From Diphasiastrum complanatum (lineage: Eukaryota > Streptophyta > Lycopodiopsida > Lycopodiales > Lycopodiaceae), in contig CM055108.1 in assembly GCA_029204225.1 (NCBI GenBank), positions 22,926,326 through 22,990,325 of the forward strand: 64,000 bases of DNA, in the 5' to 3' direction. The notes under the pieces are model-generated. The model was given only the letters and a program-made list of their open reading frames with translations. It did not search any database and was not told where the DNA came from. Shown here piece after piece: positions 1 to 64,000 of the stretch. Every line of letters begins with the position of its first letter. The first letter of the stretch is position 1. The translations under genes were made by a program, and so were the position numbers.

Positions 1-477
1 AAGGTATGCTAAAACAGAAAAAATGTCTTATCTGTCATCTGAACTCTAGACTGATCTAGACCGACAACCAGCTGTAACCTTAAAATATGTCATATCTGTC
101 ATCTAAACCTTAAAATGTCTTATCTGTCATCTAAACCTTAAAATATGTACGAACACCATCAAGTATGCTCTGTTCTCCAATAGGCTATGACGTCCCATAT
201 CACTGCATCTTATTTTCAACCCTCGCATACTACATCTTAAGACTAATATATCGTCTTTGGCTAACCACGTGGTAAGAGTTCTTCACTCTCAAGATGAAAA
301 TGAATGCCCATTTGGACATCTACGTGTATCTTGGCAAAATGTCAACACTTCAGGAGACAAGGCAAAATAGCTGCTTCAAAAGAGAAGAAAATGTCACTTC
401 AAAATATAAGCAATAATCAAACGCATTGATTGACAGGATTTAAACTGAAGCTTGGAAGAGTTAAAACGGACACATAC

Positions 478-639
478 CCAGCTACGGCGACTTTTGTCCA
501 GATCCAAAATCTTGATCGCCACTATTTCATTCAATGGTAAGCATATAGCCCGATAAACGCTTCCATGAGAGCCTTCCCCAACTTCCTCCAGTAGCTTGTA
601 TGCATTAGCTTCGTCTGGGTAAATCTTCTTATCCCCCAT
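478..639 (-). CDS. 5' exon of a plant STE20/BLUS1-like protein kinase
   Basis: The exon encodes the start of a serine/threonine kinase domain: an ATP-binding glycine loop (GEGSHGSVYRA, about residues 21-31) and the VAIK lysine (about residue 43). The spacing YKLLEEVGEGS...PLNEIVAIKILDLDK matches plant STE20/germinal-centre-type kinases related to BLUS1 and animal SPAK/OSR1, from family knowledge. The ATG at 639 follows a short non-kinase leader (MGDKKIYPDEANA). I end the exon at 478 because the next bases on the minus strand read GTATGT, a good donor, and translation beyond it loses kinase similarity. The next exon (the region before the catalytic loop) is not recognisable in 1-470, so the first intron probably leaves the window. 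The enzyme would phosphorylate protein substrates in the cytosol. It could be a pseudogene fragment, since only one exon is visible. Confidence 0.72.
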
Positions 640-1734
640 GACGTCAGAAACGGTCCCAATCTACTGATCAAAAGTTTACCTCAGCTTTTGACACGGTATC
701 TGAATTGGTGCAACCCATCGCCAGAAGTTCTGAATTGCATCCTCCTATAAGAGGACATCATTCACCTTCATTTGAGATCATGCACAATGGGTCAGTGTTT
801 CTTATTCACGAAGAGGGCATCGTTCTTAGACATTGAGACTATGATGTGTGTTCTTCTCACAAAGAAAGCCCATCTCTTCGATTAATGAAAGTTAAAACAA
901 TCAATACTCAGATACCATCCAGCCAATAAACCCTCTTACGAATTTCATCCATCATCAAACCTGAGATCCAATTCACATCTCAACCCACACCCGTCTATGC
1001 ATCATGGCATGAATGCGCCTGCTGCTAAGCTTGGTTAAAAAGTCCAATTCCATCCTTTATTGCTCTATTCTACCTCCTGGATAGCAATCCGCAGTACATG
1101 AAGAATATGCTAGACCGACCATTAAATTTGGGCATTGTACTAATGTGATACTTCGGAGCCGCTATATAAACCTGATAATGACATAAAATATGCCAGCATG
1201 CACAATTTCTTGTGCCCAGAGCAGCAGAAACACAACGTTAATGCGGATCGTAAATTCCTATGCAACAACAGATCCAACGTGCTTTGTTGTACGTTGAAAG
1301 AGTACACAGACAAGTGAAATGTTAGATCCTTAATTGGAAAATGTGCATGTGGATCGTGTTGTTGTACACATTCATCAGTGTTTTTTTTTGTATTTTAGAT
1401 TGTTGATTTGTACAAGATGCATGCATTGCAATTTGCTTTCTTTTGTGTCCCTACCAATAATTCCATGAATTGCAATTTAATATGATGCACATTGCAAAGC
1501 AGAGCACTTCCTAGCTTTTGTCATCTTGTACTCATCTCGTACTGGGTAATTTCTTATTTTATATGGGTAGTAGACTCTAGAGAGTAGATTGCATTGCAGA
1601 TTTTAAAGTTCAGATTTTCCTCACTTTTGGGATTAAGTTCTTTAGATTCTTGGAAATTCAGTGTAGACTTATGAGGTTCAGAATCAGACTGGAAATTTGA
1701 ATGCTGGCCTGCCCTCAAGGCTCAAGCCCTGCTT
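640..1734. other. upstream region of the kinase exon, no gene seen
   Basis: This stretch should contain the promoter and 5' UTR of the minus-strand kinase gene. I see no convincing coding sequence, RNA gene or transposon end on either strand, and no clear minus-strand TATA box. AT-rich filler follows to about 1734. Confidence 0.4.
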
Positions 1735-2013
1735 TGCTTTTCATAGAAAGGTCAAAAGAATCTAGTGAATGTGACTGGAGACCAAAGAAACTTTAGATGT
1801 AAAGCAATGTTTGATTTTCATAGAAAGGTGAAAAGAATCTAGTGAATGGGACTAGAGACCAAAGAAACTTTAGATGTAAAGCAATGTTTAATTTTCATAG
1901 AAAGGTAAAAAGAATCTAGTGAATGGGACTAAAGACCGAAGAAACTTTAGATGTAAAGCAATGTTTAATTTTCATAGAAAGGTAAAAAGAATCTAGTGAA
2001 TGTGACTAGAGCC
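1735..2013. repeat. 77-bp tandem repeat, about 3.5 copies
   Basis: The unit starts TCATAGAAAGGT and ends AGCAATGTTT. Copies begin at 1741, 1818, 1895 and 1972, exactly 77 bases apart. The last stops near 2013 in the middle of the unit. Copies differ by only a few bases, so the expansion is recent. No reading frame runs through it. Confidence 0.9.
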
Positions 2014-2846
2014 AACTCATGTTGGGTTTATCCTTTTCAATGGAAAATCATGCTTAGGATTTGCAAGTCCAAATGCATATCCCGGGCAAGCCCTCTTTTT
2101 AGCTTATTAGTAGTCACAACACTAGAGCATAAGGTTGTGGGGTTCATCTAGGTAGCTCGCCTATTCTCCAACATGCCTTCTATTAGCCAACCAACTCCTC
2201 AATCCATCACTTCCTCCCATTGGTGAATGTGCGACACAATCTCATCAATGTCTCAATCCCTACCATCCACTACACCTACCACCATGTGTGCTCTTACTGC
2301 TACCTCTCCACTTGCCACCACATTTCTCACAACCATTCATTCTTGCTATTTCCCAGCCTGCCGTTACAATTGACACTTCCATTTCACAACCCCTTCTCAC
2401 TGTCATCATTGATCCCTCCATCTTATAATAGGACACACCCTCCTTCCCATTCACTCAATTTTTAAGCAAACCTTCAGCACACCCCCTCAATCACTTTATG
2501 TCCTTCTCAACATTAATCTGCAATTTTAAATGATCCACATGTGAAGCATAGGCATAGGTTAGCTTGTACATAATCCCAAGAGCCATTAAGGCAAATAGCA
2601 AAGTTTTCTACGTTAGAAGCAAATTTCCTAGATTCTAACCTTTTTCAAGAAGTGGAATCTGATTGGATGGCCGTAGATTTGTATGAGACTTTAGGATGAG
2701 CCAAAGGATAAGTGAATGTACTATCCCACATGTGTGAAATAGGTCAATCAAGTAGTTCCAAGCCTCAAGCTTTTTGTATATACTCCAATTTGGAGCTCAT
2801 TTGATAACAACAATTTGAAGAGATCTTAAGGATTTTGCATCAAGCT

Positions 2847-2848
<2 letters not shown>
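2014..2848. other. no supported gene
   Basis: Short open frames lie here on both strands (for example 2220-2465), but they are compositionally biased (Ser/Pro/His-rich in CT-rich DNA), overlap each other on opposite strands and match nothing I recognise. Confidence 0.4.

Positions 2849-2918
<70 letters not shown>
2849..2918. repeat. (TC)n microsatellite
   Basis: An uninterrupted TC dinucleotide run of about 70 bases. It is one of three long TC/GA arrays in the window (others at 30067-30289 and 50927-51008). Confidence 0.97.
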
Positions 2919-2921
<3 letters not shown>

Positions 2922-3409
2922 TGTTATGCTTCCATGGTTGTTAATGCTTTCCATTTAGTTGCTTTTGCTATGTTTTCTTTTTTCTACAAAAAATAACTCT
3001 GACATGGAAGCGCGTGATAAAGAGATCAGTCACTGAATTCCAACGAAGAACATAACAATGAAAGAACAGAACTACATTAATGGCCAAAACCCCTATAGTG
3101 TCCAAGCTACTAGTCGTGAATAATAAGAATAAATGTTCCCCTATAGTGTCCAAGCTACTATGCATAAACAAAGAGAATAAGTGGCTTGGTTCTATGTGTG
3201 TATATTTTTAGACTACATTGCATGGCAAGTCCTAAATTTAAAATGGAATCCTCCCATTGGTCCAAGAAGTAAGAATGGGTCCCCTCCCTTTCAGGCTTAG
3301 ATTAAGTTGTCACCATATGGCAGAAGAGGTGGCATGGAACTGATGCCACGTAGGGGCAACTCAAGCCCATTTTTTGGGCTTAGAGACATTGCCTTGCATG
3401 TTGAGTTGT

Positions 3410-3410
<1 letters not shown>

Positions 3411-3440
<30 letters not shown>
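3411..3440 (+). repeat. 30-base G homopolymer
   Basis: Thirty consecutive G follow GAGTTGTC and precede CAACTT. The short frame through it (3307-3630) is a polyglycine artefact. Homopolymers of this length are rare in plant DNA, can form G-quadruplexes and are error-prone in assemblies. Confidence 0.9.
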
Positions 3441-3442
<2 letters not shown>

Positions 3443-3972
3443 ACTTAACAAAATTGGAGCAATCAGATTATAGGGATTCAAATTGGCCAATTAGATTGTG
3501 GTTCTTCATTTGGCACTTGCTAGCCAAGTTTGAAAGGGGGGGTGGTCTATTACCCCCATCAAATCACTTGCCAAAATTGGGTGGGAAGTCAAAGGGCCAG
3601 GGACCTACCATTAGTTTAAAACCACCCTAAGTTAATATTGTGGCCGTTAGCATATTGAGTAAAATAGCCTATGGGCCAGCCCATTTCAATTCAAATAAAG
3701 AATATCATAAATAACAAGCTTCCGATGGGTGTAGCGTGTTAATTAGTATTTTGTTAGCTTAGAGAGGCCTTGAGGTAAGAGGACCAATAAGATATGCCCA
3801 CATAAGGGCCTTACTTTTGTTAAATTTCTATCCTCTCCATCCCTATCTCTCTGCTAATATAGATCCATTCACTTGCTACTTGTAAATAACCACATGCACA
3901 TACTCTACAAAAGTACATTTTGTTTTCTAATAGTCTAGAGAAATACAAAAGACTCGGTGACAGTGTTTCCCT

Positions 3973-4115
3973 GATTGTTCAGACACCTTCGACTATTCGG
4001 TCATCCTTGATTATTCGGCCATCTTCGATTGTTTGGCATCCTCGATAGTTCAACCATCTCAGACCATCTGACCAGATTTGATTATTCGGCCATCCTCAAA
4101 CAATCGGCCGTAATC
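3973..4115. repeat. diverged 18-bp tandem repeat, about 8 units
   Basis: Successive 17-18 base units of the form GATTATTCGGCCATCCTC run from 3973, with two to six differences per unit. A related phrase (TTGGCCATCTTC) recurs near 5123. The style resembles the short repeats inside the E3 LTR, so this may be U3 of a degraded LTR. I could not find matching LTR ends. Confidence 0.65.
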
Positions 4116-5413
4116 CGCAGATCAACAAGTACATTAAATCACACCCGAAAAAAATCTCCAACTGAATCAGATATTGTCCGAAGGCGACTATGAACAACAC
4201 GTAGTGCCTTAATCCTAATTGTAAAGTACAGATTAAGCATTCTTTTATTTAGTTATCCATGTGTATATATCCAGCAACTTATCAGTTGCTCGGTTAGACA
4301 AGAATAGATCGGTTAGCTCAATAATCTATCTATTCGATCAATTGAACATCCAGATCACAACACAATTGTTTTGTTCTTTCTCTCTTTTATTATAGAGTAT
4401 TGTTTTAGGAAGAACAAGACTCTGACTACATTCAGACTGTATCTATTCACGATTGAATAATCAATGTCCCAACAATCTAGGTCGTGTATATTGTGATTGA
4501 ATGCTCATTTTATTCATGTTTAGATTCTTTCTTGCTTGCAGATAAACTCATTTGTAGATTAAATTGTCTTTTATGACTGATAATCTGAGTCGATTGTGAC
4601 GCTCTAATCCCCACACCTAATATGCTTCTACAAAGCTAAATCTAAAACCAATCTAATTTGTGCATGGCTATGGAATCAATTGTATTGAACCAATGACTTT
4701 GAAGCCGTGATCAAGTAGGGTAGACTTCAAACTATTTGAAGTCGGTTTGAATACGATAGACGTGGTTGCATGCACCGAGGATTTTCTGCTCACTTCTCTC
4801 TATTGCAACATTCACGCATGTTTGAACTTAAGTCCACAGTTGTCTCTTGAGTGAATACTATTTTCATTTAAAGATTCTTCTTGCACGCTTATTGATCGTT
4901 GATCTAGGGTCAGATGAAACCTACTTTGGTCCTATGCATATGTCTGCCCATTTGGTACCTGTAGGAATCACAGAACTCAAACAACCGAACTATTCGAAGA
5001 ACGACTACATCGGGCTTCCGACTGATCTTCATCCATATGGATCAGAACTAAAAAGTAACTAATCCTATTGTTTTTCACTTTCAAATGTTAAGTTCGAATT
5101 ATTTGAAGATCATTGAATACTTGGCCATCTTCAATAACTTCCACGAATTGGCATTTTGAACAAGTCTGCAAAAATACACTATATTTCCAACAATCTGCAG
5201 AAATGAACTAATTGTCGCATAATTTTCCTTTTTCCAACAAAATGCGACAGTAACTACTCGTCAAGTATTTCAAAGAAGTAAACCTTTTGTCGTCTTTTTC
5301 GCATTTTTTCAAAATGTGGCAAAACAGTCACTTCAACAAACGAACTATTTTCAACACCTTCGGATTTTTTGCTAAAATGCTAAGTGAGAGAAAAATGCGA
5401 AGAGTGCCCATTT
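4116..5413. other. no supported gene; possibly old LTR/transposon DNA
   Basis: AT-rich sequence with no conserved domain in any frame. Short open frames (4847-5062, 5287-5604) look accidental; the second runs into the repeat array at 5414. Confidence 0.35.
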
Positions 5414-5642
5414 CCAAGGAACCGCCCAGGCAAACATTGCGGTCTAATCGAGACACCGCAAGGAACCACCAAGGCAGAGGCTGCGGTCTAATACGAGTCA
5501 CTGCAAGCTACCGCAAGGAACTACCAAACACCTCCAAAAACCACAAGAGTCAACTTTGCGGTGATTATGAGAAGACCAAGCACCGCCAAGGAACCACATT
5601 CTAGTGATTGCGGTCCACATATGGTTGCGATGAGCACCGCCC
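5414..5642. repeat. array of short hairpins built on TTGCGGT / ACCGCAA
   Basis: Four successive blocks pair a (T)TGCGGT motif with a nearby ACCGC(A)A reverse complement (around 5437-5460, 5482-5515, 5555-5586 and 5608-5640). They are separated by variants of AAGGAACCACCAAGGC. Dense subterminal motifs in both orientations are typical of DNA transposon ends such as CACTA or Mutator types, but I found no terminal inverted repeat or transposase nearby. Confidence 0.55.
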
Positions 5643-6053
5643 TGTCAGACTTATGCACACATTGTATAGTTGTCATTATAGGTCAAATACTTCTTAAGTA
5701 CAACGACTTACATAGTTAGATGACAAGCATTTATTGCAATTATATACATGGATCTAGTGTATAAATACATTGTCATCATGCACTCTACGTGATGCTCTGC
5801 CAACAAAGCGAGAATGATATCGAGCATCCAAGTTACGCCTTCATTTTTTGTTGTAACGCATTCAGTGTCGTTCAAGCTTTTATTGTAATATAGAAGCAAT
5901 GCGTTCTATCATCTATGTTTAACATAGATGTATGATGTTGTGATTTGATTACACTCTTATTGCTTGTTCACATTTCTTCACTCACTCTGATCAGAACACG
6001 GACGTCTACAACTCCTCAGTTTTTTATCAAACAAAGGCTGTCTTTGATTCATG
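5643..6053. other. no supported gene
   Basis: Target DNA into which E1 inserted. No domain, RNA or repeat recognised. Confidence 0.4.
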
Positions 6054-6058
6054 AGGAG

Positions 6059-6712
6059 TGTGAGAGATTTCAACTAGTTTAGTCTAGTTTAGTCACATAT
6101 TGGTAAATTGTCAATAAGAGGTCAAAACTCATTTTAGACTTAGAGATAAACTTTTTGAAGTTATATTAGTTCAAAATACATTCAATAAACACTTTTGGAA
6201 AGTGTGGGAAAGTTGGTAGTTGAGTTTGAGAGAGATTCAAATTTGAACTTTGGGTACATTGAATCTAGACCCAAAAATAGTAGGGTTTACATTTTAGAGG
6301 GAAAGCCAAGTGGCCAAATAGGGTCTGGAAACTCTATAAAAGGATGTAACTCGTGGAGAGACATATTTTCTCTCTTCTATCTCTCATTTCATCATTATAC
6401 ATGGTTCTCTTTGGGTTCTACTACTCATTGGTGCACTATCCTGGTGTTATCTTGCAATCTTGTGTGTAGAATGATCATTTATTGCTATTTTCGGTTCCAC
6501 ACTCGTGAAATACAGTAGGGAACTGTAATTGTACGGACAACAAACATATTTTATGTTTTGGTTCATGTTTGATCAATATCTCTTAGAGTTTGCATCTCAT
6601 TTTGTATGTAGATGCTGATTTTTCTACATTGGCAGGATTGTTGGTTTGCTCCTTATTGTAACCAAAGATTTGGGACATGGATTGGATCTTGAATGATCTG
6701 AAATCCTTCACA
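6059..6712 (+). repeat. E1 5' LTR
   Basis: 654 bases, TG...CA ends. It contains a TATA box (TATAAAAG at 6334-6341), so transcription should start shortly after, near 6365. It carries 11 extra bases near its start (a duplicated TAGTTTAGTC) compared with the 3' LTR. Confidence 0.93.
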
Positions 6713-6724
6713 TGGTATCAGAGC
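6713..6724 (+). promoter_or_regulatory. E1 primer-binding site (tRNA-iMet)
   Basis: TGGTATCAGAGC directly follows the LTR CA end. This is the standard plant Copia complement to the 3' end of initiator methionine tRNA. Confidence 0.95.
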
Positions 6725-7313
6725 TCTTGTGTTTCAGTTTATGAAAGGATCAGCCATCTTTAGCAAGGATTTGGAGGAGTTACCAATGCTAGAGCATGCT
6801 AGATTGATCTCTACTCAAAAATCAGCATTTTTGCATGTGTAGAATTGATCTTTTGTAGGTCAAAACTCAATATAGGGTTATATACTTGATCAATTCCGAT
6901 TTCACACTTGGTTTACTGGATTTAGATGATATTTGGTGCATTAGGAAGGTCTCATTGGAGTCTACAAGAAGATATACCAAGTTTCTAGAAATTGCATGTA
7001 GAATTTGAGATATTCAATTTTTTGTTATTTTGTCAAAACCCTAATTTTGATTGGATCTCTAGTTTGTGAGGTTACTGAACTTCATTTGAGTGTATTTCAA
7101 TCTTAGGAAGTGGCAAGAATCATTAGATTGAGGATAGATCATAGGTTGATCAAGATTTCACTATTCTATGTGTCGATTTTCTAGTTAGAAGTGCTAGAAG
7201 AGATTTGAGAGGTTCCATATCTTTGTGATTTCTTCTTGAGTTCATTTTTTGACATTCAAGAGATTGCTTTGTGCATTGGAACAGGTTGAAAGAGAAGATC
7301 AGGTCATTGCTAC

Positions 7314-8591
7314 ATGGCAACCTCAATTGGAGTCATGTTGGAAGCCAACGATAGGCTTACCTCAAGTAACTATTCATTATGGAAAGTGAGGATGGAGTCA
7401 CTTCTTGAGATGAATGATGTTTTGGATATTGTTGTAGGTTTGGAGGAGAGACCAGCAACACAACAAGATCAATTGAGGTATGACAAGAGGGCCAAGAAGG
7501 CTCTACACATGATAAAGATGAATGTTACCAATGAACTTCTCAAGGAAGTTGGTAAGTGCACATCATCTTTGGAAGCTTGGAATTCATTGAAGAAGCTTTA
7601 TGAATCCAAGTCTACTTCTAGAGTGTTGACTCTAAGAAGGCAAATCTTTTCTTGTTTGCAAAAGAATGAAGAAAGTCCAAGTACTTTTGTTTTGAGAATG
7701 AAAGCATTGAATGATGAGTTAGCTTGCATAGATGAAAGCATTAAGGAAGGAGAGCTTATTCAAGTGATTCTTAATGGCTTGTTGGATGCTCATGCTAACA
7801 TTGTTCAAAGTATTGCTATTCAAAAGACTTTGCCAAGTTTGATGGATCTTCAAGAGATCTTGATCAATGAGGAATATAGGCTTCAAGCAAGAGGTGGATC
7901 TACATCAACACTTCAAGAGGATGCTATGTTCACAAAGGGCAAATTCAAGGGCAAAACCAAAAGCAAGTGGTCTAAAGGGCAAGATCAAGTGGATGCCTCT
8001 TCAAGTGGCAAAAAGAAGGATAGATCAAAGCTCAAGTGCTTCTATTGTGGCATCAAAGGACACTTTGCAAGTGAGTGCTACAAGAAGAAGAGAGATCAAG
8101 GAGACAAGCAAGGTAATCTTACTCTTGATGAGGATGGTTTGGATGTGCAAGATGCAAATGATGATGCTTTTGTGATGTCTTCATGTATGCTTGTTAATGA
8201 TGGAGATCTAGATCCTTGGTGGATTGATAATGGAGCAAGTTCACACATGACCTTTCACAAAGAGTACTTCACTTCTTTGTTGGCATATGGAGATGACAAA
8301 AGGGTGATCTACACGGCCAATGATGGTGAGTGTGCAATCAAAGGGATTGGCACAATTCTTATTTCTCTCTCTACAAATAGGAATGTATATTTGGAGGATG
8401 TCTTGTTTATTCCATCTATTACCAAGAATTTGCTTAGTGTGAGTCAAATGCTAAGTAAGGGCCTCAAGGTGGAGTTTGATGGAGATGCTTGTTTGATCAA
8501 AAGGAAGGATGTCTTGATTGGAAAAGGTAAAAGACAAGGGAAGTTGGTATCAGAGCCAAGTACAAGGGCTTTAATCATTGATCAAATCTAA
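7314..8591 (+). pseudogene. E1 gag and aspartic protease, interrupted
   Basis: The frame starts at an ATG after a 590-base leader. Residues 1-200 are Copia gag (NYSLWKVRMESLL near residue 20, then the UBN2-like helical region). A CCHC zinc knuckle (CFYCGIKGHFASEC) lies at about 243-256, after a Lys-rich linker. The protease follows at about 303, with DNGASSHM where the family has DSGA; the Ser to Asn change next to the catalytic Asp is unusual. The frame ends early because a foreign segment with a stop enters at 8545, just after the GKL motif at the end of the protease. Gag would form the particle; protease would cleave the polyprotein. Confidence 0.9.
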
Positions 8592-8657
8592 TCCATTTTT
8601 AGCAAGTATTGGTGCTAAAAAACTAGTCTTGTGAGGGCGAGCTAGAAGCTAAGTTTT
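8545..8657 (+). other. inserted copy of a Copia PBS and leader inside E1 pol
   Basis: At 8545-8557 a second TGGTATCAGAGCC occurs inside the coding region. The following hundred bases resemble the leader just after the PBS of the element at 62295 (shared order: PBS, CCAAGT, a GCTT...ATTGAT(G)ATC phrase, then A(G)C/AAG...ATTGGTGCTA, then GGGCGA). It brings an in-frame stop and shifts the frame between protease and integrase. The right border is approximate. Confidence 0.75.
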
Positions 8658-8668
8658 GGTGAGGGGAT

Positions 8669-10210
8669 TTGATTCAAACTTGTGTTATTGCTAACCAAGT
8701 TGGATGTGTTGCAAGGGAGCAAATTTCTATTCAAGAGGTTTGGCACAAAAGGATGGGACACCTCAACTTCAAGTCATTGGAGGTAATGGCAAGGAAGAAG
8801 GTTGTGATTGGTCTTCCAAGCTCCTTAGGTAATGACAAGCATGTTTGTGAGTCTTGTGCTTTGTCTAAGTCACATAGACTACCTTATACTAGATCTATTT
8901 CTAGATCTACAAAGCCTTTTCAACTTGTACATTCGGATATTCATGGATTTACTACAACTAGCAATAGTGGAGCTAAGATGTATGTAACATTCATTGATGA
9001 TTTTAGTAGATTTTGTTGGATCTATCTACTAAAGAGCAAGGATGAAGTGTATGATGTCTTTTTCAAGTTCAAGAATGCAAGGGAGAACCAATTTTCCACA
9101 AAGATCAAGTGCTTGAGAGGTGACAATGGTGGTGAGTACATATCTAACAAGTTCAAGGCCTTTTGTGATGAGCATGGGATCAAGAGGGAGTATACAACAT
9201 CAAGGACTCCACAACAAAATGGAGTGGCTGAAAGGAAGAATAGGACTTTATGTGAAAGTGCTAAAGCTATGAGGTTAAGTGCTAATCTTGACAAACCATT
9301 TTGGGATCAAGCTTTGTTGTGTGCCAATTTCTTGTGCAATAGGTGGCCGAGTGCTATTTTGGATGGAAGGACACCTTTTGAGATGCTATTCAAGAGGAGG
9401 CCGAGTGTCAACTTTCTAAGAACCTTTGGATGCACATGCTATGTCAACATTACTCTTGATGATAGGACCAAGGAGGATCCATCTTCAAGAAGAGGTATTT
9501 TTGTTGGATATAGTGAGGTGAGTAAAGCCTACAAGGTTTACATTCCTTCTACTAACAAAGTGATTGCTGGTAGAGATGTCATTTTTTATGAGGGAAACAT
9601 TCCAAAGGTGTCTTCAAGCATGATTGATGGTAAAGTAGATGGTTCTAACATTCTTGATGTTGATGAGAAGGATCCTACTTTGGATGGTGGTGATGATGGA
9701 CCTTCATCAAGTCAAAATCCAAGGAGAACATCAAGAGAAAGACAAGTACCTTGGATCCAACCAATGGATCTTCAGTATCGATCTCTTATGAAGAATAGAA
9801 CATCTTTTAGAAGATCTTCTTGTGTACATGGAGCTATGCAAGTGGATGGATGTTATCTTGCTGTAAAGTCAAGTAATGGATCTGGAAAACAAAGTTTGTT
9901 CAATGACTTTGATGGTCAAGTTGAAGATCAAGAGGTTGATCTCAAAGTGCTTCAACTAGTCAAAAGGGAAGTTGGCAATTTGGAGCTAGTCAAGAGCATC
10001 AAAGGAGAGGTAATTGGCAAAGGTGTTATGGATCTATTTTTGCAGCATATTGAAGAATCAAGTAAGGTCAAAGGAGCAGCAAGGAAGTGTTGTTCAAGTT
10101 TACTTTACTTGTTCTATCTCATGTTTGAGCTATTTCATGTGGATGTGTGCAAATTGTCAAGATATGGACAAACTAGCTACATTGTCTTGCAATATCTTAA
10201 GTTGTACTAG
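8669..10210 (+). pseudogene. E1 integrase, followed by a non-Copia tail
   Basis: The frame is open from just after the inserted leader and has no ATG at its start, which fits a broken polyprotein. The HHCC zinc domain is clear (WHKRMGH at about 25-31, CESC at about 60). The DDE core is present: HSD at about 90, RGDNGGEY near 152, and AERKNR near 188. The Copia IN tail follows (FGCTCYV, FVGY, SRDV-like) to about residue 330. After the NPRRTSRERQVP linker (about 9720-9760), where RT should begin, similarity to Copia stops. The enzyme would join cDNA to chromosomal DNA. Confidence 0.9.
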
Positions 10211-10857
10211 CATTCTTGGCTGGTTTTTCTGATGGAAATGAAGCTATTGTAGGTTCATTATGTCACTCATCCATGATCAAGTTCTCAAATGTTGAGCTAC
10301 TTGATGCCAATGTTTGGAGATTGTCAATTTTTGGTGAATTCATGGTCATTTTCTTGTGTCAAGTAGATCTTGAAGATGGACTAGTGCAACCTACTTGGTT
10401 TATGGAGTCATGTGGTGCTGGATTTGCATCATTAATGTACTCACCTACTCATGGATTTCCAAGGTTTGATGGTTTCTTGTGGCAAGATGGAGATGGAGGC
10501 TCATTCATGGAGTTTTATGGTGGAGACATATCAAGAAAGGACAAAGTTGGAGGAGACAAGCAAGCAAATGGTCATCACTCACATTTATTGTTTGGTTGCT
10601 GTAATTTTCCAGAGAGTTCAAAGTTTGAAACATGGAGGAATCATTTCATTCACATTCTATTTGGTTCTTCATGTTCTAGTTATATCTTGATCTGTAAAAT
10701 TGATGTAAGAAATAGTGAAGCATCCGATTTGGACACTATTCTCTATATCAATTATGAAAGATACTTTAGAACCTTAGAAAGAAGATCTATACTTAGGATG
10801 GAGATCATTCTAAAGTTGGATCAAAGTTCTATTGTCAAAACTATGCCAAAACTAGTT
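9760..10857 (+). other. E1 unrecognised 3' segment in place of RT/RNase H
   Basis: About 1.1 kb between the integrase linker and the polypurine tract with no RT or RNase H motif in any frame. It holds the end of the previous frame and an overlapping frame at 10216-10872, which starts at TTG rather than ATG, so translation is doubtful. I recognise no domain. It may be captured host DNA or the private region of a non-autonomous family. Confidence 0.6.
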
Positions 10858-10867
10858 GAAGAGGGAG
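10858..10867 (+). promoter_or_regulatory. E1 polypurine tract
   Basis: GAAGAGGGAG sits immediately before the TGTGAGAG of the 3' LTR, the normal position for plus-strand DNA priming. It is retained although RT is absent. Confidence 0.9.
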
Positions 10868-11510
10868 TGTGAGAGATTTCAACTAAACAGTCACATATTG
10901 GTAGATTGTCAATAAGAGGCCAAAACTCATTTTAGACTTAGAGATAAACTTTTTGAAGTTATATTAGTTCAAAATACATTCAATAAACACTTTTGGAAAG
11001 TGTGGGAAAGTTGGTAGTCGAGTTTGAGAGAGATTCAAATTAGAACTTTGGGTACATTGAATCTAGACCCAAAAATAGTAGGGTTTACATTTTGGAGGGA
11101 AAGCCAAGTGGCCAAATAGGGTTTGGAAACTCTATAAAAGGATGTAACTCGTGGAGAGACATATATTCTCTCTTCAATCTCTCATTTCATCATTATACAT
11201 GGTTCTCTTTGGGTTCTACTACTCATTGGTGCACTATCCTGGTGTTATCTTGCAATCTTGTGTGTAGAATGATCATTTATTGCTATTTTTGGTTCCACAC
11301 TTGTGAAATACAGTAGGGTATTGTAATTGTACGGACATAAAACATATTTTATGTTTTGGTTCATGTTTGATCAATATCTCTTAGAGTTTGCATCTCATTT
11401 TGTATGTAGATGCTGATTTTTCTACATTGGCAGGATTGTTGGTTTGCTCCTTATTGTAACCAAAGATTTGGGACATGGATTGGATCTTGAATGATCTGAA
11501 ATCCTTCACA
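10868..11510 (+). repeat. E1 3' LTR
   Basis: 643 bases, matching the 5' LTR almost base for base, including the TATA region. It is followed directly by the AGGAG target duplication. Confidence 0.93.
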
Positions 11511-11515
11511 AGGAG

Positions 11516-12331
11516 CTTGCATTATCACATTGTGGTTAGATCCAGTTGGAGTCTAGTTGCACTACAGGTGGACAGATTCTTGGGGAGTGGTGATCAAATG
11601 GTACAGGGTACAGGATGCATTTGCTTTGGCTTCAATGCTGTGATGGATGTTGTGGTGAGATAGGCTCCTTGGTGGGAGGCCTATATACTGGTCAAATCAG
11701 ATTGGCCCTCTTATGATGTGGATGTGGAATGTCCTTGCTCTCTATCTCTTTTCCTCCATCTCTTGTAATTTCTTTATGGTTGCTAATTGTTGGATGTGAT
11801 TGTTATTGAATTTGCTTATTCTTATGCTTTTTGTGAAAGAGAAAGGGGGAGAGAGAGAAGGGCAAGCTTACATCTTTGTGGATCTAGTGTTAATGATTGT
11901 AGGGTTAATTGATAGTGTTAATGGATCTTAGTGTTAATTGTGGATCATGTATGCATGCTGGATCATTTGATCTATGCTATGACTCTCATGGGATCGAACC
12001 TCCACGTGACATCTAACCTCGTCTCCTTGATGCTTGTGTGCTTAGATCTTGGATTGAGGATAGGGTAGGAAATAGCCTCACAACAAAGAGATGCATTTGC
12101 ATTGTAAATATCATACAAATCAATATTATTTATGAATCATTTAAACTAGAGATAAGGTTAAAAGGATGCCTATCCAAATATCTGTTGATAACCAATTGAT
12201 AATCTATTTTACAACATATTACTTTAAACAGTACAATATTATTCATTTTTATCCTTATTGGGGAGTGATATCTTTCACATTACACTTAAAGCTATAAAAC
12301 GTAGTTCAATGAGTTACCACATGATCTGAAT
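11516..12331. other. no supported gene; likely old LTR DNA
   Basis: No coding domain. Because a Gypsy-type primer site follows at 12332, part of this stretch is probably a degraded Gypsy LTR. Its limits cannot be set from one copy. Confidence 0.4.
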
Positions 12332-12350
12332 TTGGTGTCGTTGTTGGGGA
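12332..12350 (+). promoter_or_regulatory. degraded Ty3/Gypsy primer-binding site
   Basis: TGGTGTCGTTGTTGGGGA matches the TGGCGCCGTTGCCGGGGA primer site common in plant Tat/Athila-type Gypsy elements, except for four C to T changes. That pattern suggests methylated-cytosine decay of an old copy. No gag was found after it. Confidence 0.6.
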
Positions 12351-12733
12351 TCAAAAGTGGATATTATCTATGAAAATATATGCAATGGTTCAAGAAACTT
12401 CATTCAATAATGACCCAAAGAAGTTTTCTTTAAATTATACAAGGTAAACATACACTTAGATTATTTCTTGGAAGAGTCGGTTATACTTCAGAAGATTCAT
12501 TTGCAATGTTGAATGACAGATTGTGCTACTGGAGAATCTTTTGAAGACTAAAGAAAAATTTGAATGGATTGTTGAACAGTAAGATTGTCATGACATTATT
12601 GTCATAGCAATCTCAAACTATTCATATCAATAATTTAAAATAAAGCCATCTCAAATTGCAATCTCCAAAATCGGAATGATAATAGCGCTCTTTTTGTTTT
12701 CATTCATCCGCAACATTTTTGCAACAATTTTAT

Positions 12734-13159
12734 TCAGTGATATAGTAACGGAAGCAAAACGTACACGCATAATCTTGTGCAAAATATCTGGGTAATAGTA
12801 AATATTCTAAATGTTGTAAAAGAAATTTGAATTTGCAGATCGATAATCTTAAGAGGAGGAGCCAGTTCCAATGGTGAACTAACCTTATCCAGATTTGTAT
12901 AAGAATTCACGGGTGGACAGTCCTCCATAGTAAGACAAAAATCTTCATCGACATCTATCAGGACAATAACGTGTCTTTGAATAAGTCTACAATTAACTCG
13001 ATGTGACATGGTGAATAAGTGAGTCTGAAGGGCTAAAGGAAAAAAGTTAACATTCAACAATTTAATCAGAAAATTTATAGCTGAAATAGACATTATTTTC
13101 ATATTCTGTAAATATTTAGATTCATACGATTCTTCTTTCATGATAAGAGTATAAGGCAT
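12734..13159 (-). CDS. unrecognised 141-residue open frame
   Basis: Open from an ATG at 13159 to a stop. It has no signal peptide, repeats or family motif I can name. The N-terminal half is mixed and the C-terminal 40 residues are strongly hydrophobic/aromatic (TFRIFTITQIFC...), which may simply be AT-rich read-through past a splice donor. It lies next to retroelement relics and may be non-coding. Confidence 0.2.
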   Translation of the reverse strand: MPYTLIMKEESYESKYLQNMKIMSISAINFLIKLLNVNFFPLALQTHLFTMSHRVNCRLIQRHVIVLIDVDEDFCLTMEDCPPVNSYTNLDKVSSPLELAPPLKIIDLQIQISFTTFRIFTITQIFCTRLCVYVLLPLLYH

Positions 13160-13186
13160 GTTGAACGTTGTACATTTGTATCGAAC

Positions 13187-13555
13187 ATGTTTAGACAGTC
13201 CTTAGTATTTGATCTTGATTATCTAGACAAGAAAATTGATCCTCGTGTCTGTCATAGCTACGTTGTTGGAAAGCATACTAGGATTCCATTTAGATCAAGT
13301 CATAAGCATGTAGCAAAAGATATTCTAGATGGTGTTCATTTAGATAAATGTGGCCCATTGCAAACCTTATCTTTGATTGGTGCAAAGTACTTTACTACTT
13401 TTATTGATGAATTTTTGAGAAGAACAACTATTTAGTTTATTAAGCAAAAATCGAAGGCTTTTAGCCTCTTCAGACAATTCAAAGAGTGTGTAGAACTTGA
13501 AACTGGTGAAAGAATCAAAGAACTGAGGTCAGGCAACAGTGAAGAATACATGTTT
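13187..13555 (+). pseudogene. Copia integrase relic
   Basis: Contains the GAG-pre-integrase/integrase border: CHSYVVGKHTRIPF, then DILDGVHLDKCGPLQ, where the first catalytic Asp context (HSD) has become HLD. FTTFIDEF and, after a stop at 13433, KSKAFSLFRQFKECVE follow, up to a decayed LRSDNGGE (LRSGNSEEY). Its sequence is a different lineage from E1 and E2. It is cut off about 150 bases before the E2 insertion. Confidence 0.75.
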
Positions 13556-13710
13556 GAAGTGAAATTAAAATTCCAACACTCTCTCTTAATTTGACTTCAA
13601 ACACTTAGATAATCTTCAAATTTAGGAACAAATGCTTTCAATCAAATCTATATCTTATTAAAGGTCTAGCAAGAATTGATTGACCAAAGGAAAACAATTA
13701 GTGAGCATAC

Positions 13711-14368
13711 TGTTAAAAATTCCCAATTCTAGCTTGACTAGTTTTGGTCATATGACTTGTAAATAGTTAGATGTGTGGCTTGTCACACGTGCCAAATAGC
13801 ATAGGATTCCATTCATAAGGATGTTCTCAAGTAGACCTAAGTGTTAGAACCTTTGGAATGAGTCCAAATTATGCTTAGATACAAGAGAGAAAAAATAGGA
13901 GCTATTTTCGGTAATTTTGGCATTGTTGAGAGATCTCCAAGATAGGGATGAAAGATCCACCAAAATTAGCATTAGGGATAGGTTTAGGGCTACTCATACC
14001 TGCCCAAAACCATGATGGATCATGTATATATAGGTGATGATATCTCACCAAAATCAATCAAGCAATTTCATGTTCTTTCTCTCATAATGGTGCAATTGCT
14101 CTCTATGTTCATAATTGTTTGAGTACTTGTGATTACTAATGATTATAGGATTGAATGTAGGTCTGGTGTACAGTACTCAGACTGTGGGAGGCCGTACTTT
14201 CAAAAGGGTGAAGCCTTCTTCAAGGATTTGGGCCATTTAGTGAGGTTCAAGCATAGATTTTTGATGGATTTTGATGGTTCAAGTTGTGCTAATCTTATGA
14301 AATCATAATCTATCGTTTCCCTCATCATTTCAAGTGTTTTAGGATCCTTATTTGCTGTAATTTTTACA
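13711..14368 (+). repeat. E2 5' LTR
   Basis: 658 bases. A TATA box, TATATATAGG, lies at 14025-14034. Compared with the 3' LTR it lacks two short segments. Its palindrome near 14198 has decayed to CAAAAGGGTG from CACACGTGTG. Confidence 0.93.
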
Positions 14369-14382
14369 TGGTATCAGAGCCT
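14369..14382 (+). promoter_or_regulatory. E2 primer-binding site (tRNA-iMet)
   Basis: TGGTATCAGAGCCT follows the LTR CA end directly. Confidence 0.95.
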
Positions 14383-15178
14383 AAAGGCTGAAATGAGCTA
14401 AATCCTTGGTTTTCATTCAATTTGATCACAATTTTCGATCTAAATCTTGTGTAGATTGGATCTTAGCATCTATATTGATTCTAGAAGTCAAAGTGAGTCA
14501 AATACATTGGAGATTGGTGTTGTGTGACTTCATTTGCAGGTGTTTAGGTGTCTAAAACCAGAGGCAAAGTTGAATTCAATTCACATTACCAAGATAGCAA
14601 GTTTTGCTTGCTCCAAGCATTGATTTCTAAGCGAGTTTTGGAGGTGATTTCATAGAGGAGGCTTTCTAGCATTCAAGGAGAGGGAAGATCAGAGTTTTGG
14701 GGACTCTTCAAGGCTGTTCTAAGGTGTAGTAGACACCTCCTAAAGTGATTTAGGTTCAGTCCAACCATTGCTTGACTTATGCACCAAATTAGATCAATTT
14801 TTCATCAATTTTGATCATTTTTTGCTTGTGATTGGATAGTATATTGTGTTGCATCCTCATTAAGTTCCATTTAGATCTTTTACAAGTGATTTTGGAAGTA
14901 TATTAGGTTGCTGAAATTCACTCTTGATCAGATCATTTGGAAGCTTTAATGTTCTTTATAGAAAGAGGGGCAATTCTACTAGTATTGTCTACTTCAATCA
15001 AGCAAGTGCATTGTTTCTAGTATTCTATGATTTGATTTTGTTAGAGATCATTCTTAGATATTTATATGAAGTCTATTACTGATCTTTTTAGGTCCCTAAG
15101 AAGTGGGATAAGGTAGACCTTCAATCAAATCAATAGAAGTAACCTTCATTTGTGTCAAGTCCTTGATTAGGAGACTAT

Positions 15179-17191
15179 ATGGCATCTATAAATGCATATC
15201 TTTTGGATACTAATGAAAGGCTCAACAAAACTAACTATTCCATATGAAAAGTTAGAATGGAATCCATCATGATCATGCAAGATCTGATGGAAATTGTAAA
15301 TGGTAAGGAGGATGAACCTATTCATCCTCAAGAAAAAGCCAAATACATCAAGAGGTTCAATGTTGCACTACATTGCATAAAAATGAATGTTGCAAATGAA
15401 CTCTTAAAAGAGGTAGGAGATTGCACTTCAGCTCAAGATGCTTGGGAGACTTTGCAAAAGGTCTATGAATCCAAGAACCAAACTAGAATGTTAGCTTTGA
15501 AGAATCAAATCTACAGAAGTTATCAAAAGAAAGGAGAGAGTGCACATACTTTTGTCCTAAGAGTAAAGGAATTGAACAAAGAGCTAGCCTTTATAGGTGA
15601 TCCTATCAAGGATGAAGAGCTTGTTCAACTCATATTGAATGGACTAAGCTTTGAATTTGACAATTTGGTTCAGGGATATGCAATTATGGGTAAGCTACCC
15701 ATACTTGAAGAACTCCAAGGCACACTCATGGCCGAGGAATCAAGAAGGAGCCAAATGCAAGAGAGAATGGATAGGCTTTCCATCCAAGGTGGAGATGACC
15801 AAGCTCTCTTCACCAAAGGCAAAGGCAAGTCCAAAGGCAAAGGATCAACATTCAAGAAGTCTACAAAGCTTGAGGATCAAGAAGGACCCTCAAAGGCATC
15901 TCCATCAACCACCAAAGTCAAGAAGGACAAATCAAAGGTGAAGTGCTACTATTGTAGCAAGATGGGGCATTATGCCTCGGAATGCTTCAAGAGGAAGCAA
16001 GATCAAAGCCAAGCCAACATGAGCAAAGAGGAGGAGGAGGAGAGTTCACATGAGGACTCTCTCATGATGTCCATATTTTCTTCAACAAGCTTCAAAGGAG
16101 AAGATCCTTGGTGGATTGACTCGGGTGCTAGTTCACACATGACTAGTAAAAGGGAGTTTTTCTCTTCTCTCTTATCTTATGATGGACCTATAAAGTCTAT
16201 CTATACAGCAAATGATGAAGCTTGTAAGATTGAAAGAGTTGGTAGCATTCCCCTTTGCTTAGGATCTTCCAAAAAGATCAACATAGAAGGTGTTTTGTAC
16301 ATTCCTACAATAACAAAGAATCTACTAAGTGTTGGCCAAATGGTAGACAATGGTTTCAATGTTGACTTTGCTTCAAATGAATGTTTCATCAAGAAGAAGG
16401 GTAAGATAGTGGCTAAGGGCACTAGATTTGGCAAACTTTATAAGTTGGATGCATTTGTGGATACTAATGTTGTCATGTTGGCCGAGAAGAGCAAGATATC
16501 TACCTTTACTTTATGGCACAAAAGACTTGGACATGTCAACTCGGGTTCCATGGAGGCTATGATCAAGGAGGAGTATGCTTTAGGCCTACCAAGGTCTATT
16601 GGGAAGGAAGACAAGGTTTGTGAAGCTTGTGCCTTATCCAAGGCACATAAGAAGGTGTTTCCTAACTCCATCACAAAGTCATCTCATCCTCTTGAACTCA
16701 TACACTCGGATGTGCACATTGCTAGCACCAAATCTAATGGAGGTTCATCCATGTTTTTAACCTTCATTGATGACTACTCAAGATATTGTTGGGTGTTCTT
16801 ACTTTCCTTCAAGCATCAAGTATTTGATACTTTTGTAAAGTTCAAGTTGTTTGTGGAAAAGCATCATAATCATAGCATCAAGATTCTTAGAAGTGACAAT
16901 GGTGGAGAATTCATCTCCAATGAGTTCAAGGCCTTTTGTGAAGAGGAAGGGATCAAGAAAGAGACTTCTTGTCCTTACACTCCTCAACAAAATGGAGTTG
17001 CTGAAAGAAGGAATAGAACATTATGTGAATGTTCTAAGGCTTTAAGATTAGATGCTTGTTTGCCCAAATCCTTTTGGGGTGAGTCTCTTGTATGTGCAAA
17101 ATACTTGATGAATAGGGTGTCTTGCAAAGCAATTGAAGCAAAACTTCTTATGAGATGCTGTATGGAAAGAAACCCAATCTTAATCACTTGA
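15179..17191 (+). pseudogene. E2 gag-protease-integrase
   Basis: The natural ATG is at 15179 (MASINAYLL), in the position seen in related gags here, but codon 23, normally the conserved Trp of the SIWKVRMES motif, is TGA at 15245-15247. The frame then stays open from 15248, and the next ATG is 15257. Counting from 15257: gag to about 225, zinc knuckle CYYCSKMGHYASEC near 230, protease WWIDSGASSHM near 288 with an intact DSG, HHCC zinc domain from WHKRLGH near 419, and integrase D-D-E at about 484, 547 and 579. A one-base loss near 17145 throws the frame into a stop at 17189. Confidence 0.93.
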
Positions 17192-19146
17192 AAGTTTTTG
17201 GGTATATATGTTATGTGCATGTGCCATTGGAAACAAGAACCAAGGAGGATCCATCTTCCACAAGAGGGATCATGCTTGGATATGCAAGCTCAAGCAAGGG
17301 CTACAAAGTCTATCTCCCATCCTTGAAGAAATTTGTTGTTTCAAGAGATGTCATCTTTGATGAACATCATATGCATATGCTTGAAGAAGGCTCAAGTGCT
17401 CCAACAATCAAGAAGAAGATGGCCGAGGAGCAAGATCTTGGTTTTGAGGAGGAGCTCATGGAGGAGCAAGCACCAAACCCACCTATCACACCAAGGAGAT
17501 CTTCAAGGGCAAAAGTGGAGCCATCAAGGCTTACATATCAAGGCAAACGACAGCAAGTTGAGGGTATCTCATCCACTTCTTATGCTTTATCTAGTTTTGA
17601 AGAACCGTCTAATGTTGAAGATGCATTGAACTCCAAAGAATGGTATAAAGCTATGTTGGATGAGTATGATGCCTTGATTGAGAATGAAACTTGGTTGCTT
17701 GTTGAAAGACCTCAAAGGAATGTAATAGGATGCAAGTGGGTCTTCAAGCTTAAGTTGAATGCAAATGGGAGTGTTAACAAACATAAAACAAGATTAGTTG
17801 CAAAAGGTTATGCTCAAGAGAGAGGGATAGACTATGAGGAAACTTTTGCACCCGTGGCCAAGATGGTCACAATAAGGCTAATCATTGCACTTGCATCACA
17901 TTTTGGATGGATTCTATGTCAAATGGATGTCACTAATGCTTTCTTGAATGGTTTTTTGGAAGAGAATATCTATATGGAGCAGCCACAAGGGTTCATCAAG
18001 CATGGAATGGAGAACAAAGTATGCCATCTCCAAAGAAGCATCTATGGCTTGAAGCAAGCCTCGAAATCTTGGAATTCAAGACTACATTGCTATCTTATTT
18101 CACTTTCTTTTGTTCAGAGTGAATATGATCCCACTCTTTACATTAAGTTTGATGATGTTGGTATTGTACTTTTACTCATTTATGTAGATGACATCATCAT
18201 TAGTGGAAATAGTGTTGATGGTATTGAAAAAATCAAGATAGATCTATCCTTAGAGTTCAAGATGGTAGATCTAGGGTGTCTTCACTTCATCTTAGGCATA
18301 GAAGTACTTAGAAGGTCTGATTTTATCTTTATAAGTCAAGTAAACTATGCTCAAAGTCTTTTGAAGAAGTTTAAGATGGAAGTATGCAAAAGTGTTGACA
18401 CACCAATGGAGCAAGATGTAAAAGTGCCAAATGAAGATGATGAAAGATCCTTCATGGACATCACTTTGTTTAGGCAACTTATAGGTTCCTTAATGTGGAT
18501 CACTATAACTAGACCGGATCTTAGCTTTAGTGTATGTAGGTTGAGCCAATCCATGCAAAAGCCATTGAATATCCATTGGAAAAAGGCTAAGAGGACTCTA
18601 AGATACATCTTGGGTACATTGGATTTTGGGATTCTATATAGAGGAGATGTGATTAACCTTCATGCATTTAGTGATTCAGATTTTGCAGGGGACAAGAGGG
18701 ATAGGAAATCAACAAGTGCCTATTCAACTTTCATAGGAGAAGGTGTGGTTTCATGGCTTTCAAAAAGGCAAGAAACTATATCTCTATCTTCAACCGAGGC
18801 CGAGTACAAAGCTTTGACAACCACTACAAAGGAGGTACTTTGGATCAAGAGATTATTGGTGGAGCTAAAGATCATGGATTCAGAGGAGGCACCAATCATC
18901 TACAATGACAATATATCAGCCCAACACCTTGCATCTAACCCAATCTTCCATGCAAGATCTAAGCACATTGAGATATGCCATCACTTTGTGAGAGAAATGG
19001 TGCAAGCCATGGAGATTGCTTTGGAGCATGTTCCAAGCAATAAATGTGTAGCTGATCTACTTACTAAACCACTTCAAAAGACACATTTTATGAAGTTCAT
19101 ATCATCACTTGGAGTGATTAGTAAAGCAATGATTGAACCAAGCTAG
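17155..19146 (+). pseudogene. E2 integrase tail, reverse transcriptase and RNase H
   Basis: Continues the polyprotein in another frame after the one-base deletion. The integrase tail (VFGYICYV, MLGY, SRDVIFDE) covers residues 1-75, followed by an acidic/Ser linker. RT starts near 160 (W..A...E..AL..N.TW) and has the YVDD active site at about 343-346. RNase H begins near 505 (SDSDFAGD) and has SSTEAEYKAL near 546. The domain is full length with no internal stop, so RT/RNase H itself is intact. The ATG at 17155 is internal and not a real start. The product would copy RNA into cDNA inside the gag particle. Confidence 0.93.
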
Positions 19147-19149
19147 ATA

Positions 19150-19160
19150 GTGAGGAGGAG
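19150..19160 (+). promoter_or_regulatory. E2 polypurine tract
   Basis: GTGAGGAGGAG lies directly before the 3' LTR. Confidence 0.88.
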
Positions 19161-19842
19161 TGTTAAAAATTCACAATTCTAGCTTGACTAGTTTTGGTCA
19201 TATGACTTGTAAGTAGTTAGATGGTCATGATGTGGCTTGTCACACGTGCCAAATAGCATAGGATTCCATTCATAAGGATGTTCTCAAGTAGACCTAAGTG
19301 TTAGAACCTTTGGAATGAGTCCAAATTATGCTTAGATACAAGGGAAAAAAAATAGGAGCTGTTTTTGGTAACTTTTGCATTGTTGAGGGATCTCCAAGAT
19401 TCCAACCCTAACTTGGTAGGGATGAAAGATCCACCAAAATTAGCATTAGGGATAGGTTTAGGGCTACTCATACCTGCTCAAAACCGTGATGGATCATGTA
19501 TATATAGGTGATGATATCTCACCAAAATCAATCAAGCAATTTCATGTTTTTTCTCTCATAATGGTGCAATTGCTCTCTATGTTCATAATTGTTTGAGTAC
19601 TTGTGATTACTAATGATTATAAGATTGAATGTAGGTCTGGTGTACAGTACTCAGACTGTGGGAGGCCGTACTTTCACACGTGTGAAGCCTTCTTCAAGGA
19701 TTTGGGCCATTTAGTGAGGTTCAAGCATAGATTTTTGATGGATTTTGATGGTTCAAGTTGTGCTAATCTTATGAAATCATAATCTATTGTTTCCCTCATC
19801 ATTTCAAGTGTTTTAGAATCCTTATTTGCTGTAATTTTTACA
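19161..19842 (+). repeat. E2 3' LTR
   Basis: 682 bases, TG...CA, followed by CATAC. It keeps the intact CACACGTGTG palindrome near 19674 and a TATATATAGG box near 19499. Confidence 0.93.
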
Positions 19843-19847
19843 CATAC

Positions 19848-20671
19848 GTTGATCATTTATATATGCTTCAAGAACATTTTCCTTCTGAAACATCCTCACT
19901 ATATTGAAAATATATAAAAGCAATATCTTCATATCCTCACTCTGGTCAAAATGAATTTTCTTTTCAAATAAGACTACTCTTGACGCTGTGTCGACTTTTG
20001 ATTTTGCTTCAATGGATTCGGGCCTTTTTTCTTCTACTTAGTCGAGGCTCTGTTGATGTATAAGAGGCGTGAGAGTTGACAGTTGAGGAACTAGAGGGCT
20101 TGTTCCTTCGAGTGTCTTCCTACAACAGCATTGTGAAAACTCTTGAAAGAGTCAGCTCTGTGTCTGTCATGATGATCATCACCCAACTGTAGTATGAGAT
20201 TGGCAAGCTTGAAAGCAGTGTCATTACTGTGTCTTGATCGTCTATGATTGATCCGACAGCGGCCATTTGCTTTAGCAGGTTCTTGAACTAGTTGATGTGA
20301 TTCTGCAAGAAATCACCATTGGTCATCTTGAGGGAGAAAAACTTCTTCCTAAGATGTAGCTTGGAAGCTACAATGCTCACTTCATACAAGGTGCTCAAGA
20401 TGTCCCAGACTTCCTTGGAGGTCTGAGCTTTAGACACATGGCCGATTTGCGTGTTTGATATGTTGAGAATGATCAATACAAAAGCTTTTCCATCCTTCAG
20501 CTTCCATCAGAATATTGCAGCATCATCGGCTTCGGGTCTTGCCTCTACACTTGTAACAACGTCATACAATTCCTTAGCCATTAGCACAGTTCTCATCTTA
20601 AATTTACACAAATGGTAATTGGCTCCATCAAGCTTGTCCATAATAGGACTAGCTTTCCCTTGGGAATCCAT
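19848..20671 (-). pseudogene. E3 gag relic, Copia, minus strand
   Basis: Reading leftwards from an ATG at 20671 gives a Copia gag (UBN2-type) with stops: MDSQGKASPIMDKLDGANY, then SKEVWDILSTLYE, LHLRKKFFSLKMTNGDFLQNHIN and a decayed LLSSLP region near 20180. A 62-residue piece (20288-20476) is still open. Similarity fades near 20060. It sits just inside the minus-strand primer site at 20848, as expected for the 5' half of an element read leftwards. It ends at the E2 insertion point. Confidence 0.82.
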
Positions 20672-20847
20672 GTGGATATTAGTCTAAGTGATAGTGACAA
20701 CTATAAGTGACTGAAGAGTGAAAATCTAATGCAAAATTATAGAACAAGAAAGCAATTATTCAATCATCTAATAGAACCAGGTTTTGTAGGAAGCCTATCA
20801 AGTTATAGAAATAGCTTTGATATAAAACTGCGTAAGGAATCAAACAA

Positions 20848-20859
20848 GCTCTGATACCA
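20848..20859 (-). promoter_or_regulatory. E3 primer-binding site (tRNA-iMet), minus strand
   Basis: Plus-strand GCTCTGATACCA is the complement of TGGTATCAGAGC and abuts the inner end of the minus-strand LTR. Confidence 0.9.
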
Positions 20860-21730
20860 TGTTGGGGGACTGATCCGACTACTCGAACCTGGTAAAACAA
20901 TTGGATTGGGGCAATCCTACTACTGCGTGAAGGCAGAGCTCAACCAGTTTCCCTCAGTTCATGCATCACTATTACAGTAGGTAAACACAAGATTAAACTA
21001 GAGCTTGATTACATGATAGTTTGCAAAATTAGAAGAGCAGACAATCAGACAAAATAGTAAGAATGTTAGATAGGAAGATGTAGTAGCTTAGACACACAAT
21101 ACTGACAAGAACTCTGAATGCAATAAAGACAATGATTGATTCAGATTAGTGCATATAAATACACGTTGGTTCAATGCTATGAGCACAAGACAATAGCAGA
21201 CGAAACCACGTGCTCAAAAAGCTAACTCCGTTATGTAAAAGCTATGAGATTATTACAAACAATCAGTCTAAGGAAAGAATCAATGCATGAAAGCATCTTC
21301 AATGTCCGTCTCGTTGAATCTTGTTGAATAAATTACAATAGTTATCTATATAGGATTTTTATTTGTGCAGATGAGTGTAGAAAGAGATAGAATGGAGCCG
21401 TTGTGCCATCTGGAGGAGATCGTGGTGGTTGTTGTCATTGTCAAGTTAGTTGCACAGTACAAGAAGTGAGCGTGAGAAGGCTTCAGCTATTCGAATGTCA
21501 AGCGAGTCACTGACGTGGCCAAATGAGTCAAAGTAGTTGATAAGCCAATATGTTGGACAAGTTGGGTATATGTCGGTGGAGTCGAATGTCGGACTCTTTG
21601 ATATATGTCAAACTTCCTGATATGTCAGTCAAGCCCAATAAGTCAAGTGCCATTCTCTTGCCTATCTTCAGTTATAGAATGTAACTAGATTAACATGGGA
21701 TTTAGGAGAGTAGAGGAGATAAATCCAACA
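20860..21730 (-). repeat. E3 5' LTR, minus strand
   Basis: 871 bases, beginning (minus strand) TGTTGGATTTAT and ending CCCCCAACA next to the PBS. It aligns along its whole length with the plus-strand LTR at 28860-29779, with many substitutions and indels, so it is old. Its U3 has short GACATAT(C)AG-type repeats. The base before it on the minus strand completes CAATT, the same 5 bases that follow the other LTR. Confidence 0.9.
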
Positions 21731-22051
21731 AATTGGTGTAGTAACAAGCTCACACCACCTGGAACAAAATTCTCTCAAGAATTTTTGTTTTTTGAGAAAC
21801 TTAGAACTTTGAGTTACACAAATTCAAATCATGACCAAATTCACCACTATTTGATACAGTAGGAGGCTCTAACTATCTAGAGAGCATTCCATCGAATTTT
21901 AACCCTCCTATTTCATACACCACAACTTCCAAATGGTCTCGTTTGCAGCTCTTACAATTTTTCTTCCAAAGCTTTTTCAAACCGTCGTTGATTCCTCTCA
22001 GATTTCCCACGAATCTGATTCTTGTCATTGTCCTATGTTTGCAATCACCTT

Positions 22052-22063
22052 GCTCTGATACCA
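22052..22063 (-). promoter_or_regulatory. orphan retroelement primer-binding site, minus strand
   Basis: Minus strand TGGTATCAGAGC followed by AAGGTGATTGC, a leader style common in Gypsy and Copia elements. Sequence down to 21736 would be its leader, interrupted by E3. The LTR should lie at 22064 upward, but its outer end is not recognisable. Confidence 0.6.
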
Positions 22064-22372
22064 AGTTGACAATATGCTATACAAAATGATCGATTCAATC
22101 ACCACAACACACCATTAAGTGCTTCAAGACAAGACAAGACAAAATAGCTTTGTCACAATTGTGTATTCACTACGATCCACAAGTACAAGGAAAAGTTGCT
22201 TAAGACCTCAACATGGGCTCGTAAAAGAATCAGCCCAATAGTTCTAGAGTTAAACACAACGTGTTACCAACAAACTTAGAAAGTAGCTGTAAAACAACTT
22301 ACACGTTGATTATTGCTAATTTAATTGACACTTCAAGCTATCACGATCTTTCGCACCTGATTTTTTCAACAG

Positions 22373-22384
22373 TGGCATCAGAGC
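22373..22384 (+). promoter_or_regulatory. primer-binding site of the 22.4-26.4 kb Copia relic
   Basis: TGGCATCAGAGC, one base off the tRNA-iMet primer site, shortly before a degraded gag. The LTR before it could not be delimited. Confidence 0.6.
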
Positions 22385-22439
22385 TTGTGTTGATTGTCAT
22401 AACATTTTCAGTTATTTATTTTTTTACACATGGAGCAGT

Positions 22440-25400
22440 TGTCTTCTAAAATTTGACTCATCAAACAATTCAATGGCGACGACTTTCATATGTAGAAGTA
22501 TTGCATGCAAATGATATTGTTGGAAAAAGACTTATCGTGTTTGGTCTCAATCTTACCATAACAATATGGATACCTTATAGCCAAATGGAAATCCAAAGAT
22601 GGAAAAGCTCTCACATTGATATCCATGAATCTCAAGGATTCACAAATATCTCATATCAGTAACAATGAAACATCTAAGCAAGCTTGGAAAACTCTCATTA
22701 GTCTGTATGAGATCCAAGATGTTACCGACACTCATCTATTCTTGTGAAAGAAATTCTTTTGTTGCAAGATGTTAGAATCGACCTCCATCAATGACCATGT
22801 TAGTCACGTTAGATCATTAATTAATCAACTTGTTACAATCAAATCACCCATTGCCAACAATGATGTTGTCATGACACTCTTAGGAAGTCTACAAATCCGG
22901 ATTTAGCTATGCATAAGGTCACTTCAACATGCCAAAATCTTCTACAAGTATTGCAAGAAGAAAGGACCAGATATAAAGGATTGCATAATTCTTGAAAACA
23001 AGAACTAACAGGTTCATACTGCAATCACTAATGCTTCTAAAAACAAATCCAACCCAAAGGTATCTATTGCTGAATCAAACAATGATCCAAATTCTAGTTG
23101 CTAGTATTTCGACTCAGATGCAACATAACATATGACATCTCGACGAGATTGGTTCAAGAGTTTTTCTTCGATACATCGTGACAATAACATTCATCTTGGA
23201 GACTCTACATCTTTTAAGATAAAAAACAAAGGAACAATCATCATCAAATTTAATGATGGTTCATCTTGACTTATCAAGAATGTTTTATATGTTCCAACTC
23301 TAAGCAAGAACTTGTTATCTATCAGTCAAATTTTTGATTGAGGTCATACTATCGTATTCGATGCAAATCAATGCTTCATTCGAGATAAGAACTCAAATGT
23401 TCTAGTCAAAGGCTATAGGGATGGTCATCTCTATATCTTAAGTCATGAATGTTACTTACATCTGAAAAAAGACCTTCGTCTACACCTTCATCAGACAAGA
23501 ATATCCTATAGCATCAACGCTTAGGACATCTCCATATGAGATCCATATCTTTTATGTTTTGCAACAATCTTGTTGAAGGGTTAGACATCAACAAGTCATC
23601 ACTGAAACAGACTTTTGAGACTTGTATTCATGGCAAGTAAGCAAGGTCAAGGTTCCCCAAAGGCCAAGCTTATAGAGCTAAAGACATTCTAGATCTGATT
23701 CACTACGATCTTTGTGGCTCGATGCAAGTCTGTTGTAAAGCTACCTTTACAAGCTTTACTTCCGGCGCCATCGGCGATAGCAGCGCCCCTGCTGCTCCCG
23801 GCGCCAACGGCGTCGGCGCTCTCCCGGCGCCACTGTGACCAGAATCCAGCCGGCGCCAAGTTCCTATGGCTGAAAATCTTTGATCGGTTCTAGCAGAGTC
23901 CAGAGAGCTTAGATCGATGTGCAATCACCTCGCATGATCTAGGCATGATTAAAGGAAGCCTGGGGATCAGTAAAATCTAGAGAGAGAAAAGGACTTTCTA
24001 GAAAGAGAAAATCCTATAGAGAGAAAAACGTGCTTTACCAGCTTGGGTAGAGTGCTTGGTATGAGGGGGGGTGCCAAATCACACCAATACTATAGGGGCA
24101 TGTGGGTTGCGACTCAGGGTGAGCTCCAACCAAGTCTCAGCCTCCCTTGCTGGAATGTTGTCATGGCTCTCGCCTTGGCATGCTAGCGCCCGGGAGACTA
24201 GGGTCAGTCACACACTTGAAATGTAACCTTCTCAAATTTATCAATAAAGTGGGATTTTTCTCAAACTGACTCTGATTACCTTCTGGGTTTCAGTGTTAGG
24301 TAAAAGCGCCAGTTGTAAGGCCGCTTCCAAATTTTTAAGTTGGCACATAGTTGAGGGTCGTATCCCGGGACGCCAGCGGTATGCCGTCGGGACCATTCGG
24401 TCCGTGGCGCCAGCGGTATGCTGTCGGGACCATTTGGTCCAGGAAATGGTTGTTTCTATATCTGTCGCGGCTTGTGGTTCTGAGTGTTCCTTGCATGAAC
24501 ATGAATGGGTTAAGCTATTGGAAAACGAGCTCTAACCTGTCCGCTGAGTTGGATGGCTTACTTGGGTGGAAGTTACCTGTTTATGGTTGTCCAGTCTGGC
24601 GTGGCGCCAGGTTGGCTTCCAGCGCTCGTGACGAAGCTTTTAGTTGGTTAAGTCTGATGTAAGTCAGACCGCTTGCTTGGAAAGGATGTTACTCGTTTGT
24701 AACGAAGCTTCGAGTTGGTTAAGTTTGATGTATGTCGGGCGGCTTGCTTGGAGGGAAGTCACCCACATCGGGACCCCCGATCTGGCATGGCGCCAGGTTG
24801 GATCTCAATGTTGGTTTTTGGAACTTCAAGTTGGTTAAGTCTGATCGTTGTTGGCGAGTTGGCTGCTTGTATGTCAAGTGGGTTTGGATGGCAAGAGTTG
24901 AAGGCTGGGAAGCTAAGTCGGGGTTCCCGGCTCCCTTTGGGATGCCTGCACTACAAAATCCCATCATGAGAAGGATTGATGTATTTCATTACATTTATCG
25001 ACAATTTTTCTTGATGAACTATTATCATGCTTATCAAGAACAAATCAGAAGTATGTCTATGTTTTCATCAATTCGAATGACTATTTGAAACCCATATAGA
25101 AAGGAAGATCAAAGCTCTACACACAAATAGAGGGGGAGAGTTTATTTCAAATGCTATGAATAACTTTCTAAGCAAATCTAGGATTGAGAGACAATATTCT
25201 TTGAGCTACACTTCCCAATAGAATGGAGTAGCCAAAAGAAAGAATCAGACTCTTGTTGAGTCAACAAGATCCATGTTAATTACTACTAATCTTCCAAACA
25301 AGTTCTGGGCAAAAGCAATCACAACAGCTTATTACATTTAGAATCATTGCAGTACCAAGGCCATCAACAAAAGAACCTCTGAAGAGGTTTGGCCAGGTAC

Positions 25401-26388
25401 AAACCCATCCGTAGATCATCTACAAGTTTTCGGATGCGTGTGCTATGCTCAAATTCCATAAGAACAAGAAATAAATTTGACCAAACCAAAACTAAGGCTA
25501 TATTCCTTGGATATCCATTAGATCATAAGGCCTTTAAGGTCTACAATCTAGAAATTTGTAAGGCACTTATTGGCAGAGATGTAGTCTTCCTAGAAGACAA
25601 ATTTCATGATGTCAAAATGAAAAAACATGAATTTATTTCTGGTTGGAACACCAAACTATTGATTGTTATTACTGAAGACAACTTTTTCAAGTTCCATCCA
25701 CTTCTACACCTTGCCATTCTTTTTCTGAGTTAGATCAAGATAAACAACCGAATGTTCGAAGATCTCCTCAAATGACGCAACCACCAAAGAGATATACTTC
25801 TCAAGATTTTGGGGTTACCGTAATAGCAGAAGAGCCATATATTTTTCATGATGCACTATCAAATGCAGATATGTGAAAAGCAACACTGGATAATAATTAT
25901 AATTCACTAATCAATAACTAGACCTGGACTGTTGTTGAACCACTAGCCAAAAGAAAGGTCATCGATTGCAAGTGGATCTTCAAAAGGAAATACAACTCCA
26001 ATGGCTCGATATCAAAAAATGGAAGACAAGGCTGATAGCCAAAGGCTACTCACAAGTACCAAGAATTGACTATATAGAGACTTTTAGTCCTATAGTCAAA
26101 CTTGCATCTATTTGAACCATGTTGGCAATTACAGCAGCCTAAGACCTCAAAGTATATCAGATGGATGTAAAAACTGCATTTCTGAATGGTATGTAGCAAC
26201 TTGAAGGTTACATTATCAAAGGCCTAGAAAATCGAGTATGTAAGATTTGTAGAGCTCTTTATGGGCTCAAGCAGGCACCTAGAGCCTGGGTTGAACAAAT
26301 CAACAATTATTTTTTTCACTTGAATGTTGTTGACTCAAATGTCTATATCAAACATGATGTTTCAAGTTATTAATTTTCACAACTACAT
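22440..26388 (+). pseudogene. degraded Copia relic: gag, protease, integrase, start of RT
   Basis: Translation with many stops gives gag (FNGDDFH, QAWKTLISLYE, KKFF..KML near 22460-22930) and protease/GAG-pre-integrase (HMTSRRDWF, NVLYVPTLSKNLLSISQ near 23120-23330; HYDLCGSMQV at about 23700). Integrase resumes after an insertion (FITFIDNFS near 24990, NRGGEFISN near 25125, NGVAKRKNQT near 25220). An open integrase-tail frame follows at 25389-25733 (KTKAIFLGYPLDHKAFKVYN, GRDVVFLED). RT begins near 25850 and is cut at the YVDD site near 26388. It is split by a solo LTR (23731-24955) and truncated by the palindrome-rich insert. Confidence 0.82.
23731..24955 (+). mobile_element. 1.2 kb GC-rich solo LTR inside the Copia integrase relic
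   Basis: The integrase coding sequence stops at CGATGCAAGTC and resumes at CCATCATGAG. The 1225 bases between start TGTTGTAAAG and end CACTACA, with AAGTC before (23726-23730) and AAATC after (24956-24960): a 5-base duplication with one change. It is much more GC-rich than its surroundings, with many GGCGCC sites, and carries an AATAAAG poly(A)-like signal near 24244 and internal repeats (24366-24441; GTTGGTTAAGT at about 24643, 24714 and 24830). Size and lack of coding domains fit a solo LTR, probably Gypsy. Confidence 0.78.
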
Positions 26389-26840
26389 ACATAGGCGTTT
26401 TGCCATGCGAGGCTGCCACGTGAACTCAAAACTTAGACAAAATATTGCCTCTATTTTTTTTTGCATGGCACATCCATGCCAAAAAGTTTCAAGCAACCCT
26501 ACCAGTCAAAAATTAGTTGACTGTGGGTGCATGAGGAGGGAAAACAATTCTAAATTTTTGGCATGGCTAAGCCATGCGTGGCACAGTCACGCAAAATTTT
26601 TTAAAATCCAAATTTTTTTAAATATCACGGTTTATACATTGATGTGGCACAACCACACGTGGCAGAGCCACAAAAAGTCATTAAATAACAACTTTTTCAT
26701 GTGATATGTAATATGGAGATTTTCCATGTGTGGGACTACCACACGTGGCAAAATTACAGAGAATTCTTTGGAAATTTGCCACACATGGACAAAATTACAA
26801 TTTTTTTCTTTTTGGATTTGCCACGCGTGGCAAACAATTA
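26389..26840. repeat. palindrome-rich insert (GCCACGCGTGGC / GCCATGC..GCATGGC motifs)
   Basis: Interrupts RT exactly at the YVDD position. Within 450 bases there are at least six imperfect palindromes on a (T)TGCCA...TGGCA theme, such as TGCCACGCGTGGCA near 26820, ACCACACGTGGCA near 26730 and 26652, and GGCATGGCTAAGCCATGC near 26560, separated by AT-rich spacers. Such arrays occur in subterminal regions of DNA transposons. No transposase is visible, and the right limit (26840-27290) is unclear. Confidence 0.6.
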
Positions 26841-27290
26841 ATCTATGATTTTCAAAATGTCTACTAGAAGTGCTTTCCTTAAGATTAAGCTAATAGCTTG
26901 CTAGGTTAGATGTCAAGTATTTTGATGTCTCTAGTATTGTCATATGTTACGAATGGTTATCATTTTATATTCTAGAAACTTATGAAGTGATTATCAATGT
27001 GTATTGAGACATTCTTACTGGAGATAATTTGTAGTTATCCTTTAGTGATATATTCACAATCTTTTGGTTTTTTTGAAAATTTTAGTAAGCACAGTTGAGT
27101 GAAAATACATTTGTTATTGTTTCAAATTTGTCATTTGACATAGTTAGAGGCATAAAGAGTTTCATGTTCTATGTGAGCTCTTTTCATGATATTAGTAAGA
27201 TGACGATGTGAATATATAATTTGCATGATTGTGCGCATACTTGATTGTGTTGAATTGCATTGTCAACATTTTAGACTGAGCAAACAGGCA
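26841..27290. other. AT-rich spacer, no gene seen
   Basis: Possibly the remainder of the palindrome-rich insert. No recognisable coding sequence. Confidence 0.35.
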
Positions 27291-27299
27291 AAGAAAGAA

Positions 27300-28850
27300 T
27301 ATCACAACCAATCTACAATGATCTATGGAGAGAAGCAATGGATAGAGAGTATTCCTCTCTGATCAAGAACTAGACATGGTCAGTAGCCAAAGCTCTTGTT
27401 GATAGTAATCTTTTCGATTGCAAATGGGTCTTTAAGATCAAGTACAACGACAATGGAGGTGTTGACCAAAGAAAGGCATGACTAGTAGCACGAGGATTTG
27501 TTCAGATCTCCAACATCGACTACAATGAGACATTCAGTCCAGTAGTCAAGCATTCATCAATCAAAGCTCTCCTATCGTATGCTGCTACAGTCGACCTCAA
27601 AGTACATCAACTTGATGTACGGATAGCTTATTTGAACGAAGTCATCGAAGAAGAAATCTACATGCTACAGGCTGAAGGATATGTTCTCAAAGGTATGAAG
27701 CACCATGTCTATAAGCTCCATAAAGCACTTTACAACTTGAAACAATTAGCTAGAGCTTGGTTTTAGAGGATCAACACATTCCTCATCCAACATGATGAAC
27801 CAAGCACTATCGATTGAAATGTTTATTTCAAGTCAATGCAACATTCTTTCATTATTATCACCTTGTATGTCGATGATATGTTGTTTTTCAGCAACAGTAC
27901 CATTCTGGTGAAGGATGTTAAACAGATGCTGTCTTTCGAATTCGACATGAACGATCTGGGTGAAGTCACTACTATCTGGGCATTCAAATCCATAGAGACA
28001 GAGTGAGATGACTAATTTACATCAATCAACAAAGGTATTTCACAATACCATTATCATATATAAGCTAATCAATTGTAAATTAGCTCACTCGTTGATGGAT
28101 CCAGGCCTGTGATTGTTGAAGGACCAATGTCCTCAGACCAAGAAAGACGAGGAGCAAATGAGAGTATATCCTTATCAATTGATACTTCTCACGTATCAAT
28201 GGCCTGCACAAGACCTGATATCACTTTTGAAGTCAGCTCACTTGGCCAACTCATGGCTAATCTTGGCATCACCCATTGGAAGGCTCTTATAAGAGTCATG
28301 AGATACATTTGAGCTACTACAGACCAGTGCATTTGCTATGAAGAAGTCGACAACGACAATCTTCATTGGCTCAGTGGATATTCTAATGCAAGCTGGGGAG
28401 GAGATGTAGATATTTGTCCACATCTGGATTTATATTCTTCCTCAACGATGATCCTATATCTTAAAATAGTCATAAGAAAACCTCTACTGGGCTTTCCTCG
28501 ACAGAAGTAGAATATATAGTTGTTTCTCAATCTATTAAAGGAACATTTTGGTTGAGAAATTTACTATCAGACATTAGTTTGAATAAGTACACCCCGACAA
28601 TTATCTTCTATGATAAGCAGAGTGCCATTGACTTATCAGCCAACCCTAGATCTCACTCTAGGAGCAAGCACATTGAGATTTGATATCATTATGTCAGGGG
28701 CAAGACTCTCGACAGAGAAGTAAGCTTAACATATTGTCACGCAAGACATAGTTTCAAATATATTTACCAAGGCATTGAGCATTAATGCATGTACACAACA
28801 AATTTTGTGCATTGCTTAGTCTGAAGATCAAGACATTCAAGAATCTAGAT
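27300..28850 (+). pseudogene. E3 reverse transcriptase and RNase H relic
   Basis: RT begins near 27325 (LWREAMDREYSSL) and runs through FDCKWVFKIKYN, LVARGFVQ, the intact active site LYVDDMLFF near 27868, and DMNDLGEV. A decayed RNase H follows (GYSNASWGGD near 28378, RSKHIEI near 28660). Many stops and frameshifts, but the same strand and spacing up to the polypurine tract and LTR. It duplicates the RT start found at 25850, so it belongs to a different element from the 22.4-26.4 kb relic. An open piece remains at 28109-28312. Confidence 0.87.
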
Positions 28851-28851
28851 T

Positions 28852-28859
28852 AAGAGGGG
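28852..28859 (+). promoter_or_regulatory. E3 polypurine tract
   Basis: AAGAGGGG lies immediately before the TGTTGGATTTAT LTR start. Confidence 0.82.
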
Positions 28860-29779
28860 TGTTGGATTTATTTCTACTCTCCTAAATCCCATGTTAATCT
28901 AGTTCCATTCATCGTTGCAACATTACATGCATTGTCACACAGACGTCTATAACTGAAGACATGCAAGAGAATGGCACTCGACTTATCGAGCTTGGCCGAC
29001 ATATCAGTAAGTTCGACATATCAGAGAGTCCGACATATTAGAGACTCCGACATTCGACTCCACCGACATATTGACTTACCCAACTTCTTCGACATATCAG
29101 TTTATCAACTACTCTAACTCATTTGGCCATGTCAGCGATGTTTGAATAGTCGAAGCCTTCTCTCGCTCACTTTCTATACTGTGCAACTAACTTGACAATG
29201 ACAGCAATCGCCACGATCTCCTCTAGACGCCACAATGGCTCCATGCCATCTCTTTGTACACACTCATCTGCACAAATAAAAACTGTATTTAGATAACTAT
29301 TGTAATCTATTCAACAAGATTCAACGAGACAGACATTGTAGATGCTTTCATGCATTGATTCTTTTCTCATATTGATTGTCATTAATAAGCTCATAGCTTT
29401 TACATAGCGGAGTTAGCTTCTTGAGCAAGCGGTTTCACCCGCTATTGTCTTATACTCATATCATTAAACTAACATGTATTTCTATGAACTAATCTGAATC
29501 AATCACTATCTATATTGCATTCAGAGTTCTTGTCAGTATTGTGTGTTTAAGCTGCTACGTCTTCCTGTCTAACATTCTTACTACTTTGTCTTGTTGTCTG
29601 CTCTTCTGCTTCCACAAACTATCACGCAAATCGGCTCTAGCCTTAATCTTGTGTTTGCCTACTGTGATAGTAGTGCACGCACTGAGGAAAATTGGTCGAA
29701 CTCTACCTTCACGTAGTAGTAGGATCGTCCCGATCTGATTGTTCGACCAAATCCGAGTAGTCGGACCGGTCCTCCAGCA
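28860..29779 (+). repeat. E3 3' LTR
   Basis: 920 bases, homologous over its full length to the inverted LTR at 20860-21730. It ends CCTCCAGCA and is followed by CAATT (29780-29784). Confidence 0.9.
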
Positions 29780-30061
29780 CAATTGATGAGCCATTTGTTC
29801 CTAAATCTATTTGGCTAGCTATCTGCAAAAAGGAACCATTGGCAAAAGTGGAAGAAAGCCAAAGAACCTATAAAACCCTGAGCTAGGGTTTTAGATTGCA
29901 AAACTATGGATCTTTCAATATAGAAGTATTCAATGTTGTAACGCCCCGCTAGCACGACTCAGTATGTAAGAGGTTGAGGGCGACCGTGGACCAGTGAGGG
30001 CGAGAGATCAAACTACTTTATAGCTGCCATAGCTCCAAGGGAGTTCATAAGGGTTTCACAA

Positions 30062-30956
<895 letters not shown>

Positions 30957-30977
30957 GTGCTGTTTCACGCAATTAGG

Positions 30978-33035
30978 ATGGCCAACATCAATGAGGCAAT
31001 TTTGGGAAATGCAAGCAAACTTGGTGAGGCTTCCAACTACAACATCTGGAAGTTCAAAATGAAGAGCATATTGATGGATAAGGAGTTATGGGAAATTGTT
31101 GCAGGCATAGAATTGAGGCTGAACACCACTCTTGGAGACATGAGGGCTTTTGACAAGAAGGTGCAGAGAGCATTGTCATTGATCAATCTTTTAGTGAAAG
31201 ACCATGTAATCACCCATATTAGTGATTCCATGACAGCTTGGGGGCTTGGGAAGCTCTTAGAGCGCAATTTTAAACTTGCAATCCCTCGAGCAGAGGGTCT
31301 ACAAATGTTTGTGAGCAGCATTTCCTCGAGGGAGAGATTGCCTACCTTTGGAGACTTGCACGAGATCATGTTGTAGGAGGAGCAACGTCGAGAGGTAGTG
31401 AAGTCAAGGCAAACTCCACAGGAGGATCAAGCATTGCTTGCCAAGAACAAGCGAAAAGGTTGGAAAAGGATTCCAAAGAAGACCAAGGATGATGAGGATG
31501 AGGGAGAGTCATCATCAAAGCCAAAAAAGAAGAAAAAGAGCAAAAGTTATTATTGCCATAAACCTGGTTATTGGGCACGCGACTGCTACAAGAAGAGAGC
31601 GGACATAAAGGTGGAAAAAGTGAAACAATAGGGCAATATTGCCAAAGATGGTGGGGAAGATGATGAGACAAGTGTCTTCTCAGCGACATTGGCATTCTAG
31701 TTTGATGATGGTGCTAGGTGGTTTGTATATTCAGGTGCCACGAGACATATGACCGGGAAACGTGATTGGTTCGAGAGCTTCTCACCAATCAATGATGGGG
31801 ACAAGGTCACACAAGCCAATGGGGAGGAATGCCAAATCCAAGGCGTCTGCAATGTACCTGTGCAGTTTCTTGATGGTAAGGTCAAGAATATTCCCAATGT
31901 GCTTTATGTTCCTAGACTCAAAAAGAGTTTGCTTTATGTTGGTGTGATGGAAAATAAACATTTGAAGGTTGAATTTCTCAATGATGGATGTCTAATGAAG
32001 GATATGGACCACAACTACAAAGTGGTGGCAAAAGGATGCCGGGATATAAGTAACTCTGGCCGCTATAAATTGAATGTTGCAAATCTAGGTGAACATGGTT
32101 TAGCCACCTTGATAACAATACAATCTAAGTTTTGGCACAAAAGATTAGGCCACTTGAACTATAGGATCCTGAGATTGATGGTGAAGCTGAAGATGGTGAT
32201 TGGATTACAAACATTACAGGATGATCATCACTTTATAATGGAAAAGCATCATAGGGAGACGTTCAAGAAAGGAGAAGCTACAGGAGCCAAGAAACCACCT
32301 AAACTCATTCACAGTGACTTGTGCGGCCCAATGAAGGCCATGTCGATGGGGGGAGCTTATTATTTTATGACTTTCATAAATGATTACTCTAGAAGGACAT
32401 GGATTTATTTCTTGAAGAAGAAATCTGATGCTTTTGCTCAATTCGAGAAATTCCAACTGGATGCACGAATCAAAGTGCTAAGATTAGATAGATCGGACAA
32501 ACTCAAATCAGATGATTTTGAAGACTTTTGCAAGGAGAAAATCATCAAAAGACAATTCACTCAATCACACATGCCGCATAATAATGGTGTAGCAGAAGGA
32601 AAGAATAGAACCATTATGGAGAGCACACGCTCCATGATGAAGCAGATGGGCTTACCAAATTCTCTTTGATCAGAAGCGTGCAATGTGACAACATTCTTGC
32701 AAAATAGAAGTCCCACACTTGCGGTTCCAAATGTGACTCTCGAATAAGCTCTTACGATAATGAAGCCTAAAGTCAACAAGTTTCAAATCTTTGGGTGTAA
32801 GGCTTATGTACATGTGCCAAAGGAGGAGCAAAGCAAGCTTGATGCCAAAGCGATCAAGTGCATTTTTGTCGGGTATGATGAGAAGACAAACGTGTACAAT
32901 TGTTTTGATCTTGTGATGAACAAGATTCACATTAGTAAGGATGTCATCTTTGATGAGATGCATATGTTTGACAAAGAAGACCATGCGCCTAGTGATGATA
33001 GAATCAGGATAACCCTTCGCGTGTATAATGTGTGA
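30978..33035 (+). pseudogene. Copia relic: gag, protease, integrase
   Basis: Gag starts at ATG 30978 (SNYNIWKFKMKSILMDKELWEIV) and stops at 31374. The Lys-rich linker and zinc knuckle (YYCHKPGYWARDC, near 31550) follow. The protease (VYSGATRHMTGKRDW near 31728) has Tyr for the catalytic Asp. Integrase follows: WHKRLGH near 32133, HSDLCGP near 32310, FINDYSRRTW, a decayed LDRSD for RSDNG near 32485, and NNGVAEGKNR near 32580. After a stop at 32669 the tail continues (FGCKAYVHVPKEE, FVGYDEKT, SKDVIFDE) to about 33000. RT is absent. The lineage is distinct from E1/E2. Confidence 0.88.
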
Positions 33036-33780
33036 ATGTATATGTTATCTGAGTGTTTGTCATGTTTCCTAAGTAGAGGACTGATCTTTGAGTTTCCAGT
33101 CACCTATTATCTGAGCAAGAAAAAAAGCACTTCTCCATGCCTACTTCTAATCAAGAGCAAAATTCAAGTGTCTACTAGCCACGGATCTAAGTTTTGCCAT
33201 CTTCACATGGATAGTTATTGTTTTGAGACTAGTCCAGAGGAGACTGTCATACAATACTTTATGACTGGAGAACTGAAGTGTTTATGGTTGGAGACCACGT
33301 ACCTGTGAACCATTATCCATGCTACTGAGTGATAGCAGTTCTGCAACCACACCCGTGAGTGAGATTTCTTCGGTTAAGCATTTGGTGATTCAACATTCTA
33401 ATGATATGTATTTCGCTCCTATGCATCCCAAAATTATGTGAATGAAATCTGTTTGTCAATGTGTATAATGATTTTAGTTTTCTTCTTACGACTACTCTTG
33501 TGCATCTATGATTATTTGTGTATTCTAAAAAAGACTCTTAGTTAATTATCATTCTATATTTATTAACATGAGTCAAGTGGGCAAAAATTAGAGAGAAAAG
33601 AGAGAGAAAAGAAAAAGTGTGCTAGGTATACAAATTTTTGATTTCAAGTTAATTTTGCTTTCGTCTAGAAAAATCGAACTCAATCACGAGTATTGCGATG
33701 TATATTCTGATGGGTATTGTTGTTGTACAAATGATAATTACTGTAAGTTATGTTTAAAGCTTTATCACTGTAAATATGAT
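33036..33780. other. no supported gene
   Basis: No RT follows the integrase; the sequence changes character near 33036. Short frames here match nothing I recognise. Confidence 0.35.
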
Positions 33781-33784
33781 TTCA

Positions 33785-34270
33785 TCAACATTGCATAAGC
33801 CAAGTCTCTTGGAATATAGAGAGAAGGTCATCTAAATGACTATACGGGGTGGAATATCCCCTATAGCTTGGAATCAATCCCATATCTTTTTCACATAGGG
33901 TACTTGATGATACTTGTCGGAGACAAGAAATAGATCTGTAAGCAAGAAGCAGAAAAGTAAACAACAGGTCCTCTGGAACAAGGGATCTGTCAACATTTGA
34001 CCAAAAAACACCAAAAATCCTAGAAAATTCAAAAACATCAAAAACCCTAAAAAAAAATCCAAAAACACCAGAAACACATACCCAACCAAAAAAAAAAGAC
34101 ACAACAATACCCAATGGCCGACAATACAGATCCTGACATCCTAGAAGATTATCAATACGAGATCAGGTCCCCTATAGCTGAACAAATCAGACGTCATAGA
34201 TTCTACCGAATGCGGTCCCAACCCTACGAGCCATCCACAAACCCATTCGAAGGACAAGAACATGATAGAT
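33785..34270 (+). pseudogene. Gypsy LTR end, leader and gag N-terminus, plus strand
   Basis: From the ATG at 34114, about 50 residues (ADNTDPDILEDYQYEIRSP...EPSTNPFEGQ) match the N-terminus of the minus-strand gag at 38979 (spaced DP, MEDYPLE, SP, EQ, EPSKNPF). Just before, GGGATCTGTCAACA and TTTGACC at 33983-34000 resemble the LTR end and primer-site border of that family on the minus strand near 39884. The leader between is A-rich and about 115 bases. Similarity ends near 34270, where a LINE fragment begins. Confidence 0.6.
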
Positions 34271-34277
34271 TGTCACT

Positions 34278-34570
34278 GCATAAAGGTCTTGGAGGTATTA
34301 AAGATCATAACATTGGTTTTGTTGGTATGCATAGTCAAACCAAATAAGTCTCCAAAAACCTGTGATGTATCCAAAAGCCACTGCAATCCCTCACCAGATG
34401 CAAAAAGCAAGGCCACATCATCAGGATAAAGCAGAATGGAATGAGTATATCACCAAGCGTGCATCCAATACCCCCATCCTGATTGATGGCTCTCTCATGC
34501 TCATCAATATAAATCACCTTCAGAGACCAATGGCTACACCAGAAGAGAAGAGTCATAAAAGATCATTGTA
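34278..34570 (-). pseudogene. non-LTR (LINE) reverse transcriptase fragment
   Basis: On the minus strand, with one frame change, this reads as LINE RT: LYIDEHE...GGIGCTLGD, then ILLYPDDVALLF (the YADD active site with Ala to Pro), then GLQWLLDTSQVF, LFGLTMHTNKTNVMIFN. The last block (GL....KT.VMIFN) is diagnostic of LINE RTs in general. No endonuclease or 3' tail is seen. It abuts a Gypsy gag piece on the opposite strand. Confidence 0.75.
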
Positions 34571-34811
34571 TCCTAGTTTGTAGAAAGGGAGAAAAACTGT
34601 CAATTTCCCTGTGGAGGTTGCTCGTGGTTGCACATTGTAGCAGATGACGGAATATCGCTTTCACTTTCTTTCGACAAGGACTCATTTCATATTGTCTTTT
34701 TTCATTATGGAGCTGGTGTATTGGACGGTGATGTAGCAGAAGTTTACAAGAAACTTCTCAATTGAGCAGCAGGTATAACTGCTGGTTGCTATGGTGCTCG
34801 TGAAGATCCTA

Positions 34812-35680
34812 TTATGATTCGTAACTGACATGACGGGCAGGTAGGATCTTAGTTGGTTGTTTTGGACAGTCTTTGAAACTGTGTTTTCGGATACAGTCGA
34901 GACACTCAGCATGGTACTGGGTCTTAACTGGACAATCAACCATGAAGTGGCCGGTTTCACCACAGATGAAACATCTGGTGTGCAGTGGCCCTTGTATAAC
35001 GGCGTAGCCATCTTGTATGGCTAGTGGTTCTGGACTTGCTGGTGGATATTCATGATAAGGCAAGGCATTTCCAGATTGTGATGGGTGTTCTTCATATTGT
35101 TGAACTGTATGTGCTTGGATAGGTCGATATGAAAGACAAGCATCAACAAGATGCGTAGCCCGACAGTGTGGACACCATATTGTTTTTCGTCTATAAGGTA
35201 CCTGTGCAGGGTTTGAATGACCAGGCATACTGTTTGGATAGACTTTAGGGTAGTTTGAAACTCATTGGTGAGTTTCTCCATTTGAAGTTGGTGTTGCTTA
35301 TTAAGCAATGCCAGCTATGATTTCCAAAGTTGATCTCGGGTGTCCTCAATCAGCTTCGACTCATGGACAGGAGCACGTGGTGCTTGTCTTTCCCTAGATT
35401 TGTCAATATCTGATCCTTCGTCTTCTTCCTTGATGGCATCAGACATAGCTAACTTTAGGCTCGTATATTCATCATTGGATTTAAGCTTACGTCTAATCCA
35501 TCTTGGAAGGCCGACTAAGAACCATATGATGAGCATCTGTTCAGAGGAATGCTCTTGTACTTGACTTTTGAGACGTTTACAATGCTCAATGTAGTCTCGT
35601 ACTCATTCGTCTTTTGTCATTTTGATATTACTTAGGTTGACAAAAGGGCTTTCTATCAAGCGAAATGGCTTGAAGCGTTC
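34812..35680 (-). pseudogene. G1 second gag copy, Gypsy, minus strand
   Basis: Begins abruptly in the middle of gag (ERFKPFRLIESP...NIKMTKDE), fused to the previous domain near 35680. It continues through PRWIRRKLKSNDEYTSLKLAM, DEGSD..RERQAPRAP and LLNKQHQLQMEKL, a WCPHC...DAC finger and a CCHC knuckle (CFICGETGHFMVDC, near 34965). It ends near KILPARHVS. Every block has a counterpart in the first gag copy (37210-38979). It contains several stops. Confidence 0.82.
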
Positions 35681-36900
35681 TTTGAACTTCTGTGGAAGAT
35701 CAAAAGGTGGGTCTACAAAATTTTCTGGGACTTTGGGAATCGTCTGATTTGATTCACTACCGGACGTGGAAGCTTTGTCGGATTGTTTAGTTTCTGTCCC
35801 TTTTGACAGGGGCGTGATCGGTTGTTTAAGCTTCTCACGCATCTGTTTTTGACTCTCGGTTAATTTTGTATCAGTAACTTTAGTTGTTTGTAACCGAGGT
35901 TTTTTTGGTTTTTGAGTGGGCAGTGTTGGTGCCTCACTTATCATATCGTCATCGATTGTATCCCAAACTTCGTCGGGATACACATCCCATGTATATACTT
36001 TGGGTTTGGGCTTGTATATTTGTGTGTTGGGTACCTTGGATGTCAGTTGGACGCGAGCCAATGGTTCTGGTGTCGTTATCTCCTTAGGAATTGATTTTGG
36101 TGGAAAGGTTGTGCATCTAGATATAGGAGTACATGTTCATCCGTCATGTCTACATCATCAATGGAAAGAATACCTTCTTTCGAAACATGGGCAGTAGAGA
36201 CACTAGGTTCTCCTGGGCACCACGCTATAGGAATCGGGTCAATCATCATAAGTGGGATGATGGGTGTGTCAATGTCTGTAAAGGATGGGAGAATATCCAC
36301 ATCTGTTGCAGCGGTTTCGATACGACATCGATTGGAATCAGTACAGTCCACAGTGGCTAGTGCGTGGCCCCAATTGATTATGTCCGTGGATCTCGTATAC
36401 TGATCTTTTGGTTGGATCGAGACGCTATCTGATTCATCATATGTTGTGGATGACCAATCATCGTATACCTTGGCAGGCTTGACATGGCCTGTTGAGTCAA
36501 CCCTGACTCTTTTATCGTGGTTACCAAAGGTAATTTTGCTATGCTTCCAATCTTGGACAACACCTGCCATCTGGAGCCAGGGTGTACCAAGAAGGAGTTT
36601 ATATGTATTGTTATTTTCTGGTAAATCTATCTAGCACAAATTTGACACCTGCTATGCAAACTTTTATATTTGATAAATGACCAGCAGGGTCAGTAGCTCG
36701 TTGATAAGCCATGTGAAGTTTATATCATGGTTGATCGAGGGTATGAAAGCCCCATGACTTTTCTAATGACAAAGCCATGATATTAACACCTGATCCGCTA
36801 TCTAGGATAGCAGATACTATGGGATAGTCTTTATAGGACAAAGGTAGGGTGATGCTAGTCACCTTAGCAACACCTATATTCAACAGATTCATAGGAATCT
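35681..36900 (-). pseudogene. G1 protease and pre-RT region, Gypsy, minus strand
   Basis: Near 36800 the minus strand reads ITLPLSYKDYPIVSAILDSGSGVNIMALS, a retropepsin-like Gypsy protease with an intact DSGSG. Downstream comes the pre-RT linker (QMAGVVQDWKHSKITFGN near 36570) and an acidic, Ser/Lys-rich stretch to 35690. Reverse transcriptase should follow but is missing; the frame runs straight into the second gag. Confidence 0.82.
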
Positions 36901-36919
36901 GGGGAATTTCAAGAATCTC

Positions 36920-38979
36920 TTATGTTTCTCGTTGTTCATCAGGAATAGTAGGCAGCTCAAAATTTTGATGGATATAACGTTGAAGCCTAGTGAAGGATTT
37001 TATTGCGGTATGAAACGGCATGGTGAGTTGAGCTTGCAGGAGGTCAGAAAATACTTCAAGTCCCTGTAGGGATTGCTCATTTTCGAGGATAGGAGCTGAG
37101 AACAGACTTTCTGTATGTTCTTCCTCTCGCAAAAACTCATTTCAAAACTCATTGTATTGTCGTTGTTCCACCTTTGGGTCTTGGTAATCTTTTGGTAATG
37201 TTGAAGTCATCAAGTGGCTTCCCTAGGGGTCAGCTGATTTGGCATTATTTTGCTGTTGTTCTTGTTGTTGGCGTTGTGCTCTAGTAAGAACTCTAACAGG
37301 TTTGGATGAGATATGACGTGCTGGAAGAATCCTATTAGGTTGTTTAGGACAATCCTTGAAACTGTGTTTACGGACACAGTCGGGACATCTGCATGGTATT
37401 GGTTTTTAGCTTTATAGTCAGCCATGAAATGTCCCGTTTCACCACAAATAAAATAGCGGTTGCTCATTGGGCCTGTGGCAATAGCGTAACCATCTTGGAT
37501 GGCTAGCTGTGCTGGATTTTCTAGTGGTGTTGAATACTCATCTCGTTTGCACGAACACGAGTTGTCAGTTTGATAATGTTGAGAACTAGCAGATGGAAGT
37601 GTTGTATCTTGATGATAGGACTGATCGTAGGAGTTTTCAACAAGATGTGTTTGTGTAGACTCTTGAGGATTTCTACGTTTTTGTGGTCCTAGATTTGGTT
37701 GTCCTCCCAACTGTGGTTGAGGTTCATGTCTAGGTTGTCTGGGCAACTCTTGTATATGGACTTGGTTGTTTCATGGTTGGTAGTGCGTGTGTTGGTTTTG
37801 TGAAACAAACGGTTGTCGAGGAGGTTGAGTATGTCCTCCTGACTGGTTGTGAGGTTGGTTCCTCGGGTTATAATAGCAATAAAGAGAGGTATGCCCCATA
37901 AAGTCGTAGATGTCACATTTGATCAAGGAAGTATCTGGGACTGGTTGGTATGAAGTGCACTCATTGCCAGTGTGTGCACCTCGACAGTGAGGGCACCACG
38001 TGTTCTCTTGTATATGGTGGATTTGGCCAGTGGGTAATTGACCCGACATCAAACTCTGAATAGACTTAAGATTGTTTTGAAAATCTTTTGTGAGTTTCTC
38101 CATCTGTTGTTGGTGTTGCTGGTTAAGCAACTCCATCTGTGTTTTCCACAACTGTTCTCGAGTTTCGTCGTTTGGTCGAGCTTCTTGGACAACACGATGT
38201 GCTCTCCGTTCACGTGGTTCATCGACATCAGAGCCCTCGTCTTCCTCTCGAATGGCGTCATACATGGCTTGTTTCAATTATGTATATTCATCATTGGAAT
38301 GAAGTCCATGTCTTATCCATCGTGGGAGTCCAACGAGGAACCAAATTATGAGCATAGACTCAGTGGGTTATTCTTGTACCTGACTTTTTAATCTTTTAAA
38401 TCGTTCAATATAGTCACGTACTTTCTCGTCTTTTGTCATTTTGATGTTACTTAGCTTGACAGAAGGACTTTTTATCAAGCGGAATGGCTTGAAGCGTTTG
38501 ATAAAGGCCTCCTTCAACAGTGACCAGTCACGTTTATCTTCACGATCAAGGTTAAAAAACCACTCTCGTGTTCGATCGATCATGGTCTTCGAAAAGAGCT
38601 GTACCATGGCTTCAGGTGATGTCTCGCCATAGACGTCACATGCGTTCTCAAAGACTTGAAGAAATCATTGAGGATCAATGTTACCATCGTACTTAGGTAA
38701 ATCTAGCTTTGGGGTACGTTTTTCAGCACGTGGAACATTATTCGCAAAAGCTCCATTTAAGTGAGCTCGTGCATGTGAAGATTCGGCAGCATGAAAATGT
38801 GGTCGTTCATATGGAGCTTCATAACGCATGGATTCTCATATGTCGAATGGGTTTTTGGATGGCTCTTGGACTTGGGATTTCATCCGAGAATTTTTGTTAA
38901 ATTGAGCTTGTTCGGTGGATGGGGAGACCATCTCTAGTGGATAGTCCTCCATAGAATTTGGATCGTAAGGGCGATCCAT
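36920..38979 (-). pseudogene. G1 first gag copy, Gypsy, minus strand
   Basis: From an ATG at 38979: an N-terminal Pro/Asp-rich region, then Retrotrans_gag (TREWFFNLDREDKRDWSLLKEAFIKRFKPFRLIKSP, near 38470-38560), NIKMTKDEKVRDYIERFKRL, DEGSDVDEPRERR, QQHQQQMEKL and a WCPHCRGAHTGNEC finger near 37975. A CCHC knuckle with a lost Cys (CGETGHFMADY near 37430) and PARHISSKP complete it. Broken by stops and frameshifts. Gag would assemble the particle around its RNA. Confidence 0.85.
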
Positions 38980-39205
38980 AACAACTTGTAGAGTATCGTA
39001 TGATTGTGTAAATAGGCTCCTGGATGCTTGTTACGGTGGCTACGGTGCAATGTGTGAAGCAATGGGCTTTTGTTGAATGTGTTCCCTATGGCTCAATGCA
39101 GTTGTCACGGTGCAGAGCGGTCACTATGGGGCAATGCGGTTGTTATGGCTGGAAGGTGGTCGCAATGATTGTAGTGTGTTTTATGATGGTCTCAACAGTT
39201 CAAGG

Positions 39206-39632
39206 GTCGGTTGAGATCTGAGAGCATCCGTCGGTCAAGAACTGACGAGGGCGTCGGTCAAGATCTGACGCAAGGTCATCAGTCGAGATCTGACGCGAGG
39301 TCGTCGGTTGAGTTCTGATGCGAGGTCGTCAGTCGAGATTGGGATGAAAACTATCAGTCAAGATCTGACACAAGGTCGTCGGTCGAGATTTGACGCGAGA
39401 GCGTCGGTCAAGATTGGGACGGAAACTGTCGGTCAAGATTTGACACGAGGTCGTCGGTTGAGATCTGACGCGAGAGCGTCGGTCGAGATGAAAGAAATGC
39501 ATCGAGCAAATGCGTCGGTTGAGACGTGAGCAAATGCGTCAGTTGAGATTTTAAAGCAAATGCGTCGGTTGAGATTTAAAAGCAAATGCGTCGGTTGAGA
39601 TTTAAAAGCAAATGCATCGGTTGAGATTTAAC
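39206..39632. repeat. 25-bp minisatellite in the G1 leader
   Basis: About 17 units on the theme GTCGGTCGAGATCTGACGC, strictly 25 bases apart for most of the array. A variant ending GGGATGAAAACT recurs, and at the right end the period is 24-26 with AAAAGCAAATGC. It lies between the primer site and the gag start of G1. Confidence 0.9.
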
Positions 39633-39870
39633 TCAAGACATGGCAGGATTGTTCTGTAGTGGCTCGGTCGAGAGTCAATGTGTAGCTGTCCGGTCCAGAC
39701 GAGAGTCGTGGCTCGGCTTTGGGAGGAGCGTGAAGTGTCGGTTGAGACTGAGCTTTGCGCTAATCAGGATGAAAGTGGTGTGGTCTGTAATGAAGGTGTG
39801 GAAGTCTTGAGAGCGATGGTTGTGCTGCACAGATCGGAATGGTTTGGGGCTGTTTAATGTCTGTGTAGCT

Positions 39871-39884
39871 GCGGAATGGTGCCA
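39871..39884 (-). promoter_or_regulatory. putative G1 primer-binding site
   Basis: Minus strand TGGCACCATTCCGC, three bases after a CA that could end the LTR. This is the expected position, and the start resembles TGGCGCC-type Gypsy primer sites. Confidence 0.45.
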
Positions 39885-39886
39885 AA

Positions 39887-40135
39887 TGTTCACAGATTCC
39901 ACTCTATCTGTGAACACGGTTCTATGGATTTCTTTTCTTCTTCTTTACCGTTCTTCATGGTTCTTCTGGTTCTTACGGTTCTTCTTGTTAGAATGGTTAT
40001 CACACGGACGTGTTACTCAGATTTCAACATGCATTTCCTAGCCTGTCAATGGGAGACACGATTCTGATACTCAGCTACATGCATAAGCCAGCCATGTAAC
40101 CATCTATATCTCAAGAGGATCAATGTTATGGAACA
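39887..40135 (-). repeat. putative short G1 LTR with terminal hairpin
   Basis: A 249-base stretch, TGTTCCATAAC...CTGTGAACA on the minus strand, next to the putative primer site. Its last 30 bases form a perfect 11-bp stem (TGTTCACAGAT / ATCTGTGAACA) with an 8-base loop. The partner LTR was not found, so the outer end is a guess. Confidence 0.4.
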
Positions 40136-40850
40136 GGGAGCAGTTCTACCACTATCTACTAAATCTAAAAACAATAAAAAAAAAGATTAACTACTCAAAC
40201 AAGAAACAAGAAACAAGAAACTAGATTTCTAACAGCATAATAACAGTCCAAGAATCAAGAAGCACTCATTTCTTGATGCTTAGATTGCTCAAGAACAATC
40301 AAGAACTGGAATGTAAGAAAGTATGCAAGATCTACACCACAAACCAGCCTATTTAGTTTACTTGCATGCTTATTCCTACCCTATTTCACAAACAAGAAAT
40401 GAATCCTAATCCACAACTAAGTAAGAAACAAGAAAACAAGATCCTAGTTAATCCACAATACAAGGAAATCAAGCATGCTCATAGAAACTTCACTCAAGAA
40501 CATTGCCATGAACAAGGAGCTTATCAATTATCAAGAACTCATGGAGGATCCTCTTTATTTGCTCAAGAGAACTTGACAATACATTCAAAGCTCCCTCACA
40601 AGAGAGGGGAGCCCTTAAATAAGCAAGAAGGCTGCCCATGTGGAGCCCAAGTGGCAATTCCACCAAATTAGAAATTACATGTGGTATTTGCCCTTCCACT
40701 AAAGGTCACCATCAAAAGGTGGCTCACTCTAACTAATTTAAGGGGGGTCTACATTTATTTACGAGGCCTAGGAAATATGACTATCTCCTACATGGTCGTT
40801 CCTTCTCTAGGATACACCATGTAGGCTCAGATAGATATTTCACTGTCATC
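40136..40850. other. no supported gene; possibly LTR of the next Gypsy relic
   Basis: AT-rich, with short direct repeats (AACAAGAAACAAGAAAC near 40200). It lies immediately downstream (minus strand) of the G2 RT, where a 3' LTR could be, but no boundary is visible. Confidence 0.35.
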
Positions 40851-40984
40851 CTAGCTAGTAATTTCTCGGCTCTCAGCTTCTTCTGCTCTCCTCCTTCTGA
40901 GACCTCCTCGGTCATGGGTGAGAGGTATTCTGTGTCTTCGGCTTGGCTCGGCATCTGAGGATTCTCTAGAATTTGCTAACAGTG

Positions 40985-42035
40985 TCATAATGGCTAAAAG
41001 CATCGCAAGTTTTTTTGGATCGGTGGCTATACCATAGCGGCTAATGACATGCCCTAATAGTACACCATAGGGTACTCCAAATATACATTTGTTGGCATGT
41101 AGGGCTATACAAGTAGTAGCACCTTTTGAAAACATTTTTCAAGTATTGCTAAATGTTCTTTAACACAAGATGCTCCACATAAATCATCCATAAAGATTTT
41201 CAAGTTTTTGTTTAGGATATCTTAAAAATTTTCATTCATAAACCTTTGATATGTGTCTAGAGCGTTTGATAAACCGAAAGGCATAACGTGATAGGCGAAC
41301 ACTCCAAAGGTGGTGGTGAAAGTGGTCTTTAGCTTATCTTCCTCAGCAATGGCTATTTGGTTATATCCAGCAAAACAGTCCATGAAAGAAGAGATTTCTC
41401 TTCCTGCCAATTCTTCTAGCACTTGGTCTATAAAAGACAACGGATAATAATCCTTTCTCGTCTGCTTGTTTAGTTGCTTATAGTCGACACAGACTCAAAT
41501 TTGAGTAGAATTCTTTTTTGGTCATGGGACTATCGGTGAACACCATTCAGTATTGTCCACATAAAAGATCAATCCAACTCCTTTCAATCGTTCTGATTCC
41601 TTCAATACTCCTTCTTTCATGTGAAATGGCAACCTTTGTTCTTTCTGCCTAATGGGTTTAGCATCATGTTTCAGGGTTATAGTATGATTCACTAAATCTG
41701 GAGGTATTCCTTTCAGATCTAAATAATTCCAAGCAAATATGTGCCAATATTTCTTGCACAAATTCTCATAGATTTTCTTGTCTTTTGGGCTTAGGTGAGC
41801 ACCTACTTTGATGTTCATCCTCTGTTCCAAGGTTTATAAGACATATATCAAGTTCTCTAACCTTGGGAGGTGGTTCATATGGGGTATTCCACTCGAAGCC
41901 TAGTACATCCCTCATTTCTACATCTTCATCTATTGATGTTTCCAAATTGGTATCACTATCAATGAGTTCTTTCCATTCAGTTGATGCAATTGGCGCTCTC
42001 TCAGATTGAGGTACTTCTGGATATCCATCAACCAC
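40985..42035 (-). pseudogene. G2 reverse transcriptase, Gypsy, minus strand
   Basis: Pieces in order on the minus strand: LDLKGIPPDLVNHTITLKHDAKPIRQKEQRLPFHM (41522-41830), typical of the segment before the RT palm. Then FMDCFAGYNQIAIAEEDKLKTTFTTTFGVFAYHVMPFGLSNA (41222-41440). A degenerate active site, IFMDDL, lies near 41180, followed by a decayed HL..LEKCF region. Similarity ends near 40985; connection, RNase H and integrase are missing. Confidence 0.85.
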
Positions 42036-42107
42036 TACTCTTTCTTTTCCCCTTCCGAAAACTAATACTCTAGCTAGAATATCAACTATGTAGTTACTTA
42101 GTCAAAG

Positions 42108-42581
42108 CTAGGGACGCCCTAGTAGGATAGAAGATCTCCTACTACCGGGATGCGTTTTCATAACATAGAAATCGATGTAGGTAGTCTTTCCTGCTATAGT
42201 AATAGGAGTATGTTTCAATTCCCCATCAGGTTTTATAACCGAATTATTGGCCAACTTCAATGCTGTTAGAGTGACAGGTTCAAGTTCAAACCCTAAGCGA
42301 TCGGCCAATTCTGAACTAAGGATGTTGACTGGGGATCTCGCATCTACTATTGCTTCTACAATGACTAATCCATCAATGGTCACATCCACTTTTGAAAAGG
42401 CTCGATCTAAGTTACTTGCACCTATATGTCCAATAATAGGTGGTTCTAATGTTTGTAGTGCAGATGGTTTCATCACGTGCTTTGATTTTCTTCGTACTAA
42501 TGGCGATAACCTAAGAAGTTGCCATAAGTTGACTTCCACACTTAGGTTATTTAATGCTTCTTGCAAGTCTTGGTTTTCCAT
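42108..42581 (-). pseudogene. G2 aspartic protease region, Gypsy
   Basis: An open 157-residue frame with a retropepsin-like core: VIVEAIVDARSPVNILSSELADRLGFE, where the usual VDSGS is VDARSP so the catalytic motif is damaged, and a C-terminal SSILLGRP block. It precedes G2 RT in the usual gag-protease-RT order. Confidence 0.75.
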
Positions 42582-43099
42582 ACTCTTCCCTAGATATATT
42601 TCTTTTTTGATACGGTGCGTTCTAGCTCTGTTCTTAATGGATCTAGGTAATGATCTGGTTTTGGCAAAAAAAATTATGAGTGAGATTCTTGAAACTCTTC
42701 TCCCTATCAGTTCATGTATCTGTTCTTCATCTGTGAGTTTATGATCAGCATATTGTTCTTGTTGTTCAAGTTATATTTTCTCCAAGGGAAGTTTCTAAGG
42801 TGCTTTAGATGGTGATGTTTTTAACTCCTTCGAGGGTTCCTTGAAAGAAATTTTTTGCGACTGCTTTTGTGTTTTTCCACTTCTGTCTAATATTTCCTTT
42901 CCTTGCCCACTACGGGTCAATACCAGCACTTCTTCTTTTTCAAGTAATTCAATGTCGATCAAATTGATGAGAGGTCTCTCTTCCTCTACTTTGGTTTTCT
43001 CTTTTTCTGAATGAGTGTATCTAGTGTCTCTCTAAAGAAACATCACTGGTCTTGAAGGTCCTGCTCCATTGTTTTCAAAAGGTCTGTGATTGATGTGGC

Positions 43100-44119
43100 C
43101 TAGTATATGGTTTCCAATGTTCTATCCTCTAGATGTCTTGTTTTCTTACAATACGTACAGACCATATTTGGACAGTTTTTATTGAGGTGATTGCCATGAC
43201 AATGTCGGCATACTAGCGGTGGGAGCATTTCTGTATTACGTCTTTGTCCAATTATATTCTGTTGTTGCGTAAGAAAATTCACGTTCGAAGCTAGGGTAGA
43301 TATATTCTCATTCATCACAACCATGTATCCTTTCAACATGGCATTCACATCATCAATCCCTGAAATTAGATCCAATGCTCTCATATCCCCTCTCTACAGG
43401 TACATTTCTAGCGGTTGTTGCTTGGATTTGCATTCCCTATGAGTTCCTTGGTTGGTTTCTAGAAAGATTATTTCTACTTTGAACTGGTTGGTACAGTTCT
43501 ATAGTCTGTATTGGCACATAGGTGTTGTAAGAGTTTCTTCCTGGAACTGGGTTTGCTTCCCACATATCGCTCTTAAGGTTCAAACTATTTATGGCCTATG
43601 ATATTTTAGATGCTTGGGCAATAGCAATTTGTGCATTTTTTGCTACTATTGCTTTTGCTATTGCTTCATCTATCGACTGGAGATTGCTCTGCCTTACTAT
43701 CAACTGTAGGTCATTCTTCAATCCTTGCAGGAAGAAAGTCAATAGTAATTGCGACAGTAGTGCTACAATAGCTCTCCTAATTGCCTCAAAAGTTCAGTCA
43801 GTCTTCTCAAAAATTGTCTAACTCCCTATCCCTCTCCTTGTTGAAGGGATGTCAAAGTGAACAACAAACCATCAGTAGTTCTATGTGGGGCAAACTCAAT
43901 CAGGAATAATCTATGAAAGGTCTCTATATCTTCAATGGATTCTCCAAGTAGGCTGTAATACCATTTCCTTGCAGTTCCAGTCAAGGTAATGGTAAAGTGC
44001 ATCATAATATGGTATGGATTTGTTATGCGGTTTATCAGACAAGCGGTCCAAAATGCATTGATGTGATCTTCAGCACTCTCGTAAGGGGCTCCATGAAACT
44101 CAAGGGTTGTGCTTCTCAA
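43100..44119 (-). pseudogene. G2 gag with zinc fingers, Gypsy
   Basis: 44119-43826 encodes a Retrotrans_gag core (EDHINAFWTACL, GTARKWYYSLLGESIEDIETFHRLFLIEFA). 43384-43100 holds CRHCHGNHLNKNC and CTYCKKTRHLED, two knuckles, the second decayed. Between them the frame is broken. Sequence differs from G1, so it is a second Gypsy family. Confidence 0.82.
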
Positions 44120-45950
44120 CTTTGGTAGGGGCTCTATATCGGCAGGGATTACTATAGGTTCAGTGACTCAAGCAGCCAGTGTTTTCGGTTGCGAATACTT
44201 GGGGATAATCATGATATCAGGTATTTGAAATATGTCTCTTTTTGGAGTGATCTTGCAGTACTAGATTTCTTTGGACTAGGCGGTGTTTTAGCTTCTGATA
44301 AACTTTTACTACCAGTACTCTTTGGGGATCGAGACAACGTTTTAGATATGATTTTGGTAGTAATTGAGGTTCTGCTTATGAGGAAATATTTTGGTGAGAG
44401 TGTTACCTTCTCAATTCGTCGTCGCAATGGAGGACCTATGTTGGTGGTTCTGGAATAGTTTGATGATCATTTATCATGAAGGGTTCTATTAAAACCATAC
44501 AATACTTGAACCTCATGGATAATGAGGATTTCACACACTGTAAATAGTCACAAAAGTCGACTACAGTTGAAGTATGGATAATCCACACAATCAAGGTTAG
44601 AAGATGAAGCCATACTTATCTCTAGTTCATATCAGAAGGTTGCATCCAACAAATTTCACGTCAGGTTCACCAATGTTAGGGATTTTTCCAATAGGGGATT
44701 GGTCCCACCAGAAAGCCCCAGCGAGTGAAAGGGCCCACACTGCCCTTACGCGAGTGACTCGGGTCTATTACCACTTCCAATCCTGGGGGTCATCCTAATC
44801 ACCCCATACTCCCCAATCAATGAGAGTTTTCTAGGCTCTCAGGAGTATGATTGCAAGGAGATCGATTATTGAGTCCTCAAAGTTCTTCTCAATGTGGTAG
44901 AGTGAGAGAATGATTTCCTGTCATTCTATGAGGTTGGTAGAATATAAAACGTCCTTGAAACCAAGTACCAACTGAACCTTTAGACATGACATGTGATGAT
45001 TCAGAGTAGAAAAATGGTTACATCTCTTGTTTGTTCATAGTCAAGGATTATTGACATGTATATTTTGCTATACTTAATCTGATAATAATTCTGTTGTTCT
45101 GTGTTCAGATTTGTGTTGATATTGTTGAATTCACACGTGTGGGACGCCCTACACATGTACTTTTGATCTCCTAAGCCCAATAATACCATAAAGATCAGAC
45201 TAGCATTGATTGACAATAGGAAAGCTGATCATACAAGAAATATTATTGTGTTACAAGCAAGATCTGTCAACAAAACATAAAATTAAGTGCAATAAACGCC
45301 TCAACTCAGGTAGAGAGAGAAAATGAAAGTACAAAACTCAAGTAGAGAGAGAGGGCACAAAGAGCTTAGTCTCCAAATTTGCATTACACACAAATTTCAT
45401 CATTATCTCAATGAGAGTACATCACATATATATAGATCCATGGACTCTCCTCCTACTTTGAGTTGAATTGGAGGTATGAATCCACCTCTCAAGCTATCTA
45501 GACTTATTCAAGCCACCTCACTATGTCTAATTGTGCCACCTAGTCTTTTCATGCATTAAATGTGGCATGCAAAGTACAAATGGCAATTCCTATGGTAGCG
45601 CGAGTTTCTACTTCTACCTACCTTGAATATTTTATTCTAAGATGGGCTTTACTAACCCAAAACAACTCAATTCATCTTTGGCATTTTTAGGACCCCTACT
45701 AACAACATTAGATAGATTTTTCCAATAATTTGACAGATATTGCTATGTTTTTCTTCATTCTATCTGACTCTCTTGTTGCTCAATCTGGTAATCCATTCTT
45801 AGCAAATTATTATTAGTCTAGCTGTTGATGACTAGTATTTAGTCTTGCCTTTCGTGACTAATTCGCGATTGATTAGCAATCAAGCTCAGTCTAGCTCTGA
45901 GTAAGGCTTCTAATATTCAACACTCAGTCTGGACATATATTATTGCTACC
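44120..45950. other. leader/LTR-like DNA upstream of G2, no gene seen
   Basis: Should contain the G2 leader and 5' LTR (minus strand). A possible primer site, minus strand TGGTGAACCTGACGTG, occurs at about 44656-44672, but LTR ends are not clear. Short open frames here look accidental. Confidence 0.4.
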
Positions 45951-45956
45951 ACTCAG

Positions 45957-46507
45957 GACTTCGAGAAAGACGGCAAAACCAGAGTACTAAAAGTTGATGT
46001 ATGGAAAAAGCTTGATAGTATGATTGCTATTTTAAGAAAAGAAAAATACTCTGATATTGATAAGAAAGTTGTCCAAAGGACTTGTGTCGAGTTTGTTATT
46101 GCAATATCAAAAGCATGGGGAGAGGATCACATCACTCATTACATGGTTAGTATAAAATTTTCAAAATGCTTTCAAATTTTCATATATATTTCAATCCAAA
46201 CATAAGACTAACATTATGATTTTGACATATGCAGCACATACTAAGAGATCATACAATATTTTTTGCAAATACATATGGAAGCTTGAGTGTATGGTCATCA
46301 CAAGGGATGGAGAAGTCACACTGGCAAGCACGAGCGTCATTTCATCGAAATACACAACATGGAGGAACCAATGAAAAACGAAACTACATTTGTCAATTGT
46401 TTCAGTGGTTCTACCGCAGAGTTCAGATTCGACATATAACAAAGTCCACACAATACAACAAGTTTAGAAAAGCATGCAAGTTCATACAAGAAGAGAAAAT
46501 TAGATGA
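45957..46507 (+). CDS. P1: spliced gene fragment of unknown family
   Basis: Two exons with good splice signals: one from an acceptor near 45957 (or the ATG at 46020) to 46145, donor GTTAGT; the second from 46235, after TGCAG, to a TGA at 46507. They join in phase. The protein reads ITHYM then HILRDHTIFFANTYGSLSVW and SSQGMEKSHWQARASFHRNTQ. I recall a similar pattern (T.YMH.L..H...G.L..S.QG.EK.N/H) from uncharacterised, probably transposon-linked proteins of other eukaryotes, but cannot name a family. The N-terminus is not visible. It lies 0.8 kb before the Ulp1-like gene on the same strand, so the two may belong to one mobile element. Confidence 0.5.
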
Positions 46508-46648
46508 CTATTGAGTAGAAGATCATCATTGCTGAGTAGAAGATCATCATGACATGTTCAGAATTGCTTTGCAAATTCATTGAACAAGAGAGGAGAAATA
46601 CCCAATGTAAATGTATTGATTGTATTATACCAAAATACAAAGTGTCAA

Positions 46649-47166
46649 CTATTCATCATCAGATCTTGTATCAGATTCTATGGTAGTATTGTCATGAAGA
46701 AATTCTCTGCTAGCGTATGCATCTAATAGATGTGCATTATCCTTATTTTCACTAAGCTCAATATAAGTGGAATACAATGAATAATGGGAGCTCCTTAAAT
46801 TAACATTCCCATCAGTAAAGCCTAAAATGTTCAAAACATAAGATGTTTTGACAAGAATGATCTTATTTGTCTTAACAAATTTATGTCCTCCTAGATAAAA
46901 TGATAAAGCTTTAACTGCCATTATAAGACTCTCCCCGACTGGGCTCAGCTTGGAATGAGAAATACAGATCTCATTCTTCAAGAAATGCCTAAGATAGTGG
47001 CCCAGTCCACTGTCCCTCTGGAACGAGGATGCGTGTTGTCTGAAACCATCTCGTCTCCAGTAAAATCATCTATTATGAGAGCATCCTGCAATAGGAAATA
47101 TGCTAACAAAAACACATTCAGTGATTGAAAACATTCAAATGCAAGGAAGATTAAACACTTACACAT
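46649..47166 (-). CDS. M1: unrecognised open frames on the minus strand
   Basis: Two adjoining minus-strand frames. 47166-46978 looks like an exon start after TTGCAG near 47090, giving DALIIDDFTGDEMVSDN...DWATILGIS and a stop. 46981-46649 is open for 110 residues (LSPVGESLIMAVKALSFYLGGHKF..., acidic C-terminus) but starts with TTG, so it needs an upstream exon. No family recognised. It would run convergent to P1. Coding status is uncertain. Confidence 0.3.
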
Positions 47167-47281
47167 TCTTCATCATCAGCAGCAACTAGGATGATCAAAA
47201 TAATGACCATGTACTGAAGTGGAATCACTAGTGAAGTGCATTAATGATGGACGAGGGAAGCCCATCTAGGATTAAAATGCC

Positions 47282-48277
47282 ATGAATTCTTCATCGTATG
47301 GTCTGTCTCGCCCATCCTCAGCTATATTTGATAAAGTCTTATTCAGACATTCTTCACCGGTCATAAGACCCTCCTCATCATCAAAATCAATACCAGCAAC
47401 AAGGTCATCTGTCTCAAAATCTACAAAGTTGAAGAATTCGATCAAGGAGAACAATGACAGATTGTCACAGTGTTTGACAAGTGGATTCACACCAGCAACA
47501 AAGTATCTGCTCATACCTTATCATACGAAGTAAGTTATATAAAATGCTTCTTGTTGTTTTATGCATTAACATTGGCATTGTCAATGAAAATAGTTCTCAG
47601 AATTGCAACTAAAGGTATTTCAATCTTATTTTGCAGTGACCACTGGAGTTTAAACCTGATCTCTATTAAGAGATCTGTAAATAATATTATTAAATGTTTT
47701 TGTGTCAAGATGAATTCGACGAGAAATACGCATAAGGATGTGGATATATACATTCCATATCTAAGTAAATATATTCCTACAAACGTTTCCCATTACGTCG
47801 ACTGGCAAATCGTCAGCTTGGAGGTAAACTCTGTCTTTCTTAATAGCATTTTGAAATCAATATTCTAATGAAATATTTTCAATCTAATTCATTTTGTTTC
47901 ACAATTGATTTCTTGTGTGCTGAATTATTTTGCAGTCACCCCAGCAAAATGATTCATTCAGCTGTGGGTGGTACACATTGTACAATGCCAAGTTGTTTTT
48001 TGAGTGGTTCAACCTTCAACAAGATGTTGATATTTCTAAGGTAATAAATTATGTTTATTCTTATTTTGGAATCACGAATAGTTTTCTATTGTGGTGATGT
48101 TATTGGCCATTACTAATACATGAATGTTCTATTTTGCAGTTTACACTTTTTGAGTACACATCAAGCCAGGTGTACAGATTTAGACAAGAAATTATCCTGA
48201 GTATACTGGCTAGGGCAAGGCTTCAGCCTCCCGTTATTGATGATGGTGCAAAGGATGATGTGGTTGTACTAAATTAA
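47282..48277 (+). CDS. P2: Ulp1-type cysteine protease C-terminal domain, four exons
   Basis: Exons about 47282-47529, 47637-47823, 47936-48040 and 48140-48277 have GT...AG borders (GTAAGT donor; TTTTGCAG acceptors) and join in phase. The first ends KYLLIPYHT; splicing adds N then DHWSLNLISIK, placing the catalytic His in the usual Ulp1 setting (IPYH...HW.L.VI). The third has PQQNDSFSCGWYTLYN, with the oxyanion Gln and catalytic Cys. The catalytic Asp, usually in YDS after the His strand, is not evident (FCVKMNS), so activity is doubtful. Ulp1 proteases remove SUMO; related domains also ride in plant DNA transposons. The true start is upstream and unknown: the ATG at 47282 opens a Ser/Lys-rich stretch. 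Confidence 0.72.
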
Positions 48278-48645
48278 GACAGAAAAAATATAGATAACAT
48301 AGAACAAAAATACATGTATAGACTTCATAGAAAAATATACATTGATATATTAAATACTGCTCTAGTTTATGAATTTGGGAGCACAAAATGCATGTACAGA
48401 TGCCCAACTTGGGCTTTCATTTATTGAATGAAAGGGTGTATACACAAATTTTTACTAAAGTTTATTTGAAACTATTGTTTTCCCACAATGGAGATTGTTG
48501 TAGGTAGATCTTTGCAGCACGTTATCAGCTCCTGTCTTTTTTGCATATGTGACATGGCAAATATTAGTGAATGTGCAATTGCAAATGATGACATTTTCTA
48601 TTATTTTGTTCTATTTTGAAATGGCAATAAACATAAAGTACTTAC

Positions 48646-49109
48646 GAGTCTTCCGTTGATGATAATCTGAAATATGTTGGTAGATTGGTTTGTAATAACA
48701 TGAGCTCTGTTATGATAAAATCAAGCTTCCAGTGCTCTTCCACCTCAACCATAGTCAAATATTCCTCATTGTAGATAATGCTTATCTCCATTCGGTTTGT
48801 GTGACCATCTAGTTCAAAGTCTTGATCCAGTGGTAGCCATGTACCTTCAATTTTCTTGTATCTTTGGTAGCTAAATGTGAGACTGAGCATTTTCTTTTCG
48901 ATATGATAACGAAAGATCATTGCGGACTTTTTAATCTTGCATTCTATGTCATTGCTTGTTTTACTATCCCAGCCTTGATCCATGAGATCTGACAAAGTGA
49001 TGACTAGGCACTCTTCACACGTGTGAAGGCCTGTTGGATAGTACACAGCTCGTGGATGTACTTGATCTATAAAGAGATTAACCAAATCAATAACAAGTTG
49101 ATGTGACAT
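48646..49109 (-). CDS. M2: unrecognised 5' exon
   Basis: From ATG 49109, about 155 codons stay open to a strong donor (GTAAGT at 48645). The protein (MSHQLVIDLVNLFIDQ..., CEEC, then beta-rich blocks with EVEEHWKLDFIITELML) matches no family I know. Immediately upstream is the end of a Copia LTR (49126), so its promoter may have been displaced. The following exon is not clear. Confidence 0.35.
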
Positions 49110-49125
49110 TGGCAAATTCTAGTTT

Positions 49126-50156
49126 TGTTGATATTTTCACATTTGTCTTGAGTTTTGATGAATGAAATACATTTGTAAGTTAATGTGCATTACTCTCTGT
49201 AGACAGGCCATACAGGTACTGTCCTCCACACATGTGAGGCCACCCATCCATGTGTTTGATCATTTGATCCATTGCTTAAATCATAGTGTAAAGCATCTAG
49301 ATTAAGATCTAACATCTAGAACTTGATAGATATTTGGATTAAGCAATCAATAACTCTTAATGATTGATAGTACAATCAATGTTTGTCCTTTTTCTTTGAA
49401 AATTGACAAGCTTTGCATGCTAACATCTCTGATTGTTCAAGAATTTGAGAGCTAATTCAAGCAAAAAAGCAGTTAATCACTTTTCTTTACCTGTCTCTGA
49501 AAAGCGTTTGGATCAAAGTGGATAGAAACTGATTTTTCAGGTCAAAATAGAGATTGTACAGAATTCTGGAATTCCACACGTCTGAAAATCAGTGATTTTC
49601 AATCCCTTCTATTTCCTTGCTAGTTGGTCTAAAGATAGTGATGTTATAGCTTGATGAAAAGCTTATGAAGAGTACTTTCCATAAAAATTAATCCCAAATC
49701 AATCTGATGTGTCTATCAAGAGTAATGAGCTCTTAAAGAGGGTAGGGAGAGGTCCAAAATCTGAGTGACCACTTTTTGATTGGATTCAATCTTGCTTGAT
49801 TTTGAACTCATTGTTTTGAGCATCCTACACATGAGACTGAAGGTCAAGACTAAGTTTGATGTTATTGAACACCTTTGAGCCTTCTGAGCATCATTAGTGT
49901 TTTCTTTTGAAGCATCTAACATGTGTCAAAAGTAGAATTCAAACCTTCTAAGTGTCTCAATTCAACTTGAGTGTCTGATCTAGATTATCTTATTTTGTGG
50001 AATATTTGAGATCTATCCCAAATACAGTTGCAAGTTTTTCACATAGGAAGCTAGCACATCCTTGAAAATACCTATAGTGAAAGAGAGTAGCAACATTAGT
50101 CTGATTGGAACAAGCTCAAACATATTATTATCCAATAACTAAGAAGTCTTCACATT
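49126..50156 (+). repeat. E4 LTR and leader remains, Copia
   Basis: Starts TGTTGATATTTTCACATTTG, aligning with the LTR start at 61627 (TGTTAGAATT...TTTTCACATGG, then TTTTGATGAAT). It shares the AGGCC(A/G)TACAG...CACA(C/T)GTGTGA block near 49210-49240 with the later element. The expected TGGTATCAGAGC primer site is missing, so the LTR-leader border is deleted or decayed. Confidence 0.6.
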
Positions 50157-50835
50157 ATGGCATCTGTGAGAGGATATCTCCTAGAAGCAGATGAAAGACT
50201 AAGTACCTCTAATTACTCAATTTGGAAGGTTAGAATGGAGTCTATTTTGATACTCCAGGATGTTATGGACATAGTACTTGGTAAGGAGGAGGAGCCTCAA
50301 GCACAGCTTGAAATACCAAAGTACAAGAAGAGAGCTAGAATGGCTCTACATTTCATTAAGATGAATGTATCTAATGAAATTCTAAGAGAAATAGGATCTT
50401 GCACCACTGCCAAAGATGCTTGGGATGCACTTAAGTCAATCTATGAAGCTAAGAACACTTCTAGAATACTCACTCTTAGGAATCAGATTTTCCAAAGTTC
50501 TCAATGAAGTGAGGAGAGTGCATCAAACTATGTTCTGAGAGTAAAAGATCTTCATAGGGAGCTTGCTTGTGTTGGTGTCACAATCAATCAAGATGAGCTA
50601 GTACAAGTCATTCTAAATGGCTTAATAGATGACTATGAGAATCTTGTTCAATCCTTTGCCATTAAGGAGGAGTTGCCTAATTTAGAAACTCTCCAAGGAA
50701 TTCTCATCTCTGAAGAAGCTAGACAAAGTTATAAACTTTCTAGGATGAACAAACTCGAGCATATTGGAAGTAACAAAGCCCTCTTTGTCAAGGACAAGCA
50801 TAAAGGAAGGAACAAGAACCAGTTTTCTCAATCAT
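50157..50835 (+). pseudogene. E4 gag fragment, Copia
   Basis: Begins MASVRGYLLEADERLSTSNY, then SIWKVRMESILILQDVMDIV, close to the E1, E2 and E5 gags. A TGA at 50505-50507 splits it; the next part resumes in frame (YVLRVKDLHRELACVG, ELVQVILNGL) and ends near 50835, before the zinc knuckle. No protease, integrase or RT follows; a TC microsatellite begins 90 bases later. Confidence 0.9.
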
Positions 50836-50924
50836 GCACAAACTGGAAATCAATAGTAGAATATTTTTTAGAAACAAAACAAAAATCGAATTATAAGCTC
50901 AAAGATCTGATATCCAAGTATTAT

Positions 50925-50926
<2 letters not shown>

Positions 50927-51008
<82 letters not shown>
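50927..51008. repeat. (TC)n microsatellite
   Basis: About 80 bases of pure TC. It lies at the truncated end of the E4 gag. Confidence 0.97.
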
Positions 51009-51010
<2 letters not shown>

Positions 51011-52996
51011 GGACAATTCTTGTGGGGGTTATACTTGTACCATGTATATAGAGATACAAGTGCCTTATTATCATCCATCTAGTCTATGCATGAGTTGGTG
51101 GATGGTATGAGCATGTGCATGGCTAGGACATGTCTCTAACATTGGGAATAATTCTAGTGAGAGCTAAGAGTGATGGCTAGTGATATGGGACATTGGTTAT
51201 CATTCGGGGCTTAATCAAGCATATATGTTGGTGTTAACTGCTGCACTGCACAAGGGCGAGTAGAGAATGACCCTCTGGGTGGGCACTAAGTGGCACTAAG
51301 TGTGTGTTTGTCACTTGGTTTCCTAATAACTAGGTAGAGCTAGAGTGACCATCATTCAAAATGGGGAAATACGTGCGATGTTGATGACAAGGCTGTTGTA
51401 ACTATACTTTGTTAAACATAGATTACATCCAAAAGGAGAAACACATGCACTTGAAGATAGTTTCCACGTTGGTTCCGTACAAAACTTTGAAATGAATTGC
51501 ATGTCTCTCTCGGTAAAAATCAAACGCGTTAACTCATGGAGGCGAAATTTTAAGAAGATGAGAGCTTGTGCATGTGCATGGTCTCAAAATACTCACAACT
51601 TTATTCTTTATTATATTTACAATGTTGAATTTGCATGTCATTAAAGTACAAGAGTCAAGACTCCAAGGCTTTAGTTGCCAATGCCCATGTATGAGTTACA
51701 TATTATTTAGTGTATGTTTTTAAATGTAAAATCATAGAACTTTAAAGCAATTCTTGCCTATTAAAGTAAGTCAAATTCTAGACATTTTTTTTGTGTGTGT
51801 CAGTGCTTGCGGAAAAAAAAAATTTCAACCTAACACAAAGCCTATTAAAAATTTTTTTGTAGGCTTTTTTGATGGGCCAAAAGCCTACGATTCTATACGG
51901 AGAAGGCTTAAAAAAAAAATCTTTCAAGAAGGCTTTGATAAAAGTTTGGCTAACTGTTCGGTAAAGTCAACAAGCATAAGAATGGAATCGACATCTTTTT
52001 CCAAAAATCGACTGTGTAAATTTTTTTTTGGAAATTAACTTTTAAAAAATCGACAACATTTTTTAGATGGAAGCAAAATATTGTTGAATGTTTTCAAATG
52101 CAAGAAATTTCTGTGTAATAAAGTAGGTGGATTCATATAAACCTTATGTTACATAGCTTTATTAAGCCAATAGACTTCTAAAAAATCACAAGAAATTAGG
52201 GTGATGCAATAATCAATATCAAAATGTTAAAATTTTACATTTTGATTTTAATAATGATGAAGAAATACTTGTATGATTTTTGTATTTTAAAAAGAAGTAA
52301 AATGAAATGCATTTGTTAACACTTTATTGTGGGCCACTCAAATAATGTATTAAAGCCTAGAGCCATACTAATCATTTCTAAAACCTTAAACCAAAAAAAC
52401 TTTACATGAAAATAAAAACCTATAATTTAATTTTTGATAGGCTCATAACCTATAAGTGCTCAAACATGTAGGTTATGAGAACCTATAAAAATTTTCTTAG
52501 TAGGTGATTTAAAAATCTGATAGGCTTTTTTCAATGGATTATAGGTTTTTGGCGAGCAGTGGTGTGTGTTGATGTTTTCATAAGCTTCTTAGATTAGCTA
52601 AGAACTTAAATTTTTTTTTTTTGTAAAGCAAGTTCAAAAGAATGATCTAGCTCTTTTTGGAAAAGTGCATGTTTTTCTATGTTTTCCTCCCGTATTTTGT
52701 TTAGCCTGCTAAGTTTTTCCCTTTCAAGTTTAGAACCTTCATTTGAATTACCTTATATTTAAAATTTGCTATTAAAATCATAAATCCTTTTTGAATTTTA
52801 AATGATTAATTTGTCACCACCTGCAAAATAAATCTCTATTCAAAGCTAAAATATTTTTCAATTTAAAATTATTAATTTCTTGCTATTGGCCAACATTGGT
52901 CCACTAAATTTGAAATGAATCAACGAAGTTTGCCACAACACCAAGACTAAAAAAGATGGTAGTGGGAGTTATAAAACTTGAAACTACCTCGTGGCT
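51009..52996. other. no supported gene
   Basis: AT-rich, many A/T homopolymers. 51830-52560 repeats phrases such as AGGCTTTTTT, AAAGCCTA and ACCTATAAAAATTTT in both orientations, possibly a small non-coding transposon, but I could not define terminal repeats. Confidence 0.35.
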
Positions 52997-53164
52997 TGTG
53001 TGTGTGTGTCTCCACCACGAGGTTGGACTAGGAATGCCTTCGAGCTTCTTGGAAATGGGCTTATGTGTCCCGTGGATTGTGTGTGTGTGTGTGTGTGTGT
53101 TTGTGTGTCTCCACCACAAGGTTGGACTAGGAATGTCTTCAAGCTTCTAGAAAATGGGCTTATG
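52997..53164. repeat. 99-bp tandem duplication with TG microsatellite
   Basis: Two copies of a segment with TG repeats, CTCCACCAC(G/A)AGGTTGGAC and AAATGGGCTTATG, offset by 99 bases. The TG tract is longer in the second copy. The frames through it are not gene-like. Confidence 0.8.
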
Positions 53165-53742
53165 ACAACAAAGCTCGTCTTAAAAAACAAAAGAGTCATC
53201 ACCATTTTACGAGTTGAAAGTGAACTAAACAGCTCAATATCACTAGGTTGCAACCAGGGCCCACCTTTATCCAATGCTTAACATGCTCTAAAGGATTGCT
53301 TGAAATTTAGTATGACACTTAGATGAAGGGTGGGCCTGCTCACTGTGATGGGTAAGAGTCAAGAAAGTGGTCCTTGATATTCTTCTTTTTTTCTCGAAAA
53401 TTGACCATAGATTAAAGACTTTAGAGAAAGTACATGAAAACAACAGAACTCAAAGAACCAAAAGGTTATACTTAAAGAGTAGAGGGGAGATGATAAAATC
53501 ACCATTTTTAAGTTCTCTACTATTTTTAATACATTGCGAACAGGTATTAACTTTAACATCAATTAAAGTTATATCATTGGGCAAAAGACGTGTGGGGCTA
53601 AATCTCTTAAACCTGGCATGAAAGGGTGCAATAAGCAATAAAGAGATAAGTAACAATCTTTGAAGAGCATTTTGCATCAAAGCCATGTGACTTTAGGTTT
53701 TCGTGGACCCAACAAATCCTTCAATTCTCCTGTGCTCTGCTC
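53165..53742. other. no supported gene
   Basis: Region ahead of the LRR gene promoter. Short frames on both strands overlap and match nothing known. Confidence 0.35.
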
Positions 53743-54335
53743 TATTTAAAGCCTCTAGTAAGTCTTAATGGCGATGACAGATACTACATTTTAGGGTCGG
53801 AAAGGGCGACAGACAGTGGAATCCGGATTCTGGATTCAAGGTTGTCAATTACTGCTCCGGGAATGAAGTGTGAGAGTCTCGAAAATCGAGACCCAGATGA
53901 AGTTGTTGTTTAGCTGCCAGCTGCTGCTCTCCTCTGTTTCCCCGTCTTGCAGCTCTGATACTTGCTCTGACCTTGGCTCATCGTACTATGGCTGTCTTTT
54001 TGATACTGTAGTTAGACTTTGATGCTTTGATTCAGCTGACAGACCAAAATAGAACTTATGTACAAGTTGCAATCAGTCCGCGAGCTGCTATATGTGTGTT
54101 TGATTTTGATACTTTGATTCATCAGGATTCAGAAAGCAAAAGAGGAATTGCGTACAAGTAAATAGTTGCACTTGATCAGCCCAGGAGATGCTGAATGTGT
54201 GCTATGATGGTGGCACTTCATCAGTCTGGGAGACGCTAAATGTGTGTTACTATGGTAGTGATGCTTAAATTTAGCTAGAATTTAAGTGCATAATAAGGTG
54301 GCCCATCTGATCTACTGGTGGCTCGGTTATTGATT
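53743..54335 (+). promoter_or_regulatory. putative promoter and 5' UTR of the LRR gene
   Basis: A TATA-like TATTTAAA lies at 53743-53750. Between it and the start codon there are several upstream ATGs and an imperfect duplication (ATCAGCCCAGGAGATGCTGAATGT / ATCAGTCTGGGAGACGCTAAATGT, near 54176 and 54221). An intron in this leader is possible but not provable. Confidence 0.45.
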
Positions 54336-57300
54336 ATGCAAATTATGAGGGTTGTGTTGCCCGTAGTAGTCCTGCTGCACTTGGCAAGTTTGGGAAATTT
54401 TCTACCAGAGTTGCTGCATCATCGTCTGCAGAGCAACGCCCAAGTGAGTGTCCTGTTTTATGAAGGCCAGGTCGACAAAGAGCATGCGGATAATATCTCC
54501 GTAAAAAATGAAGCCGTGATTGCTTGGACCGAAGAGCAGAGGGGTAGTGGCTCGGAGGCTACAGACAAACGCTCTTTAGATTTAACAGATTCTGTTGGAA
54601 GAAACGATGTGCAGGATGCGGAAATGCCAACATCTCTGAAGCGTGGCAGATTCCGTCCAGGCGGAGGTTGGAGAAGAGGGGCAGGTCGTTCAATGCTGCA
54701 GACACAAGGGAGCGTCGACACTGATCGGACTGCGCTGATGGAGTTTAAACTAGGCATTTCAGGAGACCCAAACGGAACGCTCTCAAACTGGGATACAAAC
54801 AATGGTGACTTTTGTCAGTGGACGGGCGTCACATGCAATAACCTCACGAAACGAGTTGTGGGTCTGAACTTGACACATTGCGGGCTTTCAGGATCCATCA
54901 GCTCTCTGCTTGGCACTCTCAACTTCCTCGCTAACCTCACCTTGGCAAGCAACAATCTCACCGGAATTATTCCCCCTGAGCTTGGACAAAGCAGCACTCT
55001 TTCAGTTTTGGAATTATACGACAATAAACTTACTGGATCGATTCCCCCTGAGCTTGGGCAATGCAGCGCTCTTTCCACTTTGAGATTGTACCAGAATAAC
55101 CTTGCTGGAACGATTCCTCCTGAGCTCGGGCAATGCAGCGGTCTTTTGATGTTGGAACTGTACCAGAATAACCTTGTTGGGTCGATTCCGAATGAGCTAG
55201 CGCAGTGCAGAAATCTCACTACCGTGGATGTTGGAAACAATCATCTTACAGGACAAATTCCTCCTGAATTTGGGCAACTCCACAATCTTGTCACTCTTCA
55301 TTTTTATTCCAATCAATTGACGGGCTCCATTCCTTCCACCATAGGAAATTGCACGAATCTGGTGAACTTTGCTGGCCTCAATAACAGCCTCGTCGGTGAG
55401 ATCCCCGCAGCACTGGGTAACTGCACCAAGCTCGAAGGGTTCGTTTTTGGTTACAATAATTTGAGTGGAATCATACCTCCCGTGTTTGGGCAGCTGCAAA
55501 ATCTCCAAGTGCTCTATCTTATGAACAATTCGCTTACGGGAGAAATCTCGTTTCTGGGGAATTGCAGCAGAATAGAGCAAATCCACATGGAATTCAATCA
55601 GTTTACCGGACCTCTCCCTTCTGATTTTGGAGAATGTGCAAATCTTTCACAACTATACATCAGGAACAATGAGTTGTCGGGTGTAATTCCACCGGCTCTT
55701 GGAAACTGCTCCAAACTCTACAATGTCGGACTCAGTGCCAACACATTCAGTGGCACCATCCCAGCATCACTGGGGAATTGTCCTATGCTCCAAAGCTTTC
55801 AGCTTGATGATAACAATCTGACTGGCGTTATACCTCCTGAATTGGGCAGATTACAAAATGTTGAGTATTTTTATCTTTGGGGTAACAATCTGGAGGGGAC
55901 TATCCCTGCTTCTATAGGGAATATGACAAGCTTGAAACAGCTACACCTTCAAAATAACCCGCATCTCACTGGGAGTATACCTTCTGAATTCGGTATGCTC
56001 CCTAATCTGCAGCAAATAATTCTTTATAAAGCCAGCATCCAAGGAAACATCCCTGACGCTTTAGGGAACATCTCCTCTCTCCAGTATCTTATCCTCAACG
56101 ACAACAAGCTTAATGGTACCATACCTTTTTCTCTGGCTCGATTACAAAATCTCATCTCATTCGTGGTCCAAAACAATCAGCTGACCGGATCCATTCCCAG
56201 TGTACTAGGGCGGTTGAGCTCTTTGCAGACACTTTCCTTAAAGAGCAACAAACTCCAAGGAATGATTCCTTCAACTTTGGGTGGCCTCACAAATCTCACG
56301 TCGTTAGATCTTTCCGACAATTCTTTCGATGGTGCAATACCGCGGGAGGTGGGAAATTGGCAGCTGCTGGAGACGATGGTGCTGTCTGGCAACAACTTGT
56401 CAGGTACAATTCCAGATAGTCTTGGTTATTGTTCAGCTCTTGTAACTATAGACCTGTCAAACAACAAACTCAGTGGTGGGATTCCTCTAACTCTTCAGAA
56501 TTGCACCAATATGACACGATTACGGCTTGAAAATAACCATCTTGGAGGAGACTTCTCAGTGCAGCTTAATGTAGGACAGTTCAAATCGCTTGAGATACTG
56601 TCCATCACCAACAACTCATTCACTGGAAGGATCCCAAAATCTCTCACCGACTGCATGAACCTTACCTTTGTTGATCTCAGCAGAAACCTACTCAGCGGAA
56701 CGTTACCTAACTATAACACGGCATCATTGACCAAGTTGCGCGTGCTTGTGTTGAGATACAATCAGCTGGAGGGTCCAATTCCAACCTGGATTTGGAATCT
56801 CACTTCGTTGCAAGTTCTTGACCTATCAATTAATAAGCTGACAGGGGACTTCCCCAGCGGTACTACAGGCTTGAGCAACCTATTAGGCTTCATAGATATT
56901 AAGGCAAATGCAATCAGATTGCTGGACAGCTCCACCCTATACGACCAAAACTTGCAGATCACTGTTAAAGGTATCGATCTTGTTTTCACGGACGTTCTAT
57001 TGCTTTTAACCTCCCTTGACTTGTCAGGAAATATGCTCCGTGGTCATATCCCTCAAGATTTAGGGTTACTGAAACAGCTCTTGTACCTAAATCTTTCTCG
57101 TAACAGTTTCACAGGCAATATTCCTTCAACTCTTGGCAAGATATTTCCTCTAGCCTCTCTCGATCTATCCAGAAATCAGCTCTATGGTGAGATCCCACAA
57201 AGTTTCTCATTCTTAACTAGTTTAGCGAAAATAAATTTCTCCAATAACAACCTCTCTGGTCCAATCCCACAAAGCAGGCAGTTAGATACCTTCTCCGATT

Positions 57301-57521
57301 CTTCTTACTCTCCTGGAAACCTTGGTCTCTGCGGCCATCCACTTACTAGGCTGTGCGCAGTCATTCCTGAAGAAAACGCTACACATTCTTATGAAGGTAT
57401 CAAATCCTTCTCTGATCTTGTTTCCTTACCTGGTTTCGCTTTGGGTATATGCATTGGCTTCTCTTCTGTGGTGCTTCTCTTCGGATTCAAGCGTGGCCGT
57501 GCTTCAAGACGGCAATTTTAA
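54336..57521 (+). CDS. LRR receptor-like protein (RLP)
   Basis: An intact single-exon frame of 1061 codons. I start at ATG 54336 (the frame is open earlier, but only from GTG); ATG 54345 is an alternative. Order: signal peptide (VVLPVVVLLHLASLG), an unusual charged segment of about 100 residues (25-128, ending RFRPGGGWRRGAGR), then a plant N-terminal LRR cap (DRTALMEFK...NW...FCQWTGVTC, 130-168). About thirty 24-residue LRRs follow (LxxLxLxxNxLxGxIPxxLG), then an island region near 840-890 (YDQNLQITVKG), four more LRRs, a Cys pair (GLCG...LC), one transmembrane helix (about 1027-1051) and a 10-residue basic tail. Lacking a kinase, it is an RLP, expected at the plasma membrane as a ligand-binding co-receptor in defence or development. 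Many NxS/T sites suit an extracellular glycoprotein. Confidence 0.93.
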   Translation: MQIMRVVLPVVVLLHLASLGNFLPELLHHRLQSNAQVSVLFYEGQVDKEHADNISVKNEAVIAWTEEQRGSGSEATDKRSLDLTDSVGRNDVQDAEMPTSLKRGRFRPGGGWRRGAGRSMLQTQGSVDTDRTALMEFKLGISGDPNGTLSNWDTNNGDFCQWTGVTCNNLTKRVVGLNLTHCGLSGSISSLLGTLNFLANLTLASNNLTGIIPPELGQSSTLSVLELYDNKLTGSIPPELGQCSALSTLRLYQNNLAGTIPPELGQCSGLLMLELYQNNLVGSIPNELAQCRNLTTVDVGNNHLTGQIPPEFGQLHNLVTLHFYSNQLTGSIPSTIGNCTNLVNFAGLNNSLVGEIPAALGNCTKLEGFVFGYNNLSGIIPPVFGQLQNLQVLYLMNNSLTGEISFLGNCSRIEQIHMEFNQFTGPLPSDFGECANLSQLYIRNNELSGVIPPALGNCSKLYNVGLSANTFSGTIPASLGNCPMLQSFQLDDNNLTGVIPPELGRLQNVEYFYLWGNNLEGTIPASIGNMTSLKQLHLQNNPHLTGSIPSEFGMLPNLQQIILYKASIQGNIPDALGNISSLQYLILNDNKLNGTIPFSLARLQNLISFVVQNNQLTGSIPSVLGRLSSLQTLSLKSNKLQGMIPSTLGGLTNLTSLDLSDNSFDGAIPREVGNWQLLETMVLSGNNLSGTIPDSLGYCSALVTIDLSNNKLSGGIPLTLQNCTNMTRLRLENNHLGGDFSVQLNVGQFKSLEILSITNNSFTGRIPKSLTDCMNLTFVDLSRNLLSGTLPNYNTASLTKLRVLVLRYNQLEGPIPTWIWNLTSLQVLDLSINKLTGDFPSGTTGLSNLLGFIDIKANAIRLLDSSTLYDQNLQITVKGIDLVFTDVLLLLTSLDLSGNMLRGHIPQDLGLLKQLLYLNLSRNSFTGNIPSTLGKIFPLASLDLSRNQLYGEIPQSFSFLTSLAKINFSNNNLSGPIPQSRQLDTFSDSSYSPGNLGLCGHPLTRLCAVIPEENATHSYEGIKSFSDLVSLPGFALGICIGFSSVVLLFGFKRGRASRRQF

Positions 57522-58214
57522 GAATTAGGGACGTATACATTAACTCGTATTGGCTTTACGTTTCTTGAGTTCTCCTTGTGGTTGTCCAATCAGTGCAAAT
57601 GAAGAGAAAATACAGTCATGAATATTTTGAAGGCATTTGTGCGCCCTTTGGCTCTTAGTAATACAATCTGATTTCTGGTTCTTTCCTGTTCATTCTTTTG
57701 TTTAATTTTTTCTTTCGCTCTTGACTTCAGCATCAATCTGTACAGTTTGGTAGACAGGTAGAATTATTAGACAGTGATGGCAGTTGAATGCCAGATGTCA
57801 AATGAGCAGGGAGATTGTAGAGGCGTGGAAGCAGTCGGAATTGGGACAGTACCATTCGGGGCAAGGAAGGTGCAAGAGGCATGCTGACCATATCCTGCCT
57901 TGGCAATTAGCCTTCTTACAATTACGAAGATGTCTGAGGCAAGAATGCAAATCACATTCAGCATGACTACCAAGGACTGTGTGCTGTAAGCGGAGGGAAG
58001 ACGAGGAGGAGACATCTACAAGATCATTGATTTAATAATCCCATGAGAATCGGTAAGCAGGGTCTTGAAGTTTGTGATGAAAAATAACTACGGCATAATT
58101 TGTACGACCACTTCGGAACTCAAAATCCAGACTTACTGCAGAAAAAGCAGATGGTTGTGGGCTCAGATAGGCGCACTTTCAGCGTCCTCCAAATGAGTGA
58201 ATGCTGAATGATTG
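57522..58214. other. 3' UTR and intergenic DNA
   Basis: Transcript end of the LRR gene expected in the first 200 bases. No AATAAA is obvious. No other gene seen. Confidence 0.4.
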
Positions 58215-58923
58215 GGATTCAAGATAGTCCTCCAAGGTATTGGAAACTCATCCTTTTCAGATGTATGCACTTTGAGAAACCCAACACATGGTGGAGCGAG
58301 AAATTTTTGACATTCATAGACGATTTCTTCGAAAATCTAACATATTTTGTGTGTGAGAAATCTTTTCCATCAAGAAATTGAAGGGTACAGTGCCGATCCC
58401 CTAAATCTGGCATTCCTCCTCATTAACACTAGCTTTTTGAACCATGACTTGTTGCCCATCATATGTCTTGTTCCTCACGAATCAATGAACCAATGAGTAT
58501 AATCCATGGAATCATGTGATACTAATGATGTTGCAAATGTTGTACCCTGATCTCCATTGTTACTATCAAGAACTTATTTGACAGAATTGGTGAGGTGCTT
58601 TACTTTTTCCTTTTCATATCTGCTTTCTTTTTGCAACAATCTCTGGCCTAATCTCTAGGTTTCTGGCAATAAAAATATTTTCCTTTTTTCTTTTTGTCAA
58701 ATGTGGATCTATAATCATCATCATCTACTTTCAACCTCTTTTGTCCTTTCTTGTACGTATGCTTCCCTTTACTCAACATTGCTTGATCTTCTGATAAGGG
58801 TTGACATGATTTCACTACCTCATGCTTCTGCTCCTGAAATACAATGCCATGCATCTGAAAGTATTCTAATAACCCACTCATTGCCGTGTGAAAAAATTTA
58901 ACACCCTTGTATTGGCTCTCCAA
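58215..58923 (-). pseudogene. Copia gag-protease relic, minus strand
   Basis: From about 58923 leftwards: the end of gag (LLEYFQMHGIVFQEQKHEVVKS, then SEDQAMLSKGK), a Lys-rich linker, a zinc knuckle broken by a stop (YFYCQKPRD*ARDCC near 58660), then protease HWFIDS-GTRHM near 58475, also with a stop, followed by LDFRRN-type decay. It resembles the 30978 element more than E1/E2. Both ends are lost. Confidence 0.75.
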
Positions 58924-59828
58924 TGTTTGTAAAACTCAAATCTGTGGCAGCGGAGGGAAGAGATTGCGATCTAATTGTTAGGGAGAGTACAATTGCTAGA
59001 ATATTGCTGCTAGGAAGGGATAATAAGGGAGATGAACATATCGTTCAGGTCTCTGCACCATTAAGCAGTTGAGTGCAAGAACCATACCTTGATGGAAATA
59101 GTGACAAGTATGCTGCATTAGAAGGGTCTGAGCTTGGCTTTCTAAGGGAGGCTTTGATGACAGCCAACATTGTGAACAATTGTTCAACACCCAAGGCAAT
59201 TGGAGATGAGACTTCGGAGGAAGTGTGGAGTAGCGGTACTGCAGTGACCGAAGAACTTATTAAATATAGATCCAGTCAAATCGGCACAAGTTCCAAACTT
59301 GAATGCTAAAAACCCAATTCGTTTCAAGCTTGCAGACAGGAGCAAAGTGAGATGGAAAAAGTCAACCAAACAAAAATCAGTGAGCAGGAACTAGCCATGA
59401 CAGAGGAACGAGAGTCTCTGCTTTATAGGAGATTAAGTAGGATAAGGAGAACACTCATATTTGTGACAACAGTGGATGAAAATGAAACAATTGAACCAAG
59501 CATCATGGAGAGGTTGAGAAGCAAGGATGCAGACAGTTGGATAAGGTGCCTGCCCAAGTTATGCTAGTGGTAAGGGAGAGCGGTTTGTATGCTGGCTGCC
59601 CCACCTACAGTTATCAGCTAACATTCAGTTGCCACTAACCAACCACCTGCCCCACCTCACACCCATTATATGATTCATTTAGCTGCCGTACTGGAGTCTG
59701 GACTGCATGAATGATATGCAACAGGCACATTGCAAGTCACATGACAGAGGTAAACTTCAAGACTTCCAAACTACTTGTTCCATCTCCATCTCCTCCTAGC
59801 TGCTGCAGTGGACTGAATAAATAATGGT
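58924..59828. other. unassigned, with two short plus-strand frames
   Basis: Frames at 59073-59309 and 59352-59567 are hydrophilic and could be exon remnants (SEQELAMTEERESLLYRRLSR), but no family is recognised and no clear splice sites connect them. Confidence 0.3.
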
Positions 59829-61050
59829 CTTGGAGATGAGTTCTCCAATCTAGTACAAAGTTTTGCCATACAAGATATTTTACCTTCTATTGACAAGCTC
59901 CATAGTGTGCTTATGGCCGAGGAGAGTAGGATCCTACATGTGAGACAAAGGATTGGTTCCTTGAATCTACATGATGGAGATGAGAATGTCAACTTCTCAA
60001 GCATAGTCAAAATGAAGTTCAAGAAGAAGATCCAAAGCATGGAGGCCAAGAGTGATCATGAAGCATCAAGATCTAAAGGAAAGAAGAAAGACAAAGCCAA
60101 AAAAAAGTGCTTCTTTTGTTGAAAGAAGGGGAACTTTGCATCCGAGTGCTACAAAAAGAAGAATGCACAAAGTGAGATCAAGCAAGGCAACCTTACCCTT
60201 GAGGAGGAGGAGGATTATGAGGATGAAGTTGATTCATCCTTGATGGCATCTACTCCAACAAGCAAGAGCTACTCCAATGACACATGGTGGATTGATAGTG
60301 GGGCTAGTTCCCACATGACATTCCAAAAGGATTTTTTCTCAACTTGTACCTTTTGTAGGTTGTAGAAAGTCCATTCTAGTAGCAAGTGATCAAGAATGTA
60401 GAATAGATGGAGTGGGAACAATATCTTTAAGTCTTGGATCCTCTAAAAGATTGGATCTAGAAAATGTACTCTATGTTCCTAATCTTACTAAAAGCTTGGA
60501 CAACTAATGGATAGTGGTTTAGATGTCCATTCTAAGCAAGGTTTTCTTCTCTATTATGATTAATGACACTTGCATTGTAAAGGGATTCAAGAAAGAGAGG
60601 CTATTTAAGCTTGATGCTAGTGTGTTTCTTGGAAGTGTGAACATGGCTAAGGAGGAGCTTACACAAGTGGAGCTTTGGCATAAGATGTTGGGCCACCCCA
60701 CATCAATGGAGATCCTATCCACAAAGGAGCTTCACTCGTCCTTCCAAAAGCATTTTTAAAGTGTGGAAAGAGTTGTGAGGCTTGTAGCCTCTCAAAGGCT
60801 CACAAGCAACCATTTTCTAACTCTTCTACTAGATCTTCTAAGTCATTAGATCTCATTCATAGTGATATGCACTCTTTTTCACAAGAATCTAATGGAAGTG
60901 CATTAATGTATGTATATTTTATTGATGATCACTCTAGATACACTTAGATTGAACTTTGGATTCCAAAAAAAAGGTGTTTGAGTTTTTTGGTTTCCACAAG
61001 ATCAAGAATGATGTCTTCATTCATAATGTTGAAAATTGTAAACTTTCAAT
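59829..61050 (+). pseudogene. E6: Copia gag-protease-integrase relic, close relative of E5
   Basis: Starts inside gag (LGDEFSNLVQSFAIQD), then linker, zinc knuckle with a stop (CFFC*KKGNFASEC near 60115), protease WWIDSGASSHM near 60290, and frameshifts. WHKMLGH at about 60677, CEACSLSKAHK near 60777, HSDMH near 60858, YFIDDHSRYT near 60920 and VFEFF...K follow. Similarity stops where RSDNGGE should be, near 61052. Up to the protease it is very similar to the next element at 63380-64000. LTRs are not found. Confidence 0.82.
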
Positions 61051-61449
61051 CTTAGAGGCAAGTTGCAAACTTCTTATGAGGATAAGTGAAGCATCCAAAG
61101 TGGACACTTATATCCATAAGCAAGCAGTAAGCCTTATGATAACATTTTTTGATTTCAATATTAGAAAAATCATGCCAAGATGTGGTGATGTTTGGACTTA
61201 TGTTTCTAGCATAAGTAATATTGATGGTCATAGGCACATTGTATGATCATGTTTGTTGTGATCATTATGAAACATGGAGGTCTCGGATTTCCATCAAATT
61301 TGGAGGTGCTAGAATGGTGCAAAGCTCCCAAGTTCATGTGTTTTGAGGAGGAGTGTGAATTGGCAAAAGCTAACTTGATCAAATCTTGTAAATACCATAA
61401 TGACTTGTACCTCCCACGTGTGAAATCTATGCCTAAGCCATTTAGATAG
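61051..61449 (+). other. unrecognised open sequence after the truncated integrase
   Basis: Two overlapping plus-strand frames (to 61246 and 61243-61449) continue where the integrase core should be. The second contains HGGLGFPSNLEVLEWCKAPKF, then CFEEECELAKANLIKSCK. I know no family for it. It may be captured host sequence or a deletion junction. Confidence 0.3.
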
Positions 61450-61626
61450 ATCACATTTAATTTGGAAACTAGTGGTTAAATTGGCCAAAAACTTGGCGCC
61501 ATTCTAGTGGTAGTGTCACGGAAGCTTTTTCATTTTGTGTTTGTCTTCTCTCTTCTAATTCATGAACAATTTTATGTCTTTTAATTTTCTTTTCATGCGG
61601 AAGCTCTTACAGGATCCCAAACACTC

Positions 61627-62294
61627 TGTTAGAATTTAGCAATTTTCACATGGTTTTTGATGAATATTAGACATCTATGTGGATCCACACGTGTGAGGAC
61701 CTGTCCACACGTGTGAAATGACACTTTTAATATTTAGATCTATTTTGATTAGCTTTCATTTGAGTCTAATATGACATCTCCTAAATTATAGGAGTTAGGT
61801 CCTAGATTGTAGGAATCTAGAAGGTCAACACAAACCACCAATGGATGATGTGGCAAACTTGATAGATCTTATCCAAAGTGGATATGGATAAGTACAATGA
61901 GCTGTCCTACACATGCTGGATGTAGCTTAGAGAGAGATTATGGTGAATTTGTACTTGATCCATGATGGATCCATTATTGAGTTAATGATGAGAAATCTTG
62001 GTTTGTGAAGCTATCATTGTGTTTTGACTCTCTTAAGCACTTTCTTTGTGGGTGAATGCTTTGTAAATGATAATTAAACTATTTCTCTGTTATCAGGCCG
62101 TACAGTAGCTGTAATTCACACGTGTGAAGCCATGGATCATCTTTTTTTATTGTTCTTGCTTGGAAACACAAAGATTGTCAAGTAGAAGCTAGATTTGGAA
62201 GCTAGTCTTGATATAAATCAAGATCCCAAGCTACCAATCACTCTTTGTGATCATTTGTAGATCAATTTCAGTCCATAAACTCTGAAATTTGACG
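61627..62294 (+). repeat. E5 5' LTR, Copia
   Basis: Begins TGTTAGAATTTAGC and runs 668 bases to the primer site; the last bases read GACG rather than the expected ACA. It carries CACACGTGTG three times (about 61688, 61707, 62118), one following CAGGCCGTACAG. The 3' LTR lies beyond the window. Confidence 0.8.
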
Positions 62295-62307
62295 TGGTAT
62301 CAGAGCC
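62295..62307 (+). promoter_or_regulatory. E5 primer-binding site (tRNA-iMet)
   Basis: TGGTATCAGAGCC, followed by the leader that also appears inside E1 at 8545. Confidence 0.92.
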
Positions 62308-62914
62308 AAGTCAAAGAGCTTGATTGATGATCCAAGAATCTTCATTTTGGTGAAAGCATTGGTGCTAGAGTCACTTTGAAGGAGGGCGACCTTTTCTAAT
62401 AGTTTACTTGTGATGTTGAGGTTCAGATTAGTGTGTAAAGTTCAGAAGTACTTCTCACACGTGTGAGAGGCTGCTGGAGTTGTACTTTCACCAAAACTTT
62501 ATGTTTTTTCAATATTTGAGCTTCAAACAAGTTGTGTAGCGTGAAACTAGTGATGTTCTTATGAAAAACCATTGTTTCCATTATAGATTTGATGAGTGAA
62601 TGGTGTTAGAATCTTATTAAACCTACAAATCCTTGTGAGAGAGTTTGAGGCTTATGTTTTTAGTTCAAGAGTGAAACTAAAACCAATTCTAAACATCATA
62701 GGAAGGCATTGGCACTTCCAAAAATCAAATCCAAGATTCTAAGTGAATAGATTGTGTAGAATACACTTTCCCAAATCTTTTTGAGTTCAAGATCATTATA
62801 GATCTTGCTTCTTGAGTCTAGTGAATTCAAGAAAGTAGCATTTAGCTAAATTCTGAGAAAGAAGGAAGGAAGAGCCTTTGAATAGTACATCTGTTGTACT
62901 TGTTACTAGTTAGA

Positions 62915-64000
62915 ATGGGTTCAATTGGAGCCTATCTTCTTGAGGCTAGTGAAAGGCTAAATTCTAATAATTATTCAACTTGGAAAGTGAGAATGGAGTC
63001 ACTACTAGTGCTCCAAGATATGTTTGATCTTGTCATAGGAGAGGAAGAAGAACCTCAAGGAGGTCAAGATCAAGTGAGGTACAAAAAGAGAGCTAGACTA
63101 GCATTACATTGCTTAAATGAATGCTAGTAATGAATTTCTAAAGGAAGTAGCATCTTGTACCTCCGCCAAGGAGGCATGGAACTACCTCAAAGGGATTTAT
63201 GAATCCAAAAATACCTCTAAAGTGCTTATGACTAGGAATAAAGTTCTTCAAGGCATTAGAGGGAGTGATGAGAGTGATTAAGAGTATGTCTTGAGAATTA
63301 AATCTCTCAACAAAGAACTTTCCATCATTAGTGAGGGTATTCATGATGATGAACTTGTTCAAATCATCTTGAATGGTCTTGGAGATGAGTTTTCCAATCT
63401 TGTACAAAGCTTTGCTATTCAAGATGCTTCCATAGACAAGCTTCATAGTGTGCTTGTAGCCGAGGAGAGTAGGATCCTTCATGTCAAGCAAAGGATTGGA
63501 TCCTTAAAGTTGCATGATGGTGATGAGAAGGCCAACTTCTCAAGCAAGGGAAAGGCAAAGTCAAAGAAGAAGATCCAACACAAGGAGACCAAGAATGATG
63601 ATCAACCATCAAGCTCCAAAGGTGCAAAGAAGAACAAAGCCAAACTCAAATGCTTCTTTTGTGGAAAGAAGGGGCACTTTGCATCCAAGTGTTTCAAGAA
63701 GAAGAATGCACAAGGAGAGAGCAAACAAGGCAACCTCACTCTTGAGGAAGATGAGGATGAAGTGGATTCATCCTTGATGGCTTCTACATCAACATCAAAG
63801 AGCTACTCCAATGACACATGGTGGATTGATAGTGGGGCTAGTTCCCACATGACATTCCAAAAGGATTTTTTCTCAACTCTTGTACCTTTTGTAGGTTGTA
63901 AAAAGTCTATTCTAACAGCAAGTGATCAAGAATGTAGAATAGATGGAGTGGTAACTATTCCCTTAAGTCTTGGATCCTCTAAAAGAGTAGATCTTGATAA
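62915..64000 (+). pseudogene. E5 gag and protease, runs off the window
   Basis: ATG 62915 opens MGSIGAYLLEASERLNSNNY, then STWKVRMESLLVLQDMFDLV. One base is missing near 63114 and a TAA interrupts at 63279-63281. The second part holds DDELVQIILNGLGDEFSNL, a Lys-rich linker, an intact knuckle CFFCGKKGHFASKC near 63652 and an intact protease DSGASSHM near 63830. Integrase and later domains lie past the end. Its relatedness to E6 suggests two copies of one family almost side by side. Confidence 0.88.

Follow-up and report, generated by a model that had tools for sequence, protein, structure and literature searches.

Transposable elements carrying an Ulp1 domain, and others carrying histone sequences, have been described separately. 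An Ulp1 domain is known in CACTA elements of grapevine and rice (CACTA-ULP, EnSpm/CMC superfamily; PMC2528002) and in Ginger elements (PMC2836005), and Ulp1-carrying MULEs with Kaonashi (KIU)/VANC genes escape silencing (PMC13317346). On the histone side, fungal hAT elements amplified H3 sequences that mostly decayed (PMC6710886), and a Helentron with histone gene fragments has been reported (PMC4067079). Further transposons bear genes acting on epigenetic marks (PMC12730594). A histone H3-Ulp1 fusion borne by a transposon is a combination for which we found no description in the open-access literature searched with narrow phrases.

We analysed a stretch of 64,000 nucleotides from Diphasiastrum complanatum, called here the window, and compared it with copies from the genome of the same species (1.745 Gb, 5,176 contigs), from which every copy compared was taken. 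A sequence-only reading of the window had drawn two spliced genes on one strand, P1 (45957-46507) and P2 (47282-48277). Both proved to lie in the remnant of a DNA transposon with terminal inverted repeats (TIRs), whose features are, in window positions:

45901..48998, + strand: TIR DNA transposon remnant, one copy, left-truncated at 45901 and right-truncated at 48998, with an internal 2425-bp deletion at 47441/47442
45902..46145, + strand: transposase gene, 3' part of the exon before the last (P1 exon 1), in frame with a 245-aa open frame of copy C8 holding AGDLKTLKCMYN...YC; donor GTTAGT
46235..46507, + strand: transposase gene, last exon (P1 exon 2), with SSQGMEKSHW (candidate catalytic Glu) and the stop
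46649..47065, - strand: ORF2, C-terminal exon, a 138-aa open frame whose equivalents are open in C6, C8 and C13; no Pfam match above cut-off
47166..47441, - strand: acidic exon of ORF2, its left limit approximate, broken by stops in the window copy and open in C8 and C13
47441..47442, no strand: deletion junction, with 2425 bp gone, among them the start of ORF2 and the histone H3 domain (window against the C46 copy, L002+L028)
47442..47529, + strand: H3-Ulp1 fusion gene, remaining 3' portion of exon 1 (...KYLLIPYHT), part of P2 exon 1 as first drawn
47637..47823, + strand: H3-Ulp1 gene, exon 2 (Ulp1 DHW; no catalytic Asp)
47936..48040, + strand: H3-Ulp1 gene, exon 3 (SPQQNDSFSCGW, catalytic Gln/Cys region)
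48140..48277, + strand: H3-Ulp1 gene, exon 4 and stop
48642..48998, - strand: ORF4, surviving part, resembling a 163-aa open frame in C6; no Pfam match above cut-off

The limits of the remnant come from alignment to other genomic copies, in which the matches break off at 45901, 47441/47442 and 48998, and in which the element runs on beyond 45901 to the left and 48998 to the right. With positions 45957-48277 as query (40 of 4,324 first-look candidates scored), 44 matches of 91-100% identity were obtained, the window among them, and none of the 43 others (91-99%) extends past 47441. For positions 47442-49400 (40 of 4,458 candidates scored), 40 rows besides the window itself were 91-98% identical, and 34 of the 41 rows end at 48998. 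At seven further places, on C46, C18 (two), C5, C9, C12 and C2, both halves occur in the same order and on the same strand, with 2.3-2.5 kb between them. Over 6 kb that include the flanks, the C46 copy is colinear with the window and 98.5% identical, with an additional 2,425 bp between the halves that corresponds to the interval between c46 positions 2985 and 5411. Since the halves recur together at seven places and the colinear C46 copy holds the extra segment, P1 and P2 form one unit, and the copy in the window has lost an internal segment. P1 and the genuine portion of P2 are what is left of a single DNA transposon, present in the window as a dead, truncated copy. The earlier proposal of a single mobile element is borne out by the inverted-repeat ends, the very many copies and the seven other places where the two are neighbours. 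That two spliced genes on the same strand should be separate host genes brought together by chance has a negligible probability, as each half is present in at least dozens of copies with ends and order in common; separate single-copy host genes are excluded by the repetition of both halves side by side.

The counterpart of positions 44458-50500, 98.5% identical with its flanks and free of the deletion, lies on a 175-kb contig (C46) and represents either an alternative haplotype or a duplicate of recent origin. Immediately left of the remnant, positions 45737-45898 resemble a repeat in the C5 context (86%), so that the left truncation abuts another repeat. Reading by eye also revealed a single 1074-aa open frame with leucine-rich repeats, a receptor-like protein, at 54297-57521 (+), a Copia-type retroelement with two long open frames at 15248-19146 (+), and further Copia-like fragments at 7290-10210, 30918-32669 and 50139-51110. 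Long serine-leucine dipeptide runs, encoded by simple CT-type repeats that inflate open frames, occupy 30045-30464 (-) and 50508-51110 (+).

Open frames in copies C6, C8 and C13 outline four genes, and better-preserved copies would thus read, from left to right, a transposase-like gene (+) ending in P1, ORF2 (-), the H3-Ulp1 fusion represented by P2 (+) and ORF4 (-). In the window, the ORF4 open frame continues into flanking DNA (48642-49118). The two P1 exons join in phase, from the donor GTTAGT at 46145 to the exon at 46235-46507, as had been predicted with good splice sites; the start placed at 45957 did not hold, because the coding sequence of the element begins at the truncation, 45901.

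The transposase-like protein presents the motif order VLKLDES, LAGDLKTLKCMYN...CLYC, SSQGMEK, with a composite spacing of D1-96-D2-20-CxxC...E. Both Asp residues and the Glu occur in all six thirty-kb contexts scored, where SSQGMEK is likewise present in six of six and the CxxC is intact in three, C8 and C18 being near-duplicates among the six. A DDE transposase with a CxxC about 20 residues past the second Asp (D-x19-CxxC) carries the signature of the CACTA type (CMC). P1 is probably the C-terminal piece of a likely CACTA-like transposase, an assignment based on motif order and element structure. The 579-aa composite matched zero Pfam families up to E 10, the Mutator-like (MULE/Kaonashi) and KDZ transposase profiles among the models it failed to match, and the separate pieces gave no Pfam match above cut-off. 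Pfam does hold a KDZ model. As no Pfam model matches the composite, the transposase is not filed as a proven CACTA/EnSpm (CMC) member; the idea of a transposase C-terminus in P1 gained support from motifs and structure and none from profiles. Viral contigs scanned with P1, with the middle of the transposase and with the H3-Ulp1 exon returned no relative.

Elsewhere in the genome the element ends in inverted repeats of ~35 bp (CATTAGAGGAGTT...), beginning CATTAG, termini that we take to resemble the CACTA type. The left end has an identical start, CATTAGAGGAGTTCTCAATATCAAAAAGACCC, adjoining unrelated DNA in four of the six thirty-kb contexts (C8, C6, C5 and, with a few differences, C21), and an inverted copy of the end was present at nine of ten right-end places examined, the exception being L029, which stops short. 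No TIR was seen in the left-end windows of L038, L031 and L035, and of three more copies with both halves, the C5 copy alone showed both ends; on C1, no second TIR was present at 28.60 Mb and only a broken one at 33.82 Mb. A 31-base end pattern allowing up to two mismatches had 1,004 forward and 1,045 reverse hits, against 0 and 0 for the reversed-pattern control. The resulting 2,049 hits are end-like sites, not insertion events, and suggest a successful family. Copies with both ends reach about 9.4-9.5 kb. For instance, a TIR pair at C1:48368841-48378291, paired by position, spans 9.45 kb with TCA on both sides, and the C6 copy measures 9.53 kb including an insertion of ~0.7 kb. At C1:60101101-60110112, two TIRs 9.0 kb apart enclose the H3 exon, with a 340-aa frame without stop (C1:60.104 Mb), and in the C6 copy, too, paired TIRs flank the H3 exon.

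At seven places with both TIRs (C6, five pairs on C1 and one on C5), paired by position only, the flanks showed a 3-bp repeat (TCA) once, a 2-bp repeat (CT) once and none in five cases, which is little above chance; an 8-bp repeat was not seen by eye in any of these seven flank pairs. Of the features that the first reading had proposed to check, aligned copies supplied the common ends and inverted repeats, and not the target duplications (3 bp in one of seven). CACTA/EnSpm (CMC) elements have a 2-3 bp target site duplication, and the TIRs here begin with a variant, CATTAG, and not with CACTA. Zisupton has an 8-bp duplication, and the termini of PlavakaB, CATCA..TGATG, are similar in type to ours (PMC12730594). 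CACTA-ULP shares with this element the TIRs of a DNA transposon, a transposase of the DDE type and an Ulp1 domain, whereas a Tnp2 domain is reported there and the transposase here matches no Pfam model; moreover, Ulp1 here sits in a separate gene fused to histone H3, and the main text of PMC2528002 does not contain the word "histone".

The second gene had been drawn as 47282-48277. This model was rejected: its start, 47282-47441, is antisense to the acidic frame of minus-strand ORF2, and it spans the deletion junction. The first exon was thus chimeric, with only 47442-47529 belonging to the real gene, and the exons at 47637-47823, 47936-48040 and 48140-48277 stood. The splice sites of these three are retained in nearly all of 14 copies, window included, the exceptions being one acceptor in L036 and one in C6, which also lacks the first Ulp1 exons. 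Against Pfam Peptidase_C48 the window exons scored E 1.7e-7 and 31.7 bits (cut-off 20.7). In the natural copy L038 all four exons are open and encode one 479-aa protein without stop, in which H3, a proline-rich linker and Ulp1 follow one another; hmmscan of this protein identified Histone (PF00125) at 8.3e-22 and Peptidase_C48 at 3e-9 (37.5 bits). The companion gene suggested by the first reading is indeed an Ulp1 gene, although a plain protease it is not, since it encodes an H3-Ulp1 fusion whose H3 part has been deleted in the window.

The Ulp1 His and Cys signatures, and the missing catalytic Asp, had already been noticed in P2 and were recovered across copies. The DHW motif is present in 12 of the 13 copies with that exon, the remaining one having a stop at W, and the His is found in 13 of 13. 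The catalytic Asp, its position judged by eye and alignment, is absent from all 13 copies holding the exon, window included, and of the 14 copies with the Cys exon, 12 retain the catalytic residue, while L037 and C13 have Tyr instead. An Ulp1 domain lacking Asp argues against a standard SUMO protease. A domain that keeps its His, mostly its Cys and no Asp might act as a SUMO binder and not as an efficient SUMO-cleaving enzyme.

The H3 domain lies 5' of the Ulp1 exons, inside the stretch deleted from the window. That of the C6 copy matches the Pfam core histone (PF00125) at 6.8e-26, and the best-listed PDB matches of the domain are histone H3 (best E 7e-22). We found the domain, 85-100% identical, at all 150 places scored of 6,880 first-look candidates; within this sample 106 places have a stop and 44 have none inside the match, and for 23 of the latter the open frame reaches 300 aa or more. 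The transposon H3 is identical to H3.1 at 51 of 103 positions and to a plant CENH3 core at 43 of 89, and its loop 1 is one residue longer than in host H3. A small tree with ten H3-type sequences did not distinguish an H3 from a CENH3 origin.

The tail begins MDRRK-x-TRRDFFS in the 11 of 11 copies that cover it (x being Q, or a stop in L034), and MDRKKQTRRD in L067. It keeps R2-K4-Q5-T6-R8 of host H3 (L073), and the host K9 is replaced by Asp. Before the first helix, seven of the 11 copies have no other lysine, and L029, L030, L031 and L034 have one extra each (L029 and L030 are near-duplicates). Beyond R8 the tails are not alignable residue by residue, and the loss of K27 and K36 is concluded from the lack of lysines there. 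With no counterpart of K9 or K27 in its tail, a nucleosome with the transposon H3 could carry K4 marks and would not carry K9 or K27 silencing marks.

Other H3-like sequences were met in the genome. A second repeat family (L066, L068, L069, L070, L071 and L074, on contigs C10, C17, C13 and C9) encodes another divergent domain of the H3 type (KWLQDIRSYQKSVKFLIPRAPF...), in which about half of the residues are those of H3. In a separate listing more than 100 places, of which a part was read, have only 43-56% identity to H3. Locus L072 (C7:61150850-61151330), which begins MARTKQIARPKST and has one stop, is nearest to the transposon H3 in the small tree; it may represent a variant of the host, a pseudogene or a different element.

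The histone and the Ulp1 gene might be passengers, taken up from the host and carried without use. Capture of H3 by transposons is known from the hAT elements of Dothideomycete fungi (PMC6710886), which are DNA transposons of ~9.5 kb with H3 coding sequence in hundreds of copies, as here; their H3 is mostly truncated and RIP-damaged, putatively active copies in Pyrenophora being the exception, and they have 8-bp target site duplications. The decay of most scored copies of the present element, with a stop at the 106 H3 places mentioned above, speaks for passenger capture, and among 13 copies within the family of the window the in-frame pN/pS of 0.61 did not fall below the values for the other frames (0.50 and 0.55), so this comparison shows no selection. 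The comparison between lineages speaks against it. Over 336 aligned codons, L038 and L067 gave a dN/dS of 0.258 (0.187 in the H3 part and 0.326 in the rest), whereas the remaining two frames gave 0.86 and 1.21; both sequences are free of stops, and none of 2,000 random placements of their changes yielded so few non-synonymous ones. The fusion has been conserved as a protein while element lineages diverged, as measured for one pair of lineages with a dN/dS of 0.26. Besides, its H3 is only about half-identical to the canonical one, yet L038 keeps the whole 479-aa fusion open. We therefore consider an unused passenger unlikely; the element differs from the fungal hAT in having a divergent H3 fused to Ulp1 and conserved between two lineages, and in a transposase-like protein with no hAT profile match.

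The element of L067, on which the dN/dS of 0.26 depends, appears to be a mosaic: the transposase region shares 93.8% identity with that of the window, while the H3-Ulp1 region stands at a dS of 0.32 from L038. In this one element (L067 and L075, C8:18.043-18.048 Mb), a diverged H3-Ulp1 region stands beside a window-like transposase region, and an exchange of modules between element lineages is possible.

A conserved fusion could also serve transposition itself, as part of the transpososome, directing insertion into certain chromatin by way of histone chaperones, or behave as CENH3 does at centromeres. The similar closeness of its H3 to the CENH3 core and to H3.1, together with the longer loop 1, is compatible with such a cofactor, and Ulp1 domains occur in several transposon groups, where a role in transposition has been suggested (PMC2836005). 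The copies, however, are dispersed, with contigs C1 to C23 all represented among the 150 listed H3 places, and we regard a targeting or transposition cofactor as improbable. Two dense TIR clusters on C1 are amplified segments, because the fetched members have near-identical flanks (8 of 8 in one cluster and 2 of 2 in the other), which also disposes of the centromere or hotspot targeting that these clusters had been read to indicate. In the stretches 64.97-65.71 Mb and 98.4-98.6 Mb of C1 (L047-L056), element ends recur every tens of kb with near-identical flanks, that is, as large amplified segments with an old insertion.

The explanation we prefer, at a probability a little short of even, is a D-D-(CxxC)-E transposon whose H3-Ulp1 protein opposes silencing by the host. 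The motif order, the TIRs and the copy number suggest a transposase that cuts and pastes the element. The fusion protein would enter or dock on nucleosomes through its H3 fold and would bring a SUMO-binding or deSUMOylating domain to chromatin. Silencing of the element might then be countered because no silencing marks are carried, because SUMO is handled, or by both. A narrower form, tentative and on the doubtful side, is that of an anti-silencing histone, in which the selfish element would encode an H3 variant that retains the K4 context and lacks the K9 and K27 sites of host H3, joined to a SUMO-protease-like domain so as to build, or dock on, nucleosomes closed to silencing marks of the host.

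Two described systems come near to the preferred explanation in function. Kaonashi (KIU)/VANC of MULEs is likewise a transposon gene with an Ulp1 domain, tied there to escape from silencing, but transposase and element structure differ, and "histone" occurs 0 times in the main text of PMC13317346. The TET/JBP transposons, such as PlavakaB and KDZ, have in common with our element a chromatin-related gene of their own (PMC12730594); theirs encodes an enzyme that acts on DNA methylation and not a histone, and Ulp1 is mentioned 0 times in the main text.

Transposons that counter silencing and the capture of H3 by fungal hAT elements are already known. A transposon-borne H3-Ulp1 protein under selection would, if true, be a different strategy, in which the element supplies the chromatin substrate itself. 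It would make testable whether silencing based on H3K9 and H3K27 can be evaded with a histone unable to carry those marks, and whether SUMO takes part in this contest.
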